The notes under the pieces are model-generated. The model worked only from the letters and a program-made list of their open reading frames with translations, ran no database searches and was not told where the DNA came from. A stretch of DNA of 64,000 nucleotides. Origin: Sabellastarte sp. h YS-2021 (taxonomy: Eukaryota; Annelida; Polychaeta; Sabellida; Sabellidae). The stretch covers positions 34,947,596-35,011,595 of the forward strand of contig OZ024935.1 of assembly GCA_964017235.1 (NCBI GenBank), written 5' to 3'. Both the position numbers and the translations under genes were made by a program. Shown piece after piece: positions 1 to 64,000 of the stretch. The stretch's first letter is position 1; every line of letters begins with the position of its first letter.

Positions 1-870
1 AGAAGTTTGTCCGGCTTGTATCTCAGAAACCGTAAGGTGTAGGACATTGATACTTGGTAGGAAAATTCGATAGGTGGTTTAGGTGTGCAACGTCATGGTG
101 TGACCTTGACTTGACCTTTGACCTTGCCATAGTGCCCTTGACCTATAAAATCTTGTCTGGGCTATATCTCGGAAACCGTATGGTGTAGGAAGTTGATACT
201 TGATAGGGACATTGGTTAGGAGAAGTAGGTAATGCAGTGTCATGGTCTGACCTTGATTTGACCTTTGACCTTGCTGTAATGACCTTGACCTATAAAAACT
301 GGTCCAGGCTATATCTCGGAAACCGTACAGTGTAGGAAGTTGGTACTTGGTAGGGACATTGGTTAGGGGTTGTAGATGTGCAACATCATGACGTGACCTT
401 GATTTGACCTTTGACCTTGCTGTAGAGACCTTGACCTATAAAATCTTGTCCGGGCTGTATCTCGGAAACCGTAAGATGTAGGAAGTAGATACTTGGTAGA
501 ACATTGGTTAGGCGGAAAAGGTGTGCAGCGTCATGGTGTGACCTTGATTTGACCTTTGACCTTGCTGTAGTGACCTTGGCCTAAAACATCTTGTCCGGGG
601 TATTTCTTGGAAACCGTAAGGTGTAGGAAGTTGATACTGGGTAGGGACATTGGCTGGGGTGTGTAGATGTAAAACGTCATGGTGTGACCTTGATTTGACC
701 TTTGACGTTGCTGTAGTGACCTTGACCTATAATGCCTTATCTGGGCTATATTTCGGAAACCATTAAGTGTAGGAAGTTGATATTTGGTAGGGACATTTGA
801 CGGGGGTTATATGTGTGCAACGTCATGTTGTGACCTTGATTTGACCTTGATTTGACCTTTGATCTTGCAT
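1..870 (+). repeat. ~146-bp tandem array rich in TGACCT half-sites (copy 0)
   Basis: Six head-to-tail degenerate monomers. The phrase GGAAACCGTA or a variant recurs near 24, 171, 319, 464, 609 and 755, a period of 145-148 bases. Each monomer has a conserved part (TATCTCGGAAACCGTAAGGT, then GTAGGAAGTTGATACTTGG) followed by a cluster of up to five TGACCT hexamers with spacers of 5, 1, 8 and 0 bases, and then TATAAAA. I count more than 20 TGACCT in the array by eye. Related arrays lie at 38.9-39.7, 40.8-41.4 (reverse), 41.9-42.4, 45.5-46.1 (reverse), 46.5-47.1 and 52.9-53.2 kb. The array starts outside the window, so its leader is not visible. It ends ~400 bases upstream of exon 1 of the candidate gene. 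No protein coding is supported. Confidence 0.9.
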
Positions 871-1268
871 ATCTAATGCTATTTTATCTGTCTACAGAGA
901 TATCTAATAATATTTTATCTCTCTTATATCTTTTTACTTGAATCTTGGTTGTTGCACCTTTGAGTGTCTTTTGATGTAGATTAAGCACAGTTAAAGTCAT
1001 ATTAGAATTCATTAACTGTTTTACTTTTGCAACTTCCCGTTGTAACAGATGGTATTGCATCAAGTGAGCCAAAGGTTTTGCCCCAACTCCACATAAAAGC
1101 ATGTATTGCCACATCTGTATGTATGGGTAATATTCAAAACATTCAAACCAGAATTCGACCATACAAATGAATATCAAAATGGGAGAAGTCTTAAAGCTTC
1201 ATAATTTTTAGTTAAATGAATTGTCCTCTTTTAATACTTAATCTTTACATGCAGTTTCTTTTTCTTAG
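871..1268. other. spacer between TGACCT array and exon 1
   Basis: AT-rich sequence with no convincing open frame. It ends in a pyrimidine-rich run and AG at 1267-1268, just before the ATG of exon 1. That could be a splice acceptor with upstream exons outside the window, or simply 5' leader. In the module at 39.7 kb the equivalent spacer between array and exon copy is only about 90 bases, so this stretch differs between copies. Confidence 0.4.
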
Positions 1269-1462
1269 ATGTTGTTTTCTCTACTTAAACATTATTTGGA
1301 CACTGACACTGCTCTGAAAGTATCCAAGTTTGTGTACTGTTTCACTACTTCTTTGTCTCATGGTGTTGAAAACTATTTCCCCAGGCTGTGGGGTACGGGC
1401 ATCTCTGATGCTATTTTCTCTTATGTGACTAGGAATCTGTACAAAGATCCAGCATTACACAA
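1269..1462 (+). CDS. exon 1 of candidate gene
   Basis: ATG follows AG at 1267-1268; the frame is open for 64 codons plus two bases. The donor is AA|GTATGA at 1463. If the donor is ignored the frame stops at 1470-1472. The same exon sequence recurs, decayed, at 39801-39956 (+), 40445-40579 (-), 42702-42832 (+), 45098-45233 (-) and 47324-47455 (+). The residues around SHGVENYFPRLWGTGISDA are the best preserved. This copy is the only one with an uninterrupted frame that also joins downstream exons, so it is the probable source. Confidence 0.5.
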
Positions 1463-4400
1463 GTATGATTAGATTAGTATTACAGGATAAAACTGAATTT
1501 CTTTGAATATATCTTCTAAACATTGGCGATTTACTTTCATAACAAATGCTTATTTTGACTTAGTTCTGTTAAAATTCTTCAACTAAAAGGCATGTGATGA
1601 AAATGTCTCCTACCTGATATTACAAATTTGTATTTTCTCTGTAAACGGGTCACCAATTCTGTGTATGTTTAATGAAAGTAAGTAAAGCTCTTTTACTATT
1701 TGACTATGAACTTGGCTGGAAGCTAGTTCTTTTGAAAATTTTGGAACAAAAGCTTAACCCTGGGTAGTTGAAGAAACTATGGAGAAACTTCTTCAAGAAA
1801 AAGATGAAAAGTCATTTTGTGATGATTGCATAAACCAATATATTTTGAATATATATAAATTAGAACATTGTCACAAACAGTACAAAAGTAGACTGTGTAT
1901 AAGTAGAACACTCACATGTAAGTAGAACAAGTTTTGAGGTTCCAACTTGAGAAAATATTGTCATTTTGAGGAACAAAAGGAAGTTGGTGCTAACTTGAAT
2001 CAAATCCTGTTAGCAGTTGAGGTTCTAGTTATGCAGTGTCTACTCTATGTGTCTCCATCTCTGTTTTTAATTTTGAACTGTGTGTGATTGTTATTTGTTT
2101 TAATTGGTAAATTATGTTATAATGTACATATTAACTAAATCATGGATAAGACATTGTTAAGTTAGCATGAATTGTTGTTAGTCATATCTTTGTGTGTTTT
2201 TAATATTGATTGAGGGAAACCGTGACCTCACTGCTAATTAAAAATAAATGAAATATTTGCATTCCAAATTTTGATCCCAAAACCATAAAAAATATGAAGA
2301 ATTGTCTGAATTTCAATTCTGTTTTTTTCAGTTTTACAAAAATTCTGTTGTGGCAATTATCAAAAAAAAAAAAAAATAGAAAAGCTAATTCCCACAATGG
2401 AACATTTAATTAATTTTATAAACTCAATCATGGTAATTGCCTTGGGCAAAAAAAAAATTCTGAAAAATAAAATTGTCAGGGTACCCATGATATCAAAACA
2501 GTGTTTTGAGTATTATTATAAACTCTCAAAATTAACAAAAATTTCATTGCATATATTTCATTTTTTCTAAATAATGGCAATTTCTTATAAAAATGTTGTC
2601 AACCATGCAAAAAAGAATGAAAATGAATATAAAAAAAGAAGGAAAAATAAAATAAAGATAAAGAACAAATAAAAACAGAAAAAAAAACCTAAAAAGAGAA
2701 AAAAAAATAAAAATATGGAAATAAAAATGAATTAAATGTAAATAAAGAACAAAGAAAAAAAAATAATTTAAACAATTTCAAAATAGTTAATAAATTATAT
2801 TTTGTTTTCAAAAAAAAAAAAATATGGGAAATTAATAGATTTGGAGACCATATTTTGTTCACTGTATACATGTAAATATTATTGCTGTATTTATTATATT
2901 ACAACCGTTTTCTCTATAAATTTCATGTTATGTTAAATTATGCTGTTGAAAGCGTTATGAAACCTCTATCATCTAAAACTGTAGTACATTTTGAATTGAT
3001 CATACCGTAACTAAATTTTTAGTTCTCTTTACTCCTCTCAATTTTTCCAGAATTTACTTTTGGTTTCACTTTAACCTTCTCAGAGGAGGTTATATGTTTC
3101 TGGCAATGAGCACTCGTCTGTTTACAAAATAACTTGACATATTGTAGATGGATTTTGATGAAATTTTCAAAAAATGTTGGCAATGACACAAAGAAAATAT
3201 CATGTGATTTTGGTTGTGATCCCAATCATCGTCTGAATCCAGGAATTGTGAAAAGGATATTTTTGTCATTGCAATAACAAGAAATACACCATCCATCCAA
3301 TGAGGATCATTGATACTAAGATACAGTCTCGATAGCTGCATTCTTAATGCTAATTTCATCTCAACATTGCATCAATAAAAATGCTCCAAAAGATAGGTAG
3401 TTGATAATTCAAATTCAAAATAATTTGTGTTTTAGTTGTACGAAATTATTGAACCAAACAGTGTAACTACTGTTTAGAATAATAGAGGTTTTACTGCTGC
3501 AAAAACAGGTGGAAAGTAATCAGCATCGAAAGGAAACATTGTACATGTTTTGTAGATTTTGCGTATGTTTAAGTAATCTAGGTCATTGTAAAAGTTTTGA
3601 TTTCAAACTATTTCTATTTTATATTGTACACAATGTCAACAATTAAAATGCATCAAGTTCCCTACTATTTGGAAATAGTTCTGCTAGAAAGATCAAAGGA
3701 TCTGAACTTTTGAATGATCTTCAGAGGAACAGAAAACAAAGGAAAATGAACATAAAGATTGAACTGTGACTGGAATTGCCATGAGCCAGAAATAAATAGA
3801 AAGAAAATCTCACTCATAAACCAGCATCATAAATGAGTTGCAAAAACATAATTCAGACCTCTACGAACTCTCTTGGGTACAGTAGCTGTTTGAGAATATG
3901 TACAGACACTGAGTTTTGGTAAAGCCAAATAAAGCCATTCACACACTATACAGATGCCGCTTGATACTGGATTGTGCAAAACAGCTGTCCAATGTCGGAA
4001 TACTGAGGAAAGAATGATTGACTGGGATTAGCAGATATAGAGCAGTGATTGAATAAATAGGTGAGTCTTCAGTAGCATACCAAGGTTGTAACATTACTAA
4101 CATTGCTGTTTTTATAAGTACCTCATGGTACAGTGAATTTTAATCTTGGTCAAGCAGTAGAAACCAAACAGTTATTTGCTAATGTCTGGGCTATATTTAC
4201 TGAAACTGTAATAATTTATCTTAATTTTATCAAAAAAAGTTGGTTGGAAAATAAGCATTTGCTTATAAAAATATTTAAGGAAGGTAAGTCTAATATTCCT
4301 GAATTTTTCGATGGTTGACAATAGCTGTGTAGAAAATAGCTTTCATTTACTCAAGTTTACACAGAATAACAACTTAGAAACAATGTATAGTCTCTCACCA

Positions 4401-7400
4401 CACATTTGAATGTTCTTGTGAATATTCATGTCTCACATTTTCTTTGTTTTCATGTTGGGAGCATGGAAATAAAGAACCACATTATTGCCACGGAAACGTG
4501 ACTTTGGTCTAGCCAAAAATTTTAAGAGTACTTATTCTTAAAAGTTTATTTATTATTTAAATAAAACTTTATTAATCTTTCTTAATTAGAAATAACAATT
4601 GTGCAGAGTCTGGATGTGTAATACAAACTGACACTTTACCACTTAATCATGTCATGGCTCTCAACTTTATTGCCATGGGTTCGAATCCAACTCATACTAA
4701 CATCTGAGATTTACTGAGGGTCTGTCTTTTAAATTGTCAAAGTGAGTTGAAACCCTAACTTTGACTTTGAAGATAAGCTGATGACTACTTGTACTCTAAT
4801 CACCACAGAGTAGCAGAATTTATTGTACATTTTAGCAATGGGAAAGTGTGCAGATGTCTTAAATAGTTCATTGAAGGTTTTATAAGTATATTAAGAAAAA
4901 AAGATATACATAATTTTATTTGTTAGGCGTGTTTTAGTTACAGTTTAGTTGCAGTTTTTGTTACAATTTTCTGTTTTATATCTTATAGGAGTTGGGCTCA
5001 TCTTCTTAAGTGGTTTTCTGTTGACTTGCCAGATTACAACCACCAAGAATGCGGCTACTTTCACATCAATGGTAAGAAATGGAAAAACACTAAATTTCAA
5101 AGCTGTATTGGTCTGATACAGAAGAGATTCTATTCAAACATGCCTGGAGAGTAGGAGTTTATTTCTATTATATAAAGTTTAAGATCATATCCATGTGTAG
5201 CATACTTGTCTTCCATCTCTGAGTTTACTGAATACCAGTCTCAAACTTAAGTTGAGATGTTTAGTGGTTAGTGGTTATTTGCTGATGCCCAGTGGTTTGC
5301 AATTCAGAAACCCAAATAAGTCCACAGAACCTTATGCCTTGGATGAAGCAGTAATCAAAAATATACTTTATTGGGGGGTTTATTGTTTTCTGTCTGGAAA
5401 AGTTATAGAAAATAAAAAAGAATTCTCATTTGAATTATATATTTAAATTGATTTTATTCGATTTTTCAGATGACAAAGTAGCCATGATACTGGAAACCTA
5501 TACAAATCCAGAATATGATGTAGCCATGGGCCTAACTACCAAGTGAGTTTCAGTAGTTTCAACTTATTATGTATATAGTTCTTTAGGAAAGAGTATTAGT
5601 AAACTAATTTCATCTCCTCTGACTTGTGTTTTGCTTCGTTTCTGTCCTAGTAGATTCTGTGGCACATAAAATCAAACTCTGCCAATCAAGTAGATGATGT
5701 CGGATAGCCAGGTTGTGAGGTGCTCAGTGTTGTTTTAGTCATTGTTGGATTACATATAGCATACAAATATTTTAATATTTGCCTAATAATGGTGAGGAGC
5801 ATTTAGAATTAAGATGCTCAGTTTATAAATCAGTGTCTTTCTGTTCTGGGTCAAATGGTTTAATACACAAAATGTATGCTTTAATATAATTGTTAATATT
5901 TTAATATACGTATGTTAGTGGTGTAAACAATAAACCGGCATACCGCATTTTGTTTCATTTAGGTAGAGATGATGAAATCCTCAAAGAATATTTAAGTGCC
6001 GGTTATTGAAAACGTCATTATATTAGGCTTTTTACTGGTTAATACTTCGTCAAAACAATAAAAAAAAACATATAAATTTGAGGAAATATCTTACATTTTC
6101 ACTTTATATTCATGGTAAATGAAGTTTATAAACTTCAAAATATCTCGCGAACACGCATTTCCTCTTGACAACATAGCTCATGTACGCTCGCGTAAAATTT
6201 TCACCATATTAGTGCAAACTTTTAAAATTCCGGATTTTGTTTGGTTTCAAAGCCCCGGAAACCAGTTTTTATTTTCAGAACCGGTCCGACCACTAAAATA
6301 TGTTCAAATTTCCTTGATTGTAGATATAATCAGTAATATTCTGTTTTTCTATTGTAGGAAGTCTAATTAGTCATCACTTTGGGACAACAGTATGGCAAAG
6401 CCTTAGGACACTGTTTTAGTTGTGACCTTGACACCTCTTTATGTCATAAAACCCAGTCTGCATGTATACAACATTTCCTCCTGATAGTAGCACAATAATT
6501 AATGGAGTATATGGCATATTTGAAAAGAGGTTAGTCAATTTTTATTATGAAGAATTTTTTTAATGTTTTAAGTGTACATATAGTCTTGGCTTTTTGTTAG
6601 TTTTTTTTTTATCCAAATGATTTGTTTCTTCTTTATTTTGCATTTAAACAAATTAATTTTAATGAGCAGTACTCAAATGGAGTAGCACTTTGAAAAATAA
6701 ATACTATATTTTATTATCCACTGTGAGTCATATTTGACCCATATAGGGGGATATTATGGAGTGGGATATTTTTTTATATACAACAGCGACTCCGTACCAT
6801 GGGTAATTAGTGTCAGTAACTTCCGGCTTTTCACTAACATTTCGAAAACTATGTAACCTACAAATAGTTATCATATATCATTAGAAAGGTCTTTTACAGT
6901 GCTTCTGCTCATGTTTGTTGAATAAAAATCCATGTAGAAATGACTCAGGTAGTGTAAGTTATTGGTATTGAAATATTTTTACATGATCTCTTCACTAACA
7001 TGTGCTAGTGCCTTGAAATTCTACTTGACAGGCTTTTACAGGAGACAGAATGTTTTCAGTATATTGCTAGTCTGGCCTTCCAGGCTGTCTGAATCATAAT
7101 GCAAACATGATATATTTTTGCCATAATGCACTCTGTATCAGAGACCTTTCTAGTATGGAAGACACAGCTAGCTGACCTAAATAAATATATGAGAACATTA
7201 TGAAAAATAATTATAGCGTAATCAAACAGTTGTGTCCATACTATACATATTAACGCCTGTGTCAAGACTAGTATATATCTCTTTAACTTTCAGGGACTGA
7301 ATTATGTTTGAAAAATTTATCTACTTCATTTATTTATATTACTGTTAACCTTTTTTCAGTTGGTGTGCCTTTAAGACGATGTCTGAATACAAAGCCAGTT

Positions 7401-8131
7401 CCAGTGCTGTTTGTGGGAATTGTATCCTTTGTATCATAAATAAGTTCTTTGAGAAGACTACCAAGTAAGTTTATTGTAATAAGTGTGAAGTTTTAGTTTG
7501 GTTTTTACATAAACAATAATGATACATGTACAATGTTTCATATTGTCACCAGGATAAAATGTATCACCAGAGAAGACCAATTTTAAAGTGAAAATATGAA
7601 TGTTAAAAAGTGCCTGCTACATGAATTGGCATTGGCAACAAAACTGCCACTTATTGGATATTTGGCCGCTCAATATTTATTAACAGCAAATTAGGGAAAT
7701 ACTGAATTATGAACGTTTATGATTAAATTGGCCTCATTTTATCCTTGGTAAAAACTAGCTAAAATATGTGACTGTGTCATGGATACTTGAACAATGGCAA
7801 TAAAAATACAGTTTTATACAAATGATTTCAAGGGGTTCTTTACATATGAATGTATATAGTCTGTGCAAGTCATACAGACTTTGAATAAAATTGACCTTTC
7901 AAATGTTATGCAGCCTTTAAATGTCAAAACACAATTTCAATAATGAAATTACTTTGAGACATCTTGGAGGTCAGGTGATACTTACAAAATTTATTGAATA
8001 TTGGCAATTGGAAAATTATTGCATTGTAAAATAGCGATTTCCATTTATCTTTCAGACCTGTTTTGGTTATTATTGCTATTTTAGCTTTTGTATTGACTGA
8101 GGATGATTTATGTATTTCAGCTGATAGTTAA
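1269..8131 (+). CDS. candidate host gene, 4-5 exons, unrecognised protein (join 1269-1462, 4989-5071, 5470-5542, 7360-7464, 8056-8131)
   Basis: Four exon-like blocks have GT donors and AG acceptors and keep one reading frame across every junction. Exon 1 ends in phase AA and is completed by the first G of exon 2. Exon 2 ends in G, completed by AT of exon 3. Exon 3 ends in AA, completed by T of exon 4. A fifth block after a strong acceptor (ATCTTTCAG) continues in frame for 24 codons to TAA. The conceptual protein is about 176 residues: an aromatic- and Leu-rich first part (PRLWGTGISDAIF near residues 38-50), a cysteine-bearing part in exon 4 (CGNCILC), and a short hydrophobic C-terminal stretch from exon 5. 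I do not recognise the family. Strong support: the phases agree at four junctions, and exon 1 recurs as decayed copies elsewhere in the window. Weak points: transcript start, exon 5, and possible missing upstream exons. Large introns hold repeats, as usual in such genomes. Confidence 0.5.
2600..2830. repeat. A-rich low-complexity sequence
   Basis: Runs of A interrupted by G or T (AAAAAGAAGG, AAATAAAATAAAG and similar). The reverse-strand open frame across it is a Phe/Leu-rich artefact of the composition. Confidence 0.8.
4620..4765 (+). mobile_element. degenerate tRNA-derived SINE
   Basis: Contains GGGTTCGAATCC, a good Pol III B box. About 70 bases later comes GTTGAAACCCTAACTTTGAC, resembling the GACGTAAAACCCCAACTTTG tail of the SINE at 32980. 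The A-box half is not clear, so this is an old copy. Confidence 0.4.
4989..5071 (+). CDS. exon 2 of candidate gene
   Basis: The acceptor is TATCTTATAG just upstream and the donor is AATG|GTAAGA. The first G completes the split lysine codon from exon 1. The block then encodes 27 residues beginning SWAHLLKWFSVDLPDYN and including HQECGYFHIN, with codon use and residue mix typical of real coding sequence. The last base starts the Asp codon finished by exon 3. Confidence 0.55.
5470..5542 (+). CDS. exon 3 of candidate gene
   Basis: The acceptor is GATTTTTCAG and the donor is CCAA|GTGAGT. It is a 73-base exon encoding DDKVAMILETYTNPEYDV and MGLTT, in phase with both neighbours. The small size and clean splice sites are typical of a host gene rather than a transposon remnant. 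Confidence 0.55.
7360..7464 (+). CDS. exon 4 of candidate gene
   Basis: The acceptor is a long pyrimidine tract ending TTTTTTCAG and the donor is CCAA|GTAAGT, a near-perfect consensus. It encodes 34 residues, beginning WCAFKTMSEYKASSSAVC and continuing with GNCILCIINKFFEKTT. Three cysteines lie close together (C-G-N-C-x2-C). The first T completes an Asn codon begun in exon 3. Confidence 0.55.
8056..8131 (+). CDS. possible terminal exon of candidate gene
   Basis: An acceptor (ATCTTTCAG) lies 590 bases after exon 4. In the required phase the block gives Lys, then 24 codons starting PVLVIIAILAFVLTEDD, then TAA at 8129-8131. The hydrophobic run could be a membrane anchor or simply AT-rich chance sequence. 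A rival block at 14795-14855, also in phase after an AG, encodes PVEILPIMLYLLSTF and ends in TAA. Only a transcript can decide. Confidence 0.3.
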
Positions 8132-8798
8132 TGCCTTTTAAGCCTTGAAATGGTATGCTTGATGTTTCAATGCATTTTCAACTTGAGATTGACCTATCTT
8201 TTTCCATGACGACTGACCTTTTAAGCAGTTTCCTTAAACCCTTGATAATGTTTAATTTTACAATCGTTTAATTTTATTTTAATTTTCGAGGTTATTTTCC
8301 TCTTAATACAGTTTCATAGCATCCTGGCATAAACATAACATTTATATACTGAATCAGACTTTTGTGGAAAGTTATCAAGATTGTAATTTAGTAAAAGTTT
8401 TTTTTTTGTGTGTGTGTGTGTGAAAGTTGAAACAGGTTAATCATAAAGTGTATTGAAGATTTATTCAGAGTTCAATGAACAAGACATCCTATTCATGTGT
8501 TCAACTATCAATGAATATATGCATTACCCCTCGTAGTTTACTTGCAATTTGATACAAATAGTACTTAGAAGCTTTATATATTTTTTCAAAATTATTTTCA
8601 GCACAACAAAAATGATACATTATAATGATTATATTTTGGTAAATTACCAAACTGTGAAAATATTGAAGTGTCCTTTGAATGGGTAATGCTAGCATAAAGC
8701 ACCCAAAACATGTCTCTAAAATGATAAAAAAAAATGTTTTAACATTTAGTCTGTAAAATTATAAAATAATGTTTTATTTGTCTCTTGTCTGTGTATAC
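8132..8798. other. intergenic or intronic sequence, no gene seen
   Basis: AT-rich; holds a (GT)n microsatellite at about 8408-8422 and nothing else I can support. Confidence 0.4.
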
Positions 8799-8862
8799 TA
8801 GAATTGTATATACGACTAAAATCAAAAATGGAAAAATGATTTTAGTCGTATATACAATTCTA
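8799..8862. repeat. 26-bp perfect inverted repeat at LINE-A1 5' end
   Basis: Arms at 8799-8824 and 8837-8862 are exact reverse complements around a 12-base loop. The right arm is in frame with the LINE reverse-transcriptase coding sequence. The left arm is therefore probably an inverted copy of the first bases of the truncated element. Confidence 0.9.
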
Positions 8863-10889
8863 ACAATGAAAATACAAGCCAATTTGATAACGAAAGTTAC
8901 AGATCTATTTGTGACCAGGTACAGGAAAAAGAAAATCATTGTGACCCAAATAGCTTAAACTTAACACTGAACAAAGCTATATCCTATAGTGAAGTTGCCA
9001 AACAGGTTGGTAAAGCTAAAAGAAATAAAGCACCAGGTGTAGATAAGATACCAAGTGAGGTTCTGAAAAATAATGAAACTGTATATGCTTTGTATAAAAT
9101 GTTCAAATACTGTTTCCAGAATCATTGTCTTCCAAGTGTATGGTTAAAAGCAGTTATTCACCCCATACCAAAGGGGGCAGATAAGGATCCATATTTACCT
9201 ATGTCTTATCGGGGTATCAGCCTTTTACCTACCACATGTAAAATTTACACTGGTATATTGAATGCACGAGTGACATCATTCCTTAATTCACAGAATCTTA
9301 TCTGTGATGAACAATATGGATTTAGGGAGGGTAAATCATGCCATGAACATGTATATAATATCAGTACTATTATCAAACAGAGAATGAACAGGAATCAAAC
9401 TACATTTGCAGCCTTCATTGACTTTGAAAAAGCATTTGATAGAATTAATCGTACTCTACTCTTCTATAAATTGTTGAAATATAACATCACTGGAAATATA
9501 TATTGGGCCATTAAGTCATTGTATGCTAATACTTATAACAGTATACGGATAAATAACTATTACACTGATTGGTTTATTTCTGACTGTGGAGTTAGACAAG
9601 GTGACACCCTCTCCCCCACATTATTCAATATCTACATAAATGATTTAGCAACAGAACTAAATGAACTACACTTGGGTATCAATTTTGGAAAAAATCATTT
9701 GTGCATATTATTATATGCAGACGACATGGTCTTGCTGTCTGATTCAGAAGAAAAATTACAGAAAATGTTAAATTATTTAACAAATTGGTGTAAAAAATGG
9801 AGAGTTTCTGTAAATGTTGCCAAATGTGGTGTTGTACACTTTAGAAAAACAAATAAATTGCAGACACATCACATTTTTAAAGTAAACGGTCTTGAAATAA
9901 AAACTTTATCAAAATATAAGTATTTGGGTGTAATCCTTGACGAACATCTGAACTTTAAAGATTGTTCAGAAACATTAGCTGATTCAGCTGGGAGGGCTCT
10001 TTGTAAAATCATAGGCAAGTTTAAAACATTTAAAGATCTTCACTATCGCACATTTACAAAACTGTATGACAGTTGTGTTTGGCCAATTTTGGATTATTGC
10101 TCTAGTGTCTGGTCATTTAATAATTATCATAACAGCGATAAAGTACATAACAGAGCAACAAGGTTTTACTTAGGGTTACACAGAAATGCCCCTGTGCTTG
10201 GATACCAAGCAGACATGGGCTGGTATTTACCAAAATACAGATACTATGTTTCCATGATAAGGTTTTGGAATAAAATTTGTTATCTTGATGAAAAAAACCT
10301 AACAAGGAAAATATTTGAATGGAGTCTTCAAAATTTCACTCCGGATACATGGGAATTTAATTTATATACAGTGTTAGAGAATATCAATTTGACTGATCAT
10401 TTTGATAAAAATAAAAAAATAGACATTTCTGAGGCTCAATATAGAATAGAAGATTTAATGAATGTAGAATGGAGTGCAAAAATTCCATCTAAACCAAAAT
10501 TGCGAACTTTTTCGTTTTTTAAACATAGCATTGATGTAGAACCATACATTATTTCCAATCTATCCAAATCTAAAAGATCTCTAATAAGTCAGTTAAGGAT
10601 TGGAATTTTGCCTTTAGAAATTGAGTCTGGTCGATATACAAGAAAAAAGTTAAGTGAAAGATTGTGTAAACTGTGTAACTCTGATGTAGAAGATGAGGTA
10701 CATTTTATATGCTTATGCCCAACTTTGAATAACATTAGATCATGTTATTTTACTAAACTAAATATTGATGTTAATGAAAGTTTTATGGAACAGTACATAA
10801 ATGTTATCTGTCATTTAGATGTAAAGGTAATGAGTAATTTCATATCAGAAATGTGGTTTACAAGAAACAACATTATATTTCAAAAATAG
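8820..10889 (+). CDS. LINE-A1 reverse transcriptase, nearly intact frame
   Basis: The frame is open from 8820 to the TAG at 10887-10889, about 689 codons. The first ATG is at 9090, but clear RT-family sequence (NKAPGVDKIPSEVL) lies upstream of it, so the ATG is internal. Counting from that Met: motif A FIDFEKAFD at 109-117, motif B GVRQGDTLSPTLFNIY at 167-182, and catalytic YADD at 209-212. A Cys/His cluster, CKLC followed by HFICLC, lies near residues 526-543, as in the C-terminal knuckle of many LINEs. The lack of stops implies a young insertion, though it cannot be autonomous without its 5' part. The RT would copy element RNA at a nicked genomic target. Confidence 0.85.
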   Translation, partial: NQKWKNDFSRIYNSNNENTSQFDNESYRSICDQVQEKENHCDPNSLNLTLNKAISYSEVAKQVGKAKRNKAPGVDKIPSEVLKNNETVYALYKMFKYCFQNHCLPSVWLKAVIHPIPKGADKDPYLPMSYRGISLLPTTCKIYTGILNARVTSFLNSQNLICDEQYGFREGKSCHEHVYNISTIIKQRMNRNQTTFAAFIDFEKAFDRINRTLLFYKLLKYNITGNIYWAIKSLYANTYNSIRINNYYTDWFISDCGVRQGDTLSPTLFNIYINDLATELNELHLGINFGKNHLCILLYADDMVLLSDSEEKLQKMLNYLTNWCKKWRVSVNVAKCGVVHFRKTNKLQTHHIFKVNGLEIKTLSKYKYLGVILDEHLNFKDCSETLADSAGRALCKIIGKFKTFKDLHYRTFTKLYDSCVWPILDYCSSVWSFNNYHNSDKVHNRATRFYLGLHRNAPVLGYQADMGWYLPKYRYYVSMIRFWNKICYLDEKNLTRKIFEWSLQNFTPDTWEFNLYTVLENINLTDHFDKNKKIDISEAQYRIEDLMNVEWSAKIPSKPKLRTFSFFKHSIDVEPYIISNLSKSKRSLISQLRIGILPLEIESGRYTRKKLSERLCKLCNSDVEDEVHFICLCPTLNNIRSCYFTKLNIDVNESFMEQYINVICHLDVKVMSNFISEMWFTRNNIIFQK

Positions 10890-10956
10890 AATGTTAAATC
10901 CACAGTTTCCAACAAATGTAAAGTTTTTCTTTTTTTTGTATTTATAGTGACTAATA

Positions 10957-11055
10957 AGCCCATCAGGGCTGGGTATATACTATATGTAGCTATTCAATTG
11001 TTATCATTTTTTTATGCTATTATACTTGTCACTTAAATAAATGAATGAATAATAA
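10957..11055 (+). other. LINE-A1 3' hairpin and GAAT-repeat tail
   Basis: Hairpin AGCCC-ATCA-GGGCT is followed by GGGTAT; about 65 bases later come AATGAATGAATAATAA repeats. The antisense copy A2 has the same hairpin (23094-23110 region) and a longer ATTC-repeat tail. Such conserved 3' structures are known to serve as RT recognition sites in other LINEs; here that role is inferred. Confidence 0.6.
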
Positions 11056-11742
11056 ATACCACTTGTGTAATTCATATTTTAAAATGTAAATTTTCTCAAA
11101 TTTTATTTGTTCTCAAAATATTATTTTAATTGTAAATTTTAATTAGTTTTTTAATTTGTGTGAAATGTAGTCTGATTTAGCAAATCTGTGATATCACCCA
11201 GTATTAGTTTTTTAAAGACATATTTTAAATGTAAATATCTAATTTTATACACTCCTTCATCCATTTGAAATCTAGACAACCAAACTCAGCACAACTGTGA
11301 TATGTCCATCCATATAAAGAGGTAATTGTCCTAATTAATTGAATGGATATATGCAGTCAACTGTAACTTTACTCCTTTTTGATGCATTGTGGTTGTTATT
11401 TTATACTACAAATATTTCCATCTAAACTGAACAAAGTGTGTTAAAGTCACTGTGATAATTTGAAATGCTTGGTTGTGCATTTAGTCAAGGTGTGTTTTGT
11501 CATTGGTTTTACTTGTAAAACAAAATTTATAGTTGGAATAGGCCAGTATATATATAAGTCTAATAATTAGAAATAATTGTCATATCCTGTATGTATGTAA
11601 TTGTTAACTTGTTCTTCAATGATATCATGTATTCTAACATTTTCAGTCAAATCATGTTTTTTAAAGAAAATTATGTGATGGATTTGGACCCTGACCTGAA
11701 TATGTAAAAGAGTTCATTTTAAGTTTTAGCTCGGCTCAGCTC
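11056..11742. other. no gene seen
   Basis: AT-rich sequence with many stops in all frames and no recognisable repeat boundary. Confidence 0.4.
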
Positions 11743-12205
11743 GGATAATAATTTGACCTTGATGGGACTAGTCCTTAACCTTTGACTTTCACATTCTGTC
11801 CATCAAATGAGCTTTTCATATTTGATTAACATAAATGACTGTTTTATAAATCCTCTTTATATATAGTTAATTTGATGTTTGACCTCATTACTTTCTGCAA
11901 TTTTGACCTTATTCTTCAAGGTCATTGAATAATTGTAATAACTGCTATTATGGATGACATGCACTTTGACAAATCAATTATTGAATGGACATAAAGTAGT
12001 TTGACCTTTGATAAATTTTGTTCCATTTAAGTTTCAAATAAAATGGATAAAATGAAAATGGTCAAAATAAAGTTTGACTTTTGGCATCATATTATGAGGT
12101 TAAACTACATTAACTGGGCAGAGAACTTTTTGACTGATGCCAGATAATAATTTAACCTTGATGGGACTAGTCTTTAACCTTTGACTTTCACATTCTGTCC
12201 ATCAC
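11743..12205 (+). repeat. direct repeat pair ~400 bp apart
   Basis: A ~65-base block beginning GGATAATAATTTGACCTTGA and ending CACATTCTGTCCATCA occurs near 11743-11812 and again near 12141-12205 with few changes. The intervening sequence also carries scattered TTTGACCTTTGA motifs. This looks like an old tandem duplication of ~400 bp. Confidence 0.65.
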
Positions 12206-12429
12206 GTATTTCCAAATATACTTCAGAATTGAAATAATAAATACAAGAAAAAAGATTTAAACAGTGGTTCTTCATTACTATGTATACAGATAGTAAACTC
12301 ACTTGGGTTCTTTATCTTTTTGTTTCTGTCTTTATTTTTCAAAATTGATTTGAAAAAAAATATTACTTTGACATCAGTCAGAGCTATTATCTGTATGCAA
12401 AGTACAGCAGAATTTTATCTGAGAAATTA

Positions 12430-12870
12430 TGTTGTCTAGAGAAAAAGAATTTTTTAAAAAAAAACAGAAAAAGGAATGAAAATATACGAAAAAAAAAGAT
12501 AAAAGAAAGAAAAAGAAATGTAAAAAAATTGTTTTCGTGGAAAAATATTTAAGATAATTTGATGTAATTTATGCTGTTTATGATGTTGCTCAGAAAAAAT
12601 AAAATTTAAAAAAAATACAAAAAAGAGAAAATAAAAACAAAGAAAAAATAAAATGTAAAAAAAAAATTAAAAAGAGAAAAAAAAATAAAAAAAGAAAATG
12701 TAAAAAAAAAAGAAAAAAGTAAAAAAAAAGAAGAAATAGAAAAAAGAAAATGTAAATAAAAAGAAAAAAAGAAAAAATAAACAAAAAAAAGAAAATGTGA
12801 AAAAAAAAAGAAAAAAGTGAAAAAAAAGAAGAAATAAAAAAAAAATAGAAAAATTTTTTTTAAAAAAAGG
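12430..12870. repeat. A-rich low-complexity block
   Basis: A long purine-rich tract of A runs punctuated by G, T and GAAAATGTAAA-like units. Reverse-strand Phe-rich open frames here are composition artefacts. Confidence 0.85.
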
Positions 12871-14099
12871 TTTAGGAAAATGCAGTGTAATATGCTTGTG
12901 ATTTCTGCTGCTCCAAAAGTACCACTTTTATTTGAAAATATCTTATGTTTATTATTTTGTTTTATTTGATATTCTAGCCATTTGCTAAATATGTGGAACA
13001 AGGACAATTTTGTGACAAAGTCTGTTGGTTTTTAAGGGAAATAAAATTGAAATAAAAGTAACCACCTGCATTTAAAAAATAAACTTAAATATTAAAGAGG
13101 ATAAACATAATATTGGTGTAGTTATCTGAAAAATATGAATGAGATTTAAAAGTGAAAAAAAAAATTTCTAATGAATAGCAGATTTTAAAAGCCATTTACA
13201 ATTGTTGAATACAAACATAAATATAACAGTCACTGTCCAAAGGGAGTGGTTACAGTTTATTTTAATTTTTGAATATCTTTATTGATTTTATACTGGTTTG
13301 TGACAATATTCTTGTAAATGCATGTTGCAAAACCCTTGGATTAATTATGTCAATGTTAACATTCTGTATTGAGAAAGGTAAAGTCAAGCCGGTTCAAACT
13401 GCTTTGAGGTCAGTGGTCAAGTTTGTCAAGGTTAATACTCCAAGTTTGAATTCATATATTCTAGGTATGGATATCTCAATATTTTGAATGTAAATAGTTC
13501 CACTGAAATCACTGATAATAACTATAAAGTTCTCTTATTTTCTGTCAATTTTGACAGCATGATCTTTTAAAAATTTCAAATGATATAAACTTCTGGTATG
13601 GAATGTGGTCTGCGTAAAATCAGGATCTAGCATCCTGTGTTTTGGTTACTTGGTCTGTGTCGGTTTCTTGATCAAACTTGATATTTCTATGTTATTTTTT
13701 GTCATATCAGCCAAATTTTAGCTACAGTCACCTTTAAAATAACTCTAGAAGGTGGCAGTTTCTATTTTTAGTTTGTTAATTGGTACCTATTTTCTTGTGA
13801 AATTTGCCTTTTATTTGGAAATCCTAGTTTTAGATCAACATATTTTGTTACCTTATATCAGATATATCTTCAAATCATAACCTGTGACCAAACTATAGAG
13901 AAACCTACATATAGATCCATCAAAAAGAAATCTTTTAATCGCATGCATTCTCCATTTACATTTTGGCTTATGCCCGATGCTTACAGTGCAAAATCCTCAC
14001 CAACTAGTTTGTAGTGTTTTTATCCATCCCCACAACTACCCATTTTAATATATGACCTTTCCATTTTTTTTACCCCAAACCTATTTTGACCCTAAAATG
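12871..14099. other. no confident gene; one weak open frame
   Basis: AT-rich. The frame 13269-13464 reads through KTLGLIMSMLTFCIEKGKVK and has a donor-like CTAG|GTATGG at its end. However, I find no usable AG acceptor upstream in phase, so an exon is not supported. The rest is featureless to me. Confidence 0.25.
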
Positions 14100-14415
14100 T
14101 TATCTACACATCTTCACTTTGTGGAAGAACTCAACTCCACATATGGTCATGATGCTGAATAACAGCTATCTAATTCATATGTTACTTCTAAAGCTGGCAT
14201 CGGGAAATACATATGCTCTTGCCTTTTTCAGAAAAAAAGCTAAAGTTTTATCTCTTCGATAAGGCTTTTCCACCTTAGCATAGAAACTATCTGGGGTCTC
14301 TGTGGTATCAACATGGCTATGTCTATGGAATTACAATTACTGAATTTGACCTGGTGTTGCACCTTAGAGTCTGCCTTGGCAGTTATTAAGCGCTATAAAA
14401 GTATAGAACAGAGTA
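14100..14415 (+). mobile_element. CR1/L2-like LINE 3' remnant
   Basis: Around 14225-14275 a frame reads FSEKKLKFYLFDKAFPP and then stops, matching the F-x-K-x-L-K-x-x-L-F C-terminal signature of CR1/L2-like LINEs. LINE-D ends its frame similarly, with TTTCCACCTTAG shared. The segment closes with TTAAGCGCTATAAAAG, typical of a LINE/SINE 3' end. A fragment of the same end (GTTGCACC then AAGTGCTATAAAAG) lies near 31418-31465. Confidence 0.45.
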
Positions 14416-15654
14416 TACAGTGAATCTTCTATTATCAGATAATTCAATTTAATGAAGTTATTTCAGTCTTGTAAATATGCATTTCCCTATTCCTTTATAC
14501 AGTCAAAGCTGTTTTAGCAGAAGTCTTCAGAAGAATTCAGTAAAAGTAAAAACTAAGTCTTCAGATGATCTTATCCATTGAATTCATCTCTGTTATCTAG
14601 AATTTCTGGTTCAGTAGATATATACTTTTGGTCTCTTTAGATTTCATTCAGCAGGGTTCAAATGTAGTTGTGTGCCTTTTCTAATTGTTATAAACATTTT
14701 ATTATTACAACAAAATCTCATTTTATCAATATATCAAATGATTGAGGTTGTTTATTACTATTACCACATTATTATCATTGATGTATCACTTTAGGCCTGT
14801 TGAGATTTTACCAATCATGCTTTATCTGCTGTCTACCTTTGAAATTAATTGCTAAAGAAAATTTTGGTTACGAACTTTGGTTTTTATATAGTATGATTGA
14901 CAAGTATGGATTGATTTTAAATCTGGTATTGATTTTTATTTTTACTGAACACTTTCGATTGACAAGTCTTTTTACTTGTATTGAATTATCTGATCTATGT
15001 TTCATGGTGCATTGTATATTGAAAAATCTCACAATTTTTTTCTGTTACTTGGCCCGTGCAAGTATTTTAAACTAGATTTATGGAAATTCTGTGTGTATTA
15101 CTTTTTTTCAAGTTTTGCTGACAGGTAACATACATTGAGAAATATTTAGGTTTGCAGAATCAGTATCACTGAATGTTAGAAAAAACAACTAACTCTGAAA
15201 CCAAGGTTATATTTATGTATGAATGCCAAGGTTATGAAAAGTGTAGTAATATATAAATACTCATATGTTTCATAAACAATATTTCACTGCTGTTTGGTAA
15301 TATTGCTTCAGATGTATTTTTGGCAGTGCCTTTGTTTATCCTGAAAATTAAGTGACACAAATTGGTGTCCTATATTTTGAATAGTTTTATGTGTTCACAC
15401 TTCCTGTGGTGGTTTGTCAGATGAATAACAACAGTTGTAAATTTGTGAAAGGAGAGGTATGTTTGCATACCTACTTGTTACTCAGCTGTGTAATGTTACT
15501 GTGAGCAGTGACAGTCAACGAGTTCATATACCTAGGAGTTGTCAATGAAGAAATAAGCATTTCTGATAGAAAATTAATGTATTCGGTGGTTGATTTAGGA
15601 ATGAGTGATGTATAAATTGTGCGATAAATATGGGAACCTTGAAGTGAACTATAT
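14416..15654. other. no confident gene
   Basis: AT-rich. Contains the rival terminal-exon candidate at 14795-14855 (after CACTTTAG) for the gene at 1269, in phase but unproven. A 91-codon open frame overlaps it in another phase and has no supporting features. Confidence 0.25.
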
Positions 15655-16154
15655 AGCCTCTCTTACATCCCATTGTGCGTGCATGTACGTCCTGGTTAAA
15701 ATCGGCTGATTGACAAAGAATCTTAAGCTACATGTGTGATTTTATAACATAATTTATAGGTTGCAGAGACCCCTCAATGAAAATTGGCATGCAAATTATT
15801 CTCTGCGAGCTCGCAGCATGGTTACAAATGCATCCATGTCTCAAGGGTAGCTTACAAGAGACTTGGGCACATGCATTCTCCTTGCTAGTGTTGTAGGTTC
15901 TCCCCATTTACTTACATTGTTTGCATGTGCCGTGTCATACACTCATGTGTACCATGCATGTATATAAACCAATTGTACGACCTGTAGCTAGTCACTGCCT
16001 ATTTTTTGAAATTCAAGTATTGACACTCTTATCGGGAGAATACACCTAGTTTGCAAATCTGTACTACCTGACTACCAGGCTATGCTCATATTTTTAACAA
16101 TATTTGCAGCACACTTATGTGTGTATACACATACGATGGGATGTAAGAGAAGCT
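15655..16154. mobile_element. MITE, ~500 bp, terminal inverted repeats
   Basis: The left end reads AGCCTCTCTTACATCCCATT. The reverse complement of the right end reads AGCTTCTCTTACATCCCATC. Similarity continues a few bases inward. The interior has no coding frame. Flanking duplication is not clear. Confidence 0.65.
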
Positions 16155-16719
16155 TTAGCTGAACCAATTAATGATTAATTGGTCTGGTGATAGATTTCGG
16201 AATAGTTGAGGTGATCTAATCTAACCAAACCTGTATAGCTGTCAAGTTCTGGGGCAGTTTTAGGCATATCAAACCAAATCATAGCTTAAGTTGTTTTTAA
16301 AGAGTAAGGACAACATTGCCCTTGATTTTGTATTTTCACTTGTTACTTTGCCCTTAACTGTCACACTTGTCCAATGAATAGGGTAAGGCTTGTTTGATCA
16401 CAAGGTGAATCAATTAAATCTTATCTATTACCATTTTTCCATTGGTAAGTGTATAAATTGGCTGAAAGTAATCATGACTAATTTTCTAAATATGGAAGAC
16501 AGGGGTGTATAATCATTTTACAAATGTTGAAATGCTGTATTTTAATATATCAGAAAAAAATCTTTAATATTCAAACTTGACCTTATTACCCTCCATGTCT
16601 GAGAAAAGGTTTCTTTTTTATCAAATTTTTTTAATTTTTCTTAAAACTAAGAAAAAGCCTAGGTCATCAAAATTTTTAGCAGAAGCTTTGTTGCCAGGTT
16701 TTATTATGACAGTTTTAAC

Positions 16720-16820
16720 ATCATCAAATGCCATTTAAGATCCCTGAAACCTTTTTGACAAAGCAATAGCATCATCAAATGCTGTTTAAGATCCCTCAAA
16801 CCTTTTTGTAACTGACATGT
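16720..16820 (+). repeat. tandem duplication, 2 x 51 bp
   Basis: ATCATCAAATGCCATTTAAG and the following CTGAAACCTTTTTG recur 51 bases later as ATCATCAAATGCTGTTTAAG and CTCAAACCTTTTTG. Confidence 0.8.
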
Positions 16821-17328
16821 AGCTATCTGACCATAATATCACCATATCTTGTTTTGATTAATCTCTTTTCATGCAATATTGATGAAAATTACTTTGAGAC
16901 CTTTCAGAGAAATATATTCAACTTTCAGGAAGTTTTACTTAAGCAGGTTTCATACAATTTTTTTTTTTTTTTTTTTTTTTTTTATTTCTTTTTTAGAGCA
17001 GGAATTATATATACAAAATCAACAATGATGCTTTGTCAAGACAAGCATTATATACACAGCATACAAATGTTAAAATGAAAGAAAAAAAAACTGACAAATT
17101 ACATTTGTTTGCACAATAGATCTATAAGAAGTAGAAGGAAAGCTAGTGAAAATAACATTGAGATGAAAAAAAAAAACAAAAAACTATATTTGGAGTTTTA
17201 CACAGTGAGATGGCTAGCCATCTGATTGTGTTCAGGCCAGGATCATTACACCATTAACCAAAGGACTGGTGGAAACAGAATAACCAGGAATGAGAAAGTA
17301 CATGTACTCTATTGTGAATAATCTAACC

Positions 17329-17836
17329 TTAGATGTCAATAAAGAGGTTTTGCCAGACACTCCATCTCTTTTCAAAAAGTTGATTTGAATTGTTCATAAA
17401 TGATGAAATTTTCTGTTCATTAAACCTTTTTTTAATTTCCCTTTGGAGATGGAAGATATTCAATTGAAAGCCTTTTTTTGCACACCAGTAGATATAATAT
17501 CTAGTTACTATCAGCATGAAATTTAGTGGCCAAAAGTTTTCATTATTGTCGTTGTAACCAAATATTTTAACTCCACTATCAAAATCTAAATTCAGACCTA
17601 ATCTAGTGAAAACCCAATGTTTGACATTTCTCCATAATTCTGAGGATTTTGTGCATTCTGCAAAAAGATGCAAAATTGTTTCTGGATGTTGACTACATAA
17701 TCTACAAGTGTTATCATCCAAGATTTTAATTTTGTAAAGGTAGTACTGCGTATCTAATATATTATTTAAAATTTTATACTGGAACCAAATGAACTTATTG
17801 TCTTTGATAGATTTACAGCAGATTTTATAAATCTGA
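17329..17836 (-). CDS. LINE-C ORF2 C-terminal fragment (zf-RVT-like)
   Basis: Minus-strand frame of about 168 residues. It contains WFQYKILNNILDTQYYLYK followed by CRLC, then HLFAEC with W close behind. This C-x2-C-x(n)-H-x3-C knuckle after the RT-connection region is typical of L1/Tx1-type ORF2 proteins. The apparent start Met lies within the target-site duplication, so it is host sequence and not a real start. The RT catalytic core is absent. Confidence 0.75.
17819..17835. repeat. 7-bp stem hairpin at LINE-C 5' end
   Basis: CAGATTT-TAT-AAATCTG lies one base inside the right target-site duplication. It parallels the fold-backs at the 5' ends of LINE-A1 and A2. Confidence 0.8.
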
Positions 17837-17854
17837 GTTTCATACAATTTTTAA

Positions 17855-18060
17855 CGCTCGACGATAGGAGAGGGATATTGTGATCAGTTTGTGTCTGTCT
17901 TTCTGATGTGCACCATTTTGGCCTTATAACTCAAAAACTATAACATCATTTCAGCTCAAATTTGGTAGGAAGATGGTTCATAGGGTACAGACAGATTCCT
18001 CCAAATTTGGTGTAATTTGATTGAAAATTAAAGTCAGGAGAGAGTTTTTCTTATTTTTAA
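17855..18060 (+). repeat. repeat-family leader-like segment
   Basis: Starts with CGCTCGACGATAGGAGAGGG and GTGTCTGTCTTTCTG, then TTATAACTCAAAAACTATAA and CTCAAATTTGGTAGGAAGA. The latter resembles the monomer core TATCTCGGAAACCGTA followed by TTGATACTTGGTAGG of the TGACCT arrays. One unit only, so it is placed in that superfamily by inference. Confidence 0.35.
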
Positions 18061-18148
18061 TTGGGCATATACAGTGAAATCTGCTTCTCTTCTCACATAC
18101 ATAAAAAAATCAATATCATGACGGGATTTCTTCCTTATGAATTTTTAT

Positions 18149-18208
18149 CCAATCGGAATTGAACTCTCTTGTGACGTCAGCAATGTGTAGTATGTCCTAA
18201 TTACGTCA
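18149..18208. promoter_or_regulatory. CCAAT box and CRE-like sites
   Basis: CCAAT at 18149-18153, a full palindromic TGACGTCA at 18172-18179 and TTACGTCA at 18201-18208 fall within 60 bases. The cluster is promoter-like, but no gene start is visible nearby, and chance in AT-rich DNA cannot be excluded. Confidence 0.2.
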
Positions 18209-19680
18209 CTTCATTCATATTCTTTGCAAGGATATTTGTGAAAGGGACTAGCATGATTTTACAACGAATAGTGATATTAGTAACACTAAGGCAAGGAGCG
18301 TGTTAGTCCGATTTATTTCTTTGCAGGGATATTTGTCAAAGGGATATGTATGTCACATCCAGTTGAGCGTTCTGCTCTCTCTGAGTGCATCTTGTTTGTA
18401 GTATTATATTGCAGGGATCTTTTGGGATTAGTTTAATGATTGTTAAAGATATACCCTTTAAGAGAATAGTATGTTCTTATATTAACTTTGTGTATTGTGA
18501 AGCACATGTTATAATGCAACTGGTGTCAAACATTTACTAGGCATCAAAGTTTGGATAGGTTTAGCTTTGGCGTGTATGTCAAAATGCATTAGAACTGTTT
18601 ACTGAGATATCATTAACCCTGATAGTAATGTGAATATTGACATGTTAATAGTATTAGTTTTTAGTCACCAGCTGTGCTTGGAGGCACATACGAATTGCTT
18701 TGTCTACCTTCATCAGTGTCGTCATCACACTTCATTTCTGGACAGTGTCTTTTATCGTAATTTTCTCCTTCTTTTAAAATATTATAATTTGTTCTGTGGT
18801 TAAAACTATAGAGATATAGCTTTTACTCTAAATTTGATTTGACGACTTTAATCTGAAACCAAATATTAACTAGATAAATGCCGCCTCCCCTTTAGTCATT
18901 TCAGACTGTTTTAATTAACATGATTAAATTTTCTTTAATATCCCTTTGGTTTGACCTTGATGACATAATAATGTGGTTTAAGGACTGTAAAGTTTAAGTG
19001 TAAACTTCTTATAGAACATACAGACATTTTACATGGTGTATATACATAAATATATTTACACAAAAACAACACTTTCAACATAAAGAAGAAAAACATTTTG
19101 ATGTTCTATTGGTTTTACTATTAATATTACGTTTACAAATACTTTGTGATAAAATATTTTAATCTCATACAAGAAATAACTTGTTTTCCGTTAAAATTGA
19201 TTTATTTATTTACTGATACTAACGACAAACTAAAGCACAATCTCCATACTATAATGATGACAAACTTGTTTTTATGTACTAGTAGGACACGCAGTTGATT
19301 GTAATGTGGTCCCCTAGCGCAAGCGCAAAGCCATCAGAGACATGAGTAGTGCACTAGAATTTACAAAAGTCTCGTGACAGAAAGAAATCCCAACTTAGAT
19401 ACATCCCACAGCTGGTCCCAAACTGAGACGGTCACCCTCCTAGTACTAACACAGCCCATTGCCGCTTAACTTCAGTGAGCAGACAAATAGTCATCACTTT
19501 GTGCCATAATTCACAAAAGTCCAATGCAAGAAGGACATATGTTTGGGAAAAAAGCCAAAAGGACATGTGTCCTTTTAGCTATTGGAGAGCAAGAGGCAAA
19601 TTCAGAATCCACAGGTGTGGTCAATTTCATCAAAGTCCGGAGACAAAAAAAAAAGAAAAAAAGTGATCTGGAGAAGTGCA
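18209..19680. other. no gene seen
   Basis: AT-rich with a slightly less AT-rich block at 19300-19650. The 63-codon open frame there has no recognisable features. Confidence 0.35.
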
Positions 19681-19742
19681 AGCTCTAGCGAGGCTCGCGC
19701 TTAAAAAACGTGATCTCTAGAAGCGCGAGCCTCACTAGAGCT
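19681..19742. repeat. 22-bp GC-rich inverted repeat
   Basis: AGCTCTAGCGAGGCTCGCGC plus TT at 19681-19702 pairs with 19721-19742 with a single mismatch around an 18-base spacer. Surrounding words (GTGATCT, AAAAAACG, AAAAAAT) also repeat directly, so the structure is a mix of tandem and inverted copies. It stands out by GC content from the AT-rich surroundings. Confidence 0.8.
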
Positions 19743-20025
19743 CACACTTAAAAAATATCTGTATAAGAGTATTTATGCAAATTGATAGTTTTATTTCAGT
19801 TACAAAGAAGCTTGAGCTTATTCAGGGCTACAAAATCAGTTTTATTTTAGGTTAAAATATCTCTCTGGTTGAAAGGTTAATGATACAGATTTTAATAAAC
19901 ATCATAACTAATACATCAATTTTTCCATTAGAATTGACTCTTTAGAACCTACTTGATCACATTAACAAAAAAGGAAAAATGAATAAAGATAATAAAAAAT
20001 CCCTCTGAGCCCTCTCCAAAGAACT

Positions 20026-20049
20026 CCCCCCCCCCCCCCCCCCCCCCCC
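20026..20049 (+). repeat. poly-C run, ~24 bases
   Basis: Uninterrupted C homopolymer. Its length may be affected by sequencing error. Confidence 0.9.
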
Positions 20050-20089
20050 TGTCTCTCATCTCTTTGAAATAAAGCTAGCTTCAAATGAA

Positions 20090-20488
20090 CGATGAAGAAT
20101 TTTATTCTACATTAATACTATTTTACAAAGAATTAAATTGTCTTAATAATAGCAATAATATATCAGTTATGAAAAAACTATAATACTACGACTACTGCTA
20201 ATAATAAATGGCTGAAGTACATTAATCTGATTAAACATTAAATACATTTTATATACAATGAATGATCTAAATATGTCAATAACACTTATAATAATATACT
20301 ATACTAATAATAATATATCAGTAATAAAAAGTTAAAAACTATACGGCTACTACTGCTACTGCTACTTATCATTAATTTATAATAATAATAATATTAACAA
20401 TATATCAGTTATAAAAAACTATAATACTACTACCACTACTACTCATAATAATTGACTTAAATACATAAATTTAACTTAAGAGTAATTA
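20090..20488. repeat. TAA/ATA-rich satellite-like field, part 1
   Basis: Recurring phrases such as AATATATCAGTTATAAAAAA, CTATAATACTACTACTACT and GCTTAAGTACATAAATTT alternate every ~120-200 bases. The same phrases resume after LINE-B (21960-22300), after the MITE (22540-22990) and after LINE-A2 (24375-24760), so this is one field split by insertions. Confidence 0.7.
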
Positions 20489-21960
20489 TTAACGGCCAAT
20501 GTTCTGATTGGTTAAAAGTTACTGCAGGGGTTCCTCAAGGGTCTGTGTTGGGTCCGTTGCTTTTTCTTGTATTTATCAATGACATTACCTCGGTTGTTAA
20601 GTACTGTGACATTAGATTATTTGCCGATGACACCTGTCTTTTCCTAAAAGTAATAAATCCTGCAATAGCAACTACATGTATAAACAAAGATTTACTAAAC
20701 ATTGAAAAATGGGCCAATCAATGGTTGATAAAATTTAGTCCTTCAAAAACTGAGTCCTCAGTCATATCCTTAAAGCAAAACTCACGAAATAACTACAAAA
20801 AACTCGTCTTCTACAACACTCCCATTGCTAATGTACCCTCACACAAACATGTGGGGTTGTGGATTACACATAATCTAAAGTGGGACCACCACATTAATAA
20901 TTCTGTTCAAAAATGTTCTACTCTTCTTGGATTACTTAAACCATTAAAGTTCAAACTAAATAGACCAGTTCTTGAAAAGATTTTTTTGTCTTACATTAGG
21001 CCTATAATGGAATACGCAGACATAGTTTGGTCCGGAGCACCTTTCAGTCTACTTGCCAAGTTTGATCACGTAATTGTCGAAGCAATGAGACTAATAACAG
21101 GTGCTCCTGCAAGATCTAATATAGCTAACCTGTATAAAGAAACAGGTTGGCAGCTGTTATCAAAAAGACGTGAAATTCATATTTCAAAGATGATGTACAA
21201 AATTACAAATAACCTCGCTCCACAATATCTGTCTGATATTCTCCCACCTCAGATTAAAGAGATCCCCCCTAACCTGAAAAGATTAAGACAAGGTATTAAT
21301 TCAAGACTTTCAATTGGAGATTATCCGATTCCAATAGTGAGGACAAAATTGAGTGAGCTCTCCTTTCCTGTAGTAGGTTCCAAACTTTGGAACTCTCTCC
21401 CTACTAAAGTAAGAACTAAACCAACACTGGGATCTTTCTCAAAAGCACTAAACAAGATATTTCCAAGTGACTTACTTCAAAAAGAAACAAAAAAACTTTA
21501 TAATTTTGGGAGCCGATTGGTTAATATTCAGCATACCTGCTTACGGTTAGGTTGTAGTAAGCTTAATCACCATTTAAAAGAGAACCTGCATGTAACTGAT
21601 GACTCCTCTTGCGCCTGCAATTACCCAAATGAAGACACATCACACTTTTTCCTTTTTTGCCCCCTATATACAAATATCAGAGATGAACTGTTGCGATCAT
21701 TACCCCCGTCTGATAACTCAGTAATTCTTGACCAGATTCTCTTTGGAAACCAAAACTTATGTTTTGAGGATAATATTAAAATATTTGAAGCAGTCCATAG
21801 ATATATTGTCAAGTCTAAACGCTTTTGATTCTTTAATTGCCAGCAGTGACCCTTTTGTGCAGCCTCATCTTCACATCATCTGTAAATACTTCACCCTGCA
21901 AGAGGGCTTAATATAACTGTATCTTTTACGATTGTTGCCTAATTGCTAATAAAATATGTT
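20489..21960 (+). mobile_element. LINE-B, 5'-truncated non-LTR retrotransposon
   Basis: RT palm from motif B onward plus a full C-terminal region; everything upstream is missing. It is inserted in the TAA-rich field. The 5' junction has an imperfect fold-back (TTAA-CGG-CCAAT pairing with ATTGG-TTAA, 20489-20515). The 3' end is a short UTR ending AATAAAATATGTTTAAAT near 21945-21965. Confidence 0.8.
20491..21828 (+). CDS. LINE-B reverse transcriptase, C-terminal two thirds
   Basis: The frame is open for ~445 codons with TGA at 21826-21828. It opens with SDWLKVTAGVPQGSVLGPLL (RT motif B), then RLFADD (motif C, FADD in place of YADD). The thumb and connection contain WDHHINN and LWNSLPTKVR, the latter a common C-terminal LINE signature. 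A Cys/His knuckle follows, CACN then HFFLFC, near the end. This is Jockey/CR1-group-like; the clade is uncertain. The catalytic motif A is absent through truncation, so it cannot be active. Confidence 0.8.
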   Translation, partial: NGQCSDWLKVTAGVPQGSVLGPLLFLVFINDITSVVKYCDIRLFADDTCLFLKVINPAIATTCINKDLLNIEKWANQWLIKFSPSKTESSVISLKQNSRNNYKKLVFYNTPIANVPSHKHVGLWITHNLKWDHHINNSVQKCSTLLGLLKPLKFKLNRPVLEKIFLSYIRPIMEYADIVWSGAPFSLLAKFDHVIVEAMRLITGAPARSNIANLYKETGWQLLSKRREIHISKMMYKITNNLAPQYLSDILPPQIKEIPPNLKRLRQGINSRLSIGDYPIPIVRTKLSELSFPVVGSKLWNSLPTKVRTKPTLGSFSKALNKIFPSDLLQKETKKLYNFGSRLVNIQHTCLRLGCSKLNHHLKENLHVTDDSSCACNYPNEDTSHFFLFCPLYTNIRDELLRSLPPSDNSVILDQILFGNQNLCFEDNIKIFEAVHRYIVKSKRF

Positions 21961-22299
21961 TAAATCAAATTAAACTTAAAATAATATTTTATATACAATC
22001 TAATAGTATAAATATGTCAATAATATTACAAATAGAATTATATTTAATATACTATACTTAATAATAATAATAATATATCAGTTATAGAAAACTGTAATAC
22101 TACTACTGCAAATAATTATAATTATAAAAATAATAATAAATGGCTTAAGTACATAAATTTTATTAAATGTTAAATCACATTTTATATACAATTGAATGAT
22201 CTAAATGTATAAAAAATAGTAATAATAATAATATACTACGATTAATAATAATAATAATAAAATCTCAGTAATAAAAAACTATACGGCTGCTACTACTAC
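21961..22299. repeat. TAA/ATA-rich field, part 2
   Basis: Continues the phrases of 20090-20488, including (AAT)n and ACTACTACTACT runs. Confidence 0.7.
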
Positions 22300-22301
22300 T
22301 A

Positions 22302-22537
22302 CATGGGTGGACACAAAGATAAACGGTGGACACGAAGATAAACGTTTTTTGGAATGAAAAATAAAGCTATGTAAACAACAAAATCATATACATTACATAT
22401 TAAAATAGACTGAAACAAATATTTTTATGATATTTCTTGGTTATTTGGTGAATTATATTTTTGTTTATTCAACGAAAATATGCAAATTTCCGAAAATCGT
22501 TTATCTTCGTGTCCGTTTATCTTTGTGTCCACCCGTG
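22302..22537. mobile_element. MITE, 236 bp, TA target-site duplication
   Basis: TIRs of ~40 bases. The left reads GGGTGGACACAAAGATAAAC then GGTGGACACGAAGATAAACG. The right is the reverse complement with a 2-base deletion. Each TIR thus holds two direct copies of a ~19-base sub-motif. TA at 22300-22301 and 22538-22539 flanks the element, as for Tc1/mariner-type transposition. The interior is non-coding. Confidence 0.9.
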
Positions 22538-22539
22538 TA

Positions 22540-22992
22540 CTATCGGTACTAATAATAATGATGATAATATTAACAATAATAATATGTCAGTTATAGAAAA
22601 CTATATTACTACTACTACTAACAATAATCATAATTGGCATTAATTTTATTGAAAACATTAAATGATATTTTATACACAAATAAATAATCTAAATCTGTCA
22701 AAATAATAATACTAATAATAACATACTATATATACTTAATCATAAATCAGTAATAAAAAAACTATAATATTACTATTGCTAATAATAATAATAATAAATG
22801 ACTTAATTACACAAATTTTATTCAACATTAATGACTATATATATATATATATATAATTGAATTATGTAAATAAACGATTAATAATATTACGTATTGTAAA
22901 TAATAATAATAAGTAATAATAACAATAATAATAATAATAACAATAATCTAACTATAATAATAATAGTAATAATATCTCAGTTGTAGCAGTAG
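22540..22992. repeat. TAA/ATA-rich field, part 3
   Basis: Same AATAATAATAATATGTCAGT and ACTACTACT phrases; also contains an (AT)n run near 22835-22855. Confidence 0.7.
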
Positions 22993-24372
22993 TTCATTCA
23001 TTCATTCATTCATTCATTCATTTTATTTTATTATAGTGACATGTATTATACTGTAACAAAAAGTATTACAAAACATAAACAAAAGGAAATACCCAGCCCT
23101 CTTTTGGGCTTATAAGTCACTTTAAATATAAAAGTTCAAAGTATGATTGGTTTGATTAGTTTAAACTAGGAATTTATATTAAAGTATGAAGATAAATGAT
23201 AATAACCACAGATACAAAATTACAATCCAAAAAATGTATCATATTTAAAGGAGAGAGAAAAAAAACACTTACAAAAACAAAGTTAACTTAAAACAATGTT
23301 TTTTCGTATGTTCCATATTTTCTCAACAAATTTAGCAAGGTAGTTTGTATCAAATGACATAACGGCAATAAATTTTTCATTCAAATTCCAAGAATCAAAA
23401 TTTGGGTAAACAGTTTTTAATTTTCTGTACAACTGTTCTCTTTCTGAATTATATGCTGTACAGCAACAAAGAAAGTGACATTCGTCTTCAATGACATCAT
23501 CAGAACAATAATTTTAAAAAAAAGGCAAATTCGTTCTTGTAACAGTTTTCTATAGTATCGGCCAGTTTCAATATGTAAGGGTAATATTCCCATCCTTAAT
23601 TGTGCCAAAAGTGATCTTTGTGACCTTGTCATAGAGAATTTAACATATTTTTCTACATCAACATCTTGTTTAAACTGTGTATAATAGCGCAGCTTTGGCT
23701 TAAAGCCAACATTATTTGACCATTCCATATGCATTAAATCAAAAAAGTCATCGATTATGTCAGTCATGTTTAAATTAGAGCCTGAGCTTATAATCTCTGT
23801 TCTGTTGATTTCATCCATTATTTTATATATTTCACCACACCAATTATAATCACTCAAATTTACCAATTGGTGTTCAAAAAGCTGTCGTGTTAATCGCTCA
23901 GTATCCATTTGTAGAAGTCTGTTCCAATATCTAATGGCACAAACATGGTAATGATATTTAACATTTAACCATCCCATGTCTGCCTGCACAGCCAAATTTG
24001 GTGCATTCTTATGTACACCTAAAAAGTATTTAATTGCCCTGTTCTGAATCTGTTGTCCAAATTTATGATTTGAAAAACCCCACACAGATGCCCCATAATC
24101 TAAAATAGTGTTAACCCCAGCATAATACAATTTAGTAAATGTGTTAAAACCAATATTTCTAAATCTTTTGAATTTTGATATAACAGCACTTAATGCCCTT
24201 CCTGCCGAATCACTGAGTGTTTTAGCACACTTTTCAAAAGTAAGGAATTCGTCAAATATAATGCCTAAGTATGTATAGGAGTCTGTAACTTCAAGTGTAT
24301 TACAACCCACTTTAAATTCAAAACTTGTTTTTGGTAGAGTTTTTCTTCTAAAATGGACAATTTTGGATTTTT
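22993..24372 (-). mobile_element. LINE-A2, antisense 5'-truncated copy of LINE-A family
   Basis: On the minus strand it runs from about 24372 to the ATTC-repeat tail at 22993-23022. Protein similarity to LINE-A1 is clear throughout (for example TKLYYAGVNTILDYGASVW against TKLYDSCVWPILDYCSSVW), and the 3' UTR hairpin and tail are shared. The copy begins just past the palm. The proteins look roughly half identical, so A1 and A2 are related subfamilies rather than the same element. Confidence 0.85.
23283..24372 (-). pseudogene. LINE-A2 ORF fragment with frameshift
   Basis: The minus-strand frame runs from about 24372 (KSKIVHFRRK) down to ~23525. A poly-A tract in the sense strand (poly-T at 23513-23522) then shifts the frame in the Cys/His knuckle. 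The continuation EDECHFLC to a stop at 23283-23285 is readable in another frame. No RT catalytic motifs are retained. Confidence 0.75.
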
Positions 24373-24380
24373 AATCCAAA
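24362..24380. repeat. 8-bp stem hairpin at LINE-A2 5' end
   Basis: TTTGGATT-TTT-AATCCAAA spans the junction between LINE-A2 and the TAA field; 24362-24369 pairs exactly with 24373-24380. Confidence 0.8.
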
Positions 24381-24760
24381 TAATAATAAGTAAAAAAATA
24401 GTAATAATAATAATAAGCTTAAATGTGTTTCTGCCATCAATGTATATTCAGTGTCCAAATAAAACAATAAAAATTAACATTTTATTTCAATTTTATATAC
24501 AAAAGGAATGATCTGAATGTGTAAAACAATAATACTAATATTAACATATTATAATTAAAAATAATAAAAAAATGATAATAAATGGTTGAAGTATGTTAAT
24601 CTTTCCATTCATCAATATATATTGGGAAAAATGAGAAATTGTTATTTAACATTAAATGACATTTTGTATATAATTGAATGATCTAAATATGTTATATAAT
24701 ACTGATAATACATTATTATTATTATGTAATTTTTAATTCTAATGGTATTTTATAGTGCTT
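24381..24760. repeat. TAA/ATA-rich field, part 4
   Basis: AATAATAATAAGCTTAAATG and ATTAAATGACATTTTGTATA phrases match parts 1-3. Confidence 0.6.
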
Positions 24761-27700
24761 AATCTCCATCTAAAGAAAGACTCTAGACACTGTGTGGGAT
24801 CATAATTATTTAATAAGACCAGAACAAAGTTTTTATGATATTGTAAATAATTCAATTCAGGTGTAAATCATAAATTCTGTGGGTTAAAATTGTTGGATGG
24901 TTATTTTTCAAAATATATTCCGAACGCACATAAAATACCAAATTATACATATGTCTACACAATGACCAGTATCAGTGTTTATATCTTAATTCTATATTAT
25001 GGCAAATGTTGAGAAGCGGAATTTCAAGGGGCAAGTTTTTTTAGTATACGAGTATATATTTTGTATAGCTAATAAATGACCCAAACTATTATATAATCAT
25101 TATATTCTGTACATAGTACATCAGTTAAAATTATATATAATGATCGAGTACTAAGTTTTACACTGTCTGAATATATGGTTATGGTTTCACATTAAGATGA
25201 ACAGGAACAATTATTGATCCAGATCCACTGTTGGTCCATTATTTTTTGCTTCCCTTTAATAATACCTGATGTAAAATGGCAAGCAACAGCCACAATACAA
25301 CACATTGTTCTAAAAAAATGGTTCAAACAAAGTAATTTAGCTGTAAGTCAAAAACTAATGGGGGGAACCTGGGGTCTAACTCCTGGTACATGGGCAAGAT
25401 CAATTTGGGATGGTCATCAATTTGGGACACTTTTTACCTTTGGTGGTAATAAACTGTTTGACTTGACAGCACAGGCAATGAATTCCTAAAGTATTCCCTC
25501 ATTAATATATGCAATAATATTCCAATGGCACTGTATATTTAGCATTATATGTGACAATATATAGAACAGCAAAATTCTACACCTTTCCTATATCTGCCTT
25601 CAGAAATATGGTCATAATAAGTCATGCTTTAAAAGTAGATTATAATCCAAAGTCAGCCAGAGATTAAGGACCTGGTTATTTGCTGAGGTTGTTGGCCCCC
25701 AGAATGCACATGTGGAGATTGAGACTTTGCTTTTAAGGTCATGATTGTAAGTCCAAAGTCAATCTGATATCAACCGGTAATAAGCAGCATTAAGATAAAA
25801 CGTACTGTAAAAAATAATTCTTATGACGTAATGTAATGTCTTTTCTGTGCATTATAAAATGCAAGACCTTGACAAGTATTCTTATTTTAAGCAAAATTAT
25901 GTATAGTATTTCCTTATAATTATATAGTAAGAGTTTTTAATTTTTTTTAATCATAAGCTGTTATTGTTATAGATGTTTTTGCGTGTGTGCTTTGTGAAAT
26001 GTACTAAAAAACTCATATTTTAGGAAAAAGTATGGAAAATATCTCCTTATGTGGTAAAAGTATACATGGGATTGCAACTGTTAAAATAACTAGTAAAGAT
26101 ACTTCTTGTCCATAAATAACAAATAGTATCTACACTGACATATGCACCAGTACTTTGAATAACATAGTATCTACACTTAAATAAACCAATATGCTTCAAA
26201 TACAGTATGAAAACATAAATAAATTTGTTTTGACCCAACTTTTGTGTGACCGTGAATTTTAAGTCTTGAAGAATGTCTAATTTAGGTAACTACTAGCTAA
26301 CTTACAAATATTTGTTTGACCCCCAAAAAAGCCAGTGCTTCAAATAAATATGTCATTTTAACCTAAGTACGTGTAATTATTAAGCAACAATTATTGAATA
26401 TTTTGTTTCCTCTTCAGTCTTGTGTTTCCTCTATGTGTGAAAAACGATCTAAATCAACATCATCGTGTCATGATAATATTTATATTATTTGGAATTTGAA
26501 ATTCTACCAGATTGGAGTTTATAACAATGACATATATTTCATTAAAACTTACTTGTGAACTGTACAAAACATGCAAAATCTCATTCTAGTGCTAGAATAA
26601 TATCTATTCATAGAAATATTTATTTATAAGTTATATTTAAGCTTAGTATATAGCTTTACAAGACCTGCACAATCATGTTCCAGTTATTCAAACTTGGATG
26701 AGTAAGAAACATTGTGCCATCTGGTTATTCCAATAAGCCATAATCAGTTTAATTATATGGTTTCACAAGGTATATAAATTTATACTTATGCTATTGCAAA
26801 CATATGTGCCATTGAGATATTGTATTACGTTTATAATCTATACAATTACTTTGTAGTTTTCCAGTTATTCTGAACTTCTGAAGCAATAACAAACACAAGT
26901 CAGTATAGCTTAAAGAATGTTTAACAGTGTCAGCACATACATTGGTCATAGTGCATAAGGTAATGGTGTTACATATATTGCAGCTAATTTCTAAAATCTG
27001 TAAAATCCAATTTCTAAACTAACTTTTTCAGGACAAAACACTCTGTCAAGTTGAAAATGCACATATTGTAGAGATTTGTGGTTTATATTGTGGAAATTAA
27101 GAATATGGGAACAATATACTGTAGTATGCAAAGTCCTACAAATGACAAAACATGGAAAACTGAGTTCATAAAACCTGCTAGAAACTAATTTACACTAAAA
27201 TACTAAGCAAGTATATTACTTGCAAACTTATGTTGGTTCTCATGGTATATTTGAAGTTTTAACTTGAAATATGACAGAACAATTGCTGAAACATTTCTGC
27301 AGATAAATATGTTTTTTTTTTTGTGTGTGTGTGTGTGTGTGTGTTGAAACACAAATATACAACGCATTAAAATAATATTTCATCAACAATATAGCAAACC
27401 AGTTGAGTATTGATATTGATATTAAAATAACAGTTCTTGTACTAAATGGTCAGCTGTGTTTTGCAGTACAACAAAACAATTTTCAGCAAACATTAATTTA
27501 CATCTGTTTTGCAAAAAGTATTTTCTTGTTATTATTAAACTGTAGCTGTAGAACATTAATTCCATATTTTAATATAGTTGAAAATATTGATTGTGTGGAC
27601 TAGTCTCTCAAAATATATCCTTTAGTTTTATAGTGAACTCATTAAAATATATGTTTCTTGATGAATGTGAACAGTGTATTAAATTAGTTTGCCCATTGTG

Positions 27701-28785
27701 GTGTTAAAAATGTCCTAAATTGACCTAACACACAATTGACATAAATTATATGTGATGATGTTATGTTTAATACATGTACACTGAAAGAGCACATTATGAA
27801 AAAATAATCCATGGATGGTTTTGTTTTGCCCATAATGTTTTTTCCAGTGATGAAGATTTTCTTTTAGGGATAATTATTTTGATAACAATTTCTAACAAGC
27901 TAGAATAGATTGTTCAGAGTAAAATTTAAATGTCAGTACAGCTTAGGAAATTGGAAATTGTTGAACAATAAGAAATGCATTCAGATACCCAAGTTATTAT
28001 CTATCTATTATGTCAGTATATTTTTATGAAATATCTTTCAAAACCAAAACAATCAAAATAACATCAACCTTACAAAATTAATATAATGAATTTTTAAAAG
28101 ACAAAAAAAAAAATTTAAATTTCAAAATACTCATTGAAATAAATATATTAATTAAAAAATTTGCACAAAATTTTGAACTTAATATAATGACAGAGTATGC
28201 AACAGAAATAAGTTTACCTTTCAAAAACTAAGCGTTGATTATGATTTAATGAGCAAACTAAATAAAAATTATTTGCATTTTTGATCCATGCTTAATAGAA
28301 TTTGCAATTACAGCTTTCAAAATTCAAAGTGATTTATTTGATTAAACTAAGTCATCTTCAATTGCGATAGAAATACTAGAGAAATTGTCAAGCGTATGCA
28401 TCAACATGTGACTTCATCTCTCTTTTGTCACCATGTTTTCTTATCATTGAGATGACCTCAGGATACCTGGTGATAGATTTATTTATAAAAATGTTGTAAT
28501 CTGAAGAGAAATGGAGGATAAACCCGTTTCACTGTTACTGTGTCGCTATGAACCAATTTAAATGACTATGAGTGGGTACATATGTGTCCCATAGCCTTTA
28601 CAAAAGTGTAATCAAAAATAGATTGGCAGTTGATTGCATGGGCTTATTAAGGGATTAAAAACAAACTGTTTCAGTGAGTAAATCATCCCTTATTCAATGG
28701 GTACAAAATTGCTTCAACGTTTACCTTATAGTCGTCCATCCCCTAAGATATTTCTAGGAAGTTACAGTTGGTTCAAATGAACCTA
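24761..28785. other. 4-kb AT-rich region, no gene seen
   Basis: Frequent stops in all frames. A (GT)n microsatellite lies at about 27322-27344. The 91-codon frame at 25214-25489 includes GGTWGLTPGTWARSIWDG but has no splice, family or repeat support. No TIR or TSD structure was noticed. Confidence 0.4.
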
Positions 28786-28789
28786 AAGT

Positions 28790-28857
28790 TTGTCCCCCCA
28801 TGTTTGTCCCGCACCCCCCCATCCCCCTCATCCCTCCCCCTTTCCCTACCCCTGCAC
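28790..28857 (+). repeat. C-rich low-complexity tract
   Basis: CCCCC/T runs (GCACCCCCCCATCCCCC and similar) contrast with the AT-rich surroundings. Confidence 0.8.
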
Positions 28858-29640
28858 TGTTCTTGCACTAGTCCCATCAGATCTATCTAGGTAGTTTGCC
28901 AATAACCTGCTGTTTTGGCTTCATCTATAACTTTCCTGTCTTTCTATGTGGTGTAATTATACAGGCAAAATTTTCAGTTGAAATAACACAATAGGTTTTT
29001 TAAAGTTTGTTAAATATCATTAAAATGTTATATATCTTTCATATTGGTGTAAATTCAATAAACAAACTAAAGATAAGAACGTATGCTTTGCCAAATTTGT
29101 TTGCTGTTGTTATTCTTACCTTGAGTAAATTTCTGGTGAAATTTTGACTAAAATGTAATTTTCCACATTAGATTGTTAGATTTAGTCTTCATTATTATAT
29201 AACAGGTTGTTACAAAAGTTCAGTTATCAATTTTTGATTGTGGAAAAAAATCATACAACTTTGGTAAAGTATAAGTTTCTTACTTTTTGCTTGGGAAATA
29301 TTCTGTAGTGATTCTATTTTGTTTTGTTATGATTTTGGCTGTTTCCTTGAAGTATTTGTAGATACAACAGTCTTTTGCATAGGTTTATATTATAATATAT
29401 TTATATTAAATTCCACTACAGAATAATTCCCTAAAAATGTTATCAATCTTTAGAAAACCCACTATTTTCCAAATGCATAACTTTATGAGAATGAACTTCT
29501 GCTCCTCCAAAATTATATATTATACAGTCAAGCCTCGTCAAGTAGAACTCTATTTAATAGGATTTCTAATTACAAGTGAACCTTATTGCATCTCAAGGAA
29601 CTGCAGAAATACTTTACTAAATAAGGAATTCCTAGCCCTA

Positions 29641-30020
29641 TATTCACTTACATTCTTTTTCAGAAAATAGGCTTTATTCTTATAATATAGTCATTTTCTT
29701 AGAAAAAATTCCTCGGAATAAGAAAACTTCTAAGAATAAAATAATTTCAAAATTTTCATAAAGTTGTAGTTGCAGTCATTTTTAAACAGATCATTCTTTC
29801 ACATTTATTAACAAATAAAATATTAATACATCAGTTTTTCTACATAACTGTTGCTTTTATCATTATTCCTTTCAAAGTCTTAAAAAATTACCATGAATTA
29901 GAAAAATCTTCTTTGTTTTTAGAAATTTTCTTATTCTAAATGTTTTTCTTAGAAAATGATCATTTCCTTAGAAAAGTCTAAAAGTAAAATAATTCGGAGA
30001 ATAAAGGATGCCAGTGAATA
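29641..30020. mobile_element. MITE, ~380 bp, long imperfect TIRs
   Basis: The left starts TATTCACTTACATTCTTTTT; the right, reverse-complemented, starts TATTCACTGGCATCCTTTAT. About 100 bases of each arm align, including CATTTTCTTAGAAAAA and AATAAGAAAA. The interior is AT-rich and non-coding. Confidence 0.7.
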
Positions 30021-30039
30021 TGAGTATAACAATGTTGAG

Positions 30040-30105
30040 GGCTTGTCCCAATATGACCCTGGCTGTTGAACCAGACAAAAAATACAAAACTTTGGCTTTA
30101 ACTTT
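30040..30105 (+). mobile_element. SINE 3' fragment
   Basis: TGTCCCAATATGACCCTGGC followed by TGTTGAACCAGAC matches the body of the SINE at 32980 (TGTCCCAATATGACCCTGGC, TATTGAACGGGAC). The tRNA head is missing. Confidence 0.65.
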
Positions 30106-31539
30106 TGCTATCTGACATTTTCATTTGGGAAATAGAGGGTACAGAACTATGGTCAAGATCAGTATTCACAGTGCTTCAATAAACAATCACATCGGGGACT
30201 CGATTCATAAAAGTTATCATTTTCACAGTTTGAGTTTTGGCTGAAATGTTGTCTTAAATACAAAAGTGCTTGGAGTCTTAAGTTGCCTTCTTGTGAAAGT
30301 AGTTACAGTAAATATCCCACAAGATTTTAATTGACATATAATATCTTATTAATGATTATTAATTTTTTTTCAGTCTCAACTAAATACTTGTTTTGTGAAC
30401 CTCATTACAACTTGAACAAAATCTTAGTAGAAAACTTGAGATCTTCTGTGAGACTGGTCCCTTGATTGCTAATAAACAGAAGCATTTTGAATACTAAGTG
30501 TTAGTAGGTAAAGACCTGTTCACACTGTTCCATGCATTCATGTCAATGCATATTTAAATTTTCCTTCACGACCTTGACCTTACTGTTCCATAAATGCACC
30601 TTGTATGTGGGTAGTGTACAAGCTACCCTGTATGCCAATCCCATGTCCCTCTTCACCTCTCCTGCTTATAAATTTGAATACATATCATGAGAAGATGTAA
30701 CATCTGTTTCAAACATTTCATAAAAGCTCTCCCAATTTCCAAAAACCCTATCCATTCTGTGTGCATCCCACCCAAATACAAATCCTGACTTATTCCATAG
30801 AGCAGATTGTGAAAAAAGACTAAATGCATCAAAGCAGAAACAAGACTAGACAAGTATTTTATGTTCGTATCTGGCTTGTGAGGCCAAACACAGGACAGTA
30901 TGATCTAGGCATAAAAAGTTGAAAGTTAGAAAATTGTAAAAAGATACATGAAGTCGTATTCAGTAATTCAGTCATTGTGTGAAGTTATTTTCAAACTGTT
31001 GGGATTTAGTCGGTTAATTTTAATGCAACAGTTGTCAAAATTTTTAAGTATTCTCTTCGGAATTATTATTTTTAAACAGTATGTTTGTATTGATGTGGGG
31101 TTGAATGTTGATGTAATTTGTACTAATAAATCTTTTTTTCTTTATTTTGCATGTGGGAGCTGAAGTAGACAAGTGGGACAAAGTCAAACTTTCATGAAAG
31201 ACAGCATGTTATATGGAAAAAATTCCATTTATTAAATCTATGGTAAGTAAGTCCCAAAACATACTTTGTGAATTCATAATTTAGCAAACGCCTCACACTG
31301 GGAAAAAGTAAACTTAACAGTAAATTTGAACTCACTTATGTGAAACTTATACTTGAAATCTATAATGTAATGTGTTTATTAAATAAATATGTAAATTTTG
31401 TTGACTGCTTTTTGTTTTGTTGCACCTTTTGTTTGGGGAGATTAAGTGCTATAAAAGTCCAATTAGAATTAGAATTACATGTATTATGTCCATATACATA
31501 TTATTTTTGCTTTTTCCACCGTCCATTGTCATTGGTTTC
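30106..31539. other. no gene seen
   Basis: AT-rich with short spurious frames. A LINE/SINE 3' end fragment (AAGTGCTATAAAAG) occurs near 31448. Confidence 0.4.
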
Positions 31540-32285
31540 CAGTCATTTCAAGGAAAAGTATCTATCCTATCTTTACCAAATTTGATATGGGTGTTTATTA
31601 GCTTAATAGCTTGCATGGGATTGCTTTTGGTGAAGATAACTTTATAGCTAGCTGATTAATAGCTACTTAGCTACTTTTTTTACACTTCTTTTGTTTCCGG
31701 GCATTTTAAGGAAAAATATTTTACATATCTTTACCAAATTTGGCATGAGCAATACTTAGGTCGATAGCTTCCTTGGGATTGTTTTTAGTGATAATAGCTA
31801 TATAATTGACTGAGTAATAGCTACTTAGCTACTTTGAGTAGCTTTTTTACTTTAAGCATTTTAAAAGAAAAGTATTTCACCTGTGTTCACAAAATTTGCT
31901 TTTGGTGATAATGCCTTTAAAGCTAACTGAGTAATAGCTACTGTGCTAAAAAGCTATTATGCTATTTTGAGGTGACTTTTTTTCTGGACATTTTAACAAA
32001 ACCGTGTTTTCTATCTTCACAAAAATTTATATGAAGGATAATTGGGTCAATAGTTTGGCCAGGAGAGCTTTTGGTCGATGATAGCTTTGTAGCTATCTGA
32101 GTAATAGTTGCTTTGCTACTTTGAGCCTACTCTGAATTGCATTTCTGTTTTCACTCTTTTAAAGGAAACATATTTAGCTCATCTTTTTTAAAATTTGGTG
32201 TAAAGGTTTATAGCGTAAATTATTTGCTTGGTATTGTTGTTGATGGTAATAGCTTTAATCTCCTGAGTAATAGTTCCATAGCAAA
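31540..32285 (+). repeat. ~150-bp tandem array with TAATAGCTACTT motif
   Basis: Four or five diverged units. Each has CATTTTAAGGAAAA, then ATCTTTACCAAATTTG, a T-rich GATTG(T/C)TTTT(A/G)GTG block, and GAGTAATAGCTACTTAGCTA. The last phrase also ends each monomer of the 155-bp array at 53.2-62.4 kb, so the two families are related. Confidence 0.75.
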
Positions 32286-32289
32286 AAAC

Positions 32290-32735
32290 ATAAATATGTC
32301 TATCTCCTAAACTGTACAAGATAGATCGATTTCGTCGAAATTTTTGACCCACAGGGTATCTAAGCAGTGTACTATTGGCAATTTTCAAAAAAAAAATTCC
32401 CCCCCCAAAAAAAAAAATGGCAGCCATTTTGAATTTTCGAAGTTTTGCCAAAAATGGGAAAACATAAATTTGCTTCTATCTCCTTAAGCGTGCGAGATAG
32501 AGCAATTTCGCCAAAATTTTACACCCACAGGGTATCCAAGCAATGTACTCTGCAATTTTGGAAAAAAAATTCCTTTCCCCAAAAATGCAGCCATTTTGAA
32601 TTTTCAAATTTTGGCCAAAAATGCTTCTATCTCCTTAATCGTGCGAGATAGAGCGATTTTGTCGAAATTTTCCACCCACAGGGTATCTCAGCAAATCTAC
32701 TCTTCTCAGTTTTGTCCAAGTTTTTGAGCAAAACT
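32290..32735 (+). repeat. tandem array, 3 units of ~150-176 bp
   Basis: TCTATCTCCTTAAGCGTGCG or a variant recurs near 32299, 32475 and 32626, followed by GATAGAGCGATTTCGTC and CCACAGGGTATC. Between units there is GCAGCCATTTTGAATTTTC. Units share TATCTC...GATAG with the 133-bp array at 62.6-63.7 kb. Confidence 0.85.
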
Positions 32736-32979
32736 CATGCTTCCCTTTGGGTGGACATTACACATGTCAATGCATTATATTTCTAGTTTAAGCCACATGT
32801 TCATGTCAAGTAGGCCTTGTCTGTTGTCTATTAACAAACCCCATCTTTGACTGTGATTGCAAGTGTTAATGGTATTGTCAATGCTTATAAACAAGTCAAA
32901 GACATGTTTAAATTGATTGTAAACTATACTTATATTTTCCACTGCTATGTCAATGCATATTTTGTTCCAAAGAAACCTA

Positions 32980-33135
32980 AGAGGTCCTCAGTGGCCTAGT
33001 GGTTAGCAAGTTTGGCATCTAATCATAGGCTGTCACCTCTGTGGGTTCGAGTCCCACAAGTGGCAATTCTGAGGACCTGTCCCAATATGACCCTGGCTAT
33101 TGAACGGGACGTAAAACCCCAACTTTGACCTTTGT
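32980..33135 (+). mobile_element. tRNA-derived SINE, family 1, with 13-bp TSD
   Basis: A box TGGCCTAGTGG and B box GGTTCGAGTCC sit ~50 bases apart in a tRNA-like head. The body has TGTCCCAATATGACCCTGGC, and the tail GGGACGTAAAACCCCAACTT. CCAAAGAAACCTA occurs at 32967-32979 and again at 33136-33148. Transcribed by Pol III and mobilised by a LINE partner (established for SINEs; partner unknown here). Confidence 0.9.
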
Positions 33136-33479
33136 CCAAAGAAACCTATGTTTATTTGCAAAAAACAAACTAGCACAATTAATTATTTTGTTCCCATTGT
33201 GCCAAATTATCAAACCAATCAGTAATGTAAGTTAAAATTTGCCACTTTACAAAATGCTCTGTGGTAATATTGAATGATGATATTTTTCCATCAATTTGGA
33301 ATGTGTGTGTCAATGCTATTACAATAATCTAACCATAACAGGTGGATTCACCTGTTTGTATTGATATAACTTCACCTGTAAACTATATACTAAATCCCTA
33401 AATCTTTAACTTTGTCTATCCATTGCAAAATAACATTTGAAAGCCATTTCCTGGAAGCGTTAACTGACATGGTGCTGAA

Positions 33480-33693
33480 GGGGGCTCGGTGGTGCAGCGG
33501 TTAGAGTTCTCGCCTCCAACCTCTGAGGCTGCCTGTTCGAATCTCGGGCCGGGCGCTTCATGTTGGAAAGTTGGTAGTTACTTGCCGATGCCCGGTGGTT
33601 TACCGTGCAGTATGCACTGGTTTCCTCCACCTGTAAACTACCCGTCGCAATATGGCTGTTGAACGCGACGTAAAACAACAAATAAATCTAAAT
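33480..33693 (+). mobile_element. tRNA-derived SINE, family 2, with 16-bp TSD
   Basis: A box TGGTGCAGCGG and B box GTTCGAATC; body GTAGTTACTTGCCGATGCCC; tail GTTGAACGCGACGTAAAACA then AATAAATCTAAAT. CTGACATGGTGCTGAA is exact at 33464-33479 and 33694-33709. Confidence 0.9.
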
Positions 33694-33811
33694 CTGACAT
33701 GGTGCTGAAAGAGCACTACATGCATATTGTCAATTTTTCACCAGTTTAAAACTCATTCTGGGAAGGTGATTAATCATATAACCAAGCTTTAAGTTTTTAC
33801 AAAACTCATTG

Positions 33812-33970
33812 TGGTTCCTCAGTGGCCTGGTGGGATTAGCAGGTCTGGCATCTAATCACAGACTGTCACCTCTGTGTGGGTTTGACTCCAACAAGTGGCA
33901 ATGCTGCGGACCTGTCCCAGTGTGATCCACGCTGTTGAACTGGACGTAAAACTCCCAACTTTGAACTTCA
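33812..33970 (+). mobile_element. SINE family 1, second copy
   Basis: CCTCAGTGGCCTGGTGGG and GTGGGTTTGACTCC are the weakened A and B boxes; the tail is GTTGAACTGGACGTAAAACT. Imperfect flanking repeats (ACTCATTGTGGT and ACTTCATTATGGT) are probably the TSD. Confidence 0.8.
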
Positions 33971-34470
33971 TTATGGTCATGCGTGTATTGGCTAAAATTG
34001 ATTACATTACGGTATCAGAGGTCACACACCAAAAGTACAAGTGTGTTTTTTACATGCACCAGCTACATTGTTAATGTTCATAGACAACTCACCGAAATCA
34101 GCCTGGAACAGGTCATGATTGATTCTAAACAAATCATTGAAAGACCATTTTAATTAATAGATTGTCACACTTCTGCATGCCTTGCAAGAGGGGGGTGGGA
34201 TCAGTTGATTGAAAAGCCCAAGTGTGATTCATTAGAACAAGAATAATATGGCGTGTGATATAACTCCACCTTTTAATACTAGTGTACAAAGTCAGGCATG
34301 TGAAATAAGTCTAAAGAAAAACAGATTCTGGTCTTTATTACCAGTAGAAAGCAATAGGGGTAGTATTTAGACTGACAAAATTGTGCATTGAAATTCCAGT
34401 GGTGGAGGGAATTGTTTCACATATAAGCAGATGATGTTAATCCTAAAACTTGATTGCAGCAAGGTAAGTG

Positions 34471-34690
34471 TAGTGGTGGTGGACCAATTCACGCCCGTGT
34501 ACCAATTCACGCCCACCCCTGAATTTATCCAAAACAACCGCAGTTAAACAATATATTACAAATATATATGATCAATTTGATGATTATCTATGATGTGCTA
34601 AACATTTTCTCTATGAAAAATTATAAATCTTCAAGAAAATTGGGGGTGGGCCTGAATTGGTACCCGGGCGTGAATTGGTCCACCACCACT
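34471..34690. mobile_element. MITE family X, copy 1, TA TSD
   Basis: TIRs begin GTGGTGGTGGACCAATTCAC. Each holds two copies of ACCAATTCACGCCC. TA precedes the left TIR and follows the right one. The interior is ~120 bases of AT-rich sequence. Confidence 0.9.
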
Positions 34691-34810
34691 ACAATTCTTG
34701 ACAAAAACATGGATAATGCTTGGAAACTTGGATGATACAGGTCAGCCAGTGAGGTTTGTCACCTATCTTTAAAACTGTCATATTTAAATAAAATTTGTAT
34801 AATGTAAAAG

Positions 34811-35273
34811 TATTACTGCCTTGCCACCAATTACAGCCGGGTACCAATTATCGCCAGACAGAATTCAAATGGATATAACTTCACCAAAGTAGCATCCCAA
34901 GTCTAGCAAATAAGGTAAAGCTAATTCCAAAGTGAATGGAAAAAATACACAACAAAAAGCTTTCAAAATATGTAGTGGTGGTGGACCAATTCACGCCCGG
35001 GTACCAATTCACGCCCACCCCTAAATTTATCCAAAATAATCACAGTTAAACAATAAATTACAAATGTATATGATCAATTTGATGATTATCTATGATGTGG
35101 TAAACATCTTCTCTATGAAAAATTATAAATTTTCAAGAAAATTGAGGGTGGGCGTGAATTGGTACCCGGGCGTGAACTGGTCCACCACCACTAACCATAA
35201 CTGAAATATGATCGTTTTATTTTCTGGTGGCGATAATTGGTAGCCGGCGATAATTGGTAGTACTAGCAAGGCA
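34811..35273. mobile_element. MITE family Y, TA TSD, hosting a nested MITE X
   Basis: The left end is CTGCCTTGCCACCAATTACA. The right end, reverse-complemented, is CTGCCTTGCTAGTACCAATT. Each TIR holds two ACCAATTATCGCC-type motifs. The flanks are TA. MITE X copy 2 is inserted in its middle. Confidence 0.8.
34979..35191. mobile_element. MITE family X, copy 2, nested in MITE Y
   Basis: Nearly identical to the copy at 34471. TIRs begin GTGGTGGTGGACCAATTCAC with doubled ACCAATTCACGCCC, and TA is present on both sides (AAATATGTA|G and C|TAACCATAAC). Confidence 0.9.
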
Positions 35274-35504
35274 GTACAGTATACATTTGTCGACTGAATG
35301 TTCATTGTGAATGTGAATTATTGTAATAAAATGCATGTGACAAACTTAACCAGGAGCTTGCTATTTGACCAGCTGTCCTGGTGATGGCATAAACTATAGA
35401 TGCCCACATTTTTGTCAAGTTTCAAAAGACGGCAACAGTTTGATAGTAATAGAAAAATTTACACAGCTACTGAAATACAATGCCATTTCAACATTAAGAA
35501 TTTG

Positions 35505-35730
35505 GGGGCCACGGTGGCAGAGTGGTAACACTCTCGCCTCCCACCTCTGAGTTTGATTCCTGGCATGGCCTCAAGTGGGAAAGATGGTAGTTGCTTGCTG
35601 TTGGTTGGCAGTTTACAGTACAGAACCCTGACAAACTGTATGTACTGGTTTCCTCTGCCCTTCCAACTACCAATCATGACATGACCTGTACAGTGTTGAA
35701 AGCGACGTAAAACCCCAAATAAATAAATAA
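35505..35730 (+). mobile_element. tRNA-derived SINE, family 3, with TSD
   Basis: Head GGCCACGGTGGCAGAGTGG (A box) and GTTTGATTCC (weak B box); body GTAGTTGCTTGCTGTTGG and ACTGGTTTCCTCTGCCC; tail GTTGAAAGCGACGTAAAACC then (AAATA)n. ACATTAAGAATTTG on the left and ACATTACGAATTTG on the right differ at one base. Confidence 0.9.
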
Positions 35731-36060
35731 ACATTACGAATTTGCATTTTCCATTTACATGTGTAAATAAGCTATGAAAATATGTGGGGGTGACCATCTT
35801 TGGTGAAAGTGAAAGGAGCATACATGTAATTACTTATTTAAGACATGGTGAGTCACAATAACAGATCAGTGCAACCTGTAAAGTGTTTGGATCTTAAAAA
35901 ACATTAAAAATTATGGTTCTTTCCTTGTGCCAGTCACAAAAAATGAAGAACAGGAACAGATCACTTGCAATATTATTGTGAGGCGTTGTTTAATGTTTCT
36001 ACCAACGAAGTTTTCAAAAGTTTGAAACATGTAGGACAGTTTTTCTTACAAGAGTGAAAG

Positions 36061-36302
36061 AGGGGCCACGGTGGCAGAGTGGTAACACACTCGCCTCCCA
36101 CCTCTGAGGCCGGGGTTTGGTTCCCAGCACGGCCTCAAGTGGGAAAGCTGGTAGTTGCTTGCCGTTGGTCGGCAGTTTACAGTACAGAACCCTGACGAAC
36201 TGTATGTACTGGTTTCCTCTGCCCTTCCAACTACCCGTCGTGATATGACCTGTACAGTGTTGAAAGCGACGTAAACCCCCAAATAAATAAATAAATAAGT
36301 AA
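36061..36302 (+). mobile_element. SINE family 3, second copy, with TSD
   Basis: Same head, body and tail as 35505, with a longer (AAATA)n tail. AGAGTGAAAG flanks it at 36051-36060 and 36303-36312. Confidence 0.9.
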
Positions 36303-36469
36303 AGAGTGAAAGGTATCTGATACTGTACATATGTATTGCATATAACATTGTCTCAGATTTTAACACACATTTCCAAATGTGGGAACAATGAGGTGCTTTA
36401 TTGTGAAAGACTGAAAAGGTATGGCAAGTATCTAAGTTTATAGCATCAGTTGTCCAGTGTCTCTTGGTC

Positions 36470-36615
36470 AAAGTTTGTGTTTTACGTCCCGTTAACAGCT
36501 AGGGTTCTATTGGAACAGGTCCACAGTATTGTTATGTGTGGGAGTCAAACCAACAGAGGAGATAGTCTGTGATTAGATGCCAAACTTATGACCCCCAGTG
36601 GTTCTTGTTAATCAC
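36470..36615 (-). mobile_element. SINE family 1, antisense copy
   Basis: Reverse complement of the family-1 body: TTTTACGTCCCGTTAACAGC, then GGAACAGGTCC, GGGAGTCAAACC and GATTAGATGCCAAAC. It belongs to the first copy of the 905-bp duplication. Confidence 0.8.
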
Positions 36616-36658
36616 TGTGAAATAATTGTATTTGACTTAGTCTTCTATTTTTTTTACT

Positions 36659-36768
36659 TCAGTTTCTCAGAGAGTGGAAATTGCTGAAGAAAAAATTATT
36701 TGATTGCTGTTGGAAGCTATATAAAAAACTTTCATGCATCCAGGCAACAATATCCACTTGCTTTGTAA
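36659..36768 (+). other. exon-like block, unrecognised
   Basis: After TTTTTTACTTCAG the frame FLREWKLLKKKLFDCCWKLY stays open to a donor-like TTT|GTAAGT. The duplicate at 37748 is broken by a stop. It may be an exon of an unseen host gene or part of a repeat. Confidence 0.2.
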
Positions 36769-37376
36769 GTAAGAAAATGTCTGTTCCCTCCAACCCCCCA
36801 ATATTTTGTGTGATCCAGATTAATTCAGACATAGTTGAATGGGGGATGTTAGGCCTCAAAATCTTGAAAATATGTTCTGTAGATACCATTTGAATGTCTG
36901 TTACTTTCTTGCAGAGGATATTAATCATTTTTTTGTATTTGCTATGAAAGCACAACTGAATCACAACCATCTGTAATCTGAGAACCACACCTTCAGTTCT
37001 TGTATAAAAAATCATCTGCAGACTGTCGCAGTTAAAAATTCAGAGGTGGAAGTTTTAAACATCTTAAAACTTCAATAGAACGCTCAAAGAATTTGACTAT
37101 TTGCCACTGTGTCACAAGTTTGCATACAGACGTAATGCAGTAGTTGAGGGACAGGAGTGTTTTGCCCAACACCCTACTACCATGGGGTGTATTGTGTGTA
37201 GTGTGAAAGGGGTATTACAGATCTGAAAGAGACCTGATAATGTATTCAATGCAACATGGTTTCAAACTTTAAATACACATTCCCAAATATGGAAACACAG
37301 AGGTGATTTATTATAAATGAGGTATAACACATATATAAATTTATAGCATCAGTTGACCAGTGACTCTTGGTCAGTT

Positions 37377-37720
37377 AGGGTTTTACGTCCTGTTGAAAAG
37401 CCACGGTCATATTGGGTTACATCCTTAGCATTGTCACATTGGGGAGTTGAACCTACAAAGAGGGGTACTTCCAGGGTATATGGACACAACCGTTTACAAT
37501 GGCATTATGCACTTTTCCACTGCAATGTGGCTACATTTCAGAAATGTGGCTACAAATATGTCCTATAAGGTATGTAGCCACATTTCAGCTGAAAAGTACA
37601 TAACGTTGTAAACGGCTGTGTCCATATACCCTGGAAGTGCCCAAAGAGGGGAGAGCCTATATTAAATGCCAAACCTGCTAACCCCAGTGGTTCTTGGTTA
37701 ACCCATGTGAAACAATAGTA
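37377..37720 (-). mobile_element. SINE family 1, antisense, interrupted by MITE
   Basis: GGGTTTTACGTCCTGTTGAA at the left and AAATGCCAAACCTGCTAACC at the right are the two halves of the same antisense SINE, separated by the palindromic MITE at 37466-37641. Confidence 0.8.
37466..37641. mobile_element. palindromic MITE, 176 bp, 8-10 bp TSD (hAT/Mutator-like)
   Basis: The left arm is TACTTCCAGGGTATATGGAC, and the right arm is its reverse complement (GTCCATATACCCTGGAAGTG). The arms continue almost to the centre (ATGTGGCTACAT). CAAAGAGGGG flanks both sides (37456-37465 and 37642-37651). Duplication length fits hAT (8) or Mutator (9); the exact ends are ambiguous. Confidence 0.85.
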
Positions 37721-38130
37721 TTTGACTTAGTGTTCTATTTTTCATTTCAGGTTCTCAGTGAGTAGAAATTACTGGAAAATTGTATGAATTGCTGTTGGAA
37801 CTGCTGTTTCAAGGAAGTATATTTCCTATTATTGAACTTGTCCAAACTTCATTTGAGATGGTTCTTAATGTCTATGTAGAAGCATTAACAAAGTGAAAAC
37901 ATTGTGTCATGTTGAGTTATCCATTATCATGTTATTCAAGTTTTCCATTAAAACTGTGCTCTAAAACACCAAGGAAAAGTTGCTTTTAAGATTTTTGAGA
38001 TAAAAGTTTACAAAATCCACTGCCAGTTTAAGGTGTATAGTGCAGTTAAGGCAGTTAGGTCTAAGAGGCTTCAGTTCTGGGGAAACAGGTTGCCCAAGCC
38101 TCTTTGAAATCACTTTGTTCCTTTTTGCAG

Positions 38131-38241
38131 GCAGAATCAAACGAGGCATCCAGTTATGAGGGGGAGAAACATCTACAGACTCGCCCACAGACTGTAGTTC
38201 CAGTTCAAGAGACACCAGAAGTAAAGCACCAGACATACTGA
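38131..38241 (+). CDS. possible C-terminal exon, unrecognised gene
   Basis: A good acceptor (TTCCTTTTTGCAG) precedes 36 codons reading AESNEASSYEGEKHLQTRPQ and then a Pro/Val/Gln-rich tail, closed by TGA at 38239-38241. The hydrophilic, unbiased residue mix looks coding. The last ~59 bases of this region are repeated at 44003 and 52339, where the frame is lost. No partner exon was identified with confidence. Confidence 0.3.
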   Translation, partial: AESNEASSYEGEKHLQTRPQTVVPVQETPEVKHQTY

Positions 38242-38815
38242 CCACCACACACTAAGAATAACTTGACCTCTTAAACACGTAAGTTCATTTTATTCCATTT
38301 ATTATTTTGTACATTTCTTGTACCTTACAGGTATTGCATTAATCTATTGGTTAAATGCCAACTTCTTGTAGTTTATGATGAATTAAAACTTGAGGTTCTA
38401 TTCCTGAGATGGCCAGATATGGGGACATGAGTTAGTTTCAACAGACCTGTGGTTCTAGTTTTCTTGCCTCACCAAATCCAGCACTTGTAATTATAAACAC
38501 GTTTGTTACACTGGTCTTATTTTAGTTTCTTCATGAGACAATTTTATCAATTTATATAGCGAAGTACTTTTTCATATCCTGGCTTTTATAATAAGATACT
38601 TTTTGAGTCAGAAATTGTCCTGCCATATACAAGTGCATTACGAACAGTTTTTAAATTTAATTCATTCTAATAATTGCGATGCCTTAAATACAGGAAAACA
38701 GGATTGTTAATTTGCTATAGGAGAGTGGTGTAGTAACAGCTTTTTGTTACCTTATTCAGTATGTTTTCTAATCAGACAAGTCCCTTTTTTCCTTGGTAAA
38801 ATGCATAATTGTTCC

Positions 38816-39956
38816 AATTTTACCCCACAGCCCTACAGGGCTGTCGGGTATTGTTTTCACCCATGGTGTCCGGATGGGCGGACTGGTGGCGGGAAAAGTT
38901 TGTCCGGGCTGTATCTCAGAAAACGTAAGGTGTAGGAAGTTGATACTTGGTAGGGACATTGGCTGGGGGGTGTAGGTGTGCAATGTCATGGTCTGACCTT
39001 GATTTGACCTTGCCGCAGTGACCTTGAGTTTGAAAATCTTGTCCGGGCTATATCTCAGAAACTGTAAGGTGTAGGAAGTTGATACTTGGTAGAGACATTG
39101 GTTAGGGAGTGTAGGTGTGTAACATCATGGTGTGACCTTGATTTGACCTTTGACCTTGCTGTAGTGACCTTGACGTAATCAAATCTTGTCCTGGCTATAT
39201 CTCGAAAACTGTAAGGTGTAGGAAGTTGATAGTTGGTAGGGACATTGGTTAGGAGGTCTAGGTGTGCAACGTCATTTGTGTGACCTTGATTTGACCTTTG
39301 ACCTTGTCGTAGTGACCTTGACCTATAAAATCTTGTCCGGGCTATATCTTGGAAACCATAAGGTGTAGGAAGTTGATACCTGGTAGGGGCATTGGTAGGG
39401 GTTGTAGGTATGCAATGTCATGGTGTTACCTTCATTTGACCTTTGACCTTGCTGTAGTGACCTTGAGTTTGAAAATCTTGTTGGGCTATATCTCGGAAAG
39501 AGTGAGGTGTAGGAAGTTGATACTTGGCAGGGACATTGGTTGGGGGGTTGTAGGTATGCAGCGTCATGGTGTGACCTTGATTTGACCTTTGACCTTGCCG
39601 TAGTGAGCTTGACCTTTAAAATTTTGTCCAGATAATATCTCTGAAACCGTAAAGTGTAGGAAGTTGATAGTTGGTAGGGGCATTGGTTAGGGGTTGTAGG
39701 TGTGCATCATACTTTTTAGTTTACTGATTAATACTGTCATCTTGCTATTGAATTGTCTTGTTTTATACTTTTATCTTTACACACATTTTCCTTCTCTTAG
39801 ATGTTATTTTCACTACTTAAACAGCATTTTGACCTTAATATAACTGACACTGCTCTGAAAGTATCCCAATCTTTGTACTGTTTCACTACTTCTATCTCAT
39901 GGTATTGAAAACTAATATTTCCCCAAGCTGTGGGGTACGTACATCTCTGATGCTAT
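38816..39956 (+). mobile_element. hairpin-led TGACCT-array module with exon-1 copy (putative mobile element)
   Basis: It starts with CCCCACAGCCCTACAGGGCT, a stem (ACAGCCCT / AGGGCTGT) followed by CGGG. Next come TATTGTTTTCACCCATGGTG, six ~146-bp monomers (38880-39700), a short spacer, and a decayed copy of exon 1 (39801-39956). The paralogous site in unit 2 reads GCATAATTGTTCTTTTTTTT, joining the sequence before the hairpin directly to the sequence after the exon copy (44615-44640). Either the module inserted here or it was deleted precisely there. It has no coding capacity of its own, so mobility would need a partner. Confidence 0.6.
39801..39956 (+). pseudogene. decayed copy of exon 1 (a)
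   Basis: It keeps CTTAG|ATG, the reading MLFSLLKQHFDL, TALKVSQSLYCFTTS and the LWGT region. It carries an insertion after the first 12 codons and a shift near 39900 that brings in a stop. Confidence 0.7.
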
Positions 39957-40264
39957 TTTTTTCTAATTTTAGATTAGTGAAACAATGAGTATTGGGGAAA
40001 CTGAATGCATTTGGACAAGCTGAAAGGGAAGTGTTACTCCAATATTAATTGATAATTTTATACAAAACAAACTCTCATTTTATAGCAAATACATTTTCTC
40101 AACAATAGCTATTTTGATGGTTCCAACTGAATCAGTGAATCATGGTTGATTGCCAACAAAAATAGTGCCATAAACGGGCCATTATCATGTGACCTATCTG
40201 CATGATGATAGACTACTTTTAAACTTGTTAGCCTTGTTAGCCTAGCTGAGGCTGATACAGAACC
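39957..40264. other. flank shared by units 1 and 2
   Basis: TTCTAATTTTAGATTAGTGA and the following sequence match 44631-44920. No gene seen. Confidence 0.5.
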
Positions 40265-40444
40265 TTAAGTATTTATGTGTGCGTGAGGAAAGGTGTTGGA
40301 AATGGCCAAAACAAATAGCCATTGTCTGGAAAATTGATAAAAATGTATTTCAAGAGTAAAATTTTTCAGATTATTTTTGTGGTAGCTATTAACAGCCAAG
40401 TGATATGCAATTTTCTCTAAAGGTGAAAAAATAGTGCCATGCAA

Positions 40445-40579
40445 TAAAACAGTGTCAGAGATATCAGTGCACCATAGGGAATAGAATTGGATGCCATTAG
40501 ATAAAAAGATGAAAAAGTACAAGCTAAGGAATCTTTTGGAACAGACAGTGTAAGTTATGTAAAGGAGTGGGACAAATAA
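40445..40579 (-). pseudogene. copy of exon 1 (b), antisense
   Basis: On the minus strand the frame is open over the exon and beyond: LFVPLLYITYT, then FLSNGIQFYSLWCTDISDTV, aligning with LFSLLKHYLDT and SLSHGVENYFPRLWGTGISDA of exon 1. It is the best-preserved copy after the original. Confidence 0.55.
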
Positions 40580-40839
40580 CACTCGGGTAAGTGAGCATTT
40601 ATGTAAAGACAAAGGATGAAAACAAGACCCTTTAATAGCAAGGTGACTACATAAAACTGTAACCTGATGAAGCTTTTAAATTTACTATTTGATCTATGTA
40701 GTAATTGAACTATAGCGGTCAATGAGGTTGTACAAATATATAAAAGTATATACAGTAACAGTTGCAGCAATACACTGAACTTTGTGATGCGAGAAATGTC
40801 CCTCAAATGTGGCTGTAGAAAAACAGTATGGCTGAGCCA

Positions 40840-41400
40840 AGGTCAAAGGTCACATCAAGGTCACACTATGATATTGCTTACCTCCACCACACTACCAATG
40901 TCCCTGCTAAGTATTAACTTCCTAGAGCTTACACACTTCAAGATACAGCCCAGACAAGATTTTAAAGGTCAGGGTCACTATGACAAGGTCAAAGATCAAA
41001 TCAGGGTTACACTGTGACGTTTCACAACTACACCCCAAAACCAATTTTCCTGTCAAGTATCAACCTCCCACAGCTAACAGTTTCCCACATAGGCTGCATA
41101 AGATTTTAAAGGTCAGTGACACTACAAGATCAAAGGCCAAGTCAAGGTCATGCCATGACTTTGCATACCTACACTCTCAAACCAATATACCAACCAACTA
41201 TCAACTTCCTACACTTTTCAGTTTCTAATATATAGCCCAGATTAGATTGTAAAGGTCAGGGTTATTATGGCAAGGTCTCAGGTTAATTCAAGGTCACACC
41301 ATGTTGTACTTTGAAACCCCCCTAACCAATGGCCCCACCAAGTATGAACTTGCTATACCTCACACTTTCTGAGATATAGCCCAGACAAAATTTTTCCCAC
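40840..41400 (-). repeat. TGACCT array in module b (reverse)
   Basis: Reads as AGGTCA on the plus strand: AAGGTCAAAGGTCACATCAA, TTCAAGATACAGCC, TTAAAGGTCAGGGTCACT. Four diverged monomers of ~145 bases. Confidence 0.85.
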
Positions 41401-41489
41401 TGGCCACCCACCTACCTGTTTGCCCAGCTAGACACCAAAATAAAAATAATGCCCACACAGCCTTTAAACGCTGTGGAGTGAAAAGGTAT

Positions 41490-41756
41490 CCACAGAAACT
41501 TTCTCTAAAATAGAGGTGTAAGGAAAGCCACTGCTTAGAGAAGGTTCTTGTAGAAAAATCACTGCAAGATAAGGTATTAAAAATCCACTGCCAGCTTAGG
41601 TCAATGTTGTTTTAGGATTGTAGTTAAGGAAAAGCCACTGCTTAGATAAGGCGCTTGTAGAAAGTCACTGATAAATAAGGTATTAAAAATCCACTGCCAG
41701 GTTAAGGCCACTATGTTTTAGGTTTATAGTTAAATTTTGAGGGAAAGTTTCTGTGG
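41490..41756. mobile_element. small TIR element at fold-back centre, 267 bp
   Basis: CCACAGAAACTTTC at 41490-41503 and GAAAGTTTCTGTGG at 41743-41756 are exact inverses. The interior holds two ~110-bp direct repeats (GCCACTGCTTAG, TATTAAAAATCCACTGCCAG). A duplicate is at 46143-46409, and a fragment AAAATCCACTGCCAG occurs near 38014. Confidence 0.7.
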
Positions 41757-41869
41757 TTGGCTTTACAAGTTACTACTTTTTGGTTTGTCTATTGATATGT
41801 TGGTTCTGTTCAGCTTACGGGTTAATAATATTCACCATTGGCAACCAGCAGGGCAGGCAGGTGGGTTGA

Positions 41870-42440
41870 TGGCCAGTGGGAAAAGTTTTGTCTGGGCTGT
41901 ATCTCAGAAATTGTGAGGTATAGGAAGTTCATACTTGGTGGGGACATAAGTTAGTGGGTTTCAAAGTACAACATGGTGTGAACTTGATTTAACCTGAGAC
42001 TTTGTCATAGTAACCCTGACCTTTACAATCTAATCTGGGCTATATCTCAGAAACTGAAATGTATGGCAAGTTGATAGTTGGTTGGGATATTGGTTTGAGA
42101 GAGTTGGTATGCAAAGGTATGGTTTGACCTTAACTTGTCCTTTGATCTTGTAGTGTCACTGACCTTTAAAATCTTATGCAGTCTATATCTGGGATACTGT
42201 TAGCTGTGGGAGGTTGATACTTGACAGGGTAATCGGTTTGGGGGTGTAGTTGTGGAACGTCACAGTGTAACCCTGATTTGATCTTTCACCTTGCCATAGT
42301 GACCCTGACCTTTAAAATCTTGTCCTGGCTATATCTTGAAAAATATAAGGTCTAGGAAGTTGATGCTTAGCAGAGACATTGATAGTGTGGTGGAGATAAG
42401 CATATTATGATGTGATCTTGATGTGACCTTTGTCCTTGGC
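41870..42440 (+). repeat. TGACCT array in module c
   Basis: Four diverged monomers with TATCTCAGAAA, GGAAGTT-ATACTTGG and TTGACCTTAACTTG-type blocks; more degraded than the 38.9-kb array. Confidence 0.8.
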
Positions 42441-42701
42441 TCAGCCATACTGTTTTTCTACAGCCACATTTTGAGGGAAATTTCTCCTATCACAAAGTTC
42501 AGTGTATTGCTGCAACTGTTACTGTATGTACTTTTATCCATTTGTACAACGTCATTGACAGTTGTGCTTCAATTACTACATAAACAGGTTAGTAAATTTT
42601 AAAGCTTTTGAACTTTTAGTTTACAGTTTAATGGAGTCATCTTGCCATTAAAGTGTCATGTTTTGATACTTTGTCTTTATATAAATGCTCACTTCCTTAA
42701 G

Positions 42702-42832
42702 TGTTGTTTGTCCCACACCTTACATAACTTGCACTGTCTATTCCAAAAGACTCTTTATCTTGTACCTTTTCATCTCTTCTTCACTCAGTGGTATGGAATG
42801 CTGTTTCCCCCAGCCTGTGGTGCATGGGCATA
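42702..42832 (+). pseudogene. decayed copy of exon 1 (c)
   Basis: In one frame it reads SLLHSVVWNAVSPSLWCMGI, aligning with SLSHGVENYFPRLWGTGI. An upstream stop breaks the first part. Confidence 0.5.
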
Positions 42833-42878
42833 TTGATATCATAGTCTAGTACTACATCAAAATCTCATTTATTTTCAG

Positions 42879-42935
42879 TGTCATTCACTCCAGCATTTGG
42901 CACTTCCTGAGATGATGTCTGTTCTGAAAAACTAG
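42879..42935 (+). other. exon-like block CHSLQHLALPEMM
   Basis: TTATTTTCAG is followed by 18 codons (CHSLQHLALPEMMSVLKN) and TAG. The copy at 51358 is similar with SLLKK. It could be a remnant of a host terminal exon carried in the duplication; no family recognised. Confidence 0.2.
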
Positions 42936-43364
42936 GAAAATGCAGATATCTGTGTTACGCTGGTAATCTTTGTTTCTATTTATTTTATGTTATATTAAGC
43001 TCTTTGGCATAATATCAGGATTCAAGCAATCCGAAAATCATGTATTGAGTCTGAAATGTTTAGTTAATTGCAAAAATTCCACATGGGAAACCTGTAGCTC
43101 AGAAAAGCTACATGTAAGTAATTAAAATTTTCAAATTTATAAATCATAAAATAAGTTTATCATGATAAAGTTCATGTGTCACAAGAATAATTATCTTAAA
43201 ATACATGTACCAAACAAAGTAATTTAAACTGCTTATCATAAATACATTTATTTATTTCAATTCCCTTTAGGCCACTTCAGACTGATGTGACACACTTGTT
43301 CTGATGAGGAACACCAATAGGATCAAGTGATCACAGGCCTGTTCAAAGGCTCATAGTCTTGTGC
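42936..43364. other. duplicated unique sequence
   Basis: Matches 51410-51840 closely (TGCAGATATCTGTGTTAC and following). No gene seen. Confidence 0.5.
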
Positions 43365-43945
43365 AGTCTCATGAATAGGTTGTTAGACTGGGTTTACTGG
43401 TCTACTTTACACACACATCGCTTGACATAGGAGTATAACTTGCTACACTGACACTAGTTGTGAATGAAATCCTGCTAGAGCCTGGTCTCATGGATAGAGT
43501 GTTAGACTGGGTTTACTGGTCTACTTTACACACACATCACTTGACATAGGAGTATAAATTGCTACACAGACACTAGTTTTGAATGAAATCCTGCTACAGC
43601 CTGGTCTCATGGATAGGGTGTTAGACTGGGTTTGGTGGTTTACTTTACACACACATCACTTGCCACAGGAGTTTGAATTGTTACTTAACCTAGTTGTGAA
43701 TGAAATCCTGCTGGAAACTGGTCTCATGGATAGATGTTAGACTGAGTTTGGTGGTCAACTTTGCACATGTTTCTTAACATAGGAGTATGAATTGCTACAC
43801 TGACACTAGTGGTAAATGAAAAGCTGCTAGAACCTGGTCTCATGGATAGGGTGTAAGACTGGGTTTGGTGGTCTACACACATCACTTGATTTACAAGTAT
43901 GAATCACTACTCACACTAGTTGTGAATGAAAACCTGCTAGAACCT
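43365..43945 (+). repeat. 117-bp tandem array, ~5 units (unit 1)
   Basis: GGTCTCATGGATAGGGTGTT recurs near 43600, 43717 and 43833 with a 116-119 base period. Each unit has TACTTTACACACACATCACT, ACATAGGAGTAT and GAATGAAATCCTGCTAGA. Confidence 0.9.
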
Positions 43946-45097
43946 TGCATCCTGTTCAGGAGAGTGGAACAGTTGTATTGTGCTGTTGGAAACTGAAGTA
44001 AGCACCAGATATACTGACCACCAGACACTAAGAATAACTTGACCTGTTAAAAGGGTAAGTATTATCTTATTCTGTTTATTATTTTGCACATTTGTTGTAC
44101 CTTACTAGTATTGCATTAATCTGTTGGTTAAATACAAACTTCTTGTAGTTTATTATGTTTTATATGTTAAGAATAGAACCTCGAGTTTTTCCAACTGGGA
44201 GGTCAGACATGGGGACACAAGTTATTTTAACAGATCTGTTGTTCTAGTTTCTTGCCTCATCAAATCTAGCACTCTTGTAATACAGATATGTTTGTTACAC
44301 TGGCCTTATTTTAGTTTCTTTAGGAGAACATTTTTTTTATCAATTTATATAGTAATGTACTCTTTAATATGCTGGCTTTTATATTAAGACACATTTTGAG
44401 ACAGAAATTTCTGTCTGGTTATCATATATGTCCTGCCACATACAAGTGCATTATGATTGTTATGTCTTAAATCTAAATAAGCTGTATCCTAAAGTGCTAC
44501 ATACTTCAGTTGTTATTGTCAATTAGTTATGGGAGAGTGGTGTAGTAACACTTTTGCTACCTAATTCACTATGTTTTCTAATCAGGCAAGTCACTTTTTC
44601 CTTGGTAAAACTGCATAATTGTTCTTTTTTTTCTAATTTCAGATTAGCCAAAGAAAGAGTGTTGTGGAAACTGCATTTTGACAAGCTGAAAGGGAAGTGT
44701 TGCTCTAATATTTTTTAATAATTTTATACAAAAGAAACTCTTATTTTATAGTCAAATGCGTTTTCTCAACAATAGTTGTTTTGGTGGTTCTAACTGAATC
44801 GGTGAATCATGGTTGATGGGTAACAAAAATAGTACCATGAACAAGCATTATCATGTGGCCTATTTGTGTGATGATGGACTACTTTTAACTTGTTAGGCTG
44901 GCTGAGGCTGATACAAAACCTTTTGTTTGTACGTGTACATTGGAGAAGGTGTTGAAAATGGCCAAAACAAATAGCCATTGTCTGGAAATTTTAAATATTT
45001 ATGATAAAAATGTATTTCAAGAGTAAAATATTTCAGATTATTTTTATGGTAGCTATTAACAGCCAAGTGACATGCAATAAAAAATAATGCCATTCAA

Positions 45098-45233
45098 TTA
45101 AAACAGTGTCAGAGATATCAGTGCACCATAGGGAATAGAATTGGATGCCATTAGATAAAAAGATGAAAAAGTACAAGATAAGGAATCTTTTGGAACAGAC
45201 AGTGTAAGTTATGTAAAGGAGTGGGACAAATAA
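45098..45233 (-). pseudogene. copy of exon 1 (d), antisense
   Basis: LFVPLLYITYT and NGIQFYSLWCTDISDTV as in copy b. The frame ends in EWHYFLLHVTW because of a deletion relative to copy b. Confidence 0.5.
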
Positions 45234-46142
45234 CACTCGGGTAAGTGAGCATTTATGTAAAGACAAAGGATGAAAACAAGACCCTTTAATAGCAAGGTGA
45301 CTACATAAAACTGTAACCTGATGAAGCTTTAAAATTTACTATTTGATCTATGTAGTAATTGAACTATAGCAGTCATTGAGGTTGTACAAATATATAAAAG
45401 TATATGCAGTAACAGTTGCAGCAATACATAGAGCTTTGTGATGCGAGAAATGTCCCTCAAATGTGGCTGTAGAAAAACAGTATGGCTGAGCCAAGGTCAA
45501 AGGTCACATCAAGGTCACACCATGATATTGCTTACCTCCACCACACTACCAATGTCCCTGCTAAGTATTAACTTCCTAGAGCTTACACACTTCAAGATAC
45601 AGCCCGGACAAGATTTTAAAGGTCAGGGTCACTATGACAAGGTCAAAGATCAAATCAGGGTTACACTGTGACATTTCACAACTACACCCCAAAACCAATT
45701 TTCCTGTCAAGTATCAACCTCCCACAGCTAACAGTTTCCCACATAGGCTGCATAAGATTTTAAAGGTCAGTGACACTACAAGATCAAAGGCCAAGTCAAG
45801 GTCATGCCATGACTTTGCATACCTACACTCTCAAACCAATATCCCAACCAACTATCAACTTCCTACACTTTTCAGTTTCTGATATATAGCCCAGATTAGA
45901 TTGTAAAGGCCAGGGTTATTATGGCAAGGTCTCAGGTTAATTCAAGGTCACACCATGTTGTACTTTGAAACCCCCTAACCAATGGCCCCACCAAGTATGA
46001 ACTTGCTATACCTCACAATTTCTGAGATATAGCCCAGACAAAATTTTTCCCACTGGCCACCCACCTACCTGTCTGCCCAGCTAGACACCAAAATAAAAAT
46101 AATGCCCACACAGCCTTTAAAAGCTGTGGAGTGAAAAGGTAT

Positions 46143-46409
46143 CCACAGAAACTTTCTCTAAAATAGAGGTGTAAGGAAAGCCACTGCTTAGATAAGGTTC
46201 CTGTAGAAAAATCACTGCAAGATAAGGTATTAAAAATCCACTGCCAGCTTAGGTCACTGTTATTTTAGGATTGTAGTTAAGGAAAAGCCACTGCTTAGAC
46301 AAGGCGCTTGTAGAAAGTCACTGATAAATAAGGTATTAAAAATCCACTGCCAGGTTAAGGCCACTATGTTTTAGGTTAATTGTTAAATTTTGACGGAAAG
46401 TTTCTGTGG
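46143..46409. mobile_element. small TIR element at fold-back centre, unit 2
   Basis: The same 14-base TIRs CCACAGAAACTTTC / GAAAGTTTCTGTGG as in unit 1, with the same doubled interior. Confidence 0.7.
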
Positions 46410-47323
46410 TTGGCTTTACAAGTTACTACTTTTTGGTTTGTCTATTGATATGTTGGTTCTGTTCAACTTACGGGTTGATAATATTCACCATTGGCAACCA
46501 GCAGGGCAGGCGGGTGGGTTGATGGCCAGTAGGAAAAGTTTTGTCTGGGCTGTATCTCAGAAATTGTGAGGTATAGGAAGTTCATACTTGGTGGGGATAT
46601 TGGTTAGGGGGTTTCAATGTACAACATGGTGTGACCTTGATTTAACCTGAGACCTTGCCATAGTAAACCTGACCTTTACAATCTAATCTGGGCTATATCT
46701 CAGAAACTGAAATGTGTAGCAAGTTGATAGTTGGTCAGGATATTGGCTTGAGAGTGTAGGTATGCAAAGTCATGGCATGACCTTGACTTGGCCTTTGATC
46801 TTGTAGTTTCATTGATCTTTAAAATCTTATGCAGCCTATATCTGGGAAACTGTTAGCTGTGGGAGACTGGTACTTGACGGGAAAATCAGTTTGGGGTGTA
46901 GTTGTGAAATGTCACAGTGTAACCCTGATTTGATCTTTGGCCTTGCCATAGTGACCCTGACCTTTAAAATCTTGTCCAGGCTATATCTTGAAAAGTGTAA
47001 GGTCTAGAAAGTTGATGCTTAGAGGGGACATTGGTAGTGTGGTGAAGTTAAGAATATCATGGTGTGACCTTGATGTGACCTTTGACCTTGGCTCAGCCAT
47101 ACTGTTTTTCTACAGCTACATACGAGAGACATTGCTGCAACTGTTACTGTATGTACTTTTATCCATTTGTACAACCTCGTTGATAGCTATACTTAATTAC
47201 CACATAAATCAGGTAATAAATTTTAAAGCTTTAGAACTTTTAGTTTACAGTTTAATGGAGTCATCTTGCCATTTAAGTGTCATGTTTTGATACTTTGTCT
47301 TTATATAAATGCTCACTTCCCAC

Positions 47324-47455
47324 AGTTTGTCCCACACCTTACATAACTTGCACTGTCTATTCCAAAAGACTCCTTATCTTGTACCTTTTCATCTCTTCTT
47401 TACTCAATGGTATCTAATGCTATTTCCCCCAGGCTGTGGTGCATGGGCATCTCTG
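47324..47455 (+). pseudogene. decayed copy of exon 1 (e)
   Basis: One frame reads SLLYSMVSNAISPRLWCMGI then SATF, aligning with exon 1 through GISDAIF. DIRS-1 lies ~55 bases downstream. Confidence 0.5.
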
Positions 47456-48369
47456 CCACTTTTACCGAATAGACTGAACTTTGACAAAGTCAATGTACCA
47501 GATAAAGTTGTATTTTTATTGCACTACAATAGCTTACCATGTGGGACTGAATGCTAACTCGAGAGGCCACAGGACTCCAGCCAACGACCAAGAAAAATGG
47601 ATGTTTGGATTTGGCAGAGTCAGTGGTTTAGTATGTACCATAGCAGTGTCGTTTGGAAATTCATCGTTCTTCTCTTGTTGGCCGCCATCTTAAAAAGCTT
47701 TTGAAATAAATTTACAATATTTTACTGTTTTCTCGAGATATACTTGTCTTTGGATACTGAAACTACAGCAATTTCCTTATTTATATATATACAATCATAT
47801 GTTTGTGACAAATCACAGAACAAATAAGTATATCTTATATATTTTACAATTTAATCCACTTCCGGGTCACGTTGTGAGGAAAGAGTTCAACATCACGACT
47901 CGTACATGTAGCTTATATACAGGATCAGTACCTGTCAAAATACAATAAAATATTTTGAGGGTTTATCCCCCATCTGCTACATTATTGGACCATTTAAAGG
48001 GTTTAAATTTCAATAAACTACAAAATGCGCATGTTTGATGTGGGAGTTCCTTTCCGGAAACTTCCGATTCGTCTCCGTTTTGAAAGAAGCATTAGACGAC
48101 CCACTCGTGTATATATATTATATACAGGACCTAAATAATATAATCCCTATCTGCTGAAAAGACGTATATTTATTATGTTACTTAATGCACTCTTTCAGGA
48201 AGTGAAGTTCTTTTGCATTATCCTCCTAATTTGCTTCAGTGGGGTTCCCCTTTTAACTTATTCTCTGCACTAGTTCAGAGTTTCCAAGCCTAATCCTGGC
48301 TAAGTCAACCTTTGACTTTGGAAGGTAGGACGACCAGATCTCCCTTCCAATCTGATGCCTGGTTAATTT

Positions 48370-48620
48370 CTGATTGCATCCAATCACTCTGATGGTCGGA
48401 TCCAACTTGCAACTTTATTTGCGTATTCACCCAGAGTGTGGAAGTGCTCCAAGCACTCCAAACACTCCAAGCACTCGGATCCTGAATCCGATCACTTGGA
48501 TGGTCGGAGTCAACTTGCAATGTTACTTGGATAATCACCCAGACTGTCCAGTCCAATCATGGCTCCCAGCACTCGAATCCTTAATCCGATCACTCGGAAC
48601 GACCTCAAGGGATGTGTTCC
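48370..48620 (+). repeat. local ~108-bp repeats inside DIRS-1
   Basis: GGTCGGATCCAACTTGCAA at 48394 recurs as GGTCGGAGTCAACTTGCAA at 48502, each followed by TTCACCCAGA- or ATCACCCAGA-like sequence. AATCCGATCACTTGGA recurs as AATCCGATCACTCGGA. The region is open in more than one frame; it is in the position of gag but not recognisable as such. Confidence 0.6.
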
Positions 48621-48839
48621 TCTAAAGCCTCAACAGGCTGCTGCTGAACATGACCAGCAACAGGGAGGTAGATATGTCTGACCTCCCTTCACAGCATACA
48701 GAAGTAGACCTTTGGCACGTTCTTTTTTTTCCTGACTCAGGAAAACTTTGCCTAGGTCCTCTTCTACCAGAGATGGCTCAAACTTCAGCATTTGATCCTA
48801 CCGCTCAAGTGAAAACATGTTTTGACTGACTTAGATGTT

Positions 48840-49560
48840 TGATGTCGCAATTGGGTTGCTTGCCTCAACGGAAAAAATGGTCCGGAGGGACTCCTTCACA
48901 TGAGGCTCTTTCAGTTTCACCTCAAGGAGCACTGGAGATTTGCTCAGTTGTTGGACAGCCTCTTTCCTTGGACAGAAACCATTTCAGCACAGCTAGAATG
49001 GTGGCAGAATCCCACAAACATGATGAAAGTCACAGACCTTCATCCCAAAGACCTCAAACGAAGCCTGGGGCACTCACATAGAGCACACCTCTACAAAGGG
49101 TCTGGTCAGTCTGGGGAAAAAGGCTACACATAAATGTTCTAGAGCTGAAGGCGTTTTCTCTGGGCCTTCAAAGGTTCAAGGTCCAGTGTCAAAACCAAAC
49201 CGTGTTGGTTGCTACAGACAACTCAACAATAGTAGCCTACATATTAAACAAGAAGGAACCAACTCGGTGGAGATGTGCACTCTCCTGTGGAAGATCATGA
49301 CTGGGTGCCATCATTTCCAGATAACCTTAAAAGCCAGACATATTCCAGGGTGTCTGAATGTGATGGCCGACCTGTCCAGGTCGAACCAAGTCCAATCAAC
49401 AGAATGGTTACTGCATCTGCAGGTAGTCAAACAGATCTGTCTCAAGTGGTTCACTCCTCAGGTAGATCTTTTGCCACTCGCCTGAACCACAAACTTCCAC
49501 TGTACGCGTCTCCAGTCCCAGAACAAATGCTTGGGACACACATGCTCTGAACATAAACTA
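48840..49560 (+). pseudogene. DIRS-1 RT C-terminus / RNase H, broken
   Basis: Fragments in several frames: MRLFQFHLKEHWRFAQLLDS, then the VLVATDNSTIVAYI-type RNase H strand with a frame change, then RHIPGCLNVMADLSRSNQVQ. These match the equivalent, better-preserved stretch of DIRS-2 at 55120-55820. The segment holding the first RNase H aspartate has been deleted (TDLHPKDLKR runs on into AHLYKG). Confidence 0.75.
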
Positions 49561-49649
49561 GTCGGGTCTCACTGCTTATGCCTACCCTCCCACAGCTCTC
49601 TTTCACAGGGTGATCCAAAATCAGGTAATCCAGTTGCCTAATCATTGTA

Positions 49650-50410
49650 ATAGCCCCAGGCTGGCCAGGGATGCCCTGGTTTTGGGATCTAGTACAGCTC
49701 GCAACAGAGATCCCACTTCATCTTCCAGTCTCTCCACTTTCACAGGGATTGTCTCAAAAGTTCCAGGAATCTTCCTAAATGAAACCTTTCTGTTGTTCTC
49801 AATGAGCTCACAAAAGCACCCTTTGAACCTACGAAAGACACAGAGCTCAAACATATTACTCTCAAAACTGCTTTTTTGCTAGCTTTGGGCACCGGCAAGC
49901 GCCGCAGCGAAATCCATGCCTGGGCTGCAAACAAAGTATCTAACCTAGGCCAATGGGAAAAGGTTACTTTGTTCCCCTCTTGAGATTTCATTGCCAGAAA
50001 CCAACTAGCAAGAGAAGGTTCTCATAGTGTCTTTCCAGTGACTATTACTGCTCTAACTACCATTGTAGATAGACAATTCAAGGAAGACAGGACCTTGTGT
50101 CCGGTACCAGCCCTGAGGTACTATTTTGATCGAACCAAAGACCTAAGAGGGTCTCGATCCCTTCTTTTCATCGCCTTTAAGGAAGGACCTACTTCAGATA
50201 TCAGACCCGCTACACTCTCTTCCTGGCTAAAACAAACTATCCTACTTTGTTATAAACTAGCAGATCAACAAGCCTTGGACCTGGTCAAAGTCAAAGCACA
50301 TGACATTAGGGCCTTTGCGGCCTCTAAGCCCTTTTTACAGTGGGTATCGGTAGACCAATCATGCAAGTGTGTCACTGGACAGCACGCATTTACAAATTTT
50401 ACATAAAAGA
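49650..50410 (+). pseudogene. DIRS-1 tyrosine recombinase, broken
   Basis: Retains GKRRSEIHAW (box I R-x-x-E), REGSHSVF-like strands, VDRQFKEDRTLCPV, and KAHDIRAFAAS (the H-x-x-R motif). Defects: stops near 49769 and 49981, loss of the N-terminal half, and a one-base deletion in the T run just before the catalytic Tyr (ACAAATTTTACAT, where DIRS-2 has ACAAATTTTTACCT). No active enzyme. Confidence 0.8.
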
Positions 50411-51357
50411 CCTTACCCGGTTAGACAACAACAACAATATGTATCTGGGACCAGTAGTAGCGGCGCCACAAGTCCTAGACCCTTCCCTCTGCATACTCAT
50501 CTTCAGGAAGAAAAGAAGGGGGGCACACCCACTGCAGCCAAGTCTTCAGGAGTCTCTCTCAGGGTCTAGGTATTGGTTACCTCTCCAGATGTTTACGGTA
50601 AGGTCTCTTATATTTTTAACTGTATAATCAGTGTACCATAATCTTATATTTAGGGTGGCAAAATTGATGAGATTCAAGCCTAGGGCTGTATTTTATAGCA
50701 TTGATGCCCTTAGGGGCTACTATCTTGAGTGAGCATGGCTGCACTCTCTTCTCTCAGATAGTACCCATACTGTCATTCATTAAATTTCGGTTTTTGACTT
50801 CTTACTGACCCGACTTTAGAACTGGGGCTCTGTAACTGGGACTTAGACTCGTAATTTGGCAATACTTTGCTATATTTTTTAATTCTAAATTCAAGAAAAA
50901 TGGACAAAATTGTTCCAGTATCAGCTGTAATCCCGCCACCGGGCAGTTGAATTCAGGATTCAATCCCACATGGTAAGCTATTGTAGTGCAATCAAATTGA
51001 AAATTTTAATTATTTAAATGTAGCTTTTATAAGCTACAAGCTTACCATGTGGGATTAAAGAAAGACCCAACCTACCTCCCCGCTGTATTTCAGCTGAGGG
51101 GGTACGGGCTAAATTTACCACGAGAGAAGGACAAATTGCCAAACGACACTGCTGTGGTACATACTAAACCACAGACTCTGCCAAATCCAAACATCCATTT
51201 TTCTTGGTCGTTGGCTGGAGTCCTGCAGCCTTCCGAGTTAGCATTCAGTCCCACATGGTAAGCTTGTAGCTTATAAAAGCTACATTTAAATAATTAAAAT
51301 TTTCAAGTTTATTGGTATCATAGTCTAGTACTACATCAAATTCTCAATTATTTTCAG

Positions 51358-51837
51358 TGTCATTCACTCCAGCATTTGGCACTTCCTGAGATGATGTCTC
51401 TTCTGAAAAAAATAGGAAAATGCAGATATCTGTGTTACTCTGGTAATCTTTGTTTCTATTTATTTTATGTTATATTTAATAAGCTCTTTGGCATAATATC
51501 AGGATTCAAGCAATCCGAAAATCATGTATTGAGTCTGGAATGAATTAGTTAATTGCAAAAATTCCACATGGGAAACTTGTAGCTCAGAAAAGCTACATGT
51601 AAGTGATTCAAATTTTCAAATTTATAAGTCATAAAATTTTATGATAAAGTTCATGTGTCACAAGAATAATTATCTTAAAATACATGTACCAAACAAAGTA
51701 ATTTAAACTTCTTATCATAAATACATTTATTTATTTCAGTTCCCTTTAGGTCACTGCAAACTGATGTGACAGACTTGTTCTGAGTGAGGAACACCAACAG
51801 GATCAAGTGATCACAGGCCTGTTCCAAGGATAATAGT
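51358..51837. other. duplicated unique sequence, unit 2
   Basis: Right flank of DIRS-1, paralogous to 42879-43364; it resumes GTATCATAGTCTAGTACTAC exactly where unit 1 continues without an insertion. Confidence 0.6.
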
Positions 51838-52310
51838 CTTGTGTAGTCTCATGGATAGGCTGTTAGACTGGGTTTGGTGGTCTACTTTACACACGCGTCA
51901 CTTGACATAGGAGTATAAATTGCTACACAGACACTAGGTGTGAATGAAATCCTGCTAGAGCCTGGTCTCATGGATAGATCTTAGATTGGGTTTGCTGGTT
52001 TACTTTACACACACATCACTTGACTTAGGAGTATGAATTGCTACTGACACTACTTCTGAATGAAAACCTGCTAGAAACTGATCCCATGGATAGATGTTAG
52101 ATTGGGTTTGGTGATCTACTTTATACACATCTCTTAACATAGGAGTATGAATGGCCACACTGAAACAAGTTTTGAATGAAAACCTGCTAGAAACTGGTCC
52201 CATGGATATATGTTAGATTGGGTTTGGTGGTCTACTTTACACACACACCTCTTGACATAGGAGTATGAATATGCTACTCACACTAGTTGTGAATGAAAAC
52301 CTGCTAGAAC
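51838..52310 (+). repeat. 117-bp tandem array, ~4 units (unit 2)
   Basis: TCTCATGGATAG or TCCCATGGATAG recurs near 51853, 51960, 52077 and 52193. Same family as 43365-43945. Confidence 0.9.
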
Positions 52311-52338
52311 CTGTATTGTGCCATTAGAAACTGAAGTA

Positions 52339-52789
52339 AGCACCAGATATACTGACTACCAGACACTAAGAATAACTTCACTTGTTAAAAGGGTAAGTAC
52401 AATCTTATCCTGTTTATTTTTGTACATTTGTGGTACCCTCATGGTACTGCATTTATTTTTGTTTACTTCTTGTAGTTTATGAAGGTTTGTATCTCAAGAA
52501 TAGAGCCTCGAGTTTTAATTCAACTGGGTGGCCAGATTCATATCTGACACACGCTATTTTAACAGATCTGTGGTTCTAGTTTCTTGCCACACCGAATCTA
52601 GCACACTTGTAATATAGCCATTATCTTACACTGGCCTTATTTTAGTTTCTTTATGAGAAAATGTTATCAGTTTATTTAGTGATGTGCTCTTGAAATCTGC
52701 TGTCTTTTGATACTTTTTGAGACAAAAATTTTTGTCTGGTGATCTTATATGTTCTGCCATATGCAAGTGCATTATGAAAGTTTTTATTG
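52339..52789. repeat. start of segmental duplication unit 3 (partial)
   Basis: AGCACCAGATATACTGACTA through TTTTTGTCTGGTGATCTTATAT match 44004-44430 and 38227-38640. It then reaches a hairpin leader as in unit 1. Confidence 0.7.
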
Positions 52790-53215
52790 CCCCACAGCCC
52801 TTGAGGGCTGTCGGGGTATTGTTTTCACCAATGGTATCCAGATGGGCAGGTGGGTGGCCAGCAGGAAAAAGTTTGTCCAGGCTGTATCTCAAACTGTAAG
52901 GTGTAGGAAATTGATACTTGGTAGGGACATTGGTTGGGGGGTGTAGACATGCAACCTCATGGTTTTCACCTTTGACTTTGCCGTAAAGACCTTGGATTTA
53001 AAAATCTTGCCCAGGCTATATCTCGGAAACCATAAGGTGTAGGAAGTAGATACTTAGTAGGGACATTGGTTGGGGGTGGTAAATGTGCAACGTTATGTGA
53101 CCTTGATTTGACCATTGACCTTGCAGTAGTTACCTTGACCTATTAAATCTTGTCCGGGTTATACCGTAAGGTGTAGTATGTTGATACTTGGTATTAACAT
53201 TGGTTATAGCTTTCT
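52790..53215 (+). repeat. hairpin leader and truncated TGACCT array, unit 3
   Basis: CCCCACAGCCCTTGAGGGCT starts a stem as at 38824, followed by TATTGTTTTCACCAATGG and about 2.5 monomers. The array breaks off near 53215, where the 155-bp family begins; no exon-1 copy follows. Confidence 0.8.
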
Positions 53216-53643
53216 CTTATGACAAAGATATGGATTGCTGCAACTGATTGTAGGTCATTACATTGAGGAATAGCTATTTTTAGGTTCTCACTGTTGAGTA
53301 AATCAGTTGCAACATGAAAAGTATTGCATTTAGAGCATTTTGTTAAAATATTTTATTCAGCTACTTTTTCCATAGCTACAACATGGTAACTTGGGCGTCT
53401 ACCCCAATACCTAAGTGGTAATAGCTACTTTCTGACTTTTCAGAACCTTCCATAATGAGTAAAATCACTGGTAACTTGAAAATTTTTGCATATACAGAAT
53501 TTTGTATAAATGTGTTATTCAGCTACTTTTGGGTCAGCTATAACATGGTAAAGTTGCAGACCTGTAGCTCATGCACAACTGAGTAATAGCTACTTTGAGA
53601 TTATCACTGTTGAGTAAATCAGTTGTAACTTAAAAATTATTGC
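53216..53643 (+). repeat. 155-bp tandem array, left of DIRS-2
   Basis: Units contain AGCTATAACATGGTAA, GCAGACCTGTAGCTCATG, GAGTAATAGCTACTTT, ACTGTTGAGTAAATCAGTTG and AAAATTATTGC. The array resumes at 57939 after DIRS-2. Confidence 0.85.
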
Positions 53644-54071
53644 TTTTGTTGCGATACAATAGCTTACCATGTGGAACTGAATGCTTTCTGGATGGCTGCG
53701 AGGCAATGGCCAACGGCCAAGAAAAACAATGTTTGACCACTATCTTAACTCTGTAGGTGACCCCCGTAGTGAAATACCGTATGGTCCCGGTCTTTTTCAA
53801 GTTGGTCGTGAATATACATGTGAAATATTTTAGTTCCAAGCAAGAATCTAAATTTTAATGGATATACTTGTCGTTGGATACTGAAACTACATCAGTTTCT
53901 TTATTTTTGTATATAGAATCTTATTTTTGTGACAATTCACAGAACAGATAAGTATATCTAACATAATTTACAAATTAAATCCACTTCCGGGTGAAGTTGT
54001 GAAGAAACTATGACTCATCCATGTAACTTTATACAGGATCAATGTCTGTCAAAATAAAATAAAATATTTTG

Positions 54072-54285
54072 AGGGTTTTTGTCCCTATCTGCTACATTAT
54101 CTGACCATTTAAAGAGTTAAAAATATTAAATAAAGCACATAAACAAGTCCTTGTTGATAATATCGTTCGTTTTCGTTTAAGGGTTTTCGTCCCTATCTGC
54201 TACATTATCTGACTATTTAAAGAGTTAAAATATTAAATAAAGCACATAAACAAGTCCTTGTTGATAATATCGTTCGTTTTCGTTT
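54072..54285 (+). repeat. tandem duplication, 2 x ~108 bp, in DIRS-2 5' region
   Basis: CCCTATCTGCTACATTATCT to ATATCGTTCGTTTTCGTTTA occurs twice with few differences. DIRS-1 has a single equivalent (TCCCCCATCTGCTACATTAT). Confidence 0.9.
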
Positions 54286-54479
54286 AGACGGCAATTGCGT
54301 GTAAGCTAATGCACGAATCATACATTTAGTTTATATACAGGAATATATGCCTGTTGAATCCAAATAAGACAAATATTTTAAGGGTTTATCCCCATTCTGC
54401 TACAGTATTTGTCCATTTTAAGAGTTAAAATATGAAATAAAGCTCGGGTTTTACAGTCGCCTGTTTCTTGTACCCAGGC

Positions 54480-55240
54480 CTCGCCAAAGGTGGAGGCTAA
54501 TGATAGACCTAAGCAGGCTTCACACCTTCCTACTTGTAGAAAGGTTCAAATGGAAACACCAGAGCCCATCAGGGTGTCTCTGATTCCAGGGGAATGGGTG
54601 GCGTCGATAAACTTATCGGATGCCTACCTTCACAAGCCCATCCATCCAACCTCAAGAAAGTACCTAAGGTTTTGCCACAGGTCACCGGTATACCAGGTCA
54701 CCTCCCATCTCTTCAGGCTGGCCTCGGCCACACAGGTCTTTACTATGATTGTAAAGATGTGAAGCTGATGGCCCCTTATAAGGGGAATCAGACTTCACCG
54801 ATTCCTGGTCGACTGGCTGATCAGAGCTCAGTCTTAGGAAGAAGCACAAGTGAACACTCTGACAGTGGTAGACCTGACCCAGTCCCTGGGGTGGATAATA
54901 AATCAGTAGAAATCTGAACTGAAACCTTCTCAGATGTTCTTGTTTGTGGGCTACAAGTACCATCTAAATTCAACTCTTGTAAAACCCACTCAAGAGAGAT
55001 GGCTCAAATTTCAGGATTTGATCTTACGACTCAAGTGAACTCATGTTTTGACTGCAAGATGTTTGATGTCGCCAATTGGGTTGCTTTCTCAATGGAGAAA
55101 ATGGTCCCGGAGGGACGCCTTCACATGAGGCCCTTTCAGTTTCTTCTCAAGGAGCACTGGAGATATCCTCAGTCATTGGACAGCCTCCTTCCTTAGACAG
55201 ACACCTTTTCAACACACCTAGAGTGGTGGCAGAATCCCAA
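54480..55240 (+). pseudogene. DIRS-2 reverse transcriptase, degenerate
   Basis: Frames together give RT fingers and palm: IRVSLIPGEWVASINLSDAY (motif A, with Asn where the first Asp of I-D-L-S-D is expected), then RKYLRFCHRSPVYQ, then in another frame RFLVDWLIRAQS at about 54799-54833. There the Y-x-D-D box has become FLVD, with Val for the first Asp. Stops follow. Loss of catalytic Asp residues makes this RT inactive. Confidence 0.75.
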
Positions 55241-55244
55241 AAAT

Positions 55245-55820
55245 GTGATGAAAGGTTCCGACCTCCATCCCAAAGACCACAGTATAAAACTTTTTATAGA
55301 TGCCTCTAACGAAGGCTGGGGTGCTCACTTAGGGCTAGCCTCTACAAAGGGTCTGTGGTCAGAAAAGGAAAAATCGCTACACATAAATGTTCTAGAGTTG
55401 AAGGCGGTTTCTCTGGTCCTTCAAAGTTTCAAGGACCAGTGTCAAAACCAAACAGTGTTGGTTGCAACAGATAACTCAATAGTGGTGGCCTACATAAACA
55501 AACAAGGAGGAACTCACTCAGCAGAGATGTGCGCTCTCCTGTGGAAGATCATGACCTGGTGCCATCATTCCCAGAGAACTTTGAAAACCAGACACATTCC
55601 AGGGTGTCTGAATGTGATGGCCATCCTTCTGTCCAGGTTGAACCAGGTGCAGTCAACTGAATGGTCACTGCATCCACAGGTGTTCAAACAGATCTGTCAG
55701 AAGTGGTTCACCCCTCATGTAGATCTATTTGCCACTCATCTGAACCACAAACTTCCTCTGTACATGTCTCCAGTCCCAGACCCAAATGCTTGGGACATAG
55801 ATGCTCTATACATAAACTAG
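55245..55820 (+). CDS. DIRS-2 RNase H domain, open frame
   Basis: A 191-codon frame. LFIDASNEGWGAHLG carries the first catalytic Asp, HINVLELKAV the Glu, and VLVATDNSIVVAYIN the second Asp: the D-E-D order of retroelement RNase H. Further on come RHIPGCLNVM and WFTPHVDLFATHLNHKLPL, typical of the DIRS RH C-terminus. It is the surviving piece of the RT-RH polyprotein; the upstream RT is broken and the start codon is internal. Confidence 0.8.
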   Translation: MMKGSDLHPKDHSIKLFIDASNEGWGAHLGLASTKGLWSEKEKSLHINVLELKAVSLVLQSFKDQCQNQTVLVATDNSIVVAYINKQGGTHSAEMCALLWKIMTWCHHSQRTLKTRHIPGCLNVMAILLSRLNQVQSTEWSLHPQVFKQICQKWFTPHVDLFATHLNHKLPLYMSPVPDPNAWDIDALYIN

Positions 55821-55979
55821 ACGGGTCTCACTGCCTGTGCTTACCCTCCGTCAGCTGTCCTTCACAAGGGGATTCCAAAAATCAGGAAATACAACTGCCT
55901 GATCATTGTAATAGCCCCAGGATGGCCAGGGATGCCCTGGTTTTGGGACCTATTGCAGCTCTCAACAGAGATCCTACTC

Positions 55980-57064
55980 CAACTACCAGTGTCAACAACT
56001 CTTCTGAAACAGTCTCCCAATTATGTGTTTCTCAGCAATCCACAGCATCTCAGCCTCCATGCCTGGTGTCTAGGAGTGGACAACTCCAAGAACAAGGCTT
56101 CTCTGTGGAGGTGGCAGTGAGAATTGCTGCCCATCAGAGGTTATCAACAAAAACCATCTATAAATCAAAGTGGGCCCTATTTGAGAAATGGTGCAGAGAA
56201 AATGCGGTGGATTTCTCCACTCCCTCTGTGAAACACGTCTCAGAATTTTTTATGTACCTGTACCAAGATCTGAACAGGCGCCCCTCAACCATTGATGGTT
56301 ACAGGATGGCCATTGTTGACACTTTAGGCCCAGTGGGGCACCATATTTCAAAAAGCTCAGACCTTCACAGGTTTCTCTCCAGTTTTCACAGGGATCGTTC
56401 CAAAAGTTCCAGGAATCTTTCTAAGTGAAACCTTTCTGTTGTACTCAATGAGCTCACAAACGCACCTTTTGAGCCTATGAAAGACACAGACCTCAAACAT
56501 CTTACTCTTACAACTGCTTTCTTGCTAGCTTTGGCCTCCGGCAAGCGCTGCAGCAAAATCCATGCCTGGGTTGCAAACATAGTATCAAATCTAGGCCAAT
56601 GGGAAAAGGTAGGCTTGTTCCTTTCTTCTGACTTTATAGCCAAAAACCAACTAACAAGAGAAGGTTCTCAAAGTGTGTCTTCGGTGACTATCCCTGCTTT
56701 GCCTACCATTGTGGACAGACAATTCAAAGAAGACTGGACCCTGTGTCCAGTACATGCCTGTAGGTACTATTTGCATCAAACCAAAGACCTAAGAGGGTCT
56801 CAATCCCTACTCTTTATTTCCTTCAAGAAAGGACATACCTCAGTTATCAGACCTGCTACTCTCTCTTTCTTGGTTAAAACAAACTATCCTACTTTGTTAC
56901 AAACAAGCAGACCAACAGTCCAAGTTAAAGTGCATTACATTAGGGTCTTTGCAACCTTTAAGGTCTTTTATGCTTGGTTTTTGGTAGACCAAATCTTGCA
57001 ACCTTGTCACTGGAAAGCTCACAACACATTTACAAATTTTTACCTGAAAGACCTAACTTGGTGA
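55980..57064 (+). pseudogene. DIRS-2 tyrosine recombinase, one in-frame stop
   Basis: The frame runs from the end of the RH region through VRIAAHQRLSTKTIYKSKWA and VKHVSEFFMYLYQDLNRRPS (core-binding N-terminal domain). A single TGA at 56426-56428 interrupts it, after which the same frame resumes NLSVVLNELTNAPFEP. Then follow GKRCSKIHAW (box I Arg kept, Glu replaced by Lys), VHYIRVFATF (H-x-x-R) and NTFTNFYLKDL (catalytic Tyr kept). It overlaps the end of the RH frame, as is usual in DIRS elements. Confidence 0.85.
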
Positions 57065-57938
57065 GACAATGACAACAATATGTATCTGTGTCCAGTAGTA
57101 GTGGCTCAACAAGTCCTAGACTAGTCATCATCGGAAGGAAAACAAGGGGGGCACATCCGCTGCAGCCAAATCTTCAGGAGTCTAAATCCCAGGGTCTAGG
57201 TATACGACTACCTTCTCAGGATGTTGTTAAGGTCTTTAATCTTATTTCAGTACAGTATTTAACATGTATAGTGTATTACATACCTATTCTGGTGATCCTT
57301 AAAACTCTGATTATAAGGATGGCAAGTTCGTGAGATTTTTCAAGCCAAGGGCTTGTTTTCATTCGTGGAGAAGCCCCTTAGGGCTATACTTCCTACTTCA
57401 AACCAGACATGCAGACAGTTTCAGTTCTGTCATTCATTCAAGTATTCTGGAATATGGCTTCTTGCAGGACTCAGACTGGTCTTTTCAAACACATACATTC
57501 TAATTTAATTATTTCAAAATCCAAGAAAAATTAACTAATTCCTCCAGTCTCAGCTGTAATCCCTCCACTGAGCGGTTGGATTCAGCATTCATTTCCATGT
57601 GGTAAGCTATTATAGTGCAATAAAATTAAAAATATAAATTACTTAAATGTAGCTTTGATAAGCTACCAGCTTACCATGTGGAACTGAAGAGTCCCACCCG
57701 GCCTGCCCACTGTATTACAACTGAGGGGGTACAATCTAAATTTTCAATGAGAAAGAAGGAGACTTCAACAGAAGTACACTATGGGGTTCACCTACATCAT
57801 TGGGAATTTGGTGAACACTAAACATCTATTTTTCTTGGACGTTGGCCAGATTTGTTGCGGCCTCCCAAGATAGCATTCAGTTCCACATGGTAAGCTTGTA
57901 GCTTATGAAAGCTACATTTAAGTAATTAAAATTTTCAA

Positions 57939-58620
57939 ATTTAGAGTGTTTGTTAAAATATGTTATTCAGCTACTTTTTCATAGGTACAACATGATGAGT
58001 AACTTGGGTATCCCAATAGCTAAGGGAGTAATATCTACTTTCTGACTTTTCAGTACCTTCCATAATGAGTAAATCACTGGTAACTTAAAACTATTGCATA
58101 TACAGAATTTGTATGAATATGTTATTTAGCTACTTTTGGGTCAGTTATAACATGATATTGATATATGAAATTTGAGCTATTCACTGTTGAATAAAATTAG
58201 TTGCACCTTGAAAGCAATTACATTTAGAGAATTTTGTTTAAATATTTTATTCAACTACTTATGGATCAGCTATAACATAGTGAAATTGTAGATCTGTAGC
58301 TCATGGTATAGTCAAGCAATAGTTACTTTCAGTTGTAACTTGGAAACTATTGCATTTAGAATATATTGTTTTAAATACAATGCATGTTATTAATCTTATG
58401 GGTCATCTATAACATAGAGAAATTGCAGATCTGTAGCTCATTGTATAGCTGATAAATAGCTACTTTCAGGCTCTCATCGTTGAATTAATCAGTTGTAACT
58501 TGAAAACTATTGCATTTAAAGTATTTTGTTTATTTAAATATGTTGTTCACCTACCTATGGGTCAATTATAACATAGTAAAATTACAGACATGTAGCCTTT
58601 GAAAACTATTGCATTTTTCT
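57939..58620 (+). repeat. 155-bp tandem array, right of DIRS-2
   Basis: Continuation of 53216-53643: GAGCTACTTTCAG, TGGGTCAGCTATAACATA, AACTTGAAAACTATTGCATT recur about every 150 bases with more divergence. Confidence 0.85.
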
Positions 58621-59984
58621 TGTTCTTGATTATCTGGACATTCTCATCACCCCCACCTCCCAATACATAATGCCTCTCTTGAACAATTTAAGTGTCCTAA
58701 TTTTTTTCAAGCAGGCTGATGTCACCCAATCCTCACAAAAATCATCTAAGAAGTTTTGAAAGACTATAGGCCTGTCTCTAATCTAAACTTTATTTTAAAG
58801 ATACTGAAAGAGTAGTAGCAGTCCAAATACAAACTGACCTTGATTAAGCTGGCCTTATGATTGCCTTCCAATCAGCTTATAGAAAACACCATTCTACTGA
58901 AAGTGCCCTCCTTAATATTTACAATGATATTCTTCTCAATATGGCCAAAGGGTATGTCTCAGCCCTTACCCATCTAGATCTCTCCACTGCGTTTGATACC
59001 ATTGACCACACCATTCTCCTGGACAGACTTAATGTTTACTATGGAAGCCATGAACTGTCACTCGGCTGGTTCAAATCACACTTGTCGGGAAGAACACATT
59101 CGGTCAAGGTAGATAACACACTCCCACATCCTGCCATGCTCCAGTATGGGGTCCCCACAGCTCCGTCCTTGGTCCAATTCTTTGTTCTCTCTACACCGAC
59201 CCAATCAGCTCAATCATTCACTCTGTTTGATGCAAAGTTTTGTTTCACCAATCACATAAATTCTGTTATCAAATCTTGTTTTATTAGCTTCAGGGACGAT
59301 CGTATCATTAGCTTTCTTTCCATTGATACATCAGTGGTGATTGCAAATGCTCTGGTAAGCAGTTGTTTGGATTATTGCAATTCTCTATTTCATAGTTTTG
59401 TCATCCCATAATGCTACCAGGCTCCAATACGTTCAAAACTCTCTTGCATGGTTTGTCACTGGTGCTTCTAAATTCACTCACATCACATCCAGATTGAAGG
59501 CACTTCATTGGCTACCTATCAGACAACGAATTAACTTTAAAACCCTAGTTGTTGTGTACTAGTGCCTCACTACTGGCCAGCCTAAGTATTTTGCACAATA
59601 TCTCTCCTTGTATAAATCAGCCATGAACACAAGATGCTCTAACCCAAAAAAATTGTTCCTCCAGGTTCCTCACTATTGTGCTTCCATCCATAAATGAAAG
59701 GTCCACTTCAGCAACAGTACTATTTCTCATATGATGCCCCAAAGTTATGGAATGATCTTCCACATGTTATACGCAGTGCTCTAATCTCTCATGTTTCAAA
59801 AGTCGACTAAAAAACTTCTTATTTCAGAAATCATTTCCACCTTAGTTTGTAACTACTAAACACCGGATTGCCTCCCTGGGTGCGACTTGGAATATGTCTT
59901 GATGATTGATGCCTAATGAACTGGATGGTGTGCCTTAGAATCCGTAGGTACGGAGATTAGCACTTGGACTGCTGATTGATTGAT
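58621..59984 (+). mobile_element. LINE-D, CR1/L2-like, 5'-truncated and degenerate
   Basis: Begins in RT fingers (FFKQADVT, then KDYRPVSNLNF-like residues across frames). It passes through a readable palm frame at 58857-59411 and thumb-type blocks (LKALHWLPIRQRINFKTLVV near 59490-59560), and ends LKNFLFQKSFPP followed by TAG near 59840. The 3' end has (TGAT)n near 59970-59984. Inserted in or beside the 155-bp array. Confidence 0.8.
58857..59411 (+). pseudogene. LINE-D reverse transcriptase fragment
   Basis: A frame with FQSAYRKHHSTESALLNIYN and LDLSTAFDTIDHTILLDRL (motif A) and LQYGVPTAP (motif B, with frame damage). The region that should hold YADD has been deleted, so LDYCNSLF of the thumb follows soon after. 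Stops and shifts bracket it. Confidence 0.8.
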
Positions 59985-60327
59985 TTCCATTTGCATTTTA
60001 CTCCTTAACACTTAATACCATTTGCAGGACACCACTTTTGTGTCCATTTCTTCTTTCACTTCTACTCTGAAGCTCAAAACACAGAGTCAGCTGACAAAGA
60101 ACCCATTTACAGGCACCAATTGCTTGTTAATTTAATTTATCTTAATAATTGTGATGCCTTAAATACAGGACAACATTGAGACATTGGTGAAAAAGATGGA
60201 GTAAAATTAACACTTACAGTAAATAGATGTCTAAGTTTATTTACATATTTTATTGTACAATTGTAAGATAATATTCAGTTATGGTTGTTAACTAAGCCAA
60301 AATATAAAATATGGTCCATCCTAATTG
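59985..60327. other. no gene seen; small unit-3 homology
   Basis: TTAATTTAATTTATCTTAAT and ATGCCTTAAATACAGGA near 60135-60175 match 38655-38695, so a scrap of the 5.8-kb unit continues here. Confidence 0.5.
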
Positions 60328-60700
60328 TATCCCCGACGCGAAGCGGGGATACTATGGATTCATCATCGTCCGCGTCCGCAGAGATTTCTTGTTAGCGACC
60401 TACAGTCCACATTTCTTTCCGGATTTCTTTCATATTTGGCAGGTGGCTTGATATGGTAGAGGACTCGCCACCCTATCTTTTTGGTAGGCTTTATGTCTAA
60501 ATTAGGCCTGTGGTAGACAAAAATGTCTAAAATGTGGAATATTGCTTGTTAGCGACCTACAGTCCACATTTCTTTCCAGATTTCTTTCATATTTGGCAGG
60601 TGGCTTGGTATGCTAGAGGACTCGCCACCCTATCTTTTTGGTAGGCTTTATGTCTAAATTAGGCCTCTGGTAGACAAAAATGTCTAAAATGCATTAAAAT
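60328..60700 (+). repeat. GC hairpin leader and two 156-bp units
   Basis: TATCCCCG-ACGCGAAG-CGGGGATA is a perfect 8-bp stem at 60328-60351. It is followed by two near-identical units starting CTTGTTAGCGACCTACAGTC at 60389 and 60545, each with TTTGGTAGGCTTTATGTC-like sequence. A further diverged unit occurs near 62500-62600. Hairpin first, tandem units next: the same plan as the TGACCT module. Confidence 0.85.
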
Positions 60701-62450
60701 TCATGAAATCATGCACTAAATCACTTGTAACTTGAAAAGTGTTGCATTTAGAGCATTTTGTTAAAATATGTTATTCAGATACTTTTTTCATAGCTACAAC
60801 ATGGTGAGTAACTTGGGTGTCTGTCTCAATAGCTAAGTGAGTAATAGCTACTTTTGGGCTTTTCAGTAACTTCCATCGTGAGTAAAATCACTTGTAACTT
60901 GAAAACTATTGCATTTAGAGTATTTTGTTTCAATATGTTATTCAGCTATTTTTGGGTCAGCTATAACATAGTAAAATTTCAGACCTGTAGCTCATGGCAT
61001 AGCTGAGTAATAGCTACTTTTAGGTTATCACTGTTGAGTAAATTGCTTATAACTTCAAAAGTATTACATTTAGAGTATTTTGTTTCAATATGTTATTCAC
61101 CTATTTCGGAGTCAGCTATAACATAGTGAAGTTCCAGACCTGTGGCTCATTGCATAGCTGAGTAATAGCTACTTTGAAGTTCACACTGTTGAGTAAATCA
61201 GTTGTAATTGGAAAACTATTGCATTTACAGAAATTTGTGTAAATATGTTATTCAGCTATTTTTGGGTCAGCTATAAAATAGTAAAATTTCAGACCTGTAG
61301 CTCATGGCATAGCTGAGTAATAGCTACTTTTAGGTTATCACTGTTGAGTAAATTGCTTATAACTTCAAAAGTATTACATTTAGAGTATTTTGTTTCAATA
61401 TGTTATTCACCTATTTCGGAGTCAGCTATAACATAGTGAAGTTCCAGACCTGTGGCTCATTGCATAGCTGAGTAATAGCTACTTTGAAGTTCACACTGTT
61501 GAGTAAATCAGTTGTAATTGGAAAACTATTGCATTTACAGAAATTTGTGTAAATATGTTATTCAGCTACTTTTGGGTCAGCTATAACATAGTAAAATTTC
61601 AGACCTGTAGCTCATGGCATAGCTGAGTAATAGCTACTTTTAGGTTATCACTGTTGAGTAAATTGCTTATAACTTCAAAAGTATTACATTTAGAGTATTT
61701 TGTTTCAATATGTTATTCACCTATTTCGGAGTCAGCTATAACATAGTGAAGTTCCAGACCTGTGGCTCATTGCATAGCTGAGTAATAGCTACTTTGAAGT
61801 TCACACTGTTGAGTAAATCAGTTGTAATTGGAAAACTATTGCATTTACAGAAATTTGTGTAAATATGTTATTGAGCTACTTTTGGGTCAGCTATAACATA
61901 GTGAAATTACAGACCTGTAGCTCATGGCACAACTGAGCAATAGCTATTTTCAGGTACTGACTGTTGAGTAAATGACTTGTAACTTGAAAAATATTGCATT
62001 TGGAGTATTTTGTTAAAATATGTTGTTCACCTACTTTTGGGTCAGCTATAACGTCGTGAAATTACAGACTTATGGCTCATGGCATAGCTGAGCAATAGCT
62101 ATTTTCAGGTTCTCACTATTGAGTAAATCAGTTGTAACTTGAAAACTATTGCATTTACAGTATTTTGCTTAAATATGTTGTTCACCTAATTTTGGGTCAG
62201 CTATAACATAGAAAAAATTCAGACATGTAGCTCATTGCATAGCTGAGTAATAGCTACTTTGAGGTTATCACTGTTGAGTAAATCAGTTATAACGTGAAAA
62301 CTATTACATTTACAGTATTTTGTTTAAATATGTTATTCACATAATTTTTGGTCAGCTATAACAGAGTGAAATTGCAGACCTTTATGTCATGGCATAGCTT
62401 ACCCCAATATCTACTTTCAGATTCTCACTGTTGAGTAAATCATTGTATCC
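60701..62450 (+). repeat. 155-bp array with 310-bp higher-order repeat
   Basis: About eleven monomers. From 61021 to ~61860 two alternating monomer types form a 310-bp unit repeated almost without change; TAGGTTATCACTGTTGAGTA recurs at 61021, 61331 and 61641. Outside this block the monomers are diverged. Confidence 0.95.
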
Positions 62451-62599
62451 ACTGGATAGCCGCAGTGTGTAGAGAGATTTCACCATTACCGCTCTAACGA
62501 AAAAAATATTATAGCTAGCCTTCTCAAGTTTGCAAGGTATATTAGAGGGTGCACCACAGTATTCTATTGGTAGGCTTTATGTCTAAATTAGGCCTGTGG

Positions 62600-63755
62600 C
62601 TAAATTACTTGCCTACTAAAAATGAGTAATTCTGCATTTTCTCTAAAAGTATTGCAGATAGCAAATTTTTCTTAAATAACTCATTCACCTACTTTTGGGA
62701 GAGCTTTCACATGCTGAAGTTCCAGACCTGTAGGTAATTACTCACCTACTCAAAATGAGTAAATGCGAATTATCTCTAAAAGTATTGCAGATAGCCAATT
62801 TTTCTCAAATAACTCATTCACCTACTTTTGGGAGAGCTTTCACTTGGTGAAGTTTCAGACCCGTAGGTAATATCTCACCTACTGAAAATGAGTAAATGCA
62901 AATTATCTCTAAAAGTATTCCAGATAGCCAATTTTTGTCAAATAACTCCTTCACCTACTTTTGGGAGACCTTTCACTTGGTGAAGTTTCAGACCTGTAGC
63001 TAATTATTCACCTACTCAAAATGAGTAAATGCTAATTATCTCTAAAAGTATTGCAGATATCCAATTTTTATCAAATAACTCATTCATCTACTTTTGGGAG
63101 AGCTTTCACATGGTGAAGTTTCAGACCCATAGCTAATTATTCACCTACTCAAAATGAGTAAATGCAAATTATCTCTAAAAGTATTCCAGATAGCCAATTT
63201 TTGTCAAATAACTCCTTCACCTACTTTGGGGAGACCTTTCACTTGGTGAAGTTTCAGACCCGTAGGTAATTACTCACCTACTGAAAATGAGTAAATGCAA
63301 ATTATCTCTAAAAGTATTCCAGATAGCCAATTTTTGTCAAATAACTCCTTCACCTACTTTTGGGAGACCTTTCACTTGGTGAAGTTTCAGACCCGTAGCT
63401 AATTATTCACCTACTCAAAATGAGTAAATACTAATTATCTCTAAAAGTATTGCAGATATCCAATTTTTATCAAATAACTCATTCATCTACTTTTGGGACA
63501 GCTTTCACATGGTGAAGTTCCAGACCCGTAGGTAATTACTCACCTACTGAAAATGAGTAAATTTGAATTATCTCTAAAAGTATTGTAGGTAGCCAATTTT
63601 TCTCAAATAACTCATTCGCCTACTTTTGAGAGAGCTTTCACTTGGTGAAGTTTCAGACCCGTAGCTAATTATTCATCTCCTCAAAATGAGTAAATGCGAA
63701 TTATCTCTAGAAGTATTGCAGATAGCCAGTATTTCTCAAATAACTCATTAACATA
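62600..63755 (+). repeat. 133-bp tandem array, ~9 units
   Basis: AAAATGAGTAAATGCAAATT or a variant recurs at about 62751, 62885, 63017, 63150, 63283, 63416, 63549 and 63682, a spacing of 132-134. Units contain ATTATCTCTAAAAGTATTGC, CACCTACTTTTGGGAGAGC and GTGAAGTTTCAGACC. Confidence 0.95.
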
Positions 63756-63756
63756 A

Positions 63757-64000
63757 AAACAACTTATAGGAAGTCATGGGCTGCAAATCTTTTCATGTGG
63801 TCAGATTTGACCTTGGGCCCCTCCTGCTTATTATTGGTCCTAGAGGTTTGCAATGTGGAAACGACTTATAGGAAATCATGGGCTGTGAATCTTTTGATCA
63901 GGTCAGACTTCACCTTGGGCCCCTGCTACAGGGTCAAATAAGGGTAACCAAACTTAAAAGTGCTTTCAGCTTGCTTATTAACGAAAAATGCTGTTTATCT
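63757..64000 (+). repeat. two ~102-bp units at window end
   Basis: GACTTATAGGAAATCATGGG, then TGAATCTTTTGATCAGGTCA and ACCTTGGGCCCCTCC/GCT occur twice about 102 bases apart. A third, partial unit runs off the window. Confidence 0.75.

Follow-up and report, generated by a model that had tools for sequence, protein, structure and literature searches.

Non-autonomous Helentrons (HINEs) that carry a satellite-like array are already known from oysters, mites, and flies. In the accessible part of PMC7492417, Cg_HINE of the oyster Crassostrea gigas is described as having a 5′ subTIR of 11-12 bp with an IR, a degenerate microsatellite, a satellite-like tandem array in the range of 140-180 bp, a 3′ subTIR, a palindrome, and a TT or T-rich target without duplication. 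The same features are present in a block of about 1.14 kb at positions 38818-39956 (forward strand) of the window, the 64,000-nucleotide stretch of Sabellastarte DNA analyzed here. Pearl-type bivalve elements also contain central repeats, as does the window family. It is highly probable from the arrangement of its parts that the block represents one insertion of a HINE with a central satellite-like array, because the parts that define the class in PMC4067079 and PMC7492417 are all present, save a proven autonomous partner. The family of the block is a very abundant member of this kind of element. The original prediction held that the block does not follow a TIR, LTR, or SINE plan; a known plan, that of HINEs as given in PMC4067079 and PMC7492417, fits it.

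The complete copy is located in unit 1 of an array of paralogous units. Its components are, in the 5′ to 3′ direction, a T-run, a 5′ subterminal repeat with its inverted partner, a degenerate microsatellite, the array, the right module, a 3′ subterminal repeat, a palindrome, and the T-rich target. The hairpin leader, TGACCT array, and tail predicted at 38816-39956 are present in this order, with the termini refined to about 38818 (TTTTACCCC...) and 39956 (...GATGCTATTTT). The 5′ hairpin (38822-38848, on the forward strand, as are all parts of the block) was recognized from the listed 5′ ends and by folding, and is formed by the 5′ subterminal repeat (T)ACCCCACAGC and the inverted partner GGGCTGTcGGG. 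The single-strand DNA fold of the hairpin has z of -5.09 in the window copy and -4.19 in the typed family consensus. The degenerate GGGC/GGGT-type microsatellite of the left module (38860-38892), delimited by eye from the listing of 5′ ends, differs among copies. The TGACCT-rich satellite-like array with a period of about 146-147 bp (38900-39706) contains 5.6 copies of a 147-bp unit according to TRF; six 146-bp monomers had been proposed originally. Alignment of sampled copies placed the right module of about 250 bp (39707-39956) at their 3′ ends, and that of the window copy is 7.1% off the consensus of 62 tails. This tail had been interpreted as a piece of exon 1; however, the module is present at the 3′ ends of 20 out of 20 copies fetched by place and belongs to the element itself. 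The tail shows no sign of exon capture, and a captured exon was rejected as its source. When TA is included, the 3′ subterminal repeat AGCTGTGGGG (39926-39935) matches the 5′ repeat exactly over 11 nt in inverted orientation. The 3′ palindrome (39941-39953, consensus GCATCtctGATGC) retains four of its five pairs in the window copy and is followed by TATTTT.

Comparison of the block sequence to the genome identified at least 48 matching stretches on 11 contigs, including the block itself, and the others are 85-93% identical to it (best 40 of 16,835 candidates). Among the same best 40 candidates, at least four other matches span positions 3-1141 without interruption, and the rest are partial, as expected if the length of the array varies. 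The 3′ end could be aligned in all 20 fetched places and the upright 5′ end in 15 of them; the 5′ ends of L010 and L025 were found additionally when the copies were later cut out. The end strings of the family are ACCCCACAGCCC and GGCTGTGGGGTACGGGCATCTCTGATGCTA, and the ends common to the copies are, with point differences, TTTTT-ACCCCACAGCCCTTAAGGGCTGTCGGGGTATTG on the 5′ side and CCCCAGGCTGTGGGGTACGGGCATCTCTGATGCTA-TTTT on the 3′ side. A sample of 27 complete copies was assembled from the fetched places, the loci of the 3′-end search, and the window; L001-L008 and L050 were omitted because they overlap other loci. The copies are 732-1,726 bp long, with a mean of 1,211 bp including the T-runs. 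All of them share both ends, as had been predicted for a mobile unit with fixed ends, and differ in their flanks. The 200-bp flanks contain one weak 27-bp similarity on the 5′ side, and no similarity was found when the 200-bp flanks on the 3′ side were compared.

The 5′ T-run is five nucleotides long in 14 of the 27 copies, two in seven, and four in two; the lengths zero, six, seven, and eight each occur once. The two-T runs are variants such as TTTTGTTACC. At the 3′ end, at least four T are present in 26 of the 27 copies, and the aligned empty sites are T-rich, which characterizes the target. When the T were trimmed and a duplication of the target beyond T was sought, a 3-nt match of the flanks was found in one of the 27 copies and none was longer. 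The 5′ subterminal repeat TACCCCACAGCC directly follows the 5′ T-run and precedes GGGCTGTcGGGG, with imperfections in some copies. Its exact inverted match between the 5′ and 3′ sides is 12 nt long in 12 copies, 11 nt in two, including the window copy, and 6-9 nt in 13. The 3′ subterminal repeat is positioned about 22 nt from the end of the element, and the palindrome GCATCtctGATGC is present in the family.

The search for short patterns covered the 1.786-Gb genome and used each pattern read backwards as a control. The 34-nt 3′ end was found at 22,175 places (11,129 + 11,046) and the 38-nt 5′ end at 14,689 places (7,321 + 7,368), both with up to three mismatches, and the 26-nt array core at 105,628 places (52,927 + 52,701) with up to two mismatches; the backwards controls gave zero in each case, and the 3′ end is thus much more frequent than expected by chance. 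At the mean length of 1,211 bp, 22,175 copies correspond to roughly 1.5% of the genome, which is an estimate from a small sample. The fixed ends, empty sites, and high copy number on both strands are in accordance with the non-autonomous mobile unit that had been proposed. Monomers in the same orientation are located upstream of the 3′ end in 28 of 30 loci, which are the first 30 exact 3′ ends on contig C1 (0.9-4.1 Mb); this sample is biased towards well-kept 3′ ends, and its loci L050 and L051 overlap. In L033 and L035, monomers were sought within 1.5 kb upstream of the 3′ end and none were found. The tails differ from their own consensus by a median of 7.8% and a minimum of 2.5% (59 tails, among which are those of all four arms of the window's fold-backs). 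A further HINE copy (1-1418, forward strand) is cut by the start of the window, with its array at 1-859 and the right module and 3′ end extending to about 1418.

The window also contains other repeats. Open frames matching the RVT_1 reverse transcriptase are located at 9090-10889, 20545-21828, and 58857-59411, with the match at 20545-21828 below the cut-off. Two retroelement copies, 80-83% alike, occupy 48769-50617 and 54995-57246, and the latter has an RNase H-like match just below the cut-off. The former, which looks DIRS-like, lies between inverted repeats (TTACCATGTGGGA) at about 47535 and 50965.

The joined flanks of all 27 complete copies were searched against the genome in three batches of nine, and the 40 best candidates were scored per search. 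Junction-spanning empty sites were found for at least five of the 27 copies (L054, L012, L041, L029, and the window copy), which is a lower bound, because in two batches the list was taken up by repeats. Among the 40 best candidates per search, no countable empty site was found for the other 22 copies, and none was counted in the third batch. Within the best 40 candidates scored, L054 has at least five empty places, L012 at least two, and L041 many, its site being a repeat. Many empty sites were also obtained for L029, which is inserted in a satellite of about 150 bp. At 60717-62447, the window contains a satellite array with units of about 155 bp, to which pieces of the L029 satellite flank are 66-79% alike; a related satellite carries a HINE insertion. 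In L018, the 3′ flank is a repeat, and the matches enter the 5′ flank by no more than 22 bp. The alignments of the empty sites show clean insertion at the T-run. In L012, L029, L041, and L054, the 3′ T-run of the filled copy equals the length of that in at least one empty site. The 5′ part of the L041 alignment was misplaced by the program, and TAGTGC-TTT(C/T)T-CTATTATTAGC is unbroken in L068 and L069. About five or more T are present in the empty sites, and about five flank either side of the filled copies. A duplication of the target limited to T would therefore look the same as T brought in with the element. The alignment of flanks, which the original prediction had proposed as a check, provided both shared 5′ and 3′ termini and empty paralogous sites.

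The empty site predicted in unit 2 (44615-44640, forward strand), aligned with units 1 and 4, contains a run of eight T, at which the flanks meet directly at about 44619-44628; the 3′ T-run of the window copy has seven. Unit 4, which is located just beyond the end of the window (C11:35011784-35011908), is empty and 89% identical across the junction. The predicted recurrence of the hairpin and array at 52790 in unit 3 corresponds to a 3′-truncated HINE, formed by a leader and array at 52787-53206 (forward strand), which is positioned about 165 bp closer to the start of its unit than the copy in unit 1 and is read as an independent insertion. Units 2 and 3 each have a 116-119-bp tandem repeat close to their start (43366-43945 and 51846-52313). 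A simple deletion in unit 2, which the original prediction had named as a refuting outcome, would mean that the module was once present in all units and disappeared from unit 2. Such a deletion would account for the single clean block by which units 1 and 2 differ at this place; however, it is extremely unlikely, because parsimony contradicts it: unit 4 is also empty, the copy in unit 3 is at a different site, and thousands of other copies have the same ends as the block. Because units 2 and 4 are empty and the HINE of unit 3 is at another site, the sequences indicate that the window copy is an insertion in unit 1 and not a deletion in unit 2.

Unit 1 also contains a fold-back composed of two facing, old HINE-like arms (40448-42831), which are 87.3% alike over 935 bp in inverted orientation. 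The same fold-back is present in unit 2 (45102-47463) and is 91.7% identical to that of unit 1 over 2.9 kb. The tails of the fold-backs are 25-28% off the family consensus, with 28% in unit 1, and the arms are about 72-78% identical to the array of the window element, which is below their likeness to each other. The order of array and exon that had been claimed for both fold-backs thus stands for the recurrence of array and tail, but not for the identity of the tail as an exon. Three close copies of the central spacer were found in the genome, and every one belongs to the unit array of the window; the other matches of the spacer are 69-90% identical over about 40-203 bp, including one at 87% that is a further part of unit 4. 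The fold-backs probably originated by in-place inverted duplication of one old, diverged HINE-like copy, and the duplication may have predated that of the units, because the arms are 87% alike and the units 91.7%. The fold-back was rejected as a mobile form, because all three close copies of its spacer are in the unit array. A fold-back or TIR (MITE-like) element moving by cut-and-paste would explain the inverted repeats close to both ends of the block and the fold-backs that adjoin it. Furthermore, Pearl, a similar bivalve element, was first called a MITE and later re-categorized as a non-autonomous Helentron, as related in the accessible part of PMC7492417. Nevertheless, an element of this type is very unlikely here, because the repeats are subterminal, the 3′ end has an additional palindrome, the non-T duplication is limited to the single 3-nt match, and the copies of the fold-back center are all local. 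From the initial suggestion of a Helentron-like or foldback mechanism, the Helentron-like class is the best-fitting one, and the fold-back part is not upheld. Canonical Helitrons have 5′-TC and CTRR-3′ ends and insert between A and T. They resemble the block in the rolling-circle class, the 3′ hairpin, and in that no duplication was seen. However, the ends of the block are TTTTT-ACCCC and GATGCTA-TTTT and its target is a T-run, which leaves a canonical Helitron hardly any credibility.

We infer from the copies described above that the HINE family moves. An autonomous Helentron would supply Rep/helicase/endonuclease in trans, and the protein would recognize the hairpin on the 5′ side and, on the 3′ side, the subterminal repeat with the palindrome. 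One strand would be copied by rolling-circle replication and then pasted into a T-run. The array would be carried along, with its length altered by slippage or recombination, and its mobility would scatter satellite monomers across chromosomes. Unit 1 would have gained its HINE copy after the units duplicated.

The Helitron_like_N profile matches 24 places in the genome, referred to as Rep loci. One of them (L059, C3:168673000-168682999) contains a Helentron Rep/helicase frame that is open and has an endonuclease-like part at its end. The frame has 1,755 residues in the fetched stretch, with DUF6570, Helitron_like_N, and PIF1 above the cut-offs and Exo_endo_phos at the C-terminus just below it (22.0 vs 24.5 bits). 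From the 98.6-99.7% identity of copies of the frame over 0.95-2.3 kb, this family, whose ends differ from those of the HINE, seems to have spread recently. In stretches chosen downstream of 13 of the 24 Rep loci (about 3 kb at 12 loci and 10 kb at one), neither the HINE 3′ end nor an autonomous element with the ends of the HINE was found. This is a weak negative, because a true 3′ end was recognizable in no more than three copies, all of one family (L059, L072, and L076), and the L074 stretch was still coding. HINE matches in the Rep stretches are limited to pieces of the leader and array in L073 and of the array in L082. Near its 3′ end, the L059/L072/L076 family shares GGGCAYCTCTGA with the HINE in 11 of 12 nt (0 of 2000 shuffles), in a comparison that was chosen post hoc. 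The autonomous partner of Cg_HINE has likewise not been identified in the oyster, according to the accessible part of PMC7492417.

The monomer profile was calculated from 286 full monomers out of 357 matches in 49 sampled loci and the window. The consensus contains five TGACCT (AGGTCA) half-sites within about 44 bp, with direct-repeat spacings of 5, 1, 8, and 0, which we assume to have the meaning of nuclear-receptor direct repeats. The stretch TGACCTTTGACCTTG of the monomer is also part of a PPAR-gamma decoy oligonucleotide, as given in the accessible part of PMC9775059. Among the 286 monomers, the half-sites have no additional conservation relative to other non-CpG positions (95.7% vs 94.2%, p = 0.34), and the difference from all other positions is 95.7% vs 92.6% (p = 0.11). 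Selection on the half-sites is unsupported, because they are conserved like the other non-CpG positions, and their repetition could be explained by simple internal duplication. It is unlikely that the element is a vehicle by which nuclear-receptor half-sites, in more than 100,000 dense clusters, spread through the genome, with copies near genes serving as ready-made hormone-receptor enhancers or decoys. The CpG positions are 75% conserved, in contrast to 94% for the other non-CpG, non-half-site positions (n = 286), and this strong decay suggests germ-line methylation of the satellite copies.

The puzzling block can be settled as a satellite-carrying relative of Helentrons, in which one short monomer appears to owe its tens of thousands of dispersed copies to a transposon and not to growth of one satellite block. 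The fixed ends enable easy annotation of the family. Compared by description, the monomer is 166-170 bp long in four oyster cluster consensuses (accessible part of PMC7492417) and 146 bp and TGACCT-rich here. Tetris of Drosophila virilis (accessible part of PMC4079207) also contains tandem repeats inside a mobile element that feed satellites; it is a fold-back transposon, whereas the fold-backs of the window look like local duplications. The likeness of HINE-Mo, DINE-1, and Pearl to the block is one of plan. In the accessible part of PMC4067079, HINE-Mo of a mite has palindromic 12-15-bp subTIRs, a feature comparable to that of the window family, and the 3′ subTIR of mite HINEs is 38-60 bp from the end, whereas that of the window family is about 22 nt from it. 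According to the same source, HINE-Mo and DINE-1 of Drosophila have a 3′ palindrome, a T-rich target, and paralogous empty sites like the block, and tandem repeats in some of their copies, whereas here the array accompanies 28 of the 30 sampled 3′ ends.
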